Of a DNA stretch of 64,000 bases, positions 1-64,000 are shown one piece after another. Under the pieces are notes generated by a model that was given only the letters and a program-made list of their open reading frames with translations, had not been told where the DNA came from and made no database searches. The stretch is from contig SMSO01000034.1 in NCBI GenBank assembly GCA_004764695.1, positions 1,567,501-1,631,500 on the forward strand. Direction: 5' to 3'. Position 1 is the first letter of the stretch. Each line of letters starts with the position of its first letter. The stretch comes from Schizochytrium sp. TIO01. Lineage: Eukaryota > Sar > Bigyra > Thraustochytrida > Thraustochytriidae. A program made the position numbers and the translations under genes.

Positions 1-1218
1 GAGAACCACCTACCAGGCAAGACCTGCCGGAGCATCGACCGATATCGCGGCATGAGGTGCTAACGACAGGCGGACCAGACTCTGCTTTTGCATTTATCGC
101 AATCGATCCACGAATACGCTCGGCATTTCAAGCTGCCAGCCGGGAGCTCTTGAAGGGCACCGGCAGGAGCAGCAATTGAATTGAATTCCGCAGCAGAGCC
201 CAGGGAGCGTAGCCAAACGCCTAAGTGGCGCCTAGTGGCGACCAATTGATGGATCAATTTGCCCTCGGTCTGGTATTAGCTGCACCATGCTCATAAACGA
301 AGCGATTCGAAGTTAGCATTGTGGAAGCTAAAGGATCAATCACCTGGGTTAAGAAAGGCCAACCCAACGCCACGCCAGCCTCACCTGCTGCTGTTGAACC
401 TGGTACTGCCATAGACCCAGGCTTCCTTACCCCACCATGGACCAGGCAGAACCCAGAGTCCAGGATCCATCGCCAAGGCCACAGAACAAGTAAGTACGTA
501 CGTACGTACGTACGTACGTACGTATTATACAGCACACTCCTCAAAGACCATCCCAGCTACACTCCCCCCGTTCCCACTATTCTCTCTGTTACCTTTATTA
601 CCTACGTTACCTTGGTTCCCTATGTTCACATTGTTACCCTCGTTACCTTGGGCTCGAAGCGAGGATATCCTTGGAGATACGTTAGATCATGATATTCTCG
701 ATCATGCGTGATATACTTGATCTTCAGTGATATGCTTTTGTATAGGAACGAATAGATGCGGGTTCCCAGCTAGTGTGGTGTGGGTACAGTTTGGGGTAGG
801 AAGCTGGGTAGTCGGAAAGCGCCTTGGCGGGATCCGAGCGAGCGGAATCCGCCTTTGCGCGATCCTGGGGTCTGAAGATTGGCAAAGGTTGGCGAGGAAG
901 AAAGCCTCGTGGAAAGCGTCTTGGCACCCGGCAGACACGTAACTCTTGGCTGCGACCTGCCTTGATATTGCAAACATAGCAGGTGCCGCGAAAGAGGGCT
1001 CAAAGACTTTGTTTGGGTGCTTTTCAGGATTCGTTGGAGGAGGACAAGAAGAGGAGGGAGGAGGTACGAGAAGAAGAGGCAAAATAGGGGCCTCGGCGAG
1101 CTTCGTGAGGAAGGCTTCGAGCGGCGTCCTGGTGGCAGGAGCTGCTGTCTGGGGCGAACACGCTTTTGCAGGAAAGACAATTGCTCGGGCTGCAAGTACG
1201 TGTACTGAGAACAACATC
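1..1218. other. Intergenic start of window, no supported gene
   Basis: No convincing coding region is seen before pirin. The stretch holds a tetranucleotide microsatellite (about 491-524) and, at about 585-655, an imperfect array of GTTACC-containing units. The open frame continuous with pirin from 946 to 1218 has no ATG and is read as leader sequence, although an unseen upstream exon cannot be excluded. Confidence 0.5.
491..524. repeat. (ACGT)n microsatellite
   Basis: About eight uninterrupted copies of a self-complementary 4-bp unit (ACGT/TACG). Every register is its own reverse complement, so the tract can extrude as a hairpin. The Thr-Tyr-Val-Arg peptide encoded across it is a repeat artefact. 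Confidence 0.95.
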
Positions 1219-2043
1219 ATGTCTTCTATTCGCAAGGTTGATGAGGGTATCCTCTTCGTGTCAGAGCCCAACCCATTCATGTTTGGTAATGGCAAGAATG
1301 ACCCGAACAATTCCGCATGGACCAATAAAAACTGGCTCAAAAGCAGATTCCACTTCAGTTTTGCAGAGTATCATAACCCTCGCAACAGCCACTTTGGAAA
1401 GATGCGTGTTATGAACGACGATTTAGTTCAGCCAAACCGCGGGTTTGGAGCGCACCCTCATGCAAATATGGAGATCGTCACCTATGTTGTTCATGGTGAG
1501 CTCAGTCATGCAGACAACAAAGGGAACCAGGAAAGCCTCGGTCGGCACAGCACACAATTTATGTCCGCCGGCCAGGGCGTTGTTCACTCCGAGTTCAACG
1601 ACTCCACGAAGTCTCCTGTTCGCTTCATTCAAATGTGGTTTATGCCCCGCATGATGAACATTGATACTCGCTATGGCTCAACGCAAGGTAATGCCGAAGC
1701 CCTCACTAATAAGTGGCAGCACCTTGTGTCTGATGATGACTCCTCCTTTTCTACGCCAGTGAAGATTTGCCAAGATATTAACATCTACGTAACCCTGCTC
1801 GATGAAGGCAAGGAAATTGACTTTCACGTTAACTCAAACCGCCAAGCATACCTTCTTTGTGTTGAAGGAACTGTTACGCTGCAGGGTACACGTGGCGATG
1901 GCAAGGAAGAGAAGACGGAGTTGAAAGCACACGATGCAGCTGAGCTCTTCGGCGACATTAAGCTCAACATGCACGCCGAAGCGACTGGCACCCATTTACT
2001 TTTGGTTGAGATGAAGAAAGATGGATCCTCACGCTTCGCATAA
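1219..2043 (+). CDS. Pirin family protein (cupin)
   Basis: A 274-aa protein of the pirin family: bicupin, metal-binding nuclear or cytosolic proteins that act as transcription cofactors or quercetin 2,3-dioxygenase-like enzymes. The family signature is clear. The N-terminal cupin carries the GAHPHANMEIVTYV segment and the following GELSHADNKGN stretch, then QFMSAGQGVVHSEFN, supplying the His/His/His/Glu metal ligands (HPH, then H...E of VVHSEFN). Next comes QMWFMPR and a weaker C-terminal cupin ending near LLLVEMKK. Length is close to the usual 280-300 aa. The start is the first in-frame ATG (1219). The frame is open upstream to 946 but only through a TTG, and the Ser-Ile-Arg-Lys-Val N-terminus is where pirins normally begin. 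No intron is needed. Exact substrate is not predictable. Confidence 0.93.
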   Translation: MSSIRKVDEGILFVSEPNPFMFGNGKNDPNNSAWTNKNWLKSRFHFSFAEYHNPRNSHFGKMRVMNDDLVQPNRGFGAHPHANMEIVTYVVHGELSHADNKGNQESLGRHSTQFMSAGQGVVHSEFNDSTKSPVRFIQMWFMPRMMNIDTRYGSTQGNAEALTNKWQHLVSDDDSSFSTPVKICQDINIYVTLLDEGKEIDFHVNSNRQAYLLCVEGTVTLQGTRGDGKEEKTELKAHDAAELFGDIKLNMHAEATGTHLLLVEMKKDGSSRFA

Positions 2044-2859
2044 GCTTTTCTATTCTATATAATAGATCTGATATGGGCAGCCACACCCAATTATAATATC
2101 CAACAATTCTGTTTCACAAATGCCGATCAGGTTGAACCGTCGCGTCTTCCAGCCTAATGTACCAATGTAAAAGGGACTTAGTTACAATATTTTGCTTTTG
2201 AGTCAATCGACGTAAGATTTTATCATATCTATAGACTGAGTATCTCTTTTTTTAATTAGGTGCACAATTTTATGTTTAAGTTTAGATAGACTGCAGCTTC
2301 GTTGCAACCATCGTCAGCGTTTTAAAGTTTTGTAGTATAGGAGTGATATTTCTTCTTGTCCACAACAAGTTGCGAATTACGTCAGAATGACTATGCAACA
2401 CATTGATAGCTTTCACATTCTCAAGTCACCTGCTTTGTTACTTCTCGCTTCTCTCTTTGACCTGCTCCTTGCTTTTGCAAAGGTAGCCATAGTACCTCGT
2501 TAGGAAAGATTCACATCATCCCGTACTGAGAGTTGCTAGTAAGTGCAATAAACTTATACACCTGACTCAAAGGAATCATCCCAAATGCAACCCCAAAGAC
2601 CCTAGTTAGGAGGGCTTATATTGCAATTTCTTTCCTCAACTCGACACAAAATTGGTTCTACATGAGGAATGAACGATGTAGTCGTAGTTGGTTGGATTCC
2701 TAGCCCTACTAGTGCTATGTATAGTATCAACAATAGGAGTGTCCTAGTAACTAGACTTTCAGTGCTTTAAATTTGCGCGCTGACTTATCGTCGATTGCGC
2801 TGCGATCATCATACAAGTGCAGAAATATTAACAGCTCGAGACAGCAAAACTCTCGAGAG
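2044..2859. other. Intergenic, nothing recognised
   Basis: AT-rich spacer between pirin and the ceramidase gene, both on the plus strand. It should hold the pirin 3' end and the ceramidase promoter. I see no ORF, RNA gene or repeat I can defend. Confidence 0.6.
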
Positions 2860-4082
2860 ATGCGGGACTGGCAGCCTCTGCATATATCTCCTCGAAGCAA
2901 GATGTCTGCGTCTCAAGCTGCAAAGCTCCGCGTGGTTAACCTCGTCGCCTGGACCGTAGTGGCAGCGTGTGCCATCGTAGCGGTGCTCAAAGGCGAGGAG
3001 CTCCAGGCATTGTCAGCGTATGACTCGAGTCCGATCGACTGGTGCGGTAAGTCTTTGCGTGAATATAATAGTGTTGGAATCAGCAACCGGGTGAGGCCAG
3101 CAAGGAACTTTGCAGGAGCAAGAGTACATCTATGTAAGGTCGTCATCGTTCTTGGTTTCGTGGCAGGATTTTATGTTACGGGAAGGAAACAAATGTAAAT
3201 GTGTATAATTGTAGAGCAACGATATCGGATCTACGCTCTATAAGGTGATTAGTGGAACGTTTTGGACAAGCATAACTGACAAGTGACTATTCCGATGTAT
3301 TCTAACCTTACAATATTGTGCATTTGATGCATTTTCTGGGATGGGGTCAATGATGTGTTGTTACAATATCAATAGAGATCAATTATGAGGTACATCCATG
3401 GGTAGCTGAGTTCTGGAACTCAATTTCATCTATTCCAATCGCCCTTGTGGCTCCTTTAGTTCGCATCAATGATCTAGTTCCACGCTACTTTTGGTCCGAG
3501 CTTCGATCAAGCATGGCGATTATTCTCTCTCTCATTGTCATTATTGGGATTGGATCTACCTACTTCCATGCTACCTTGAGCGTGTTTGGACAAATTATGG
3601 ATGAAATGGGCATTATTTGGATCGTACAATACTCTGCTCTTTTTATTCTGCCACCAGGTGAACACACGTTGCTGGTACAGGCAGCCTTTTTGCCTTCTGT
3701 CTTTCTCGGGTACATTTTTTTCTCTACCCTGTTGGGTCTATTCTTACCTATTGTGTCTCATATTCTTGTTCTTTCGTGTGCACCGATTGGTCTTTACATC
3801 CATGTTAAAGCATTTCAGCGCTCTCAAAGTAAGACCGCAAAACATCGTTTTCGCTTGGCCTTGCGCTTCTTCTTTGCGGCATGGGCATGTTGGCTTACGG
3901 ACCGCTTATTGTGCCCTCAAGTGCAGCAGCTCCGTGAGATCATTGGGTTTCAGCCCCAATTGCATGCTTGCTGGCACATCCTTATTGGTATTACAGCTTA
4001 CATACTTATCGGTGTGTGCTGCGAGTATGTTGCTGATGCACGCCGTGAAGTCAAGCAAGCTGAGCCTTTGGAAATTGTCTAA
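2860..4082 (+). CDS. Alkaline ceramidase, two exons
   Basis: Multi-pass CREST-superfamily enzyme that hydrolyses ceramide to sphingosine and fatty acid in the ER or Golgi membrane. Exon 1 is 2860-3046, exon 2 is 3376-4082. Joining across the 329-nt intron rebuilds one codon (G+AG = Glu) and restores the family segment SSPIDWCEINYE followed by WVAEFWNSISS. Catalytic residues are visible: S123 and H127 in GIGSTYFHATL, D138 in QIMDEMG, and the C-terminal H259-x3-H263 (HACWH), with spacing as in known alkaline ceramidases. About seven hydrophobic segments are present. The predicted 297 aa is slightly longer than typical. A second in-frame ATG at 2902 would give 283 aa and may be the true start, because the extra 14 residues are not family-like. 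Zn and Ca ligands are inferred from the family. Confidence 0.93.
3047..3375 (+). other. Spliceosomal intron of the ceramidase gene
   Basis: Donor GTAAGT at 3047 and acceptor AATAG ending at 3375. It is phase 1, and splicing is supported because it reconstructs the conserved W-C-E residues of alkaline ceramidases. Unspliced reading runs to a stop at 3198. Confidence 0.92.
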
Positions 4083-4575
4083 GACCTTGAAAAAATTATA
4101 TGCTTCAATTACCTTTCATCGCTTTCTTTGAAGACAGACAAAACATATCTGTATATGCACAACATTTCTGTAGGTAGTAATAAGTGCTTATACTCAACCT
4201 CCAAGAGAAATGTACCATCCTCGATTATTACGAAGGGTGCATTATATGTTCTGAACTTTGTAAACCCATCTTCTTAGTGTTGTTCGAAAAAAGCAGATCC
4301 CACATCTGTTTGATATGTTGCCTACTGATAGATTTAAATAAGTCGGCATTATTAATTTGTGCAACGTTTTGATTTAGCAGTCGAATCACGGTTTGAAAGG
4401 AACACATCGAGAAAAAGTTAATATGGATTGTACTGAATTTACTCTTTAGAAAAAATGTGCGATGCACAACAAAAACGAATTAAATAATCATGAGGTCGGA
4501 TAGCTTATGCCCCGGCAAGAGAATACGCTACTCAGTGACCTATTGAGACAAAAAGGAAAGCAGCTCGTCAACCAT
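4083..4575. other. Intergenic, nothing recognised
   Basis: AT-rich spacer downstream of the ceramidase gene and downstream (3') of the first minus-strand microprotein ORF, so it separates two convergent units. Short open frames here show no family resemblance. Confidence 0.5.
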
Positions 4576-4698
4576 TTATTGGTCGGCCTTGTAAATAGGG
4601 AGGACACCAACGGTATCCAGACGAGGCCGTGAGATACGAGGCCGAGTGGGAACAGGCTCAGCCTGAACGTTGCGGCGAACAAACTTTGGCTGCTGCAT
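4576..4698 (-). CDS. Candidate microprotein, LPIY family copy A
   Basis: A 40-aa ORF starting ATG at 4698. It opens with MQQPKFVRRNVQ and ends with RPRLDTVGVLPIY plus four residues. Two ORFs further along the same strand (start 6952 and 8750) have the same architecture: Met, a P-R/K-hydrophobic-V-R-R motif at residues 3-9, about 14 variable residues, then R-P-R-L-D/E-T-V-x-x-L-P-I-Y with the final Tyr at residue 35 or 36. A fourth ORF shares the C-terminal motif. The nucleotide sequence of the motif differs at third positions between copies, which argues for protein-level constraint. The frame is also open upstream to an ATG at 5004 (142 aa) through Lys/Pro/Gln-rich residues encoded by a minisatellite, so the true N-terminus is uncertain. 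No function is known to me and there is no signal peptide or membrane segment. Confidence 0.5.
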   Translation of the reverse strand: MQQPKFVRRNVQAEPVPTRPRISRPRLDTVGVLPIYKADQ

Positions 4699-4734
4699 TG
4701 TTATTATGAAGTAGAACTTTGGATAGTTTGCTAT

Positions 4735-4889
4735 GGAGGTTTGCTTTGGAGGTTTGCTTTGAGGTTTGCTTTGGAGGTTTGCTTTGGAGGTTTGCTTTGG
4801 AGGTTTAATTTTGGGGGTTTGCTTTGGAGGTTTGCTTTGGAGGTTTGCTTTTGGGGGTTTGCTTTGAGGTCTACTTTTGAGGTCTGCTT
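4735..4889. repeat. Minisatellite, about 12 units of 12-15 bp
   Basis: Imperfect head-to-tail repeats of GGAGGTTTGCTTT (12-15 bp variants). On the minus strand the array is open in frame with copy A and encodes K-P-P-K-Q-T/S-K-rich sequence. A shorter run of the same GTTTGCTTT/GTTTGCTCC motif lies upstream of copy B at about 7046-7085. Confidence 0.9.
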
Positions 4890-6829
4890 CTTTGGGAAGA
4901 TAATCTTGTGCAAGTAGGTATTTTCTCTCTATTGATTTAAAAAAATACGATACACGCGTATCCATCCATCCATATAAAAGTCGATACCTCTGGCTTTCAA
5001 GCATGAGCCTGTGTCTTCAATGCTGGTCGGGTTCTTGGTTGGTTGCTATGCAGTGCGGTGATGAAGCAATTAGCTTCGAAAGAGTGCTGTCACGAAAGCA
5101 AGTATTCACCACAGCAGCAAGCTTGGCGGGAAATCATCACCCCCATCCAAGCTACAGGTCGCTTTACTCCCATGCTCTCCAGCATTTTTCATAGCAAGAA
5201 AGTTACCTGCTTCATAGCCAGAGTTCCCACCATTGGTTCTGCACAGTTAACTCAAAGCTGTCCTGCTTCTTAGCAGGGTGCTGGTCTCGGCCTTGTCTTT
5301 GAGTGGATAAGGAAACTTCTTTAAGCAACAGCTATAGTTGAAGCTAGTTACACTAAGTGCATACGTCAGGCATGTTTCTGTCAGGAATCGACGTGAAATG
5401 GAGGTCGATGCCGGAATTTGTTTTGCCATCTTCTCATAATGATGCATTTGAATGCAGAGAAGCTGCTATGCAGAGAAGCTGCAAGTCTCATCACCAGCCC
5501 TTACTGAATGATTCTCGGCTACTTCAAAGTAGTATGTCTCGATCTATAGAAGTTTCTGTTTTCTCATCCTTGCAAGACTCGTTCTTCGCCTTATTCCTGA
5601 CATAGGAAATACCTTACTCGATAAAGGTGTACGGATACATAAAAATGGATTTTGTAGAGAATGACCTGCATACAAGATATCGGAAAAAATACGATGTATC
5701 ACGATACGATATAGACGAGATTCGAACTACCTTATGAACATAACCTAACTTAAAACCTTGCGTGTGGCACATCTTTAAGGTATAGTGACCTCAAATTCAA
5801 ATCATGATGGTTCAACTTCAAGTGCCGGTGGGCGTGTGCCGTGTACTGCTACTGTGACCTGAGTGACTACCTTTTATAAAGGGATTTCAACGATTACTTT
5901 GTATTCCATGAGAATGATTTTATACTCACACGGTAAATTCATGACTGTGATTGATCAACGAGAAAGGCCTGGTGGGTTGCACAACTCTCGGCTTGCCATG
6001 AGAGCATCTGCTTGATATGAAGGGATGATAACGATTATATTCTCATTGCGCTGGAACGCAGAAATCAATAAGCTAATCTTGCGGCATATCCAAGAAAAGT
6101 CTCGGCAAGAAAACCCTGCTGAGGACTTTTTTTCGTTACATTCCAGCCATCTGTGTAATGAGGACCTTATTGCATCCAAAAAGTTGACTCGAACTTTTTC
6201 ACCTGCCTCTTTTCCCGTAGACCACCCCTCGGAGACAAAATTATAGGCTTATTATGTGGCTATTCTGATTAATTGCAAATAATTCTCGTAGGTGCGCACT
6301 GAGGTGTGTACTCAGACGAAGCTTCAAGGTGCCTCTAATTATAGGAACAGAGTATAGAGCATTAAGATTGATTAAATGTATACAGAATACGATACTTGAA
6401 TGGTTGTTCCACAAATTAAGAGGATCATCTACGTGTTTCCTCAACGTAGCGGGGCGTTATTCAATGCGAGCGAAGAGCAAGTTGGACAATAGATTTGTGA
6501 TTATGATACCCTCTCGCCCACAGCGATTGCTTTGAAGTTACAAAGGCTTCTCAGATAGAGGGAGATTCTCAAACAGAAGGAGAGAGAGGCAAAGAAATGG
6601 CTCTCGTGCTTAGTATTATTCTATTTATTCAAGGGTTAGAACTGAGCAGGGCGGCATAAACTCAAATCTCGAAATAACTCAAGATCAAAGATATTCTAGA
6701 ATCACTTTAAAACAGATTAAAAAATGTTGCATTATGATACATGGTTTGTAATAGAAGTTGCTACATGAAGATAATCCAATTATCTTAGGCAGCAGCACCT
6801 GAATAGGACTACAGATGATTGGCCGAGCT
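4890..6829. other. Gene-poor spacer between microprotein copies A and B
   Basis: AT-rich DNA with only short, unsupported open frames on both strands. No RNA gene, transposase or reverse transcriptase signature was seen. Confidence 0.5.
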
Positions 6830-6952
6830 TTACTTTGCTTTGGGGGTATAGATGGGTAGAGTCTCGACTGTATCGAGACGAGGGCGCGTAACTCTTGTGC
6901 CGTTGGTAGGCGACATCTGGTTGGCATTGCGGCGAACGACTCGAGGGAACAT
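6830..6952 (-). CDS. Candidate microprotein, LPIY family copy B
   Basis: A 40-aa ORF (ATG at 6952, TAA at 6830-6832), exactly the length of copy A. It starts MFPRVVRRNANQ and ends RPRLDTVETLPIY followed by TPKAK. Against copy A the C-terminal motif is identical except at two positions (VG V/VE T), yet codons differ: Arg-Pro-Arg-Leu is cgc-cct-cgt-ctc here and cgg-cct-cgt-ctg in A. The peptide is strongly basic with no signal peptide or hydrophobic segment. The frame stays open upstream of the ATG through Lys-rich sequence, as in copy A, so it could instead be the last exon or C-terminus of something longer. Function unknown. Confidence 0.5.
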   Translation of the reverse strand: MFPRVVRRNANQMSPTNGTRVTRPRLDTVETLPIYTPKAK

Positions 6953-8585
6953 TTTCTTTTCTACTAGTATATGTATACTATGAATGTCTTTCTTAGCTTG
7001 ACTCAATGATGGCTTTGTATTGCTTGTTTTGATGCGCTTGAGTTTGGGGTTTGCTTTCCAGTTTGCTCCTCAGTTTGCTTTCATCTCTGCTTCTGCCTGC
7101 TTCTCTGCTTGCTTCCTTCTTTGCCATCATTGCTTCGACTGTGAGCACGCGGAGTCGAGCTAATTGCACCAACTCTTTGTGCTCGGCAAGCAAGTTAGCT
7201 CCCCACAGCACTCATCGTGCTCTTGAGATTCTGAGTCTCACGAAAATGGATTCCAGCCTTCCCGTTCTGTTGCTTGAGAACCGGCCGCCTGTACATGGAG
7301 CCATACAGTGAACCGCCCGGTCCCTGTATACAGCACACTGGCTTTGCGGTATGAGGATGCGTTGACCAGGGCTAGATACATAAATGAAAAACAGAGAACC
7401 CAATTTTTCTTGAGTCTCCGCATTGCAATAAGTGGATTCTGATAAGTGCAGGTCATTGAAAGTTGTTCGCCCGCCCTTTGTTCGTTCTCTTGCTGTGTTC
7501 AGGGCTGTAGAAACTTTAGAACTAATAGGCCTATTTATGTACATATATCTCTTTTTCTTTTCTTGTTTAAAGTAAATAGTTTCTTAGAAAACTAAACCCA
7601 TATGAATATTCAAGTTCTTATACGATACCATGGAAGATGGTAATTAAAATCTTTGCGTAGATAAAATGGCCCAGTGCACCGGAGAAGCCTTGACTTAAAG
7701 CATAGTGCTACTTGCGTGATACGATAGGTCTAAGGCCAGCCTTCGCGCCGAGACTGGAGAGGAAAGAAAGATGAGATACCTGGTCTAATACGTGAAAGGT
7801 TGCACGCTACGAAGTGAGATGGAAGCTAAAAGGGAATCTACTTTGCTTCTTACGGAAAAGTGAGCAGAGAAGCCTTTTTCTCTTTAATTAAGAAGCATAC
7901 TTACAATAGGCTGATGCTATATTGTTTGTTTTAAGACACAATATAGCTTCGTGAAAGTGCAGTTCTTGCTCAGTACTGCTTTGTAAATCCTAATGCAAGA
8001 TAGTCCCCAAGCACCTCTGCACACTACCCCAAAACCTGGTCAGTTTTCATTTTGACATTGACTTTTCCTTTATTCACCTACTCCTAAAGTTTGTGGCGCG
8101 CACTTTACTCAAAAGCTGGCCTGACTGCCCTAGACCAGCCTTTTGATATGAATTTGCATTCCATTTAGTAACAATTATACTATGAAATAGGTTACAGCTG
8201 TATTGCAACCAAGAATGACTACGCTATGCAGCCAGCTAAACGCAGTTGCTGTCATCCCACTATCTATTCTGGATATTCACAAATGCTCATGTTTCTTAGT
8301 TTAAGGGAAGCAAGATGATGTATGTCTAGTAGCATCTTGCGTATTTATGCCTGGAGTGTTGGGCCATTCTTCTACGTTAGCAATCTCGATCATATTGGCA
8401 CAGGCAGAAGGTAACAAGCAATAGAGGTATTCAAGATAAAGTTATATCAATTCTCAATTTTATTTCATCATAATAATTCACAGTACAGACTTGGGTGCTT
8501 GTTGAGCAACTAGAACTCACTCAAAAGCATAATAGGGGTTTTCTATGTATGGCAAGACCATTTATTGTCTTGCAAGTAGCTTGCA
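6953..8585. other. Gene-poor spacer between microprotein copies B and C
   Basis: Holds the degenerate GTTTGCTTT-type repeats at about 7046-7085, and otherwise AT-rich sequence without a supportable gene. Confidence 0.5.
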
Positions 8586-8750
8586 TCATCTTGCAGGGTG
8601 ATGGTTTTCCCCTGTTGGACAGCTTGTATAACTTGCAGATCTGTAGATAGGCAAGCAATCTACAGTCTCAAGCCGAGGTCGTCTAGGTTGCAATTTAGGC
8701 TTCGTGGTGTCTTTGGCGTTCGCTCCTTGACGTACAACGCGCGGCAGCAT
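8586..8750 (-). CDS. Candidate microprotein, LPIY family copy C
   Basis: A 54-aa ORF from the first in-frame ATG at 8750. Residues 1-11 read MLPRVVRQGAN and residues 24-36 read RPRLETVDCLPIY, aligning without gaps to copies A and B to within one residue. It differs by an 18-residue tail after the Tyr (4-5 residues in A and B), perhaps through loss of the original stop. Codons for Arg-Pro-Arg-Leu (cga-cct-cgg-ctt) differ from every other copy. There is no in-frame ATG upstream, which supports this Met as the start in this copy. Function unknown. Confidence 0.45.
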   Translation of the reverse strand: MLPRVVRQGANAKDTTKPKLQPRRPRLETVDCLPIYRSASYTSCPTGENHHPAR

Positions 8751-10666
8751 TTTCACAAACTTATGCAATATAAGAAGAGCAATTATTGAGCAACCAACTT
8801 CTGCGTTAGGGTTTTGCTGAAAGCCTCTGAGCTGCAACGAAAGCTACGTATCACACGAAAGAAGCACACATTGAGCTATTAGCTTTCAAAGGGGTGCTGG
8901 TCTACTTTTGAAGAGAAGCTAATTGCTTACTCGTCTGTGCTCAACAGCTCCCCACATATGAAGCAAATTGTTGTTTTTATTTTTCTAATACTGGACTAGC
9001 CTGGAAAAGAGGGATTTAAAACTATTTTTAGCTTACAGGAACACACCAAGCTTGTGGTTGAAATGCCCGAGTATACTAGCCCTACTTACTCTATAAATAA
9101 GGGGCAAAAGGCATATTTATAAAGTCCAGCCGAAAGTACATAATCATGGACCCAACGAGCTTTTGATGTAATCAGTAACTCTTTTACAATCCTTCAAGAC
9201 ATAGTCCTGCCCGAACCCCTCGTTTGGAAGTCATACAAGCAAGTATATATTTTCCATTTATAAGGGTTGACGAGCAGTGTCAACGGATTAGCGTGACTTG
9301 GAAGTTTCTGGTGAAACTAAGCGCGGTTGTTGCTTTAATCTAGTGCGTTGATCGACGCTGGAATGTGAGCTACTGCTTCCGCTAAAGGATGCTGAAGACA
9401 CCTGTGTGCCTAGAGGTTTGGAAATAAGCAGTTTGAACAATTTCCTTTCATTTCCTTCTTCTTCTTTAAAAAAAAAAAAAATAAATCCAAGCATATGTGG
9501 ACGAAGGATGAAATGATTCAAGTAAGGATAATCTTGAGTTGATCAGCGCGGGGAAACCTCACCGCCTATAGCTCTTGAGACTTTGTATGTGAATCCCCTG
9601 AAGCCCTTCCTGTCAATTTGACATAAGGAATCCAATTATTCTGGCTCTCTACCTCTTTCTCTATCTGTGACCATTCACAGGGATGTTCCATCCAATACAC
9701 ACCTTTCTCTTTCTTTTCTTTCTTTGTTCCAGACTACGTTCCCATGCCCACGTATGCTGTCATTGTATAGAAGCAAAATACAATAATCGAATTTCCACAT
9801 GTACACTCCCTGTTACCTTCCATGCTGCCTTCTAACAGCAGCATCGGCGAACAAGAAACTATCTGCCTTCACATAACAACCTCCTATTTCCTCATTCCCC
9901 TATTTATGACCTCTCTATTGGAATTATTACAGTATATTTATTGCGCGGTCTCTCGTATTCTCTTATTTTCATGCTCAAGGTTTTACTCGTAAGCAAGAAA
10001 GCAGTTTTCGCATATAGAACCAGAAACAAGATAGGTACAAGTACGTATACTACTAGGTAGTGGACAGTAATAAATCTTGTGATAAGCCTTGTTTACAATC
10101 ATCCAAATTCACCAATATTGTCAAGAAATAATAGACCTTTAGCTAGAGGAACCAAGGATACACAACAAAACAATGCATTCGTGTTGCTAGGTATTGTTGA
10201 GTTTAGCGAAGATCAATCTTATTGGTGAATGTCTGCCCTCATTTGAAATTGCGTAGCACGAAGCAAACTTACATTGGTAAGCTATGAATGATCTCAGCTT
10301 TACAAATCTAGTATCATTCGATATCATATTCAACAAGAAAATACTGAAATCCGAATTTATCTGTAGGTTTTAAAACGGGGGGGAGGGGGGGTGTCAAGAA
10401 ATTGGAAGAACAAGGAAGCAAGAAAGGATTCTTGACAAGGCATGAACTTGGATTTGAAGATAAAAAGCATGCTTTACACATCATCTGCCATTGATGCAAA
10501 TCGAGCTATGAATAAAAATAAGTCAATTAACCACAACGGAGCTTCCCTACGCAAACATTCATGATTCCTTCAAATCAAATCCATATCTAAAACCCAAAAC
10601 AAATGTAATGGGATCAATTTATATATATAATAAGAAAGACAGCAAGCCCACAGCTTAGACTTGTAG
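8751..10666. other. Gene-poor spacer between microprotein copies C and D
   Basis: AT-rich spacer with an A13 run at about 9469 and a G7-A-G7 run at about 10377-10391. No convincing coding sequence or RNA gene. Confidence 0.5.
10377..10391. repeat. G-run (G7-A-G7)
   Basis: Two runs of seven guanines separated by one adenine in an AT-rich setting. Possible assembly-sensitive homopolymer or quadruplex-forming tract. Confidence 0.8.
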
Positions 10667-10927
10667 TTATAGCTTTGGAGGAATATACATCGGTAGCACC
10701 TCAGATGTCTCAAGCCGTGGTCTCGAAAGCGTTGACCTGGTCTTAATTATGGGCGAAAAAAATAATGGTTTGGTAAGCTGAGCTGCATCTGACTCGTGGT
10801 TCTTGACCTGCTTTTCATTCCCTGAAAGAGAAGATCTCGTACCAACTTCAGTCATACTCCTAATACGAATAACTATCATGGACGGCGCTGAGTTCTGAGC
10901 AGCGGTCTTTCCCATTTCCTCTGGCAT
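10667..10927 (-). CDS. Candidate small protein, LPIY family copy D (divergent)
   Basis: An 86-aa ORF (first ATG 10927, TAA at 10667-10669) that ends RPRLETSEVLPMY plus IPPKL, matching the C-terminal signature of copies A-C. The N-terminal half is longer and diverged. A segment MIVIRIRSMTEVGTR may correspond to the M-F-P-R-V-V-R-R...G-T-R part of copy B, with about 33 extra residues inserted before the C-terminal motif. Those extra residues could be a retained intron or a true insertion. I could not identify convincing splice sites. Arg-Pro-Arg-Leu uses aga-cca-cgg-ctt, again different codons. Function unknown. Confidence 0.4.
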   Translation of the reverse strand: MPEEMGKTAAQNSAPSMIVIRIRSMTEVGTRSSLSGNEKQVKNHESDAAQLTKPLFFSPIIKTRSTLSRPRLETSEVLPMYIPPKL

Positions 10928-13560
10928 GAGGTTGCCGACCCACAAAACGGTGAAATACAGTTTGGGTTTTGTCGGAGCTTCAATTTAGCTGAAGCTTGAT
11001 TCATAAGGCCATATTGGTTTATTTATGTAACAATGCCAGGTAGGCATTTTATTCGACGGCTTTCACTATTTCGGCATGATTATGGATACCAGTTGACAGA
11101 AAGTGCTATTCACCTAGCGCAAACAAAAAAGGATATCAAAACGTATTCCATGTTCCGATTTCATAAATCATACCGAGGAAATAGCCCGAAATCCTCATAA
11201 ACACAAAGCGGTGAGAGTTTCTTTGCAAGGAGGATAAGGTTGCAACTCTTATGTTTGAGGCTGTCGTTGATTTTTTTCATTATGTATTATCCATATTTTT
11301 TCTTATGAAGTATTTGCCATAAACGAAGACGAAGAGTCTAGTAATACTGACAAAGAAGAAGCAAGACTCGTTAATATTACTTGAGGTGTCAAGTACTGTC
11401 TGAGATTTTGCGGGTTCAAGAACATGTTACATTGTTAGTTTAAAAAGTGGTGGACGTACGTCAGAGCCAAGATAAAAATCTTAGGTATTTACTGATTTTC
11501 AATCTTTTCTCTTTCTCTGTTTAATTCATTAACACATTCTCAACAGAACAGATGTACCAGTAATCATGCCGAATTAACAACTTTATAAACTGCAGCATTC
11601 AAGCTGGGCAGGCCTTAGAAAGGAACTCAGTCATGATTAGACATAGCATGCCAAACTAACCCATGAATGTATTGTGCATATTTGTCCTTATTGCACTGAC
11701 GCGTTTTGCAAAGTGCATGCAAATGACTTTTAACTCCTTTTTTTCTTTCTTTTTTTTTAAACAAACAGATATCTATGGATAATCAAGATAACAGGCAAAG
11801 GCAAAATAATAGTATCACTAAGAAGCGAAGTCTGCCCTCAATATGCTTCGAGCTAATGGTATGCGCCTCATAAATAAGATGTGCCGTTGTGAACTAACCA
11901 TGCGCATCTTTAGCTTGAAAAAGCCTAGAATGAAAAAAGAGCGCACATCACGATAGCCAGATGTGCAAGGTCGGTTAGTTTATCTTATCGAATTAGGATT
12001 TTGAATATAAACAACTGTAAGAGCACTGGAACACTATTCTCATCATGTAAAAGACATCAACATAATTGATGGCAGGATCAATTGCCGAGATCTATTCACC
12101 GATGAGTCCAGATGGGATTAGATAGCGGCTTCTCGGCACTACAATATTGGGGGGGACTTGCATTTTGTGTACCATATAGCTATGCTGTGCTATTTTGACC
12201 TTCTGGTTTTTTCTTCGAAATATTGTTACCCTGGCAGTTGAATGCATGAAGGTTACCTGCTGAAATCAACACGCCCTCGTCTGAGAAGAAGGAATCCAGG
12301 TTTTAAATCAATGGCAACGTTCTACTCTGTCGAGACTTCTTAACCGTTTAATGAATGAGTCGGGAGAAAACCAAGGGAGCCGCGCGAAAGGACGAAGAGC
12401 CAAATTCAACCTACTAGTCAGACATGTGTGCATATAATTCAGATATTTCTTGTGTCAGCTCGCTAGCTCGCTAGCCAGTCTAAATCTTTGTCGGTGAACC
12501 TCTCACTCAAGCTTAGTTGCTTCGAGCACGTAGCTTCAAACAAAGGGCCATTGGGTTTTATCTACAATACTAAAGGAGTGGCAAGAATCCGAGCTAGTGT
12601 CAAATTAGATTTCGCGTATATGCACTTGCCTTCAGTTTCACTTGTACCCCACCGATTTCCAAAGGAACATACTGTGTTGGGACAGCTCAACTCGGAATCA
12701 CTGTGGCGTCAATGTTGCACTTAAATGGATGATTGGCTTCAAATAAGTTAAATAAGTTAATTGTCTTGCGTTTATTACATATCATTAAACTTAGCACCAC
12801 TAAGGTCATCACTTCTAAATGACTTATCCAGGCTACTAAGGGCAGCCGTCGTGCCAAACTAGGTGAAGATTTAACATATTGATTCAACATTATTTAGCTA
12901 GCCTTGGTTCGGCTTAAAGATTGACAACAGCTTGGTATGATGTTAACCCATCGATACAACAGCTGAGAATAAAAGCTTAGCTTTACACGCCATAGGGTTA
13001 TGGCTAAAGAATTTTTCACCGCGCCAGCTTTTGGCAAAGTTGAATATCCATTCCCATAACCCCAGTGGGCGAAACTCCACTATAAGAGTATGAGATTTTC
13101 AGCTCCTCTCGAGTTGACCCAGATCTTGCATCATGTCAAACCCGAGACTCCTCCAGGCCATGAATTTTTTAAGGCAATCTCGCTATTTAGAAACCCGCAG
13201 TGAAATCAGATGCTGCCAAATGCAGCAACAGATGCCTTGGCATACATTGAAAACCTTGGCATTGATTCAATTAAGGGTATGCTACGCAAGTTACAGGTTT
13301 CTCTTTAAGTTTCCCGTTACATTCTTGTTTTACATAGAAAGTCACGAGTTTTGAGCCAGCAAGTACATTTTCAGATATTTCTTCTCCTAATAAAACTTTG
13401 AAAACTGTAGAGTAGACAAAAAAATATCAAGTTTGTTTTAGAACTCCATCAGAACATACGCACCAGATTCACGCGTACGAGAGCTGGCTTGCGAAAAAAG
13501 TCGCCAGTTCGAACCCGGCCTAGCATATAAATACGAACAGCCTTATGTTACAATTTTAAG

Positions 13561-13597
13561 TTCTTCTTTTCTTTTCTTTTCTTTTCTTTCTTTTCTA
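13561..13597. repeat. (TTTTC)n microsatellite
   Basis: Short pyrimidine tract of CTTTT units. Confidence 0.85.
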
Positions 13598-14186
13598 TTA
13601 CCTGGTACTTTAAAGAACCCCGTAACGGGCAGTTTTATACTGCATGTTTGTGACAGGTTACTTAGAAATGGCTTCTTTCTGATCAGCGATATCCTGCAGT
13701 CCTTAGGTAATGTATTTGCTTGCCACTATACGAGGGGGGGGGCGAACCAGTGGCTTCCCACAACGACTTGGCACACTAGCTTGATTGCCTAGCTTACACA
13801 TCATCACTCACCAGTAAGGTAACAACTGATGCTCGCTTGCTTACTTACATAAACGAGCTTCATTGCATCCTCAGGTTCCAAGAAGCTGATTGAATCATGA
13901 ACCAGAGCTTGATTTTTCTCCGGCAATAAACCTCGACACATTCACAAACTCTACATGAACTACAGCGCACGCCTTCTCCCTGGACATTATTTGTCATTTG
14001 AAGGAGCCAGAAGGGCTAAAGCTGCTTCCTTTTCAGACTAACGGGCAATGAATGCTGGCTTCCATTTTATGAGCACTACTGCTAAATAGATAGTGTACGC
14101 TAATTTTAGAGAGAGAAAAGAGCAGGTAGCTAGTATTACAACTATGCTATTTACTTAAACCTCATTTCTCCATCGCTCCGCTGCAT

Positions 14187-14253
14187 AAAATTTAATTTAA
14201 AAAAAAAAAATGTTGGAATTTCCCCCCCCTTTTTTTTTTAAATAAAAATTAAA
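14187..14253. repeat. Imperfect A/T inverted repeat with C-rich loop
   Basis: A left arm of A-rich sequence (ending in twelve A) and a right arm beginning with ten T flank a loop that includes eight C. The arms can pair as a long A:T hairpin. Confidence 0.6.
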
Positions 14254-15044
14254 GCGCGCTGATTCTCCAACAAGAAGTTTTCCATATTTGTTAAGATAGC
14301 GCAACGCATTGATTTTGTTTTGTTTCTTTAGCGATTTTTAAATATTCGGACAGGAAATACTACCGCTAGGTTGTATATAACTTTCGAACAAGCAAAACGA
14401 AAACCCAGATGTAATAATCTCACCTATAGATGTTCGACAGAGGCCAAAGGGGCAGAAGCCAGGCACCAGCCTTCATATACGTCACAACCGCATTGGAACC
14501 ATCAGGAGCTCCAGCAAACTTGCAAACCCAGATTCTAAGGGATGCGCTCTAGGCTTAGCTTTGAGCAAATCACAATGCCACTCAAGAACGATGTATGTGA
14601 ATCATGCTATTGCAGACTTGTACGAAGGGAAGGCATGGGTGTTTGTCCCAAGCCAAAAGCAAAGCCATATCGTCAGAGGCTATTTATTGTAGAGGTCCTC
14701 CCCATCTATGTTCCAGCTTGACCACAATAAATCTGGTGCAGATGATATTCGAGGTTCTTCGGTGCCGATCTACGAATACTTAAAGAAAATAAATATGGAA
14801 AACTGTACAATTTAAATTTGACACAGCGGCTATGCCTAATTTTCAACAAGTCTTGCGGACCCCGGATTAATTTCGAGTCAGAATTGGTCAATCAGGTATA
14901 TCTGTTGAGTTGAGGTCTGGAATGTGACAGCGCATACATGCTACGTAACCCTTCAAACGGGTAGTAAAGATGGAACATCTCTGTTGAATAGCTTTATTAG
15001 ATATGAAATATCATGTTTTAGTTTATATACTTGCACATGAATAG

Positions 15045-18000
15045 CTACTTATTCGTAGAATCCATTTCTAAATTATCTCTGGTCACTGACGGAAATATAC
15101 CATTACAATACTGTGCCGTCTCTTTGACAAGGTCGTCTAGCATAAGATCAGCAACCTTGGAGATAATATCCCATTCCTCTTGCTCGCTTTGCATCCATTC
15201 CTCATCTCGTTCGAGGAGATCAGAACAAATCACATTTTCCAAGCGTTCATAAGGATCCATGGTCCACAACGCACTACTGGACCATCTAGAGTTATCATAT
15301 ACCTCGCTAAAGTAATCAAGTGCGCCCCCCTCAGCACCTCCATTCAACAGTACAGGCGCGATACTCGGTCCAGATTCGAGCCTATCCCATCGTAAGACAC
15401 GCTTCAGTACATCATCTACAAGAGTCTCTAAAGGTGGTACAGGAGCGCGTAGCCGGATCGCTTGTCGAAAAGGAACATGGGCCCAGGAACCCGATTTCTC
15501 AACTGGAATCTTTGTTCCATAACGCTGCCCTAACAAAATTTCCTCCAATGAGCTATTAACTAAGTCAAAAAGCATTTTGTTGTTGATCTGCAGATATTCA
15601 GGATTTTTATCTGCGCGTTCCATCTCCAAATAAAAGCTCACATCAAGTGCCTCCCCGGCGCTCTCAGTTTGCATCTGAACCGCCTGTTTCCATTCTTCAA
15701 ATATGGCACGCCCTCCATTCTCCTCAACCATATCGAATAGTCTCCGCACGTACATATCCGTGTAAGATGTCCAGTCATAATAGCCCTCATCTTCATCACG
15801 CTCGGATTCAAGATACTCAGGTTCTTCTGCTCCGTCAGTCACTCCTGTTGTATCAGTATCGTCATACGTAGCTTGTGCATCTCGTTCGGCATAATCAAAG
15901 GATGAAGCTGTGTCGTCCTCGACCAAGGCTGTATTATCAGTCTTAAAAGATTCCACAATAGCAATGTCATTTACTTCCCTCTCGCCTAAAATACCTTGAG
16001 CCATATCAATCGCTGACTCGAGGCTTTGAGCAATATCATGTGGTTCTTCAGCTAAGGGCAAAAACGAATCGGTTTTTTTGGAATGCATTTGAATACCATC
16101 TTCAAGACCATCTTCAAGAACAACATCGTTATCTTTCGCGTCTCTCGTGAAATCAGAACTACTAATTTCGAGGTTGTGAGCTTCGCCTGGCTTGGAAAAT
16201 GCTTGCTGAATTAGCTCCGGGAGAAGCATAGCAGTCAGCTTGTCTGCAAGCTCTGCTTTTTGGGCGCGGCGTGCCTCAAATGTGACCCGGCCATCTTCTA
16301 ATGGCTCACCTCCACCTTGCGCCTCTTTAAATGTTGCAGTCTCTACAGAGCCATTGTCAAGTTGGTGTGGACTTTTGTGGAACTCTCCGTCTCCAGCTTT
16401 GTGGCGCTCTTTAGGTAAGGACGAAAACGACTCGTTTTCGTCTATGTTGTGCTCCCCATCCTCATCTGCGCTATATATGCCATCCTCACCTGAATTTTCA
16501 ATATCACTCACTTCAGGTCCTTGGTGTTTCTTAATGGTCTTTATACCAGGTTCCTCCACTTTTTCTACCACTTCGCGTACATCGCCATCACTTTCTTTAT
16601 CACTACCTTCACTGATATCTTTGACCACAGCCTCTGGCATTTCTGCATGAGCTATACCTCTAATCAACTCTTCATGCACCGAGTCCATCTCCTGTGCCAA
16701 CTGGGTATCTTGAGGGTTTTGATCAATGCTAACACTAATGGGATTAAGAGGCTCGCCATCTAACATAATTTTGCCCGAATCATGGATTTCGCTACCGAAG
16801 TGCTGTGTCTCCGAAATACCATGATTTTCTTCTTTGGAAGAGATAAGCTCAGCATGGTGGTTGGCCGGGCCAACACGACTTGGAGCCCTAACTCGGCAAA
16901 TTTCAAATTCATCAATACTTGCAAAAGAGTCTGCTGCAAGGTTTGCTATCATTCCTGCAACCTCCGGATCTTCACCTTCGTCCTCATTACTCTGACCGTC
17001 GATAATGTTTTCCTCATGAGCAGCCCTTGCTCCAGTAAGATTGCTGTCTTGATTCTCATTTGCCTCCGTACCATCGAGCTCGGCCTGCCGTTCATTAGGC
17101 CCAACTGACTCTAGAAGGGCAACAGCTGACTCATCAAATTCATCATCATTAATATCGCCAGCTTCGCTCATCTGGTCCCAATCATCGGCAAGAGGAACTG
17201 CATCATGAACGAGCGAGGCGCCAATCGATGACACTTGGCCTGATCCGAAACTGTCAGAGTAAGCGCTTGAAGTAACAGTGCTTTGGGCCAGTGCAGTTTC
17301 CAGGGCAGCTATTTCTCGATCAGTTTCCATGATCTCTTGCTCGAGATCACGTTCAAATTTACGTTGGTCATGATGTGACTGTCGTAGAGAGTGTTTTTCC
17401 TGCAATTTCCCTAGAGCAGCACGTTTGATTTCAAGCGCATTCTCGAGGTTGTGAATTCTTTCGGCGCGAAGTTCCATACTTTCTTGCATAGCTAAACCAC
17501 GGGAAGATAGTGAAGAGGAGGCTGGCTCCGCTCTACCAGCAACTGCATTCGACTCGAAGAACCTTGATTGACCAGGCATTTTTATAGGGCTTGATCGAAT
17601 ATCACCGTCAGCCGGGAGAGAAGCATTTGTCAAAAGGGGAGAAAGATGGTCCAGGCTTTGGTTGGAAGCAGCAATATCGTGTGTGTCAACACGAAGAGGC
17701 TCCGGAACCTTTTCTTTACCCACAATGGTAGCACGCTCATCTTCTTCGTCTTCTTCATCTTCAAAGCTTTCTTCATACTCCGTCGTTTCTTCTACGGTAC
17801 GAGCTGAAGAAACTACTTGACTTTGCTCATAATGTGTATCTAGCTCTTCGTCTACTTCCTCATCATATACATTGGAAGGAAGGCTTGATTTTGATTTTTG
17901 AACTTGGTCAAGATCCTCATCGATGACTTCTTCATCGTCATCATCAAACATGCCTTGACTAATGAGATCTTCCGCAACGCTGGACACTACCGATCTAGAG

Positions 18001-21000
18001 TGCGCATTATCTGCACTTTTCACAGAACGAGCGACATTGGAAGTGCCACTATCATACTCACTCTCAATCTCAGATTTGTATACATTTCCATCATCCTCGA
18101 ATGATGCACTATATTGAATACTGTCACGCTCCGAAATGTTACCCTTACTATCCCGAGGACTCTGCAAAGCTTGGGTTATATTTGGCAACATTTGTTCACC
18201 CATCAACGCTGGAGCTGGGCTCGTTGGTGAAAGCGATGCGCCATCAGATCCCATTAAAGAAGCCGCAGCTTTCAAGAACAAGGCATCTCTCTCTGGAGAA
18301 GACAAAGGCAGATCAAAGGAACCTTGCTTTTGACGAAATTGCATTGTTTCATGGTATAAAGTGCTCAACGTTTGCTTGTGCTTTCGGTAGCTAAGTTCCT
18401 CTTTATAGTATTGTTCTGTCAAGGCGGCACGCTCACTGTCAATCGAAGCCTTATTCATCCAGAAGTTTGTTTCAATTTTCCGTCGCTCCTGCTCAAGACT
18501 AGCTTCGATCTCGCGCTGCGAAGGCATTTTAATATCATTTGCACGAGGGGACATTATTCCAACCTTCTTAGGAGAGGAGTCTCCAGATCTAAAGCTACTG
18601 CCTCCTGTCTTACAGTCCTCCACCCACTGAATCATGAGTTTCTTCTGATGAATAAGCCATTTAAGCTGTTCTCTAGTTTTCTCCCGTAAAGCTTTTTCTC
18701 GCATCTTTAACAATTCCTGCTCATGCTGTCTGCGTGTAGCAGCATTCTTCCGGTAATTTCTCAACAGCTGTTTCGTAAATGCTCTAAAAGACCCATCAGC
18801 ATCTTGTTCGCTTTCAGCTAGACCCAGGTCATCATCAGACTCTCGAAGGAAAGACTCATCTGGAACGAGTTCTCGCATCAGACGTTTATCCTCAGCAGAG
18901 AGCTGAACATGGAGGAACTCATCGTTTCGGGATTGTGCAGCATGATCGAGTTCTTGTCCACGATTAAGTTTGCGGTTACTGGATTGATATACCTCGGAGC
19001 CTTCCTCGAAACCCTCTTCGGCATCTTCATCGTCAAAGCTTGAATACACCTCACCCTCAGCAGCAGATGCGAGGCTTCCTGACATGCCCAAAGTAACCAT
19101 CTTATCGGAATGGAGACGATCAACATCGACCTCGTCGATAATGCTCTGGCTTTGGGACGCCCCATCTCCCTCGTCATCACTGTCTAAATTTTCTTCAACA
19201 TCTTCACTGATTTCATCCTCGACAGATTCTTGGTGAGAGTCTTGTTTTAGAGTTTTGCCTTGTACAATTCTCGCGGAGGAAGCCGCTGTTCGCGGGCTAT
19301 CTGAAATTGAATTTACTGAAGCTGCAGCCGTGCGAGGCGAGCGGGTTGCATAAGATCCAGATGCGCTTAGAATTGATCGAGGGCTACGTGACCATGACTC
19401 CTCAACACTGACTGTTGTGCCCTGGAGGGACGGAATATCGCCACGACGAGAACTTCGTGGGGTTTCGTGGAATCCACTTGTGCTGAATTCGGTGTCGTAT
19501 TGTTCATCTTCACCTAAACTCTCGTCATCATCTTCTTCAGATTCATTGTCATCATCATCGCCTTCGTGATTTTCCTCCACTCCTGAGCTTGATTCACTGC
19601 AATATCGGCCGTGGCCTTCATCCATAGAATTTGATTTACCAGAAGGTACCAAGATCTTCTCAAGCTGAATTGGAGATGTTGAATGGGAAACCTGTCCTGG
19701 AATTGGTGAGGTTGCATGGGATTCGTAAATTGGCTTCATCTCAGCTACAGTGACAGCTGCGTCTCGACGATCGACTAGTGGGGCGTCGGATGCCATATCT
19801 CGCACATCTTTGTCAAGGGTTTGTGCACCTGTATCTCTCCGTTTGGCCTCTGCAATGGTGTCCTGAAGACTCTTTGCACGTGCTTCTGCTGCAAAAATCT
19901 GAGCTTGGGCTTGTTCATTAATGTGAGCTCTAATCTCGACTGTGCGAGCCTCTACGAGATCTTGGCTAGCCTGATAAACTGTTGCAATTTTTGCAACTTC
20001 GGCTGCGTGTCTTCGTTCATCATCCCATTGCTGCATGAGTGCTGCTGTTTCGTGCTGAGCAAGCGAGAGCGCCTGCGCATGCTCGAGCTCGTTCAAGTGT
20101 TGATGTGTCTGCTCTAGAGTCTCAAGAAGGTTTACATTTGCTAAGAGCTTCCTACGGAGGGCTCCAGGAGAAAGAGTGCGAGGTTTCTCCGAGTGCGAAG
20201 CTGACGACGTAGTGCCATCATGTTGGGACTCCTGTGTTTTCAATGGGGTTTGCAATGTTTCTTCGCCATTAAGGATGCAGCTTTTTACCTGTTCACCCTC
20301 CTCAACCTCGGATTCATAAATAGCATCATGGCTACCTCTATTATCAACGTGAACACTGTCATTAGTTTGTGGCTTTAAAGTATCGAGGATTGGTCTTTCG
20401 TCCTCTGCAGGAACTTGAAGGAGCTCGTCGTCCCATTTGAGCTCCTCTGGACGTCCTGCCTCGTCGGATGCAGTCACATGACGTTGATGATGCAGGCGTA
20501 CATGATCGGGGATTGCCTCCTTCACGGTGGCATCGTTTTCTAGATGCAGTAGCTTAGATGCTTGCTCAATTAGATCAGAGGATCCAGCAAAATGTGCTAT
20601 AGGAGGATCCTGCTTAGAATGAAGATCGTCAGCAAGCCCAATATCCTCATCTGAATTCTCGCCATCTGCTTTGGAAGATCTGCTCTGAATACTAGCTGCA
20701 GTAGAGCCACCATCCGAAGCTTCGGCGGCATCTAGATGAGCTTGACGAGCTGCCTCCTGCTGCGCTACGTAGAGATCAAGAATTCCATAAGATTTTCTCT
20801 TGACATAGGCTTCAACCTTGTCCTGTATTGGCATGCGTTGCGTATTTCTGGACGCAATGTTCTGGGCAGCCCTAAGATTGGAGAGGACAGGTCCTGCACG
20901 ACCTACCGAACCAGCAGGGCTTGTGGAGTTCTTCTGGCAGGTCGATGAGGAAGCAGAACGGAGATTGGGGTCGCGAGCAATGGCTCGTTGCAACATCTCT

Positions 21001-23204
21001 GCGGCAACACGCTCAGCGTCTTCCTGAAGCATTTTAAGCGCGTCTTGCTTACCAGGTAGACCCATTGTCGCCGGTTCACGGAAAACTTGAACTTTGTTCC
21101 CAGAAACTCTGTCTGATAATGCAAGATGGTCTGCACCCTCACTACTGAGAGATTCATCATCCATGTTGCCATCGTTGATACCAGTGCTGCCACTAGTGTG
21201 CTTAGAGGAGAAGGAATCTGACAACGAGGATATCTGGGTGTCTGCAGCTTGTGAGCGCCATGGTGCTGCTTCAGAAAGCTTGGTAATACCGGCAAGAAGA
21301 CTTTCACCATCATGACTACCCGAATTGTTCTTTGCCTGGTCTCTGTCTCTCTGCCTGTGCTGAAGTAATGCGCTCGTAGCTTCGGTATGTTCACGTAGCT
21401 CTGTAAGACGCTCCCCTATTTGATTAGAATTCCTCAAGAAACTTGCTTGAGCATTCGACACCATAGCCTTTGCAACTTGTTGGGCAGCACGGCGAACAGC
21501 CTCCATTGCTGTTGAATTTAGTCCGCTGCTCGCTCCTGATGAACTACCACTACTATTTGAGTGTGCAGACTCACCAGTAATGCTAACCCCAATGTCGCTA
21601 TTTTCACTGTCCGATAACCCGCTTGATGTATCCTCGTGAACTTTATCAACCTGGTTTAATCGGTGACTCTCACTAGTCGAACGGCTGGTGGTCCTCATTC
21701 TTTTTGCAGACTCTCGTGGTGACCCAGAAACGTAATTCATCATAAAGGCCTCCTGATCAAGGTGAAGATCGACGCGCGGGCCCAGTGTGCGTGCTGGTTT
21801 GTCAGTACTGTGAGGTCGTGTAGAGCGTACTAGGTTACGACTAAACCTTGGTAGAGATTTTCGCTTTGGGGATGCTGAAGAATATCGATCTGCTTGTTTG
21901 GCTGGAGAGCGAGCGACGCTTTGACTGAGAGACTCGTACTGATGAGCTTCTAGTTCACGTAATTTGTTGATTTTGTGTTGCTTTTCTTGTTCCATACGAT
22001 CTTGTTCCTCCTGTTCACGCTTCCGCCTCAAAATACGTTGCTTCTTCATGAAGGCCTGAAGTTTGCGTCGTTCCTGTTCAGTAGCGGCTCGTTGAGAGTG
22101 TGTACCCACAACACGGTCCTCGTGTTTATCAACCAAGTATGTTGCCTTCATTGGTACCCTTGCCACTGCTGGTAGCGCCGGCTTGCTTTGCAGCATGCTA
22201 GTTCTCCGAGAATCTTTCACGTGCAACTTTGCAGGTCTCTGAGCTTTTAGGACTCTTGGCGCACGCCCTAGCGTGCCACTATCTATGCACATCGCATCGT
22301 CCATTCCTAGAGCAGTTCCTCGCCGCCCTGCATCTGCATCAAAATCCAGCTCATTGCTATCTTCATTTTCATCATCAACCCTGCTCCCTATCTGCTTAAT
22401 AGTATTTCTAGTTCTCTTTCCTGCAAGTGTATTCCTCGAGTTGGTGTTTTTGATTTCGGCAATTCCAGCGTCCTGGGTTCGAGCTCTGCTTTGCCATCCA
22501 AATTTGCGAGGCGCAGAACCGGTCTCTAAAGCAGGGTCGCTTCTTCTAAACTCTTTCTTCCCAGAAGGTGCTTTGGCTTGAGCATTGCTTCTTCGTATTG
22601 CCTCAGCTTGAGCGGCAAGAAATTCAAGGTGTTTAGCCTGCTCAATAGCCTTCTCCTGGCGCTCCCGGCGTGTCCTTAGTGTCGTCCTACGAAGGGCCTC
22701 CTCTGCCCGCAGCCTGGTGGCCTCTTGTCGCGCAACTCTCGCTTCTTCAGTTTCTACATCAAACTCAGCTGTCACTCGGGAATTTGCTCTGGCTTTGGGA
22801 TTGACTTTGGAATTGGCTTTGGCTTTGGCTTTGGCTTTGAATTCCTCCGCCTCTTGCAACCGCCGCGAGGCTGCCCTTACGCGCTCCAGGGCAGCGCGAG
22901 GCCCATCCACAGCGGTGGGCACCTCGACAGCGCGTATCCTCTTGTGATACCTTGGCGAGTTTGCCACTTTATCATGTTCCTCGAGGTCGCGAGTGCCGCG
23001 TTGTTGAACTCCACGAGTATGTCGGCGCGGATTTTGAAATAGAGTTTGAAAATCGTCGCCGTCACGGCTGACACCGCCGTCTTCGCTCGGCCACGCGTAC
23101 CCAGGGGGGAGCTCCGCGCGGGGAGCAGACGTTACGCGAACATCCTCGTCGCTCACACGCCGACCGCGCACGCCGCCCATTGTGCGCAGCGCAGCCGCTG
23201 TCAT
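15045..23204 (-). CDS. CEP350-like centrosomal protein
   Basis: A 2,719-aa protein in one uninterrupted exon. It is mostly low-complexity, charged and Ser-rich with coiled-coil blocks: basic helices near residues 110-210, an ERRKLQAFMKKQRILRRKREQEEQ-type block near 380-430, and further Lys/Arg/Glu helices near 1500-1620 and 1880-1940. The diagnostic part is the last ~230 residues: a helical module with 'LFDLVNSSLEEILLGQ', then 'ERLENVICSDLLERDEEW' and 'VADLMLDDLVKETAQYC' near the end. These match the C-terminal region of animal CEP350, whose end reads as a helical 'I...EL.EEE..W...V...AD.IF..L..ET' pattern. CEP350 anchors microtubules at centrosomes and stabilises centrioles. No CAP-Gly domain was recognised. 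The start is the first ATG (23204); a TTG-opened extension of four codons is ignored. The homology rests on the C-terminus only. Confidence 0.72.
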   Translation of the reverse strand: MTAAALRTMGGVRGRRVSDEDVRVTSAPRAELPPGYAWPSEDGGVSRDGDDFQTLFQNPRRHTRGVQQRGTRDLEEHDKVANSPRYHKRIRAVEVPTAVDGPRAALERVRAASRRLQEAEEFKAKAKAKANSKVNPKARANSRVTAEFDVETEEARVARQEATRLRAEEALRRTTLRTRRERQEKAIEQAKHLEFLAAQAEAIRRSNAQAKAPSGKKEFRRSDPALETGSAPRKFGWQSRARTQDAGIAEIKNTNSRNTLAGKRTRNTIKQIGSRVDDENEDSNELDFDADAGRRGTALGMDDAMCIDSGTLGRAPRVLKAQRPAKLHVKDSRRTSMLQSKPALPAVARVPMKATYLVDKHEDRVVGTHSQRAATEQERRKLQAFMKKQRILRRKREQEEQDRMEQEKQHKINKLRELEAHQYESLSQSVARSPAKQADRYSSASPKRKSLPRFSRNLVRSTRPHSTDKPARTLGPRVDLHLDQEAFMMNYVSGSPRESAKRMRTTSRSTSESHRLNQVDKVHEDTSSGLSDSENSDIGVSITGESAHSNSSGSSSGASSGLNSTAMEAVRRAAQQVAKAMVSNAQASFLRNSNQIGERLTELREHTEATSALLQHRQRDRDQAKNNSGSHDGESLLAGITKLSEAAPWRSQAADTQISSLSDSFSSKHTSGSTGINDGNMDDESLSSEGADHLALSDRVSGNKVQVFREPATMGLPGKQDALKMLQEDAERVAAEMLQRAIARDPNLRSASSSTCQKNSTSPAGSVGRAGPVLSNLRAAQNIASRNTQRMPIQDKVEAYVKRKSYGILDLYVAQQEAARQAHLDAAEASDGGSTAASIQSRSSKADGENSDEDIGLADDLHSKQDPPIAHFAGSSDLIEQASKLLHLENDATVKEAIPDHVRLHHQRHVTASDEAGRPEELKWDDELLQVPAEDERPILDTLKPQTNDSVHVDNRGSHDAIYESEVEEGEQVKSCILNGEETLQTPLKTQESQHDGTTSSASHSEKPRTLSPGALRRKLLANVNLLETLEQTHQHLNELEHAQALSLAQHETAALMQQWDDERRHAAEVAKIATVYQASQDLVEARTVEIRAHINEQAQAQIFAAEARAKSLQDTIAEAKRRDTGAQTLDKDVRDMASDAPLVDRRDAAVTVAEMKPIYESHATSPIPGQVSHSTSPIQLEKILVPSGKSNSMDEGHGRYCSESSSGVEENHEGDDDDNESEEDDDESLGEDEQYDTEFSTSGFHETPRSSRRGDIPSLQGTTVSVEESWSRSPRSILSASGSYATRSPRTAAASVNSISDSPRTAASSARIVQGKTLKQDSHQESVEDEISEDVEENLDSDDEGDGASQSQSIIDEVDVDRLHSDKMVTLGMSGSLASAAEGEVYSSFDDEDAEEGFEEGSEVYQSSNRKLNRGQELDHAAQSRNDEFLHVQLSAEDKRLMRELVPDESFLRESDDDLGLAESEQDADGSFRAFTKQLLRNYRKNAATRRQHEQELLKMREKALREKTREQLKWLIHQKKLMIQWVEDCKTGGSSFRSGDSSPKKVGIMSPRANDIKMPSQREIEASLEQERRKIETNFWMNKASIDSERAALTEQYYKEELSYRKHKQTLSTLYHETMQFRQKQGSFDLPLSSPERDALFLKAAASLMGSDGASLSPTSPAPALMGEQMLPNITQALQSPRDSKGNISERDSIQYSASFEDDGNVYKSEIESEYDSGTSNVARSVKSADNAHSRSVVSSVAEDLISQGMFDDDDEEVIDEDLDQVQKSKSSLPSNVYDEEVDEELDTHYEQSQVVSSARTVEETTEYEESFEDEEDEEDERATIVGKEKVPEPLRVDTHDIAASNQSLDHLSPLLTNASLPADGDIRSSPIKMPGQSRFFESNAVAGRAEPASSSLSSRGLAMQESMELRAERIHNLENALEIKRAALGKLQEKHSLRQSHHDQRKFERDLEQEIMETDREIAALETALAQSTVTSSAYSDSFGSGQVSSIGASLVHDAVPLADDWDQMSEAGDINDDEFDESAVALLESVGPNERQAELDGTEANENQDSNLTGARAAHEENIIDGQSNEDEGEDPEVAGMIANLAADSFASIDEFEICRVRAPSRVGPANHHAELISSKEENHGISETQHFGSEIHDSGKIMLDGEPLNPISVSIDQNPQDTQLAQEMDSVHEELIRGIAHAEMPEAVVKDISEGSDKESDGDVREVVEKVEEPGIKTIKKHQGPEVSDIENSGEDGIYSADEDGEHNIDENESFSSLPKERHKAGDGEFHKSPHQLDNGSVETATFKEAQGGGEPLEDGRVTFEARRAQKAELADKLTAMLLPELIQQAFSKPGEAHNLEISSSDFTRDAKDNDVVLEDGLEDGIQMHSKKTDSFLPLAEEPHDIAQSLESAIDMAQGILGEREVNDIAIVESFKTDNTALVEDDTASSFDYAERDAQATYDDTDTTGVTDGAEEPEYLESERDEDEGYYDWTSYTDMYVRRLFDMVEENGGRAIFEEWKQAVQMQTESAGEALDVSFYLEMERADKNPEYLQINNKMLFDLVNSSLEEILLGQRYGTKIPVEKSGSWAHVPFRQAIRLRAPVPPLETLVDDVLKRVLRWDRLESGPSIAPVLLNGGAEGGALDYFSEVYDNSRWSSSALWTMDPYERLENVICSDLLERDEEWMQSEQEEWDIISKVADLMLDDLVKETAQYCNGIFPSVTRDNLEMDSTNK

Positions 23205-24350
23205 TGAGTTCTGCAAACGGCGGATCCCAACTTAGCAAGCACTGTCAAAGAGAAGAAATAGAGAAGGCAAAAAAGAACACTGCTTCCTCACTATAACGCA
23301 CATAAAAACAATAGCACAGCAACAAGGAGCACAATTGGAACAGGACGCGATTAAATGAGAACACCACAAGTAGAGGTACGGGTTATAGATAAAGCTAGAT
23401 AGCGCATAGCAGTGAAGGGAGAGAGATGGCAAAATAATGGGTGGGTAAATTGGGATCGTCCATGGGATAATGGCTTAATTAGCGAGAACGATTTGTGATG
23501 CCACAAACTGTTGTATCTAGCAAAGACTGGTTCAGCAGAAGGCGAGCGAGTAAAGCTTACTTTCATTTTTGAAACACCCCATCTGTACCGCTTACAAGTA
23601 ACTGATGATGGAGCGAAGAAGCGATATAGTCCATGAGGATGAATAAGCTTTTAAAAATGAATTGATAAATTATGATCAATACCAATGATCCAACTGTAAG
23701 ACTTCCACTACTTCAGTATAGGTTTAACATCAAACATTACATATCTCTTTCCCGATTATGGTTTATATATTGGGTGTAAAACACTTATGTTTCAAACCTA
23801 AGACCAGTCTTCAATGTTACTTGGCACTAACTTCTTTATTTTAGTCATCACCTCCGTTACTGTTGACGAATTAATTAATCGTAGCAAATGACTTTTTTTG
23901 CATGGAAAGACAATTTCGCTTGTACTAGTCGAAATCCACAAATACATTGATCACATCTTTTAATATTCTGGTTAGAGACATCGCGCATTGCAATTAGACG
24001 TGTTTTTTATAAGAATGCGAACGCTGCTAATGTTCTGGACATTTAAATGTTGTCATTTGAAATGTGACAGTTTTCCAATTTGATTGCTAAGGATAGAGGC
24101 GATTGACGAGGACGCTCGAGTCCAACAGGATTGACTAGTAAATTTGATACATAAAGTAGCACTCAAGTTACGGGTCATGGTGTTCTATCATACACTACAC
24201 TAGAGAACGCATTTCGTCCCAATCGAAAAGTGAAAATAAAAGAATTTTTCTCTTTTCTCTTTTCTCTTTTAGTTGTTGGAGAGTCTTCATTTACTGCCAC
24301 CAGTGGCCAAGAGCAAACCTCAGACCTTTTTGACCTTTGGGACGTCCGCG
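23205..24350. other. Divergent promoter region
   Basis: Lies between the minus-strand CEP350-like gene and the plus-strand zinc-binding protein gene and should hold both promoters. It ends in a strong polypyrimidine tract (24242-24271, TCTTTTC repeats) followed by TTTAG, which looks like a 3' splice site just upstream of the next ATG. Confidence 0.5.
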
Positions 24351-25379
24351 ATGACGTCCGCAGAGCCCGCCACTGATGCTAGTACTGATGCTGCGATTCA
24401 CGAGGAGCATCAGTCGCTGGCCTCGGCGCTGGAGCAGGTTTCTTTAGGGCAAGTTGCTACAACACCTGTGAACGAAAATGCCCAGGACGAGCAACTCCAA
24501 GAGGAGGTAGAGGAACAGCGCGTGACGATGTTCTGCTGTCAAAAGTGCAGGTGTGCTCTCTTTACGGACCAACAACTAAGTAAACAGCACGTGACAGGGC
24601 AACATGAGTTCGGGTACTTTAAGCAGGCAAAAGATGGCAAGGGTTCCAGAGAGTGCAGCTCCATGTTCCTCTCAGAACCGAACCAGTGGATGAGCACCTT
24701 GGCCATGGCTGACGAGGTTGTCGGCAAGCTCAATTGTCCAAAATGCGGTCACCGTGTTGGCAGCTTTTCGTGGTCTGGGTCCCAATGCAGCTGCGGAACC
24801 TGGATCGTCCCTGCGATCCAGGTTCCCGTAAGCAAGGTTGACCCCCGAGAGATCCCAGTCTCGATGATTCCTCAACACTGCGCTGACCTGAAGGTGCCCG
24901 AGAGTCCGGAGTTCCATGATGTGGCAAGCCAACAGGGAGAAGGTGTGCAAGGAGGCGAGCAGTCTCGAGACGTAAAGGAAGAAGAGGAAGATCCTCGTGA
25001 GATTAGGGCTATCTTACATGAGCAATGGATCCAGCACATTCAGGATGGGCAAATCGAGCAGGCATTTGCGCTGGTTGATACCTCAGACTGCTCTATGACC
25101 ACTGTACAAAAGAAAATATTTGATGGAAAAGTCAAGGTTGCTAAGGTGCTCGGAGCATCATCCGCCAAATTGCAGGGTCGCATCAAAATTGTAGAGCCGG
25201 GCGCGGTCGTCATGCCTGCGCCTTCCCACTCTACACGTATTATTTTTACCGTGGATGGCATCAAGGGCCGTTTTGGTGAATCGATTTGGTGGTCATCAGC
25301 TGACGACAGTGAGCCAAAAGTGCAACATATTATGCGAGTCAAAGATCCAAGTGACGCGTACTTAGAGGGCCAAAGCTAA
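24351..25379 (+). CDS. YVH1/DUSP12-type zinc-binding protein without phosphatase domain
   Basis: A 342-aa protein. Residues 60-165 match the C-terminal zinc-binding domain of YVH1/DUSP12: C63-x2-C66 (CQKCRCALF), H85, C102, a FLSEPNQWM segment, then LNCPKCGHRVGSFSW (C129-x2-C132) and SQCSCGTWIVPAIQV (C146-x-C148). In YVH1 this domain binds two zincs and promotes 60S ribosome maturation (Mrt4 release). The dual-specificity phosphatase domain that normally precedes it, with its HCxxGxSRS loop, is absent. Instead there is a 60-residue Glu/Gln-rich N-terminus and a C-terminal ~120-residue alpha/beta region of unknown family (an NTF2-like fold is a guess). The start is the first ATG. A probable 3' splice site at 24271 suggests an upstream leader exon, and no phosphatase coding sequence is visible in the 1.1 kb upstream. 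Confidence 0.75.
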   Translation: MTSAEPATDASTDAAIHEEHQSLASALEQVSLGQVATTPVNENAQDEQLQEEVEEQRVTMFCCQKCRCALFTDQQLSKQHVTGQHEFGYFKQAKDGKGSRECSSMFLSEPNQWMSTLAMADEVVGKLNCPKCGHRVGSFSWSGSQCSCGTWIVPAIQVPVSKVDPREIPVSMIPQHCADLKVPESPEFHDVASQQGEGVQGGEQSRDVKEEEEDPREIRAILHEQWIQHIQDGQIEQAFALVDTSDCSMTTVQKKIFDGKVKVAKVLGASSAKLQGRIKIVEPGAVVMPAPSHSTRIIFTVDGIKGRFGESIWWSSADDSEPKVQHIMRVKDPSDAYLEGQS

Positions 25380-26178
25380 GAAATAAAAGCCTTCTCCCTC
25401 GCCATTTGATTATTCAACAAATAGAAACCATTCAAATAATACCATAGGCTTCTTGCTTTTTCAAAGTCCTATTAGACTATTTTACAATGATTATGATAGT
25501 AAAACTAAACTTGCATATTTTTTGGATGATTCCATACTTTCCAGCATCTTATATTAACTCACCAGACTATTAAATCTCTCTTCATCCCAACTAGACTCTT
25601 TCACAAAAACTGGCTCAGTACACCTGCAGCTGTAGCCTAAGAAAATTAAGTTACAGCACATTTCGTCTCAACTATTTCCCAACTTCGCGCTCCACAAAGA
25701 TTGATTTAGCTACTATCGTCACTTCAAGATTTATTTTTTTAACAACACACAAAAGGCACATTCAAAGCACTTATTTTCTTCACCAACGTAAGACAGGTCA
25801 GAACGATCAAGATAGAAAATGCACTTCTTAGATCAAAGCCAAGAATATCTTTTAATTACTCGTCTAATGATATTCGCAATAAGGAAAGTGGTCAGTAAGA
25901 CTATTTCATGTAATCAACGTCTTATGAAGCGAAAATTTTAAAGCAGGTGAGAGCTTATACCTTTGACTTGTGTATTTTTTTTGTTTCAAAGGGCTTTGAC
26001 AGTGCACCTCTGGCATCACAAGACTCAATCTCCTTACACAAGCGCCTAAATTTAGGACGACTTTTTATACCTTGACAAAGAAAAAAAAAAAAAGTAGATG
26101 AAATGGCAAAGGACAGAGAAAAAATTGAATGAATAGGGTTCTTCACACAAAGTGAAGATGGCAATGGCAGTCAAATAT
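25380..26178. other. Convergent intergenic spacer
   Basis: AT-rich 3' region shared by the zinc-binding protein gene and RPL5. Contains an A14 run near 26081. No gene seen. Confidence 0.6.
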
Positions 26179-27500
26179 TTACTCGTCGTCCTCCTCCTCC
26201 ATGTCCTCTTCGTCGCTCTCCTCCTCCATAGCGGCGATCTTCTCGAGCTTGGCGGCGACGGAGGCATCACGCTCCTCCTTGGTCTTGCGAGCGGGGTGCT
26301 TGCGGGACTTGTCGTGGGTGGCAGACTTGTTGCGCTCCTTCTTGGTCTCGGCGTGCTTGTAGCTCGGGTCAGCGCGGATGGCCTTGTGGACGTTGGTCCA
26401 CATCTCCTCGAGGTCATCAGCGGAAACCTCAGCCTTCACGTAAGAGCCGAAGCGCTCCTCAAGGGTCTTGGTGCCAGACTCCTCGTCTTCCTGCTCGAGA
26501 ATGCGCATGTACTCAGCGATGTTCTCAGCGAAGATGAGCTCCTTGTGGACGGAGGCATCGTACTCCTTCTCATCGGGGTCGTAGCCGGGGAACTTCTTGG
26601 GGTTGTGGGGGATATCGAGACCAGCGTCGGAGGCACCCTTGAGGACACCGAAGACCTTGGCACCGAGGGAGGTACGGGCAAGACCAACATCGAGGTTGAC
26701 ACGGAGGGGACGGCGGTCCTCATCGAGCTCGTCAACGTAGAAAGTGCGCTTGCCGAAGGAGACAGACATGATCTCACCAGTGACCTCATCCTCCTCATCG
26801 TCACCAACACCAGTGTACTGCTCGAAGAGACCAACCTTCTTGAGGGCACGGCGGCCGGCAAGGAGACCGGTGGCGTAGGCAGCGGCGTAGTTCTTGTAGC
26901 CGGCCTTGGCACCGAAGCGCTCGAGCTCCTTGGAGTAGGCGGAGGCGAGGACGTGGTCACCAGCGATGGTGGAGTAGACAACCTGGGCGATCACCTGCTT
27001 GCCGGTGATGCGGGCGACAAGGCGGTACTTGGCGGCATTGTACTTGTTCTTGGCGTTCTTCACCAAGCGCTTGCGCTGGTAGTAGTCGGTGAGACCGGCG
27101 CGGCGACGGCGGAACTTCACCTGGCTGTATCATGTAATTTATTTTATTAATCAAAGCGTTGTCAGTATTCTGCTTGTCCCCAAAACCACCATTCATACCG
27201 AAAATCGTCGCCTCTCTTCATGCTCAGTATGCAACCGAGGGAGCTTTCACCAGTGAAGGGCAACCGCAGGACAGTCAAAACATCCAAGCCTAACTATCCC
27301 ACATCTTCGTCCACGATAAGAGGCCACGCTTGATTCTGATCACCTCTGTGCAAACAGAAACAGCTTGCAGCCACTCAAGATGCAACATGAAAGCTACTCA
27401 TCCCTGACGATGGCACAACGAGAGGAGTCCCCCAGCGAGAAAAACAAACTTACTAGCGCGAGTAGTACGCGTTGGTCTTCTGCTTCTTGACGAAGGGCAT
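26179..27500 (-). CDS. RPL5: 60S ribosomal protein L5 (uL18), two exons
   Basis: A 330-aa protein of the large ribosomal subunit that binds 5S rRNA and, with uL5, forms the 5S RNP. Exon 1 (27454-27500) encodes the conserved start MPFVKKQKTNAYYSR plus two bases of the next codon. Exon 2 (26179-27124) continues YQVKFRRRR, TDYYQRKRLV, NKYNAAKYRLVARITG and NYAAAYATGLLAGRRAL, then EDRRPLRVNLDVGLART and the family stretch GASDAGLDIPHN-KKFPGYD, ending in a basic segment and a very acidic tail. Splicing (GTAAGT donor, ACAG acceptor) rebuilds Tyr-Gln-Val-Lys-Phe exactly as in the family. Codon use is extremely biased toward C/G-ending codons, as expected for high expression. Confidence 0.98.
27125..27453 (-). 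other. Spliceosomal intron of RPL5
   Basis: A 329-nt intron after codon 15 of RPL5 with donor GTAAGT (27453 downward) and acceptor ACAG (ending 27125), phase 2. Its position near the 5' end of a ribosomal protein gene is typical of introns that help expression. Confidence 0.95.
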
Positions 27501-28373
27501 CTTGCCTAACCTGGTGTCTGACTGCGACCTTCGCACGCCACAACCTTGCCTGTAATCAATCTGCCTTGCCTCCTCGCCACTGCTCCTCGCCTGCCGCACC
27601 GTGTTACCCGCGTTCCCCATATAATTTGCTTGCATCCCAGACACCACTCCTTGCCACAAAGGATATTCCCCGTGTTCTCTGACCCTAACCCTAGTTCAAG
27701 GGGTTCCTCATGTTCTGAAGGTTCTATCGAGCAACGCTAGTAATAAGGTAAAATGGGTTGCGCTAGACTGAAGATGGAGTCAACGGCTTTGAGGCATCCC
27801 TCAGCGTCGATGAATAAGAGAAAAATGGTATAAAATGAGGGTTTTCGTACGCAGAGATTTATAAGTGAGAAACAGACTCGGTAAAGAACGAGACTCGGTA
27901 AAGAACTGACGTAGGATTGGTGGAACTGTATGGGTGAATAAACTAAAGACAAATAGTGCTGACCAAAATGGACTGAGACAATGTCCTGTAGTTTGTCTCG
28001 CTTTATCATTGTTCTCTCCTTGAGGTTAATTCTTTCTTCAAATTTTCATTTATACATACATACCTTGAGGTTGTCTTAAGGTATTAGGCCTATTTTCTTG
28101 CTTTTTTTATATCTAAGTGAGAGTACTTGAGTGTGAATGAGAACTTCATATGGGAACTCTTCATGTGTAATTAAATTGTTTCGTCGTACATGAGCAATTG
28201 TTGTCAAAAGTCTCAGCAAGAATTGCCATGCGGGATTTTGAGTGAAAGACATCTGAGACTTGATCGGTGACTGAGACAGCGAGTAGCACTGGACTCTTCC
28301 TCTCCTGTGGAGGCCTTGTGGCCTCACCAACACTGGACTTGTAGTCACAAACCTTAATGCAAGCTCATTAAGT
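27501..28373. other. Divergent intergenic region
   Basis: Between RPL5 (-) and the 898-aa protein gene (+). Should hold both promoters. No ORF or RNA gene supported. Confidence 0.55.
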
Positions 28374-31070
28374 ATGACAACATCGCGAGCAAAAATTCAA
28401 GATGGTATTTATTTTAGTCCTGCCATCCGCGTAAAGAGAAAACCGTCTGGAACTTTTGAAAGCCGTAGCGAGAGAGACCTTAACACAGCAAAAGAACATA
28501 CAATTGGAGATGACATAAATAAAGGGGATTTCTATCTTCCAAGGCTTCTTGAACCCAACGAAGAACCAAAGTTTAGTGAAGCATCTCGAAAGCGCATCCA
28601 ACTTAGTGGTAATCTCCTCAACACAAACCCTTTGAGCGACCTATTACCATGGCCAACTGGTGAGCCGATCAGTACTACAGAGACTAAATCAAAGAGGACA
28701 AGCGAGCATCAGCAAAACTGTATTTCTCAAATTTCCCCAAAGCATGATTTCGGTTATGATTCTGATTTTCCTGATTTAAATCAACCTACTCTTTTGGAAA
28801 CAATAGCTACGCCTACTGAGAATATGAATAACCAGATTCCCTCCCCGAAAGAAGTGCCAGGATTGTATATAAAGGTCTCCCGAACGTCCTCACATTCAGA
28901 AAGATGGGGCCCTGGGAATCTGGGGCGCAAGGTTAAAGGGCTTCCAAAGCTAGAAGCAGAAATTTCTATACGACATCACGCAGTACTAGATGAGATGGGC
29001 CGAGTCCATCTTCGACATCAACGATTTGTAGAGCTCCAAGAGCGAGTTGATGTACAACTAATTACGCCACTGAAGCTTTATCTAATGCGTTCCTCAGATT
29101 TTTACCAAGAACGCCCGATGATGCCATGCGCTAACAATACCTTCCTTCTAGATAATTTTGATCACAAACATGGTTACCAAGAACCAGTCCGAAACCGATC
29201 AAGGAATTGGTGGGAAGAACTTTGGACAGAACTTGCCCCAAATCTTATACCATTTCGAAAACGTATTGCTCAGGAAGCCACAGAAGCAGAAGCATTAGCA
29301 GCATTTGAGAGCAAGCGAAAAGTATATGTTGATGGCGTTCTCATGAACCAGCTTTTAATCTTGCGTCAAGGCGCTGTACTTAGTGGGCATGCCATGGTAC
29401 TTTCGGTGTATGGCATGGGCATTGCTGGTCGTGTGTATATCAAGCCAGCTCGCTTCCCACGTCATCTAAAAATCGAGGCCTACTGCCCCCGGCAAATGAT
29501 GACCTATACTCTTCGTGTGGACCTTGAAGACCTTGAAAACCTTTTCAAGGACAGCCTCTACATGTTAGACCCAGGACACAAGAAGGAACTTTGTGAAGAG
29601 CTCCTCCAGATGCTTTATCTCGATGAATCAATTATGGCATTACGTTTAGCAAGAAAAGTTCCACAAGAGTCTACTTTGACTCAACAAAGACGGAAAGAAA
29701 GAAAGCAAGCCCGTATCTCCCAGCAGGAACGCTTGTTGCGAATTTCCCGTGGAGAGGATGTTGACGGCCTACATGCTACTCTTCGGAGCACTACAGCTGA
29801 TTCAACTGGGCATAAAACACGAAAGCGACCATGGCTCCGGCTTCAAGACCAAGTATTATCAACAGTCGTACGACTATCTAACTATAAGCTCGTGCTCACA
29901 GTACATGCGCCTGCAAGACGCAAGAATGTACTCATCATTCGGGCTTATGATCAAGAGTCTTCCAAAACATTTCAACTTATTCTGAGCTTACGCGAATTGG
30001 GTCGTAGACTCGGGGACAAGCGAGATCCAGACCTTTGGGATACCGATCAACGGAAAACAAACTGTGAAGCTATGATTTCTATGCTTTCATTACGCAGTCT
30101 CAATGTTGCTGGAACTGAAATGGCATTAGCCATACAAGATCGTGTGGGCCTTGCAAGGCCTGGACTTGGTCTTAAAAAGAATGAAACAAGACGCCATGCA
30201 CTGACACTCCCTTCAGCTCTATTAAAAACTATACAAGGTGGCGGACATGATGATAGGGGCGATGCACGACGCTCGACCATCCTTCCCGGACTAGGAGGAG
30301 GCGGTCGTATGCGTAAGAGTACCATGGTGGGCAGCCGGCGCACAACGATAGCTATGGACCAAGCTACTTCACGAAAAGATATTGGAAAAGGTAAATTACT
30401 ATGCCGTTGCATACATAAGATTTCTCATGAGACTTGCATCATTAGCTTTTATTCTGGACGTGGAGACCAGGATCTCGTCTCATGGGTTATTTATGTGATC
30501 AAAACTAGTGAAACGCATCGTCTTACGCTGTCTCGAAGCGAGTTAGAAGCTCTACTTAAAACCCACCCAGAAATTGTTGAAGAACAACTGAATGCAAATG
30601 GCTATCGTGCACAACCCCTTTCTGAGAATGTGCTCTGCAATATTATACTACGAGAGCGTATAGCCTTGGGTCCAGGCTGGATCCCAGTGTTAGATCGTAG
30701 CATTTATAGGCGGGGACATCGACTAAAATGGAGTTTCCCGAATGCAAACACGAATGGAATCTCTCAACAGTCTGTTGGAATCCCAACTTCACCAACTGTA
30801 AGCAAAACCGAGGCTGTCGCTACACAACTTGTGTCATATTGCGTAGTCACGGTTTACCTCCTAGATGCAACAACTATTGAATTTGAGGTTTTTGAACGTG
30901 CATCTTGCCAAACTTGCACGTATCGATCTCCACAAGAAGTAATGGAGGCAATCATGACTGATTTAAAGGCTTTGAATGATCTCGAACGGACTATCCAGTT
31001 AGGTACAATTATTGCATCGTTCAAGCTTTCCAGAACGGTGAATGGCCTCATCACTATACATGACATATAA
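28374..31070 (+). CDS. Unrecognised 898-aa protein with four repeated beta-rich modules
   Basis: Single-exon ORF starting at ATG 28374, with an in-frame stop just upstream. I do not recognise a family. Residues 1-180 are polar and probably disordered. After that, four stretches share a pattern of alternating hydrophobic strands followed by a helix: near 338 (GHAMVLSVYG...THYLR-like, ending DLENLF), near 502 (NYKLVLTVHAP, then LIIRAYDQESSKTFQLILSLREL), near 686 (HETCIISFYSG, then VIYVIKTSETHRLTLSRSELEALL), and near 822 (SYCVVTVYLL, then IEFEVFERASC, ending EVMEAIM). These could be divergent C2-like or PH-like domains. A basic Gly/Arg-rich linker (about 610-665) separates modules two and three. 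No signal peptide, membrane segment or catalytic motif is visible. The length and intact frame make it a real gene. Confidence 0.85.
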   Translation: MTTSRAKIQDGIYFSPAIRVKRKPSGTFESRSERDLNTAKEHTIGDDINKGDFYLPRLLEPNEEPKFSEASRKRIQLSGNLLNTNPLSDLLPWPTGEPISTTETKSKRTSEHQQNCISQISPKHDFGYDSDFPDLNQPTLLETIATPTENMNNQIPSPKEVPGLYIKVSRTSSHSERWGPGNLGRKVKGLPKLEAEISIRHHAVLDEMGRVHLRHQRFVELQERVDVQLITPLKLYLMRSSDFYQERPMMPCANNTFLLDNFDHKHGYQEPVRNRSRNWWEELWTELAPNLIPFRKRIAQEATEAEALAAFESKRKVYVDGVLMNQLLILRQGAVLSGHAMVLSVYGMGIAGRVYIKPARFPRHLKIEAYCPRQMMTYTLRVDLEDLENLFKDSLYMLDPGHKKELCEELLQMLYLDESIMALRLARKVPQESTLTQQRRKERKQARISQQERLLRISRGEDVDGLHATLRSTTADSTGHKTRKRPWLRLQDQVLSTVVRLSNYKLVLTVHAPARRKNVLIIRAYDQESSKTFQLILSLRELGRRLGDKRDPDLWDTDQRKTNCEAMISMLSLRSLNVAGTEMALAIQDRVGLARPGLGLKKNETRRHALTLPSALLKTIQGGGHDDRGDARRSTILPGLGGGGRMRKSTMVGSRRTTIAMDQATSRKDIGKGKLLCRCIHKISHETCIISFYSGRGDQDLVSWVIYVIKTSETHRLTLSRSELEALLKTHPEIVEEQLNANGYRAQPLSENVLCNIILRERIALGPGWIPVLDRSIYRRGHRLKWSFPNANTNGISQQSVGIPTSPTVSKTEAVATQLVSYCVVTVYLLDATTIEFEVFERASCQTCTYRSPQEVMEAIMTDLKALNDLERTIQLGTIIASFKLSRTVNGLITIHDI

Positions 31071-31566
31071 GAGACATATCCGTATCAATAGAAGACAAGA
31101 TAATTATACAAATGAAAATGAATTATGTACTTTCTTTAAACCTGTGATAAATGCGACGCAACACCAGCAAGGATCAATTGTCTTCGTGAAACCTCCATTC
31201 ACCACTTGGAGAACCTTATCTTATGATATCAAAGGACCAAACAAGGGGATATGGCAAGACACAGAGTTAACAGAGACAAAATCGCGAAGGGGGGAGAAAG
31301 CATCAATCAATCAGCTTGCATGCGGGCGCACGCGCATATGCACATCCTTGAAGTAGGTTATTATATGATGAGGAAGCCAAGGAAACGAAAGGGTCCAAGG
31401 CAGGTATAAGGGAAATATTTTGAAAGAAGACGTAGGAGATAAAGTGGGATTGCGAGTAACCTCTTTATATATTCATAAAGAAGGAACTACCATGGTACGT
31501 AGAATTTGTAAAAAATGTAGGGTTTGATAGTGACAAATGGGTTTGGACAACTTGACTTTCAGGTGC
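31071..31566. other. Convergent intergenic spacer
   Basis: Short 3' region between the 898-aa protein gene and Hsp60. No feature recognised. Confidence 0.6.
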
Positions 31567-33713
<2,147 letters not shown>

Positions 33714-34689
33714 TCAGTCTTTTTTGTTCACTTTGCTCTTCTTCCATCGATTGTCCACCAAGCATTTAAGGACTTAGCCACAGCCATTCAAATTGGCCTG
33801 AGCCAATTTTTCGTCTCTGCCACTCAATACATAAACTAGGTCTTTTGGATCTACAGAACCCTAATACCCAGTAAGGAGATGCGACGCTCTGCTTGGTCGC
33901 TTCCATCCAAATCAATCTATCGCGGCTGAAGCCGGCGTCACACCGCGCAGAAGCGATGATCTCCTCAGCAATCCAGATTCGCAGCTAGAATGATGGAGAC
34001 AAAGCCACGACGTCAAGTTGGATATTCACCAGACAGGACGTGTGGCTTGGAGCCGCTCATGCGTCCATAGGTAAGCTCAGCTCACGGCAGCTGGAGCGGG
34101 TGGTGGGTGGTCCTGGCGGCAGCCGTGTGGCCGCGAGCGGCAAACAGAGCGGCAGCAACATGGCGGCCAGCTAGAGCGCTTGAATACAGTGCCGCATGAG
34201 CGGCACCTCAATCTGAGGCACGTACCTGTCGAAGACGTCGTTCGGGATCTGCTGCACCAGTCAATCTCCCGCTCGTGCTTTTCTCCCTTCTGGAAAAGGG
34301 TCCACTTCCACCTTAATCCCTTGTCTCCCGCCGCTCCCGACCCCTCTTTAAACCCGCGCTTTTAAGGCCCTTCTCAGCCCCCAGGTTCGACCGCGAACCC
34401 TCATTTGGGGAACGCGGGGAATGGATTGACTTCGCGAAGAACGTGAATGTGGAAGAAAGAGGAGAGCTTTGTCTCTTTGTTTCGTTGTTTCTTTCTTACT
34501 GAGAAGAGTGAGAGAAGCCTCATCCGTGCAGCAGGCAGTCGGGCTGTGGCTTTGCACGTCTTGTTCTGAGGTCGGCTTCAGGGCCTAGGGGAGAGGCTGG
34601 CAATTGTAAGGCGTGCTCACGAGGGATCGGCCGCAGGGCATTTATTGCAGGTCTTGCGCGATTCTACTCGCGATCTCAGCGCCGCATTA

Positions 34690-34808
34690 CATTTTTTTTC
34701 TTTTCTTTTTTTCTTTTTTTCTTTTCTTTTTTTCTTTTTTTCTTTTTTTAATTTTCTTTTCTTTTTTAATTTTTTTTCTTTTCTTCTGTTCTGTTTTTTT
34801 TTTTTTTG
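34690..34808. repeat. T-rich pyrimidine tract (CTTTT/CTTTTTTT)n
   Basis: About 120 bp almost entirely of T and C on the plus strand with a few AA interruptions. Confidence 0.9.
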
Positions 34809-34980
34809 CTTCTGGGTGACGAGAAATGGTCTCAGTTATGAATAAATTAATGAATTACTACATGTGTTTTCTAAATGTCTCGCCCCTCTTCAGAGCTTGG
34901 CTAAATTTTGACCTGACTTACGCCTTGTTTTCCCCGCGGGTTGAAGAAAGCGCTTTCAGGAGCAGACACATCATCATGTG

Positions 34981-35017
34981 TTTTGCTTTGCTTTGCTTTG
35001 CTTTGCCTTGCCTTTGT
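34981..35017. repeat. (TTTGC)n microsatellite
   Basis: Roughly seven units of a 5-bp repeat, degenerating at the 3' end. Confidence 0.9.
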
Positions 35018-35174
35018 TGTGATGTTACCTAGTGTAGTCAAGATTTTGCCTGCTTTGCGTCGATTTGATTTGCAATGCTTCGTTTCCTTTTCTTTCCTTT
35101 TCTTTTCTTCTCGCCTAGCTACGCTTAGGCAGTGCGCTAGAAAGAGATTGCAAACTAATGGAAATCTCATGTGC

Positions 35175-35193
35175 GATTGATTGATTGATTGAT
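35175..35193. repeat. (GATT)n microsatellite
   Basis: Four to five copies of GATT. The same unit recurs as a longer array at 36801-36837. Confidence 0.85.
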
Positions 35194-35497
35194 CTGATTC
35201 TTCAGGGCTGATTTCATTCGTTGCGGTTCTCAGAGGTCAATCTATTGCGCCGTTCTCAGCTGCGGAGGTATGATAGGCGGCTCTTCACGCATAAGCTGAG
35301 TAATCTCCTGCTTCGTGGCGAGCGAATCAGCACATGGCCAGAGCCACCGATGATTCATTCTCCCTGATTTCCAGGCCTTACAGTGTTTTCCTCGTCTTCA
35401 GGTCTCTCGCTGATTTCTTGCGGCTGCAAACAAACTAAGAAGTCTTCATTCATCTTGAGAACACCGCGATCTCGACAGTGAATCAATCAATCATCAA

Positions 35498-35525
35498 ATC
35501 GATCGATCGATCGATCGATCGATCG
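35498..35525. repeat. (ATCG)n microsatellite
   Basis: Seven perfect copies of the self-complementary 4-mer ATCG/GATC register, comparable with the ACGT array at 491-524. Confidence 0.95.
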
Positions 35526-35677
35526 CGAAGAAGATGTGTAGTTCATGGTCGCTCACGAGTTTTGGGCAATCCATGAGGCTCGAAGGATGCTCTGGAGTTG
35601 TCTGGAGTTGTCTGGAGCTGCGAATGCTCCGCACTGTAGATCGCGAAGTTTTCTGATCAGACTGCTTGCTTCCTTTT

Positions 35678-35733
35678 GTGTTGTTGTTGTGTTGTTTTGT
35701 TGCTGTGTTGTTTTGTTGTGTTGTTGTTGCTTT
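35678..35733. repeat. TTG/TTTTG-rich imperfect repeat
   Basis: Alternating GTTGTT and GTTTT units. It encodes the Gln/Asn/Thr-rich peptides seen in translation, which are artefacts. Confidence 0.85.
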
Positions 35734-35805
35734 CTGCAGCGTAAGCAGTAGGTAACAAGGTATTGGACAGGAGGCAGTGTGAGCGAATGAATGCCACCAC
35801 CCAGT

Positions 35806-36291
35806 TTACTTTTTGCAATTCGCAACTCGCAAAAGCTGGGGAAGGAGGCGTTCCATCCACCCCGAGCCTTCCTGGTGCAGGGCTTCGAGAATAAACCATC
35901 GTGGAAGCAAGCGACGCGGAAGCCACCACCACAAAAACAAAACTGGGTTTTCCTGAAGCACTTCAGCGATCTCTAGCTGGCCTGATGTAATCTGCGCTAA
36001 ACTTGCTTGCGTGCTGCGCAATCTTCGAGACCGAATATCTTTTGTGCTTTCCGCCTTGACCCCAAAAACTGAGGGGTCTCTGGCCACCGGCAATGATGGC
36101 AATCTTCGAGCGAATGCTTCTTCAACATCCAGCCAGTGCATCAATGATCCAACATTAATCGAATGTTCATCCAGCATTGGCTCAACATTTGTTTGCTCAA
36201 TCTTGATGATCGATGGTTCATGAAGTTGTAGAACACCTTGGTGCAGTCGCTCGATCCTCAAAGACACCTCGTCGTCATCAAAATCAAACAT
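35806..36291 (-). CDS. Possible small hypothetical protein
   Basis: A 161-codon ORF beginning with ATG at 36291. The first ~120 residues are compositionally protein-like (acidic MFDFDDDEVSL start, then ERLHQGVLQLHEPSI and MHWLDVEEAF). The C-terminal 40 residues (FLWWWLPRRLLPRWF) look less natural and may be read-through past a missed splice donor. No family recognised. It lies in a simple-repeat-rich region with no gene neighbours, so it may be spurious. Confidence 0.25.
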   Translation of the reverse strand: MFDFDDDEVSLRIERLHQGVLQLHEPSIIKIEQTNVEPMLDEHSINVGSLMHWLDVEEAFARRLPSLPVARDPSVFGVKAESTKDIRSRRLRSTQASLAQITSGQLEIAEVLQENPVLFLWWWLPRRLLPRWFILEALHQEGSGWMERLLPQLLRVANCKK

Positions 36292-36395
36292 TTCTAGCCA
36301 GCCGGGGTGCCTAAACGACTAGGAAGGACCCAAACACCCTCTTAGTACAGCGCTGCAAAGTGAATTAAGAGAATCAACAAATGCAGTGCCGCGAT

Positions 36396-36418
36396 CTATC
36401 TATCGATCTATCTATCTT
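36396..36418. repeat. (CTAT)n / TCTA microsatellite
   Basis: Short run of CTAT units interrupted by one CGAT. Confidence 0.75.
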
Positions 36419-36543
36419 TGCAAACATTGGCATGTCGCGGCCGCTAATGTTGACGCCGACTGCACCCAGCCAGGCGGAGCTGGCCACCAACAAACATTTT
36501 CTTCTCTGGCAGCACAACTTGTAGCCCTCAATTCCCGTTCGTA

Positions 36544-36640
36544 TTGCATCGCATCGCATTGCAGAGAATTGCAGTGCAATGCAATACATTTCATTGCATG
36601 GCACTGCACTGCATTACATCGCATTACATTGCATTGCATT
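36544..36640. repeat. (GCATT/GCACT)n degenerate repeat
   Basis: About 100 bp of 5-bp units around GCATT with frequent single-base changes. Translates on either strand to Cys/His/Met-rich nonsense. Confidence 0.85.
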
Positions 36641-36800
36641 TATTACAAAGTGAGCGCAGTGCTAGTGCCGTGGTATGCCACACTTAGCGGCACCAGGTTA
36701 GTAGCACATTATCCTCTCAGTGCACTGCCAGATCGAAGAACTTTTGGCAGCTGCAGACTTCAGGCTCTCTATAAGGTATGTATATCTGATACTTATTGAC

Positions 36801-36836
<36 letters not shown>

Positions 36837-36837
36837 A
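36801..36837. repeat. (GATT)n microsatellite
   Basis: Nine uninterrupted GATT/TGAT units. Confidence 0.95.
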
Positions 36838-37082
36838 TTTTTATTTGTTTTATTTAATTACTTTAGCTGCAGTGCTGCAAGCGCTTGCATCAGGTGGGAT
36901 TATGCGCAAGCGGCTGAACACTGGCAGTAGTGCGAGTTTATGAAGCCAAACGAGGAGCGAATTACAGGCTATTTATAGAGAGAATGAATGTTCATTTTGG
37001 GTTTCATTCTTTTATTCTAAAATGAAATGATCCTCCTCATTTGTCCAAGTGCGGAGTGTCGATCGCACTTTGGAGTTGACTT

Positions 37083-37112
37083 TTGCTTGCTTCCTTGCTT
37101 CCTTGCTTCCTT
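37083..37112. repeat. (CTTGCTTC)n short tandem repeat
   Basis: Three to four copies of an 8-bp unit. Confidence 0.85.
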
Positions 37113-40100
37113 GCCTCTACAGTCTACGATACTAAAATAGCCAGCGGAACGTGATTAGTTATTTGATTTATGCAGGCTAAAGTCCTTGTCAAGGTTTTGA
37201 AGACCTCGGAGACAACTTTCTTCTCTTTATTCATTTAATCGTTGGTTTACGGTCATAAATAAATAACTTGAAATAAACAAAAAGTAAATAAACCCTACTC
37301 CATAACCCCAAAAATGGATGGATTCAGCCGCTTGATCTAGCACACTCTGCCAAAGCAAAGCAACCTCTGCTGCAGTTGAAGCAGGTAGGTAGGTACCTTC
37401 ACGGTCTTTGGAGCTTGGATCTTCTGCGAGCACAAGACCAAAGGTATTCATTCATGTATTCGTTCCGAATGCTACGTTCCTTTGTGTAATTTATTTTCTT
37501 TATATACCTGTATCTATCTATTCACTCCAAAGGCCGGTGCCATCAGAGGTAAAAAGTTAACATTTTCTAACCTGAAAACTCAATCCAAAACAATCAATCG
37601 CTCATTCATTGTGAGGTGTTGCAAGCTTTGGGATCAATCTTCTCAGCGTATCTTTCATGCGCAATAGACACGCGAGCGGCTTAGACACAGCAAATGACAC
37701 TTTTCTCTTCTACGGAGGTGGTTTTGAAGACACCGCACGCGTGCCCTCTCGTCTTTTGCTTTTATAAACAAGGATTTCGAAGAAAAAACTGTAAAGAAAG
37801 TCAATTTCTTTTTATTTTAAAACCCTTTTTTGATCAAAGCTTATTCGTATTGTTCAATAACTTTTTGAATGCCAGAATAATTTATATAGCAGGCATTAGG
37901 CCTAAAAGACATTGCCGCACTTTTGCACGTAGCGAGGAGGCCGAATGTGTACTACTTGATCCGAAACTTCTCACAGGATCGCGGTCTTGCAGGTAGAACT
38001 ACATTTACTACTGGCAACTAATAATAGGTAACGAATAAGCGATACACAAGACATTCCAGATGGCCTGGGTTAGGACAAGAACCCAAAAATCGAGAAGGGC
38101 ACGATAATCTTTCTGAAGAGTTAAAACGCCTTCGAAGATTTCTGGGAAAGTCTTAACTATTGAGAAACCTCGCAAGCATTGCTTAGCAGCGGGAAGGAAA
38201 TATAGTGCGCCTGTACCTAGGTATCGTTTGGGCTTGATAAGCAACTGGAGACTCCAGATGCTCTATCTTTGGAGGTTGCCAGTCTTGGAAGACAAAAAAA
38301 AAAGCAGTTTTCGAAGTTATTGAGTTGTTGATTTATGCATTAATTTATTTTCTAATTAAAAAGAGATGAACTAAAACATGAGAGTCTGAGATTATAGAAT
38401 AAATCTGAGAAAATTGCCAGGAATGATATTGCATAGGTAGGTAGGTGCGAATGCACATAATAAAACTTGTGAATCAGATTTTGAAAAGCACGGCAACACC
38501 ACAGTGTGATCAAACGACCAGGATTTACAGGTATTGGAACTCATGTGTAATGTAAAGCTTGGCTTTTATATTTTCGTTTCTTAAAATTGAAGATGCAGCA
38601 TTTGGAATGGGGTATAGATTCGTTAAATGATTTTTTATTCGCATCACCAGTAGTGTCCTAAATCTCTAGTCCCTTATGGCAGGCTTAAATCAGTATATGC
38701 AGACGTGAATTATTTTCCAATTCAACCGTACGTATCTGATATTGTTCGACATCTCCTTCTAAACTTATTTCCTCAACTAAGCTTTAGTTGTCTTCAGTTG
38801 TTTGTTCCACCAGCAAATTCACCCTAGAAGAAATGCTGGACCTAGTATCTAATTATACAATAATCCTGATTTTACCTTTTCTTTGCTTCTGCAATGATGT
38901 CTAATCTTGTGAATATGAGCATGTCTGATATCACATACATATGCCAAGCCCAGGGCTCCAATAAGATCGAGAAGATAAAGACTAAAAACTTTGTTTCTAC
39001 AGTCTATACGTGTTGACTTTCACATGTTGCATTACAATGAAAAGTGTCATCGTAGGAGACATATATTGAAAACAACGTTTTATCCTGATAGACTAGCTAA
39101 TTTATCGTAGAGGTATTTTGGACATTAGCTTATGTTTCTAAATAAGGACTTTCTTAGAGACGTTGTAATGACACAATTGAAGCACTCTATTTGCTTCTCT
39201 AAAGGGATACTTTGCACATGAAGATCTGTTTTCTACTGAATGTTAACCACTAGTAGTTTAGAACTCTTCATTGAAAAGCTCTTAGAACTCTTCATCGATA
39301 AGCTTTTAGCCTTCATTTGGAAAGCAAATGAGTTTGTGCGAGCCAAACATTGAATCTCAGTCATATCAAGCATATAGCCATTTTCACCTGTGTTCATCTC
39401 CGCAGAATTGGACACTATCTGTAAAGAAATGTTAAAAAATTGTTAGGACTGGGCAACACATATTTCTTTTTTTTACTTTTGGTTTTACTTTTCTAAGAAA
39501 AAAGTGATAGGTAGTTGTACCTACTAATAAGACGAAAGCCTGCAGCACCAAGTAGGTACTTTAAATAAAGTAAAAAGCTTTAGGGATGAAGTCAGCTCAG
39601 AAACAACACATCGAAAAATTGTTCGACCTGTGTCTGACCATCTACTGAGACTCACCAAATGTTAAGCTCCAACTCTCTCAGTAAGTACCTTGGCACATAG
39701 CTAACTAGGTAGATCGAGATACTGGTTAAGCTAAGCATCTGAAATGCATCCCACTATCAACATTATCACGATACTGTTTTGTGTAAAGTTCAATACTTAA
39801 ACTATCTGCTAGTATACGTAGGTAGGTCTTAATCTGACAAGACTCGGACCTGTCTCAGGTAAGAAATGCTATGAAATTGATAGCAGCGCTACTTTTAGAA
39901 CCATCAACCTATGTAACATGCCTGACCAGATTATTACGTCACATATCATCAAGCAGAGACTAATCTACAAAATATTAAATGCACACCAGCATTTTGCTCA
40001 GTGTACTATATCTGGTTCTGATATAAAGAAAAGCAACCCCACACATACTTTATATGACACAGTGGTTGCACTGTGAAATGTGGTTAGGCGATTAGGTTCA

Positions 40101-40657
40101 ACCAATAACAATAAAAATGTGATGGTCAGATGCACCATGTGTTGAGGTGACTTGTCTCCAATATTTGATTCTTGCAAGAGTTAAAGCTACATCAACTTTA
40201 AAATATTTACATTTCATTTATGCTGGTACATAGGCAACTATTACAATCCTGTCTATAAGTTGTTGTGAGCTTCGTCTTAACCTTATAGGGTGCGCAACCC
40301 ACGATGAGATAGGTTAATTATGTTGATGACAATAACATGGGAAACAATCACAAATACAGTCCTCATGGCTCCTTGTTCGCTCGGTTCTTCTTGCTCGGAA
40401 TCCGTGACATTGAAATCCGGGCTTGCTAAGGACAAATACAGAAAACTGCTAGTGGTTAAAATACGTGCGCTTCAAACTTCACACACGTATCTTCGACCAG
40501 CGTGTTGAGGATCTGTGAGATTCCCATCAAACCGAGATTTACGCCAAGCAAGACTTAGAGTCTTAGCAGGATATTGTTCATAAGCAAAACGTTTCAAACC
40601 CGACTTCAAAGCTGCTTCGCAAGCGTGCCGTTGCGAAGGTGGCAGACTAAACGAACA

Positions 40658-42649
40658 ATGGTACATGTCGTAGACGGCGAGGTGAGACCTGGCCACTTTC
40701 CGAGAAACTCTGACGCGTATGAAAGGCGCCGAGCAGCTTACGGTATTGAGAGCTTCCCTGGGGAACACAAAGCAGTACCTGACAATCGCTTTCATCTTAT
40801 CGTAAGTGCTGCTTGTCCCTGGGCTCATCGCACGCTACTTCTCCGGGAGCTAAAGGACCTGCGTAAGATTTCTGTGTCCATTGTCTCCCCACTGCTCAAT
40901 GACGAGGTTGGTTGGCGATTTGCCAATCAGGAAGATGTAGATAGGTACAAAGATAGCTCAGTAGCCCCAACGCAGGATAATGCGTCTGGGGAAAAGTTTA
41001 CATACTTGTATGAGCTTTATTTAAAGAATGATAGCTCGTATACTGGCAATGTTACAACACCCGTCCTTTACGACAGCGTTGATCATAAGATAATAAGCAA
41101 TGAGTCTTGGGACATTATTCGCTACTTGGACCAAGCTTTTGATGCTGGGCCAAAGGCCAAAATCTCCTATGAACTCTACCCAAAATCTCAACAAGAAGCA
41201 ATCGATGCAGAATGCAAGTGGATCCAAGATGAGCTCAACAATGGTGTGTACAAGTGTGGACTTGCCAAGTCCCAAAAAGCTTATGAAGAAGCACTTGATG
41301 GTGTATTCCGATGTCTTGACAGGCTTGAGATCCAACTGAGCGCACATCGTTATCTTGTGGAACAAAATCTCAAGCTTACGCTTGCAGACATACAACTTTT
41401 ACCAAGTCTACTGCGATTCGATGATGTATATCACATTCTATTTAAGTGTGCAAAGCGCCGCCTCGTTTCGTACCGCCATCTCTCTGACTATGCTCGTGAC
41501 TTGTATCAGATTGAAGGTGTGAAAGAGACAACAGACTTCCAGCAAAACAAGGATCACTACTTTACCCATTTCACCTCAGCTAACCCGAACCAAGTTATCC
41601 CTTTGGGTTCATCTGCAAAGACTTTCAAGCGTCCACATGACCGTGATCGTTTTGGATCCAAAGTTGAGGAAACTGTTGACAAATCCAAAGCCGGGGAACA
41701 AACAAATAAAGAAGCGCGTCAGGCAAAAGGTGAATTTGTTCGTGGGGTCTCTGGTCATCGTCGCATTATCACTGATACCGGTGAAGGCAAAGGAGAACTA
41801 CCAGCTGAAAAGGATAGGTACCACTTGTATATTGCAAACAATTGTCCCTGGTGTCATCGAGTGATGCTTGCACGAGCAATTTTGGGCCTCGAAGATATCA
41901 TCTCCGTTGATGTTCTCTTCTACCGCCGAGACCCAGAGCGAGGTTGGCAGTTCCTCCCTGAGGAAAGCGAGTTGCGGGACATTGAAATTAAGCATCGCCA
42001 TGAACTTCTTGACGGAAAGGTTAGTACGATCGACTCTATCAATGGAAAGAAGTACGCACCTGAGATCTATCAAATGTATGACTCGAAAGAGCGCTCAGTT
42101 CCTATTCTCTTTGACCGAAAGGAGAACCAGATTGTCAACAATGAATCCGCAGAGATTGTTCGAATGTTCTCTCAAGGGTTTAGAAAATTTCATCGTGCAG
42201 GTGCCCCTGATCTTTATCCGGAGAGTCTTGCAACAGAAATTGATGCACTCAATAATTGGATCTATCCTGATATCAACAATGGTGCATATCGAGCCGGATT
42301 TAGCAGTGATCAAGCGACCTACGAGGATGCATTTCGAAAATACTTTGCGGCCTTTGATCGCCTTGAAACAATTCTTGCCCACAGCCGGTTTTTGACGGGC
42401 GATACGCCTACGGAGGCAGATGTGCGCTTGTTCCCAACTATTTTCCGTCATGACCCTGTTTACTACGCGCGAATGAAAGTCAACGATAGGATGGTCTTGG
42501 ATTGTCCACACTTGTCCCGCTGGTTACAAGACATGATCGAATTGCCAGGTGTCAAGGAGGCATCTAATCTTGATCACGCAATCTTTGGCTACTTCGGTCG
42601 CACTGGGAATGGGCTAATTCCACCTCGTCCGAATCCTCGTTGGTATTAG
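40658..42649 (+). CDS. Tandem (two-domain) glutathionyl-hydroquinone reductase, ECM4-like
   Basis: A 663-aa protein made of two complete xi-class/omega-like glutathione transferase units. GS-hydroquinone reductases (ECM4/YqjG) remove glutathione from glutathionyl-hydroquinones using the Cys of a CPWA motif. Unit 1 (about 42-325) has VSAACPWAHRTLLLREL with C53. Unit 2 (about 385-660) has IANNCPWCHRVMLARAI with C396 and C399, so the active site is CPWC. Unit 2 keeps the family C-terminal block TPTEADVRLFPTIFRHDPVY. The matching block in unit 1 is weaker (LTLADIQLLPSLLRFDDVY). Both end near an 'NPNQVIPLG'/'GNGLIPPRP' element. A basic linker (about 326-384) joins them. The start is the first ATG. 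The 28 codons upstream (after an in-frame stop at 40556) resemble a mitochondrial presequence but lack an ATG. Confidence 0.9.
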   Translation: MVHVVDGEVRPGHFPRNSDAYERRRAAYGIESFPGEHKAVPDNRFHLIVSAACPWAHRTLLLRELKDLRKISVSIVSPLLNDEVGWRFANQEDVDRYKDSSVAPTQDNASGEKFTYLYELYLKNDSSYTGNVTTPVLYDSVDHKIISNESWDIIRYLDQAFDAGPKAKISYELYPKSQQEAIDAECKWIQDELNNGVYKCGLAKSQKAYEEALDGVFRCLDRLEIQLSAHRYLVEQNLKLTLADIQLLPSLLRFDDVYHILFKCAKRRLVSYRHLSDYARDLYQIEGVKETTDFQQNKDHYFTHFTSANPNQVIPLGSSAKTFKRPHDRDRFGSKVEETVDKSKAGEQTNKEARQAKGEFVRGVSGHRRIITDTGEGKGELPAEKDRYHLYIANNCPWCHRVMLARAILGLEDIISVDVLFYRRDPERGWQFLPEESELRDIEIKHRHELLDGKVSTIDSINGKKYAPEIYQMYDSKERSVPILFDRKENQIVNNESAEIVRMFSQGFRKFHRAGAPDLYPESLATEIDALNNWIYPDINNGAYRAGFSSDQATYEDAFRKYFAAFDRLETILAHSRFLTGDTPTEADVRLFPTIFRHDPVYYARMKVNDRMVLDCPHLSRWLQDMIELPGVKEASNLDHAIFGYFGRTGNGLIPPRPNPRWY

Positions 42650-44219
42650 TTCTTAACATCATCATTGCTTTTTTCTACGTTATCTTATTTATTTCATACA
42701 CATCACTATTCGGTATCCACGAGACATAATTACATACTTATTTCGCTACTCGTTTCTTTGAAAAAGGATAATCCTGTGGCAATTGAACAATCTTGCTCTT
42801 CCTATTGTTTTCGATTACCTCAAGTTTGACACGTAACATTGTTCAAGATTGCGTGAATTACGCAGCCGTGCTTATCATTATATTGAAAACTAATACATAC
42901 TACCTATGTTCATCTAATGCAGCAATTAACACAAATTCCCAATGGTTATAATAGTGAAATTTTCCATAGCTCAAATATACTTGGAGCAAAAGACTGTCTA
43001 AATTCATGATTATGTCAGTACAGCAATGATAGAGATTCCACTTACGGTATCTTTAATGAGAGTTCTTCATGTGGTTAGCAATCTTCGGAAGCTCGCACTT
43101 TCTGTGTACGTTCATATACTTGACGGCTGAAAATTGTTGCCAATCTGAGTTAGATTTCTATATAAATTACCCTCACAAGAGTCACCGACAGCTTGTCAAG
43201 AGAGTAATGCTACAATAGAGCTCCTATCCACCTTCAATTTCTGGCACAATGTTGTACAACATCGATTTGTAGTGTGTATCATGCTGCATAAGTATCATGC
43301 CCTTCTTGAAAACATGAATATTCACCACTCACTAGAGGAGTATTTATGATAAAGAGGAATAGTGTCAAATTTAAAGACGATTTATCTGCACTAGACGTAT
43401 TAATTGACTAGTTTCACCAATGTAATGTGTTTGCTATGATAAATTAAAATGTAAAGGCCTTGTCGCACAGTCAAGAAAAGTTATTGTTCTGTTTCAAGGC
43501 TGACCTATAATGTGAAAAGAAAATATCAGAAGATTCTAGGAAAGTATCTAAAACAGGAAATTAATCACTTTCTGATAATACAACGCTTTGTTGCTGTATA
43601 AATCATCTTTTCGGACGTGCTGCGACATTCTCTAACTCGTTTATATACCCCTTCTATATCCAAATGTAATGCTATCCAGATACAAACCTACCCGTTCGAC
43701 CAATAAAATTCTAAGCTTTCCTATTAGACTAACTTTCCTTTGATACGCCGTGAAAAGAATATTTGAATTGGCATTTTGCTAACTCATACTCTTTACTCTA
43801 CTCGTGTCTGAGTGCCAGATACAAACGCTTTTGTGTTGCAGACGCGGCTATCTATACCTATACATACCGAGCTATAGCAATTAGTTTTTACCCGATCAGA
43901 TTTCAGCCATACCTCAACTTACCAAACCTACGAAGATCTGATTCTTTGGGCCCACAAGAGTTCGCTATCTTTCTCTTGGGTATTCATAAATCTGTCCCAG
44001 CAACCGTGTCTTTCAAAGGCAGTCATTTGCGACCTCTGTTATTAGGAAGAAGGAGGAAACTAATAGAAGTCATATACGGGCAATAAGAGTATTCTTCACC
44101 TAGTAAGTGCATTGCGAGGAGGAGCTTGGGCCAAAACCGTTTAACTCGGGCAAGTCAACGCCTGATTGGGCTCTACCAAAGGCAAGCCACGGAGCTTTGC
44201 GAGCTTCACGAGAGCGAAG
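42650..44219. other. Intergenic, nothing recognised
   Basis: AT-rich 1.6-kb spacer between two plus-strand genes. Small frames near 43763-44086 are unsupported. Confidence 0.55.
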
Positions 44220-47147
44220 ATGCCTGGAAGCAAGCTCCACAGACTTGCACAGGAGCGCCTCCGACGTCTTAACGCTGAAAATCGAGCGAGGCAACCAGAT
44301 TCGGAGGTACCGGCCAAGACGGAAAGTCGAGCTGTGAAGACGCCCTCAATAGTGCAGAATGTTTTAGAGAGCAAATCGAAAACTGACCCTGCAAAGGTTA
44401 TTTCCTCACGAGAGGAGCTGAAACGACGCTCCATCAAGCTTGGTGGCGCTGTGTTGTCGAGAGAGGAGCTTGCCGCACTGAAAAGAGCTGCAGTTGTGCG
44501 TGAACGGGAGAAGAGGCGCCAGCAGAGGCTACTTGAAGAGGCCCTCGAGCAAGAGCGACTTAAGGAGGCCCAGCAAGAAGCCATTCGACGAGAGAAGGTA
44601 CGGCAATGCAAATCGAATAATGAGTCCCAAGAACCTACAGAAAACCCGTCTAAATATAAATCACGAAAGCCCAGCGCCACGACCAATCTAGACGCTGCCA
44701 AAATCCAGTTTTACAAGGAAGAAGCAAAAGCTCGCGAAGCCAAACGTGAGCGACTTCGAAAGAAAGCAAACGCTTTGAAAACCCAAAATGCGAAAGAAGC
44801 ACACGGCGAGATGCTAAGTTATAAGGAAAAAGCAATTGCTTTAGAAAAGGAGAGATTAAGGCGTTTGGAGAAGGAGCGTCGACTTCGCAAACCCCAAACG
44901 GAGAGATTTTCAAGCCGAGAAGAGCTTGAGCGCGCCTTTGAAGATAAAACTGCATCAATGGGAGGAGTGATCGGCATTAATGAAGCGGAGAAGTTTATAG
45001 AAAGCAACTCACGTTATTCAGTTGCCCCATCGCTCAGAAAGCAGGGTGTAAAGGTAGTGTCATGGGTGACACTATCCGAACATTTACTGTCTCCTCGGGA
45101 AGGGCATCGTCGAGAAAATTCTACTCGAACAGAGACTAACGATCATATATCTAATGATCACGAGAATCTCCCTCTCCCCCCAAACCTTTCCAAACGCAGG
45201 TCTCAACAAGAGATTCGGAATGTACTGGCACTATGCGAAACATCATTTTGCGAGCTGGCTCGGCACAGCGGATTTCCTAATAGAGTGAGGCCTTCTGATT
45301 TGAACGCTTTGCACTCTACAGCAGAGTTTGACACTGTTCTTACGTTTCCGTCCTTGAGCAATGAGAAAGACGAGCCAATCTCCTGGAATACCTACAAAAC
45401 TTGGATCGTGGGTCAACTAACGTCTGGCCGTCCAGAAACAGCGGCGGCAGTGCAAGCTGTCCTCGTCAAGCGAGTCATTCGAACAGACTCAGCTATAACA
45501 GCTGCAGTGGAGAAGCCTCGCTTGGTAGCTGTCAAGTCACCTGAAGCAGTTACGGTTCCTGTACTAGATGATAACGACAGCGAGAGTTCTGCTAGCGAGG
45601 AGGATTCGGTAGAAACACCAGCAACCATACTAAATGCGGTTTTCGAGCCTTCTTCTTCAAGCGCAAAAGAAGTTCGTCATGATGGAGAGCTTAAAGTCCT
45701 CGACAAACATATTGACCGTCTCTCTGCGCGCCTTGCAAAAATCTCTAGCGGTGATTCTAAAGGTGATGCTATTGCTGATATCGAAGAAACCTCCGATTCT
45801 GCGTCCTCTTCAGCATCATCATCACCAGCTTCCTCCCCAAACCAGTCAGCACGATCTGCTTTTAAATTTGAAAAACAGTTGCCAATCGATAGACTTGAAA
45901 ATAACTTTGGAAAGGAAAAAACAGAGCAGCAGAAGGAATTTGCCCAAGATGATGTGGACAGTGATGAAAATGGTGAAAATGATGGTGTAAAAGGAATGGC
46001 ACAAGGAGGACATATGAAATGTCAAGATAAAGTTGTGTTTAGTGGACGTTGTTGGATGCTTTGCGAACGTAAACGCGAAGACTGGCTACATGCTGAGGTT
46101 GAATGGGAACGAAGCCGTGAAATTTGCGCAGAAGTCGAGGTCACTCAAGTAAATAACCCATTCCGTCTTTATCTTCGTGTACATCTATTACGAAGTGGGC
46201 TTGAATGTATGCGACGCATTGGTATTGACGAACTTGCTGCTCTTACTGCGCAGCATGCCCGACATGCAGAACAAGAGAGAGTGTCCCTTTCTCAGTCAGG
46301 TCACCACGTTCTCCTTAAAGGTCAGCGATGCCGCAGCCTTGGTCCTGACGAGTGGACCCACGCTGAGCTCGAGGCAGCCATCCGCGCAGAGGAGTCTATG
46401 CGGAGCTGGGTAAGAGAGGGTCGCATGCCAAAGAAAAATGATCTTGTTCGATGGGTTTTACTTCATTGCACTATCCGTATTAGTGGCGACGAGCTTGATC
46501 CAGAAGATGGCCATGTTGATCTTGTTCTTCCTGGTGACGAAGAGTTGCTCAAGGAATCACCAGGGTGGCTTTCCCCTCTTTCAAGTGTAGTTTCTCCCAA
46601 TGTTTCCTTAGGTACACCCAAGCTAAAATCATCCACACCAAGAATTGATAACTCTCTGGACCGATTAAATCACGTAAGCGTCCCATCTCAAAGCAGTCTC
46701 ATCGCCAAAGCTAGAGATATTCTGAATACTAAAAAGCCAGACGTTGGAGATGTTCAATCATGGTTGTCTGAACCTACAGCACGAAAGCTTGCTCGTGTAC
46801 ATTTACAGGCCTTAATGAGTCCTCAGCTCACAACCTCAGAAATGCGCAGTCTTTTCCCCAAACATGAGACAGCACTGAATGTGATGGCTGCATGGATAGA
46901 TGAAGAGAACTTGCATGCAGAATGGGCCAAACGAGTCAAAGGATTACTTGTTGCGGATCTTTTCGACCTTTTCCGGACACATGAAGGCATCGGAGAAAAT
47001 CCTGGAGCTGTGTCTGCGGATACCTTTGTGGGCCTCTTACAAGATACGTTGCTATTATCTACTCCTACGTGGCAACTAACTGTTTTGTACACACAATATC
47101 CACGCTATCGTGATTTTCTTAAGTATATGTTTCGTCAGAGTAACTAA
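44220..47147 (+). CDS. Unrecognised coiled-coil protein, 975 aa
   Basis: Single-exon ORF from the first ATG (44220). An 18-codon open extension upstream has no ATG. Residues ~90-260 form a long, highly charged helical region (REREKRRQQRLLEEALEQE; ALEKERLRRLEKERRLRK) punctuated by a recurrent S-R-E-E-L element (SSREELKRRS, LSREELAALKR, FSSREELERAF). Residues ~450-600 are acidic and Ser-rich, likely disordered. Residues ~600-760 contain a Cys/Trp-containing ordered part (WMLCERKREDWLHAEVEW, then LHCTIRISGDELD). The last ~110 residues are helical and hydrophobic (ADLFDLFRTHEGIG...LLLSTPTWQL) and probably a folded domain. I recognise no named family. A cytoskeletal role would be guesswork from the coiled coil. 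Confidence 0.82.
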   Translation: MPGSKLHRLAQERLRRLNAENRARQPDSEVPAKTESRAVKTPSIVQNVLESKSKTDPAKVISSREELKRRSIKLGGAVLSREELAALKRAAVVREREKRRQQRLLEEALEQERLKEAQQEAIRREKVRQCKSNNESQEPTENPSKYKSRKPSATTNLDAAKIQFYKEEAKAREAKRERLRKKANALKTQNAKEAHGEMLSYKEKAIALEKERLRRLEKERRLRKPQTERFSSREELERAFEDKTASMGGVIGINEAEKFIESNSRYSVAPSLRKQGVKVVSWVTLSEHLLSPREGHRRENSTRTETNDHISNDHENLPLPPNLSKRRSQQEIRNVLALCETSFCELARHSGFPNRVRPSDLNALHSTAEFDTVLTFPSLSNEKDEPISWNTYKTWIVGQLTSGRPETAAAVQAVLVKRVIRTDSAITAAVEKPRLVAVKSPEAVTVPVLDDNDSESSASEEDSVETPATILNAVFEPSSSSAKEVRHDGELKVLDKHIDRLSARLAKISSGDSKGDAIADIEETSDSASSSASSSPASSPNQSARSAFKFEKQLPIDRLENNFGKEKTEQQKEFAQDDVDSDENGENDGVKGMAQGGHMKCQDKVVFSGRCWMLCERKREDWLHAEVEWERSREICAEVEVTQVNNPFRLYLRVHLLRSGLECMRRIGIDELAALTAQHARHAEQERVSLSQSGHHVLLKGQRCRSLGPDEWTHAELEAAIRAEESMRSWVREGRMPKKNDLVRWVLLHCTIRISGDELDPEDGHVDLVLPGDEELLKESPGWLSPLSSVVSPNVSLGTPKLKSSTPRIDNSLDRLNHVSVPSQSSLIAKARDILNTKKPDVGDVQSWLSEPTARKLARVHLQALMSPQLTTSEMRSLFPKHETALNVMAAWIDEENLHAEWAKRVKGLLVADLFDLFRTHEGIGENPGAVSADTFVGLLQDTLLLSTPTWQLTVLYTQYPRYRDFLKYMFRQSN

Positions 47148-47466
47148 TACCCAGATTGATTCCTAACAAGTTTCAAATATTATTTATACTCGCCCAATAC
47201 CTGATCAATGATTGCGTTGAAACTAAAAAGAAAATAGATTTGGAGTAACAAATACCAGCGATACGATAACTTCAAAGTATAAGCACCAATCGAACGGAAT
47301 GTCATATTATTCTTTCAAGTTGGAACTAATCCTTTGATGATTTGGCATGGTGTATGGGACGAGGTCAAGTTAGCATATTCATTCTTGTGTTTTAAAATCA
47401 TCTTATTTGTGTTTTGCTTGTTCTGATTATACGGAGGAGCTGCATAGAGCTGAATGGCTGCTACCT
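47148..47466. other. Convergent intergenic spacer
   Basis: About 320 bp between convergent genes. Nothing recognised. Confidence 0.6.
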
Positions 47467-49962
47467 TTAATAGGATGGGGCCTGAGAATCTGCAGGGTCT
47501 CTGTAGGGTGTGTCATAAAACTTGACATTATGTTTGGCAGCAAGCTTTTTCACTTTCTCATACTCGTAAGTGAGGCCCACACGCTTACAATTCCAGATGA
47601 GACGTTGAACACATGCACGCGTGGGCTTAATGTTGTATGTATGCGCGAGAGGGAGGATGTGGCCGATGCACTCGCGTACCATCTCTACGGGAGCCCCGTT
47701 GCCGGTAAAGCCGTCGCCAATGTAGACATCGTCACTTGAGCCTAGAAAAACCTTCGAAAAGGAGGTGAGGGTTTGGGCATCGGGGACGCACTGCGCAGAC
47801 TGCATATCAGCAATGAGTTTTACTGCCTCTTGGCGGTCACCGGTGAAGACACTGTGGTAGAGGAGAAGCGCGTTGAAGACGTACGTATCATGCATTCCAC
47901 CCAGCTCTTTCTCGATGAAGGATTCTGCATCTTGACGGTAGCCAAGTCCAACAAGAGCTTCCAAAGTGTGACGCTGAGATTCGTCGAGAAGTTCGAGCGC
48001 AGCTGCATTCTGCATTCTCCCTGCCTGGACAGCTTTGCACATTCGAGTGTACCAAAGGCGGGTGGCTTCGTGCATGATCTCGCACCATTTGAGCATGAGA
48101 TCAGCTTCTTCTTGCTTACCAAGAAGAGAATTGCGCGCCAGACGCTTGCCTTGCTGCAGGGCAGCGCTACGGACAAGTCGGATAGCACTATTGCAGACCT
48201 GAGGGTCCTCCACTGAAATTTCAGGGCCACTATTTGAGATCCATGTGTCAAGGCGATCAACAAGCTCGACTCTGTTGTATACGTAGTTCGTCAAGGTATT
48301 GAGAGCAGCCAAGAAGTCTTTGACTCCCCAATTCAAGTTCGGGTGCAGTTGGGTCATCTCTGCGAGCTCCTGAAGTCGGTCGCATGCAATAAGACTATCG
48401 TGAATACCGCTTCCTAGGGACACATAACAGCGCAGAAGCATCGCAATGAGAGGTGTGGGCACATTGTCCAGCTGACTAAACTCAAGGTCGCTGGAATTCT
48501 TAGACTTTTCAAAAACAAGAGTACTGTCCTTCACCATAGACTTGCTAAGTGACGGCGCTGCCTCCTGAGTCAGCTTGGGCGCTGCCTTTGAGCCTGATCG
48601 TTGCTGAGATCTGGTCTGAGTGGGTAGTAGCTTCAGGTACTTGCTGGATATCATTGCGGCATCAAGGTCGCTGATAAGCTCCATCTTACTCTCGCGTCCA
48701 CCCGAGCTCGTTGGGAAGTAATTGAAGAGTGTACGGCAAGCACTGAAGTAAAGGTTATTCACAATAGACGCTACCTGAAGCGGGGTACGTTGCACAGGCA
48801 TTGAGTCATCTGCGATTTGTTTTTCTACGCTCCAATCACTCTCGAGGCGCGACATGGTATAAACCATAATATAGGCTCTGGATCGAGTTGCATCAAACTG
48901 GCGTCGGGCGAGACCTGCATCGAGAGTGCTGAGCACATCAATGTTGAGGGTGGACGCGGTAACTTTGAGGTAAAAGTCAATAAGATCCATCGTACCGACG
49001 TGGTCGCACCTGTTGAGCAAAGCGAGGACAGGAACCCATTCTACGGGCGGCAGATCAAGCGGTCTGCCTGAACCTTGCGCTTCCTTGCGTTTCTGCAAAA
49101 CATTTGCGATGATGGCCATACGCTTCTGTTCAGCAACAGGAATTTTCTTGATAATCTTTCCGATATCAAAGTCCCTTCCGCCCACCTCTGGAAGGGCTTG
49201 CCATTGCTCTACAGCGTGTTTGGCAACATTGGCATCCGATGCGCCATTCTTAAGTCCGGGGAGGTCGACATTTTGCATTACAGTGTCCTCCGCCGCTACA
49301 ACGGCAGAAATCGCGGAGGTATACATGCCATCCGAGGGTGCTTTGTTGTGAACCTTTCTGTATTCAATGAATTCAATGGCTTTCCCAGGCACTGTTTTGA
49401 GCAAGTGAAACTGGGCTTCGTCCAAGGTTCTTTTGGTATTAGATTCCCCGGGAGCGTACGAATGGAGTCTCAGGCAAGCCCTCAGCGCCCTCTTGAAGTC
49501 CTGCTTGGAGCCACCTTCCATCGCAGCAATCAAGGCCCATCGCCGAGCTCTAGCTTGGAGCTGAAGAAAGAAAGCAGAGTCCAATACCTCGGTGTTAATA
49601 TCCGCAGATTTAGTTTTGGCATTTGCGTTTTGCTTGACAAATTTCTTCGGTACTTCGCCCCACCATTTGTCCAGATTTGTTCGGCCACTCTGTGCGGACT
49701 CAATAAACGCTGTATCAATCTGACGAGGAGTATACCATGCCCAAGGGTACAATTTACGAACTCGGTTCACCATCCAGAACGCGCCACGGACTTCAGGCGA
49801 CCGTGGGGGTCTACGTTGCTGGGGTCGGCCACCTTTAGAGGCCTTTTGGCTACCCTTGGATCCTGCGTTGCCCCCCTTTGAGGACGTCTGGATGCCCCGG
49901 GACAGCTCTAAGCGCACAGGTGAAGCGCCAGACCGCAGGTTGCCGCTAAGTTGCCGCAGCAT
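47467..49962 (-). CDS. PPR-like mitochondrial protein, paralogue 1
   Basis: An 831-aa protein starting at the first ATG (49962) with a classical mitochondrial presequence: MLRQLSGNLRSGASPVRLEL, then SRGIQTSS, basic and without acids. A basic Gly/Ser/Arg linker follows, then mostly helical sequence. C-terminal helical pairs resemble pentatricopeptide repeats: 'DTYVFNALLLYHSVFTGDRQ' then 'AVKLIADMQSAQCVPDAQTL', with the V/I-P-D-x-x-T ending typical of PPR motifs. PPR proteins bind organellar RNA. It shares an extended alignable architecture with the 778-aa protein at 53180-55516 (VEWVPVLALL / IDWIPVLRLL; YNSILAFHARFSGD / FNALLLYHSVFTGD; GAPVEMVREC / GAPADIVQEA; NCKRVGL / NCKRLNL; NVKFY / GVKFY). 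RNA target unknown. Confidence 0.78.
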   Translation of the reverse strand: MLRQLSGNLRSGASPVRLELSRGIQTSSKGGNAGSKGSQKASKGGRPQQRRPPRSPEVRGAFWMVNRVRKLYPWAWYTPRQIDTAFIESAQSGRTNLDKWWGEVPKKFVKQNANAKTKSADINTEVLDSAFFLQLQARARRWALIAAMEGGSKQDFKRALRACLRLHSYAPGESNTKRTLDEAQFHLLKTVPGKAIEFIEYRKVHNKAPSDGMYTSAISAVVAAEDTVMQNVDLPGLKNGASDANVAKHAVEQWQALPEVGGRDFDIGKIIKKIPVAEQKRMAIIANVLQKRKEAQGSGRPLDLPPVEWVPVLALLNRCDHVGTMDLIDFYLKVTASTLNIDVLSTLDAGLARRQFDATRSRAYIMVYTMSRLESDWSVEKQIADDSMPVQRTPLQVASIVNNLYFSACRTLFNYFPTSSGGRESKMELISDLDAAMISSKYLKLLPTQTRSQQRSGSKAAPKLTQEAAPSLSKSMVKDSTLVFEKSKNSSDLEFSQLDNVPTPLIAMLLRCYVSLGSGIHDSLIACDRLQELAEMTQLHPNLNWGVKDFLAALNTLTNYVYNRVELVDRLDTWISNSGPEISVEDPQVCNSAIRLVRSAALQQGKRLARNSLLGKQEEADLMLKWCEIMHEATRLWYTRMCKAVQAGRMQNAAALELLDESQRHTLEALVGLGYRQDAESFIEKELGGMHDTYVFNALLLYHSVFTGDRQEAVKLIADMQSAQCVPDAQTLTSFSKVFLGSSDDVYIGDGFTGNGAPVEMVRECIGHILPLAHTYNIKPTRACVQRLIWNCKRVGLTYEYEKVKKLAAKHNVKFYDTPYRDPADSQAPSY

Positions 49963-50876
49963 GTTGCCAACGAGGGTGACTGCTGAAGTCAAATCCGTCA
50001 GAGCAGGCGTCGCCAAGCGAGCCTCGCTTCAAAGATCAAATCTAAGACGACCCTGGGCCACCTTCGACCACCTCCAGTCGAGGCTACGGCCTCGCCACTC
50101 CGCTACTGGCTGTTCAGGAGTTTCCGTTCTGAGGGACGCCCTCGCGCGGGGTATTCAACACGATGACAGAGCCACAGGCAGTTTCTTCTATAGTACTCTA
50201 AATTTTGGTAAAATAATGAGAGATGAGGCAGGCAAAGGGGGGTAAGGAAAGATTTAGGAGAGGGACGGAGACAGAGAGGGCCGCATGTACTTTTTGTAAA
50301 GGATCATGGAGTAAATTGATCAACGATGAACAAATGAACAAATTCTTATATAATAAAATATTAGAGTCTAAGAGTATATGTGGATCCTGAGAAAGTTGGA
50401 TTTGAGTGACTAAGGGCGAACACGTTTACGCGTTTGTTTCAGAAAAACAAAAGACTAGGTTCGAGTGCTCGTGCGATTTATATCATGGGTTCGATTCTTG
50501 AAGATACGGGTGAGATTTAATGTAACTAGTTGGAGTGTAATATATGTTGGGCCATTCTCAATGGATGAAGGTGGATCGAGGAAGACGTTAATATGGTGGC
50601 GATAATGGGCAGCAAAATGAAGGACGATGACGGCTCTCCGTACCACAAAGTTCTGACGAGAAAGAAGCAAAACTGCCTTTCAGAGCGAAGGGGAATATTT
50701 TCATGAATGCAGAAATATAAGGTCATGGTCGAACCAGAAAAGTTTAAAGATATTTATAGTGAGAAAGTGGGTAAGGGGAAGCTGTTTTATACGCAACTCA
50801 ACTGGACTGCTAACTGGGTGGGAAGTGTGACAAACAACGAAGTGATAGAAGGTCTAACTAGCTCGCAAATAGGCTT
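49963..50876. other. Intergenic between two minus-strand genes
   Basis: Should contain the promoter of PPR-like paralogue 1 and the 3' end of the Ataxin-10 gene. Nothing else recognised. Confidence 0.6.
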
Positions 50877-52379
50877 TTAATTGGACGATGCTGATGACTC
50901 TTCAGCGTCACCAGAGACCTTGTTCGGAACGACCTTTGGCTTGCCCTCAGCATCTAGCTCCACCCGCAAACCGGCCTTGTCAAGTAGAGAAGTTTGTACA
51001 GTTCCCTGGACACGGAGATCCGCAATCATGCGCTGATTCTCCTCGTTTCCTTCGCAAAGGTTACGAATAGCAACAATGCCCCACTCCCGAAGGAACGGGC
51101 TCCGCTCGTCTACGTTGCAGTTGTTAAGAATGATGTAAAGACCATTCTCAAACTCCCGAACGTGGTCCTGATTCACAGTGCGGCGGTAACAGGCATTTGC
51201 GATAACGCGCAAGAGATCTACACGGACGCCATAATCTACAGTCTCTTTATTTGTGGTAGCCACATTGAGCTCTGCAAGAACTCCGTGCAAGAGATCTCGC
51301 TTACCACCCTCTACAACGAAAACACGGTCATCTTGAGCGTAGGATCCAAGTGCACGCAGGGCAAGTTGCTCCGCTCGAGAACGCTCGAGCTTATCCTCAC
51401 GCTCGCGAACCACGTCAAGGTAAAAACGTATAAGGGCATCAAAACTGACCTCCATGCCCGCTGCGATTGAGGTATCCCGTTCGTGCTCTGGGATATTTTC
51501 TTCTTCAAGGCGATGGCCCAGCCAGAGAGAAGCGAGTACAGGTTTCAGCTGTTCAGCCTGATCAGATTTGTCAACGGCTTCAAAGAGCCCAGGACCTGAC
51601 CCAGCGTTGACAAGTTCACCTGTGAGCCAAACCAGGTTAGCATGAAGATCTGCGGCCACGGAGTTGTCTTCCTCGATTGCGCTGATGGCAAGAACAGCGC
51701 TGTGCAAAATATGCTCTGCAGCTGACTCGTGTGCAGTAAGTGCTGCAGCTCGAGGCTCTGCGTCTGCAAGAACAATGCTGTATAGAAGACTCACAAGGTT
51801 CCGCAATAGTGTGAGGTCGTTCTTCATAATGCCAAGACGAAAGTTGTTCGTCAGCTCGTTGAGAAGTTTGCCGTCGCGCCATAACTTTGAAGCAGTGTCA
51901 GAGTTACCCACGCAGAGGTTTGCAAGTGCCTGTAAGAGAACTCGGCCCAGGGTTATTGTGTTTTCTTGCCATGCTGGAAATGGGCTGCTCTCGTGCAAAC
52001 GTGGTATGCACCTCATTGCATTTATGAGGTCTTCAAGGACTCCTGTTGCAAGAATTTGTTGCGCATCTGAATTTACGCAGAGGTTGCGAACTGCTCTGGC
52101 ACATTCGGTGAGGGCAGTGACCACGTCAGCGTCTGCAGCTCCCGAGCACCATACAAGGAGCTCGTTATTAACCTCTTCACCACAGCTTCTTTGCACGCGA
52201 GCGCACAAGGACTTGATGCCGTCGCAAAAGTCTTGTGTCAGGAACTCGGCATCCTCGGCCACCCATTTTTGAGCCACCTCTACAGGAGAGCCGAGTTCTG
52301 GCGAAAGAAAGGCCTTGGAGACAGACTCTACGCAAGTGCTTGGGCCTAATGCCCAGGATGCTCGGAGTTCTGATGTCAT
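50877..52379 (-). CDS. ATXN10: Ataxin-10 homologue
   Basis: A 500-aa armadillo-like all-helical protein. The Ataxin-10 family signature lies near the C-terminus: LLRVIANACYRRTVNQDHVREF then ILNNCNVDERSPFLREWGIVAIRNLCEGNEENQ. Animal Ataxin-10 has the equivalent 'GNLCY...NQDLVRE...NCNIDDRNPFIREWAI.AIRNLLE.N.ENQ'. N-terminal helical repeats (ECARAVRNLCVNSDAQQ; LLQALANLCVGNSDTA) are typical of ARM repeats. The family includes budding yeast CTR86, and animal members act in neuronal survival, cytokinesis and cilia. The start is the first ATG (52379). No intron is needed. The gene sits on the same strand between two PPR-like paralogues but has no evident functional link to them. Confidence 0.88.
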   Translation of the reverse strand: MTSELRASWALGPSTCVESVSKAFLSPELGSPVEVAQKWVAEDAEFLTQDFCDGIKSLCARVQRSCGEEVNNELLVWCSGAADADVVTALTECARAVRNLCVNSDAQQILATGVLEDLINAMRCIPRLHESSPFPAWQENTITLGRVLLQALANLCVGNSDTASKLWRDGKLLNELTNNFRLGIMKNDLTLLRNLVSLLYSIVLADAEPRAAALTAHESAAEHILHSAVLAISAIEEDNSVAADLHANLVWLTGELVNAGSGPGLFEAVDKSDQAEQLKPVLASLWLGHRLEEENIPEHERDTSIAAGMEVSFDALIRFYLDVVREREDKLERSRAEQLALRALGSYAQDDRVFVVEGGKRDLLHGVLAELNVATTNKETVDYGVRVDLLRVIANACYRRTVNQDHVREFENGLYIILNNCNVDERSPFLREWGIVAIRNLCEGNEENQRMIADLRVQGTVQTSLLDKAGLRVELDAEGKPKVVPNKVSGDAEESSASSN

Positions 52380-53179
52380 GATGCTTGCCAAGGGCGTGCA
52401 GTGCAGGGGTTTGCCAGTATGCGTGTAGAAGAAATATCAACTAAGGCATGAGAAAGAGTACTACCTAGGTATGCAGTAGTAGTTGTGTTAGTACATATAG
52501 TATAGAATGATTTGAAAGTCTTTGATGACCATTGCCTATATTACACAAAGTTTGAGAAAGAAGAATTAGATGCAAAATAGTTAAGCGCAATACCATGGTG
52601 ATACAGTGAATAGGCTTGATTATGCGTGATCCAATGAGCTGCACGGTTTAGGCTGTTGGAGTTGTAGACTATAATCTTCTTGATACTGTTGTTCATTCTC
52701 TACTAGGATATTGGAAATTTATGTGGGAGGGAAGACGCAAAATTTCGCGAACTGAAGGTGGCATTAGCAAGAGAGACTTCCATATAAAGAAGAGGGTGAA
52801 CATAAATAAAGAAAAAAGGTGATGTTACTAGAGTAGAGACACCTAAAAATACAAAGAACACACCATAATATTGATGACGTAGAGTTGGCTCAAGATAAAC
52901 AAACCGGAGTATAAGCCATGGCAGTACAGGGGGAATGCGTGGCACAACCAAGGCGATGCGATGATAGAGGATATTAAAATTGTAGGAATCTAAATGAGGG
53001 TTACATAACTGCCACACAGGAAGAATTAAGGGAACCAGAAAGGAAGAACATTGTCAGCCAGGATGGGAAACACTAAAGACCCCATGGCCAGGCCAAATGG
53101 GAGCATAAAGAAGAAATCGTGCAATGCCTGCAATCAGACTCAAATAAACCCAGGTGATCGATAATTACACACATGCACA
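52380..53179. other. Intergenic between two minus-strand genes
   Basis: AT-rich spacer with the presumed Ataxin-10 promoter. No gene supported. Confidence 0.6.
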
Positions 53180-55516
53180 TCAGCTATGATGCTCTCCTTG
53201 ATCTTCTTTCGAAGTTTTTCCTCCTTTCCGGCGCCGAGAAGAAGTCTCTTGCTTGTCCAAAGAGCGAAACTCCTGGTAAAACTTGACCCCATTCTCGCGA
53301 GCAAGGGACGCAATAGTATTGAATTCATCCTTCAAGTTGAGACGCTTGCAATTGAAGGCAAGACGCTGAAGAAGTGACGCAGAAGGCCTGACCATGTCAA
53401 CACGGCACATGCTGGCGGTCTTTTCGACTGCCTCCTGGACAATGTCGGCGGGAGCACCAAGGTCAGTGCCATCCTCGCCAATATAGAACATGTCATGCTC
53501 ACCGAGGTAACACGCAACGTAGTTCTTGAGGGTAGTTTCGTCAATAGGGATTTCTTCCTGTCTCATGCGCGCAATTACACGCTCAGTAGCTTCAATGTCT
53601 CCGGAGAAACGAGCGTGGAAAGCAAGAATGGAGTTGTAAAGACGGGAGTTTTTCCAAATCAGAGCCTCGGAGTTCTTGATGATCAAGATAGTGCTTTCCC
53701 ATGAACCCGTGAGGTGGAGAATCTCAATAAGCGCAAGGCGAAGGTTCAAGATGTTCTCATTGCGCTTCTCTTCATTCTCAATCGCGTTAGCGATCTGCTC
53801 AGCGCGCTCTACAGCGTTTTGGGTGTAGTCGACGAGGTTCTTGATATCATATTGAAGACCCACCATTCCTTCATCAAACTCACGAATCTCAGCCACGTTG
53901 ACCTGGATACCAAGGTTTTGAGCAGATGCTTTGGCAAACTCCAAAAAGGCAAAATAGATGCTGAGATCCTCGTGGTCAATTTCATTGTTGTGCTGGATCC
54001 ATTGACCCACTTCAGGAAGCAAGTGCACCACAGGACCCGGGTTCTTGGCAAGGCTTTTCAGAAGCTCAACGGCCTGTTCGCTGTCCATCTCAAAGTTAGG
54101 GTCGGTGAGAAGAGCAGTAGCCGCATCCTTGTAGAGCATACGAGCTCCTCCATGGAGTTGCTTAGCCGGACGAATGGAGGTAAATCCATTGATGAGGAGT
54201 TGCAGGAGACGAGACTTGTAGTTGGAGAAGTCATTCGCTGAATGCGACATCACATTTTCAACGTGACTGTGTTCACCACGGAAGAGAACGGGGAGGTTCT
54301 TATCCTGCTTGATGAGACGGTGGAGAGTAAGAAGCAACTGGGACTTATGCTTAGTATGCGCAGACCCGTGGGCATTCCAGTTGGAAAGAACATCCAACAC
54401 CTTGAGGTAGCACGCGTAAACAATGTGTGGGGATGAGAGGGGCTGTTCCTGGAATTCGGGCTTCTCCATGATACGAACGCAAAATTCGACTCGAGACAGT
54501 TCGGAGCGCATTAGGCGTTCAAATGCGTGGAGCATAGCACGGAGGCAGCGAGCATCCGCGGAGTCACCCATAGCACTTTGATAGAACAGTGCAAGCTCGT
54601 ACATAGTAATGTTTTTCTCCCTGCTCAGCAGGCGGAGCACAGGAATCCAATCAATGGCGGTAGGTCCACTCACCGAGCACTCTTTCAAGGCAGGGTGAAG
54701 ATCTCCAGAGACCTTCATCAAGTTGAGCACATCAACGATGGCATGAAACTTACGCCTGGATCTGAATGACTTTTCACGATTGCCAAAGTCATACCCGTAG
54801 AGATCTCCTGCCGGAAAGGCTGGCCACTTCCTCGGGATCATTTTGCCATTCTTGTCTCTGTCATTCGGCAGCTCCTCGGCCAGCGCAATACCCTCCAGCG
54901 CAGCCCCAAACATGGACGGGTGTACAGCCCTATCGTTCTCAATTCTCCACCTCAGCCACTCTGCTGCTTTCTCCGGAGAGTGAATGCATGTCACTTTTAA
55001 ACCATTGTTGTAGCATTGATGATTCTGTGCATTCTTGCTCGGATTCGCTCGGTATACCCTTTCCAGAGACGCAAAAATCCTTTTCTCAGTGCCTACAACA
55101 TTGTCTGATCTCTTTGAAATCGCTCTTTGCAGTTCATAGGCCCGCTCTTTGAAAGAGAGGAACGGTACATTGTTGAGACCACCTTGAACGCTTACGTAGT
55201 GCCTCCAGTCCGCATCGACGGACTTCCATCCGTGAAGCCTGTTGCCGACAGGGGTGTAACCCTTTTTCTTCCGCCACTCGAGAAAGTTCTCCTGAAGCCC
55301 TGCACGCCGCTTAGCGTGGGCCTGCCGCGCGAGCAGGCCTTCTTCCGAAGTTGGCGAGCTCGAAGAGGGAGATGCCGCCTTGGAGGATGCTGATGACGGT
55401 GAAGACGACTTTGGCGTCCGAGACAGCCAGCGACGAGGCCATGGGGAAATTGGTGAACGTGAGGCCTGACGAGAAGCCCGAACGGCCCTCGCAAAGAGGC
55501 CCTCCGCGCTCGACAT
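53180..55516 (-). CDS. PPR-like mitochondrial protein, paralogue 2
   Basis: A 778-aa protein from ATG 55516. The N-terminus (MSSAEGLFARAVRASRQASR, then SPWPRRWLSRTP) is basic and amphipathic, consistent with a mitochondrial presequence. The body is helical with tandem motifs resembling pentatricopeptide repeats: 'PEKAAEWLRWRIENDRAVHP', and 'SRLYNSILAFHARFSGDIEA' then 'TERVIARMRQEEIPIDETTL'. The arrangement of blocks, including IDWIPVLRLL in the middle and NCKRLNLKDEFNTIASLARENGVKFY at the end, matches the protein at 47467-49962, so the two are paralogues, probably from a local duplication. The C-terminus ends in a basic/acidic tail (SSRRRKGGKTSKEDQ). A role in organellar RNA metabolism is inferred from the PPR-like pattern. 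Confidence 0.78.
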   Translation of the reverse strand: MSSAEGLFARAVRASRQASRSPISPWPRRWLSRTPKSSSPSSASSKAASPSSSSPTSEEGLLARQAHAKRRAGLQENFLEWRKKKGYTPVGNRLHGWKSVDADWRHYVSVQGGLNNVPFLSFKERAYELQRAISKRSDNVVGTEKRIFASLERVYRANPSKNAQNHQCYNNGLKVTCIHSPEKAAEWLRWRIENDRAVHPSMFGAALEGIALAEELPNDRDKNGKMIPRKWPAFPAGDLYGYDFGNREKSFRSRRKFHAIVDVLNLMKVSGDLHPALKECSVSGPTAIDWIPVLRLLSREKNITMYELALFYQSAMGDSADARCLRAMLHAFERLMRSELSRVEFCVRIMEKPEFQEQPLSSPHIVYACYLKVLDVLSNWNAHGSAHTKHKSQLLLTLHRLIKQDKNLPVLFRGEHSHVENVMSHSANDFSNYKSRLLQLLINGFTSIRPAKQLHGGARMLYKDAATALLTDPNFEMDSEQAVELLKSLAKNPGPVVHLLPEVGQWIQHNNEIDHEDLSIYFAFLEFAKASAQNLGIQVNVAEIREFDEGMVGLQYDIKNLVDYTQNAVERAEQIANAIENEEKRNENILNLRLALIEILHLTGSWESTILIIKNSEALIWKNSRLYNSILAFHARFSGDIEATERVIARMRQEEIPIDETTLKNYVACYLGEHDMFYIGEDGTDLGAPADIVQEAVEKTASMCRVDMVRPSASLLQRLAFNCKRLNLKDEFNTIASLARENGVKFYQEFRSLDKQETSSRRRKGGKTSKEDQGEHHS

Positions 55517-57675
55517 CACTGCGATCTCGAGCGATCAGTCTCTGGAGCTTGCCAAGATGAACTCTTGCCACACTGCAGCAATGGCCGCCATCGAAAGCTA
55601 TACTTCACTTGTGCAGCCCTATAACTCACTTTAAACACACTCTGTAAATGGTCAATACAAAAACTTATACACCAGGTCTAGCCACCCCAAATTGGTTATA
55701 GCGCCTTCATATGAGACATCCAGTCTGGCAACTCCTGGGTGTCTGCCTGCCCTTCCTCCGCAGCCAATCGCATGTGAGCAGGGTCCTTTACGATACGCAC
55801 GAAAAGGGTTCCCGTATGTTATGTGAGTTCACAAGAACTGCTTCTATTAAAGAATAGTGAATTGGAAAGGGGTTCCGCAAGCGTGGAAGGTCTAGCTAGT
55901 CAGAGAAAGTGGCAAGTAGAGGAACTAGGGGACCCTGAGGTTATTTACTTTGCTCACTATTTTGGTCTTGCAAGATTGATCAACTTTGAAGAACCTTGGG
56001 TGACGGCCAGCCTGAGAAGCCTCGAACTGGTGATCCCTTATAGTTCATATGATATTCACGGGGAGACCATTGGTAGCGACGTGCTGGTCTGGCACGATTT
56101 AGGACCCACCCATCCATGCACTGTCCTACGATGCCAGAACCAGCTGTCACCCATCAGTCCTTATCTGCGCGGGCAGTCTTCGCTTGCAAGAACTTGAACT
56201 ACTGCGCTCGAGATTTCGCAGTTGTAGCTGAGGTGAGAAGCAGGGCCCTGCCGGCTCGTGCACAAGTTGGAAACTCTGAAGCGGAGCCTTTGCTCAACAG
56301 CGTTGCTGAGACTCTGCAGAGCTTCGGCTGAAGATTGCAGTTCTTGGCAAAACGAAGCAGCGGAGAACTCGGAGTTCTTTGACAAACCCTGAGTTCAAGA
56401 TCACGACCACCAAGGCTATCATGGTGCAGGGCAAGGTGTTATTCTTGCTGCAGCATGGTTTGCTTGTAGATCTTGTGGTGCAGCATGCTATGGGCAATAC
56501 GATCCGACAGCAAAGCAAAATAATGACTATAGTCAGGTAGTGTGCTTGACTTATTAATTGAAGATCCAAAAGGTTTGGGACAATTCTGGTATTCTTGGGG
56601 TTGGCGGCAGCAGAAGAGCCTAGATCCCATCTTACTATACTAGGTTTCACCATGTGTCATTCAGAACTCTTTCGAGTCAAGAAGATCATTGGGTTTTCGG
56701 AGTAATGTTTCTGGTTTGTGTGTTTTCTTATGGAGCGAGGTCTAGCATTCTTGCTGAGAAACACCTGTGATTCCCCACGCTCTGTAGGTGCTCGGTGCCC
56801 AGCTACGCTTGTCAGCTCTGAGTGACGCCCTTCCTGCCTAGAAATTGCTTAAGGTGCGAGGGAAAAAGGAAGAATAATTTGGCCTCCCTTGAAGTCTAAC
56901 TTTGCTCACTATTCTCCCGTTCGTGAGAGGCTGTCTCGTCTGACTCAGGCGTTTGCTTCACTTGCTTCTTGTCAAGCGCTGCGCTTTCGAAGCGCTGCAT
57001 GACTTGATGCCCAATTTGGAAGAGCCTCGAGACCACCCAGGTACATGCTGCGATACTTACTTATCATAGTGATAATGATCCACGACCACAGTTGAAACAA
57101 AAATTATCCGAGGAAGGCCTCGAAATAAAGAGCCCATAAGGCAAAGCATTATCAAGAGGTGCTCCAGCCTCACATTGCGGCGAATGAGGCTTCTGCGGAA
57201 CGAAGAAGCAAAGCACAGCAACGCTAAGCAACACGATTATGACAGGGTGAATCGAACAATACTTTCATCATAAAATAGATACTAATTGTGATAAGTGTCG
57301 AGATACTTACTTGACATTAGTAATGCTACTTAGGGTTTATTATAGTAAAGGTCGAAAAGAAAAGAAAAGTGAATAGTAATAAAAAGTAAGAGAGATAAAA
57401 GACAAGGAAACGCGCGACTACACGAGACCTGCGGCGGCGATCAAAACCCAATTGGAGCCACTCTGCATCTGGCACCCTCGAAGAATCACGTTGACGCACG
57501 CATTCAACAGTCACGCTAGGACTGTGTTCTAGCCCAACAATACCCCTGAGAAAGAGGTGAGGTCGGATAGCTTCGCGTTTCTCTCAAGTGAGGCGCAGAG
57601 CGACACGTCTATATTCCACAGCAGACTTTTATTTCAATCCCTCAATCAATTGTCAGATAGACATCTAGAGTAACG
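55517..57675. other. Intergenic region, no supported gene
   Basis: Divergent spacer between PPR-like paralogue 2 and the 349-aa protein gene. A 124-codon frame at 55823-56197 (+) lacks an ATG start and family features. Confidence 0.5.
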
Positions 57676-58725
57676 ATGATGCACAAGCACATGATGGCCG
57701 CCTCGATGCTGGCGAGGAGCGCGAAACTTGGCGCTGCTCGCAGCTTTTCTAACAGCACGAAGCACGCTGCGCTCCCTGCATGGGCCCAGATTCCGTGGCC
57801 CACGGCTGGCGAAATTCTGAACCAGCTTCCCGAGATCCAAGAGGCCTCCAGGACTCTTTCTCAGGGTCGGGATGTAATTCAAGCACACGTGGCTTTGACC
57901 AGAGCTACAGCCGATATTATGGGCAAGAATGCTGGAATGCATGAGAAGGGTACTGTCGATGCCTTCGTCTTGGCCAACCTAGTCACTGTAGCTGCTGGCG
58001 ACTTTGGGGCAGGTCGCAATGTGCTTGAAGCCCTTGCTGGATCTCCGCTCGTGGATGCAGCCTCAGTTGACGATGCCAAGAAGCGTCTTGAATTTCTTGA
58101 TGGAGCTGCCGTCCAGAGCGTCGAAAAGGCCCCTGAAATTGACACCTCTGCTGCTGACAAGGTCAAGGACTCTGAGGAACTGATGAAGCTCGTGGAGGAG
58201 GACCCTGAAGAAGCTCTTAATGTCGCTCGTGCCCTCACAGCCCGAGGCGACAAGGAGAGTCTCGGAATTGCTCTGGATGCCCTTGAGCAACTCAAGAACG
58301 TGTCCTTCGCAGCATCTCCTGACGAGTCTCCACTCAACATAGTGTCAAACGCTGCGGCGACCAAGATTCGCAAGAACATCGCCAAGTGCGTGTATGGCAT
58401 CGCTCTTGGAGAGTATGCTCATATCCTTCACAAGGAGGGCCAAGCAGTTTCGTCTGAGGGAATGTACACCTCTGCCATTGACGAGCTTCGCGGCTCCGTG
58501 CAAAATGGTCTCTCCCACCTCCGTAATGCTGCCACTCCTGCTCTCGTGCACGTTGCATACAACTATTCTTCCCTTTTAGAAGACTGGGAGAAACGTGAGG
58601 GCGAGGCAAAATCTATTCGTACGCAGAACTGCCCTCCTGAGGTCCAACCCTCCACTAGATGGGTGCTCGCAGACGTAAAGCCATGGTGCCATGGTATCAA
58701 GTTTCAGGAAGCCTCCAAACAGTAG
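57676..58725 (+). CDS. Putative mitochondrial protein of unknown function, 349 aa
   Basis: Intact ORF starting ATG ATG at 57676. The N-terminus (MMHKHMMAASMLARSAKLGA, then ARSFSNSTKHAALPAW) is rich in Ala, Arg, Lys and Ser and has an R-S-F-S processing-like site, so import into mitochondria is likely. The rest is helical and soluble: GRDVIQAHVALTRATADIM, an Asp/Glu/Lys-rich centre (EELMKLVEEDPEEALNVARAL) and a C-terminal block SSEGMYTSAIDELRGSVQNG...LLEDWEKREGEAKSIR. The 'AEGMYTSAI.EL' and 'VAYNYSSLLEDWEKREGEA' portions are reminiscent of helical repeats such as TPR but too weak to assign. I do not recognise the family. Codon use is fairly C/G-ending, suggesting good expression. Confidence 0.8.
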   Translation: MMHKHMMAASMLARSAKLGAARSFSNSTKHAALPAWAQIPWPTAGEILNQLPEIQEASRTLSQGRDVIQAHVALTRATADIMGKNAGMHEKGTVDAFVLANLVTVAAGDFGAGRNVLEALAGSPLVDAASVDDAKKRLEFLDGAAVQSVEKAPEIDTSAADKVKDSEELMKLVEEDPEEALNVARALTARGDKESLGIALDALEQLKNVSFAASPDESPLNIVSNAAATKIRKNIAKCVYGIALGEYAHILHKEGQAVSSEGMYTSAIDELRGSVQNGLSHLRNAATPALVHVAYNYSSLLEDWEKREGEAKSIRTQNCPPEVQPSTRWVLADVKPWCHGIKFQEASKQ

Positions 58726-59305
58726 ATTTACTTTCACAATATCAGATCACATTACATGTATGCAAACCTAAATTTTGGACTATCATAGTTTCATTTTCAT
58801 GTTTTCACGAAGCCTTCGCGAAAAATACTTTCTTGCTTGAATTCTGAATGTTAAAAGAATGAACCTTTTCTAATCGGATGTGCAAATCATATCAGCTGTT
58901 GCTAGCCTTTTGGAGCCAGATGCATGCTTGCATACTTGATAAGTAAACTACAGATATATTCTAGAAATGAGATAGCTAATGTTGTAGAGGGTGAACAATC
59001 AGGGCTGTATGTACATACAGAAATGTATAGCCAAAGTGGATGCGCATAGCGTGTCTTGATATGGCGCAACAGGACAGATTATGGGTGATGTATGGGAACT
59101 CGGGGCTTTGGGCTTTGAAAGGAAGCAAGGAGGATTTGCAGTTTGGACGCACGCACACATCAAATCTTCAATGTAGCTCTGGGCGATCATGAGGAAATGT
59201 TGAAGCGCCTCGCAAGAACTTGAAAACAGGAAATGACCGGCTACGATAAGTCTCTCTGTGTTTTCTAGCGAGCTAAGGTGCTAGTCAGTGTGTCGTCTCT
59301 TTGCA
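58726..59305. other. Convergent intergenic spacer
   Basis: 3' ends of the 349-aa protein gene and the PET117-like gene. Nothing recognised. Confidence 0.6.
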
Positions 59306-59647
59306 TTAAGAAGATGCCTTCTCAGGCTCAACAATGCGAGATTGCTTGAGATCACAGAGGCCAGTAGTGCATTCTTGCTCGTCATTGCTCACAATGCGCG
59401 ACTGCTGCAAATCGCAAATGCCCGTGGGGCAACTCTCCGTAATATTGATTTTGACACCTCTCTCCTTGGCTGCTGCGATGGCGGCTTCCATCATGGCAGC
59501 TTCGGCCTTCTCTTTCTCAATATCATGGAGAACATTCTGATACATCGTCCAGCGATCATTCTCTTGTGCCCAGTGCACATACACAACGGCGCTTGTGGTG
59601 AACACGCAGGATGCTGCAAGAACGAGCTTCGCTGTAGAGGATGCCAT
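59306..59647 (-). CDS. PET117-like cytochrome c oxidase assembly protein
   Basis: A 113-aa protein from the first ATG (59647). Residues 1-48 fit PET117, a small inner-membrane/matrix factor for cytochrome c oxidase assembly that couples to heme A synthase: STAKLVLAASCVFTTSAVVYVHWAQENDRW is one N-terminal membrane segment (about 7-25) followed by the conserved helix QNVLHDIEKEKAEA (family pattern: G-V-H-x-x-Q...L-H-x-G-V-x-x-D-x-E-R/K). PET117 is usually 70-110 aa and ends soon after this helix. Here a C-terminal extension carries two near-identical 16-residue units (71-86 and 91-106), each C-[PT]-T-G-[IL]-C-D-L-[QK]-Q-S-R-I-V. The extension could bind metal or form disulphides. The function of the extra part is unknown. 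Confidence 0.78.
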   Translation of the reverse strand: MASSTAKLVLAASCVFTTSAVVYVHWAQENDRWTMYQNVLHDIEKEKAEAAMMEAAIAAAKERGVKINITESCPTGICDLQQSRIVSNDEQECTTGLCDLKQSRIVEPEKASS

Positions 59648-62600
59648 GGCAGAAACTTTGCACTGAGAAAAGGGCTGAAGGTCTATACTTTTGACAGTGG
59701 TTGTTACTACGAGTGCCGACTTCGCCAGTTGACTCACTCCTACAACGACAACGACAACAACAACAGCAACGAAGCCGAGGAAGGACTTCGCCACAACTCG
59801 AGATTGTCCGCGGCCTTTTGGGCCACAGCAACAGTGCAGTAGGCAGTGCAAAAGAGGTCTAAACAAGAATAGGCCATTTGTGTGACATGCAGTGTCACGA
59901 TGTTTGTCAGCGTGAATTAGATGGTCCTCATAAACCTAAGATATCATAGCCTAACATCTAAGTCGATTGCAAAAGCGAAATGACATGTTAATTTGCTCAC
60001 CATACAAGAAGGCTCAATATGTCCTCTGAGTCTCTCTAATTTTTAAAGACTGATAATTCAATTTTGCAAATAAATTTTACCTATACCGGAGCGAAAGCAG
60101 TGTGCTGGGGCCATGAGATCTATGTAACTGGAGACAAAACGAGATTCGAGGTTCCCACCCAAGGAAAAGAGCTATAAATGCAAAACTCAAATTGTGAATA
60201 GTGTACATGATAAATTTCTTCAAGATTAAACGGACCTATAGGCGTAAGCTGGTTCGCGAAATAAGTGCTACAACATTTTCTATTGGCACTCTATATATCA
60301 TTGATTCCTTTTGTTTATGTACACAAATAGACTAATAGTAATGCCAAGGAAAGAAAATATGTAGCTTGTGAATTCAATGATCCACAGAGGATTTGATAAT
60401 TTCACATAATGTAAGGAGTTAAAAAGAAAAACCACAAAACACGAAGTGTAGTGTCGCCTTTCCGGTTCGGCGTCTTCCTCCGCATTGTCATCCTCATACC
60501 TTTCGCAAGACATCTTTAACTGTACAGTACCCATGCTATTCCCCTTTTGCTACCACAAATGCACAACCCCTTCGTTAGTTTCTGCACCCAAACGAAACCA
60601 GGCCCCCCAGTGTTCCTTGTCTTCATTCCTTTGCCCATAATAACTCCCTGCTAAACAAGCCAATCTCACCGCCAATACTAATCCCAGCTATCCAATTCGA
60701 TACCAAGGTCCCCTTGTTCCCAGCCCACGGCAGGTGACCTACCGTCGGGGGCTTTCCAAAATCGCCCCAAAAAGTGGCCTATTTTCAAAGAAAGTTAAAA
60801 AAAATTCCCGCCACCTTCCGTCTCGATCCTTTGAGAAAGGAGAGGCAGAGGGTGACGGGAATAAGGACTTCCGCTGATGTCTGTGAAGGACAAACAAGAG
60901 AGGATATATCCAACTATAAGGGCTCAAAACAACTCGTTGCCGATTCGCGTCCCAGAAGGGAGCGAATTGCTCATCAATGGCATGTTTCCGACGAGGTCGA
61001 AAGGCATGCCGAGGCTTCCCCCAAATTGACAACGAGGTCGACTTTTCATCGCCCGTAGAAGCTACGTCATCAACTGTAAAGTTGAAAACGGAAGTTGGAA
61101 ATATAGACTCGATCCTGTAGAGTGTGGTCTAATTTCGATTGTAACACTCCAGGCGTACTCAGAGCACACGGGCGGCGCTAGAGCTGCCGTGGGTTGGACC
61201 CTAGTATGGCTAGGGTACCTGTAGGGCCGAAGGCTTTGAGGATGAGTGGATGCCGGGGCGCAGGACAAGGTGCTGGAGATGGAGGAGAGTGCGAGGATGA
61301 CTGGAAGCACTGCCTGGGAAGAGTGCTGGGAAAATGACTGGTTCGCCTTGCTTGAAGTTGGAATGTGCACTAAGATGACTGGTTACCAAGTTATTTTGGA
61401 CCTTTGGGAACGGTGGGAATGCCGAGAACTTTAACCGAAGCGCTCGCTTGTAATACTCCTCTGCAAGCTAACAAAGGTAAGCACCACGGTGTATTATCTA
61501 CTGCCAATAAGAAGTGGACTCCTAGTAGTAGTACCTGCTTTTCTTTCGAATGTTGGACCTTCATGATTATGGCCTACAAGTATGATTTGTTTGAAGAATT
61601 TTAGGTAACATCTAGAATTGTTGAGTTTGTTTAATTTAAATCTAAACATTTTAAATAGGCACACTTTGCCTTTTCCTTTCATTTAGTTTGATGCGTTGTC
61701 TTCACCGAAAGTTAGAAATTTGATTGTATGTAGTTTTAAGAAGAAATGGGCATTGGTTGGACAATTTTGGGTGTTATCAGGGTAAAACATGTTATCCTGA
61801 TCTCTATAACATCCGTTGAAAATTTTTTATTGCCTCCAGGAAAATTACATGAGATGTGATTGGTGGCAACATTTGAATCTCCGCGTGGAAGAAGCTAAAA
61901 TTAGTTTTTATCTTGTTGTGATAGGAGATCTTATAGATCTGCTACATTTATGAGATTACGACTTCATAATGTGTGATTTTTCAGAGCTAAACGCACTTTG
62001 CGAGCTTACGAGGACACATAAGAGCTGTCTACCGATAGACTACTTTGTATCTATTACAATATTATTCACAATATGATTTGAAACGCACCGTGACCTTTAA
62101 AAACATGACCCATAATTAAGCAAGGTCACAAATAACAAATATGAGAAAGCCAATGGAATAGTCAACATTTAGTAAGTCGTACGGAGTCTTTGGGGAATCG
62201 TAGAAGGATGAAAAATGAACACCCTGTTCATTAACTATGGCATAACTTTTGGGTTACGCACGAATTTTATCATATATAAAGCCAAGGTTGATAAAACAGA
62301 AACAGGCGAACTTATATTTCGCAATCGTTTCTTGACATCTGTGTTTTAAAGAAATCCTTCTCTCCTTACTCATAACAATTAGTTACTGTAACGAATCTAG
62401 ACAAATCCCTGTCTGAGACTAGGAATTCTAAAAGATATTACATTCCGGCATTGGTGTATACTAAACGTCAACGAAGCTTCAAGGTAGCGAGACCTCACCA
62501 AAATGAGAAAAGTTATCGACTAGCAATGTTTCAAAATTTCGTTTCGTTGGCATTTGATCTCAAATTGAGACCACAGAACGGTGCTAACTAGTTACAGCAA

Positions 62601-63036
62601 ATGCTTGAAAGATAGATGAATTTTACACGACTTGCATGAACTCCACCCCTCTCATCTCTCGTCTCAACTTTGACGTGACACAGTATTTAAGGAAAACACG
62701 TTAAAAGATGACTTGTGTGGCTCGAGTGCTTCTTTGAAACAAAAGACGCTGGAGGTCCATCGACCTTTTCTATGTTATAGTGAAGGTCAACGGAGTCAAC
62801 AAATGAGCGAAAGTATATGTACGATCAACAGTATTAAAAGAACAAATAATAATTTAGTTGAACAAAACAAAACGAAAGAATGAAATTGTATATATACATC
62901 TAGGTCTTGAAAAACATGAAAGCTTGAATATGGGAAAACTATAACTACCGTCCATGCTATAGGCATAGAGTTTATTTTCCCGTCTACTAAAGATATCTTT
63001 GTACAAACATTTACAAAGAGCTTGAAAGCGCGAATG
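59648..63036. other. 3.4-kb region with no convincing gene
   Basis: AT-rich with short open frames only. One frame (60298-60534, minus, 78 aa, ATG at 60534) encodes a possible single membrane helix but has no family resemblance, so it is not called. No tRNA, repeat array or transposon feature was seen. Confidence 0.45.
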
Positions 63037-64000
63037 CTACTGGGGGCTTCGTTCACGAAAAGTGCTTTCAACCCCTGATACTTCAGGGCCATCACAGAGG
63101 CGGGTGTTATCTAGATGACTCGAGCTAGACGCTCCACAACGGGGCTGAAAAAAGGTCTGTGATTTTCGAATTAAAAAAAGAGGGGTCTCGAGTGGCGAGA
63201 ATTGTGCGAGCGCTTCATTAAGCATAGCTTCTTCGTTATCATTTAAGAGCGACGCTCCAAGCATCCACTGTCTTGCACATGGTTGGCAAATGCCAGAGTG
63301 ACCGCATGGAAGGAATATAGTATCCGAAGGTCTGATCATACAAACTGCGCAGTCTAGGATTCCTTCTGAATGCTTTGAGTTTCCCTTTGGTGATGAGATA
63401 TGTGGTTGCGAATTGTCTTCCTCAACATGAACATTTGGATCATGTATTGAAACGAGCTGTGACACTGGATGACGGCACGTTATGCACGAGTTTAGCTTAC
63501 GGATCAGCAGCGTGCGCGGGGCACGTTCATGGCGAGTAGCTTCTAGGCGCAAATATGGCAGAACCACAAAGTCCATAACGATAACAATAACAAGAATGAT
63601 AAGTGCGTCCATGATCAAGGGAATGAAAATGGCGCCAAGACTACTTGGACCTGTGACAGTACCATTGAGAACCTTGATCGTATGAAACAGTGCCACAAAT
63701 GCACCCAAGATGACCATATCAAACGCTAGAATGCATGAAGTCGCGAGCAAGACGAAGGCTGATCGTTGCCTAGGCGATCCGTAGTAAGCCCCGTCGCCAA
63801 CCATTTCACGAAAAAGCCCATCGAGTTCCTCAGCCTGGCCGCGAATTGCTGTGGCAAGCCAGCCAGTGACAAGGCAACTTAGACCTATTGCTGCAATCGC
63901 CCAAAACACAAGCACAATCACCGGCCAGGCCAGAACCAACAACCAGCTGACATCAAGTTGGTCATCAATTTTCAGCGCTGCCAACACAAACGTTATTAGC
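63037..64000 (-). CDS. Membrane protein with C-terminal RING-like motif (5' part beyond window)
   Basis: The frame is open to the right edge, so the N-terminus lies outside the window; at least 320 residues are seen. Three hydrophobic segments: LVLAWPVIVLVFWAIAAIGL, FVLLATSCILAFDMVILGAF and LGAIFIPLIMDALIILVIVI, suggesting an integral membrane protein. A RING-like motif follows: CAVC (C1, C2), LPCGHSGIC (C3, H4, C5) and QPC (C6). RING E3 ligases of this layout ubiquitinate substrates at membranes. The final Cys pair (C-P-x-C) is not found at normal spacing: the expected place reads T-P-L-F, and a later Q-P-R-C-G follows a possible 3' splice site (TTTTTTCAG, ending at 63145). Either splicing supplies the last pair or the finger is degenerate. 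Stop TAG at 63037-63039. Confidence 0.72.
   Translation of the reverse strand, partial: LITFVLAALKIDDQLDVSWLLVLAWPVIVLVFWAIAAIGLSCLVTGWLATAIRGQAEELDGLFREMVGDGAYYGSPRQRSAFVLLATSCILAFDMVILGAFVALFHTIKVLNGTVTGPSSLGAIFIPLIMDALIILVIVIVMDFVVLPYLRLEATRHERAPRTLLIRKLNSCITCRHPVSQLVSIHDPNVHVEEDNSQPHISSPKGNSKHSEGILDCAVCMIRPSDTIFLPCGHSGICQPCARQWMLGASLLNDNEEAMLNEALAQFSPLETPLFLIRKSQTFFQPRCGASSSSHLDNTRLCDGPEVSGVESTFRERSPQ

Follow-up and report, generated by a model that had tools for sequence, protein, structure and literature searches.

Small open reading frames in the window

The window, a 64-kb stretch of DNA (C33:1567501-1631500), belongs to an assembly of 64.06 Mb in 37 contigs. The genome is eukaryotic nuclear, with long, mostly uninterrupted open reading frames (ORFs) and a eukaryotic RPL5 near by. 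A cluster of very small ORFs has to its left a Pirin gene (window 946-2043) and a ceramidase-family gene (3447-4082), the latter next to the first small ORF and on the opposite strand. No other long ORF was found at about 4.1-15.0 kb; the initial annotation of this DNA noted a stretch that otherwise looks gene-free. Beyond it, an uninterrupted ORF of 2723 aa (15045-23216, minus strand) has a C-terminal DUF4378 (E 5.8e-8), a domain known mainly from plant proteins. Two tandem glutathione S-transferase units are present in one ORF at 40574-42649 (plus strand).

The small ORFs of the window are the following, each with a short C-terminal "tail motif":

Copy A: 4576..4698, minus strand, 40 aa, MQQPKFVRRNVQAEPVPTRPRISRPRLDTVGVLPIYKADQ; tail motif 4591-4629; start context ACA-ATG
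Copy B: 6830..6952, minus strand, 40 aa, MFPRVVRRNANQMSPTNGTRVTRPRLDTVETLPIYTPKAK; tail motif 6848-6886
Copy C: 8586..8750, minus strand, 54 aa, MLPRVVRQGANAKDTTKPKLQPRRPRLETVDCLPIY...; tail motif 8643-8681
Copy D: 10667..10927, minus strand, at most 86 aa, ends SRPRLETSEVLPMYIPPKL; tail motif 10685-10723
Copy E: 14575..14721, plus strand, 48 aa, MPLKNDVCESCYCRLVRREGMGVCPKPKAKPYRQRLFIVEVLPIYVPA; variant tail motif 14671-14709

Four minus-strand ORFs, with starts at 4698, 6952, 8750 and 10927, had been reported by the initial annotation, and all four were recovered. Two copies had been given as exactly 40 aa (A and B), and the Tyr placed at residue 35 or 36 in three copies is found at 36, 35 and 36 in A, B and C. 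The codons quoted for RPRL are exact in all four ORFs. An N-terminal M-x-P-R-V-V-R-R-like box, described for three of the four, is present in A, B and C only; copy D is without a clear box, its start is uncertain and its tail reads LPMY. Copy E was found by a six-frame scan of the 64-kb window for [LVIM]P[IVLMA]Y, and has LVRR and R-x-R-L-x4-V-L-P-I-Y-V-P in common with the others.

When all ORFs of the region are compared as proteins, A to E match one another, the only other equally strong pairs being low-complexity repeats. Copies B and C are 54% identical over 37 aa (E 6e-8), D matches A at E 4e-4, and E matches B at 7e-5 and C at 4e-4. When the whole genome was searched, copy B matched A and C at E 8e-4. 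In addition, 5 of the 35 genome matches of the pattern R-L-x5-L-P-[IM]-Y fall within 10.15 kb of the window, with 0.0038 expected (Poisson P 6.6e-15). Chance is excluded as the source of the window copies.

Copies elsewhere in the genome

A search for further copies, suggested at the outset as a check, found at least nine more loci. The tandem family of four is thus real as far as the four tandem ORFs go, but the family also includes copy E on the plus strand and the loci elsewhere, some of them dispersed. In total there are 14 firm loci (5 in the window and 9 elsewhere) and 1 tentative one; the enumeration rests on pattern searches and 14 is a lower bound. The earlier observation holds, and it understates the family.

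A second cluster on contig C34 holds four copies (F, G, H and O). Searching with the protein of copy C gave one more match on this contig (E 0.13), 1.5 kb from one pattern match, and copies F, G and H were found by reading the region around the matches. Copy O (RPFRARAQTSDVLPAYVPSQR*) was detected in the cluster by a box profile from which it had itself been left out (E 0.082). Most of the about 20 kb at this cluster is without another long ORF. The remaining loci, of which copies I to M come from the patterns RPRL-x4-VLP and RPRL-x-T-x3-LP, are:

Copy I: C24:2451958
Copy J: C30:8476641
Copy K: C30:8542946
Copy L: C30:8710960
Copy M: C33:2633074
Copy N, tentative: C6:1114211, RRLGTPEVLPRFVNQNP*, from extra pattern searches

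Copies L and M are closer relatives, with 51% identity over 76 aa (E 4.7e-8).

The patterns differ in how far they exceed their reversed controls. The T-anchored pattern gave 19 matches against 5 (Poisson 1.4e-6), the codon-degenerate R-L-x5-L-P-[IM]-Y gave 35 in 64 Mb against 24, and RPRL-x4-VLP alone gave 14 against 11. For the extra pattern searches the counts were not above the reversed control, and among the loci inspected only N and known members fit.

Three other proteins were left out. A protein resembling a two-component hybrid kinase (C3:456480-456880) has in a linker the sequence RGRLPTTDVLPLF, which is similar to the tail motif, perhaps by chance; a 133-aa piece of it had no Pfam match. 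An ORF at C34:3754560-3754960 that ends in LLKRTKAVLPGYIP (C-terminal VLPGYIP) has a possible remote tail motif and was not counted. A dynein-like protein with VLPIYLP was also left outside the family.

The conserved tail and its codons

Members range from 40 to about 117 aa and are mostly basic. The common element is a tail of 13 residues, R-P-R-L-x-T-x-[D/E]-V-L-P-x-[Y/F]. Across the 15 boxes, R1 is found in 14, P2 in 12, R3 in 15, L4 in 13, T6 in 13, an acidic residue at position 8 in 10, V9 in 12, L10 and P11 in 15 each, and Y or F at position 13 in 13, with the counts for R, L, T, V, L and P partly inflated because these residues served as search terms. A stop codon follows 1-8 residues past position 13 in all copies except C (18 residues).

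Several features were not searched for and are therefore free of this ascertainment bias. Among the nine true matches of RPRL-x4-VLP, Y or F stands two residues past VLP in 8 and the stop comes at most 9 residues later in all 9; T occupies position 6 in 8 of them, a position this search did not require. Copies E, G, J, K, L, M and O have an aromatic residue before RPRL; upstream of the motif, J, K, L and M have NPQ[D/E] and G has SPQD. The N-terminal box had been taken as a second shared element alongside the tail. It is the tail that chiefly defines the members, while only about half of them (seven copies: A, B, C, E, G, H and I) have a basic box, P-R-x-[LV]-V-R-R with variations.

The codons behind the tail are not shared. 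For identical motif residues they agree in 220 of 806 comparisons, against 234.6 expected for independent choice from pooled usage. In six aligned pairs, pooled, identity at the three codon positions is 138/215 (64%), 146/215 (68%) and 57/215 (27%). Since the codons do not agree, the likeness of the copies is not due to recent origin. Neither the 2-kb units of the window nor the window cluster and the C34 cluster have blastn similarity beyond short chance matches, and recent repeat or transposon copies were ruled out for this lack of nucleotide similarity between units and clusters. Synonymous divergence (dS) being saturated, constraint was read from codon agreement rather than from a formal dN/dS. 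A peptide conserved at such divergence is strong evidence that the copies are under protein-level constraint, through purifying selection, which bears out the proposal of old duplicates selected at the protein level.

No library model names the family among the members searched, and the initial annotation likewise knew of no named family with its signature. The best Pfam match for eight members had E 0.078 and the best NCBIfam match for four members E 0.12, both below cut-off; PHROGs gave no significant match for fourteen members (best E 0.04), and member L had no match in PDB sequences at E up to 10. No relative was found in viral contigs scanned with the first five copies, nor in prokaryotic genomes searched with member M. 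Literature searches for the motif brought up RPRL solely in unrelated contexts, apelin among them. Window positions 4000-15100 had no Rfam match at gathering scores, and a structured RNA in place of a protein was ruled out on this ground. From the sequences at hand, the family looks real and unnamed.

AlphaFold2 predicts no helix or strand for copy G (14-row alignment, pTM 0.18); its confidence peaks, at about 80, over the tail motif.

Gene structure, alternative readings and a possible role

At -3 of the proposed starts, A is found in 10 of 13 copies, compared with 32% of the region's ATGs (P 0.0013), and a purine in 12 of 13, compared with 53% (P 0.003). Copy D, with C at this position, is the sole exception. 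Copy H (C34:2302001-2312000, minus strand from 6757) has no in-frame ATG, and an out-of-frame one stands a few bases upstream; the copy may be broken, non-ATG-started or spliced. The frame of copy A is open upstream to an ATG at 5004 (142 aa, including a low-complexity repeat), so the start given for it is putative. Given H and the doubtful starts of A and D, splicing or decay may affect some copies. A GGTTTGCTTTGGA-like repeat occurs in runs upstream of copy A (window 4733-4890, long) and copy B (7045-7080, short); at A the repeat shares the frame of the microprotein, and translation from the ATG at 5004 would give a QSKPPKQT-type repeat.

These observations bear on whether the motif is the common 3' end of larger spliced genes, a terminal exon and not a stand-alone microprotein. 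The frames of several copies continue without a stop for 20-40 codons before the chosen ATG, and copy H would fit such an arrangement. On the other hand, A, B, C and I have the conserved basic box within a few residues of the proposed ATG, the ATG contexts are favourable, and no other conserved segment recurs upstream within the window units. We consider terminal exons unlikely. Upstream ORFs or arrest peptides were rejected, as the copies have no long ORF downstream on their own strand and the distance from motif to stop varies.

Known motifs were also compared with the tail, and none of those tested (PY, AGC-kinase, D-box) explains both of its halves or fits all copies. If LPxY were a ligand of WW domains, it would recruit Nedd4-like HECT ubiquitin ligases and the proteins would be adaptors or decoys of the ligase. 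LPxY is documented as a variant PY motif (PMC8509885), and 9 of 15 boxes match [LP]PxY. The other six fail, four with F for Y and two with neither, so that a PY motif cannot define the family. Furthermore, the RPRLxT half is as conserved as LP, and we know of no role for it in PY recognition. The PY adaptors of Nedd4-family ligases, such as Ndfip, resemble the family in that both use a short linear motif, which in most copies here contains LPxY, but in the family the Y is not universal, the conserved context is larger (RPRLxT), and no transmembrane segment is seen in the short copies. This role is rather improbable. To much the same degree we doubt a phospho-switch, where RPRLxT would be an AGC-type kinase site and the phosphorylated tail would be bound or degraded. 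R-x-R-x-x-[ST] occurs in 12 of 15 boxes, under search patterns that favoured R, R and T, and T in 13 of 15. Copies E (Ile) and G (His) have no acceptor and N has no first Arg, yet all three keep VLP-x-[YF], and a kinase site would not need the distal VLPxY. An APC/C D-box, making the proteins short-lived pseudosubstrates, is very improbable: R-x-x-L-x-x-[LIVM] fits A, B, C, E and H, only 5 of 15, and its position 7 is unconserved, whereas VLP, outside the D-box, is conserved. Equally remote is an extracellular peptide ligand or an antimicrobial peptide, apelin-like or proline/arginine-rich. Apelin-13, from a secreted vertebrate hormone, starts with RPRL and ends in P-F, and the tail likewise has RPRL and then a Pro-aromatic pair about eight residues on. 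This likeness is superficial; the spacing and the central residues differ, and inspection of the family's N-termini by eye shows no signal peptide. The family is filed under none of PY, AGC-kinase, D-box or apelin.

We favour, at roughly even odds (probability about 0.5), small, mostly basic, probably disordered intracellular proteins whose C-terminal docking motif binds one common partner, the proteins acting as adaptors or competitive inhibitors. Docking motifs are typically built in this way, as a short, extended, conserved tail on a disordered chain, which suggests this role. We infer that the tail is a docking site, that the copies are expressed today and that the partner is a single one. 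The common function would be carried by the C-terminal linear motif, assisted in about half of the members by the N-terminal basic box (PRxxVRR), and each member would bind the same conserved groove of one partner protein as its adaptor or competitive inhibitor. Tandem and dispersed duplication would have produced variants that differ in the linker, the copies being duplicated in gene-poor stretches where sequence outside the motif could diversify freely. As a parallel by description, plant SIAMESE-related (SMR) CDK inhibitors form a large family of small, divergent, disordered proteins that are likewise recognisable by short motifs alone; their motif differs and no sequence relation is apparent.

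More tentatively, the copies may form an undescribed, genome-wide family of regulatory microproteins that would titrate or redirect one conserved partner and be defined by a new C-terminal docking motif, RPRLxTx[D/E]VLPx[Y/F]. Proteins of 40-60 residues are easily missed by genome annotation. Because synonymous sites are saturated, protein-level constraint on a family of at least 14 copies is demonstrable from a single genome. Lastly, the 13-residue tail is a ready bait: if one partner binds it, a new linear-motif interaction would be identified together with its regulators.
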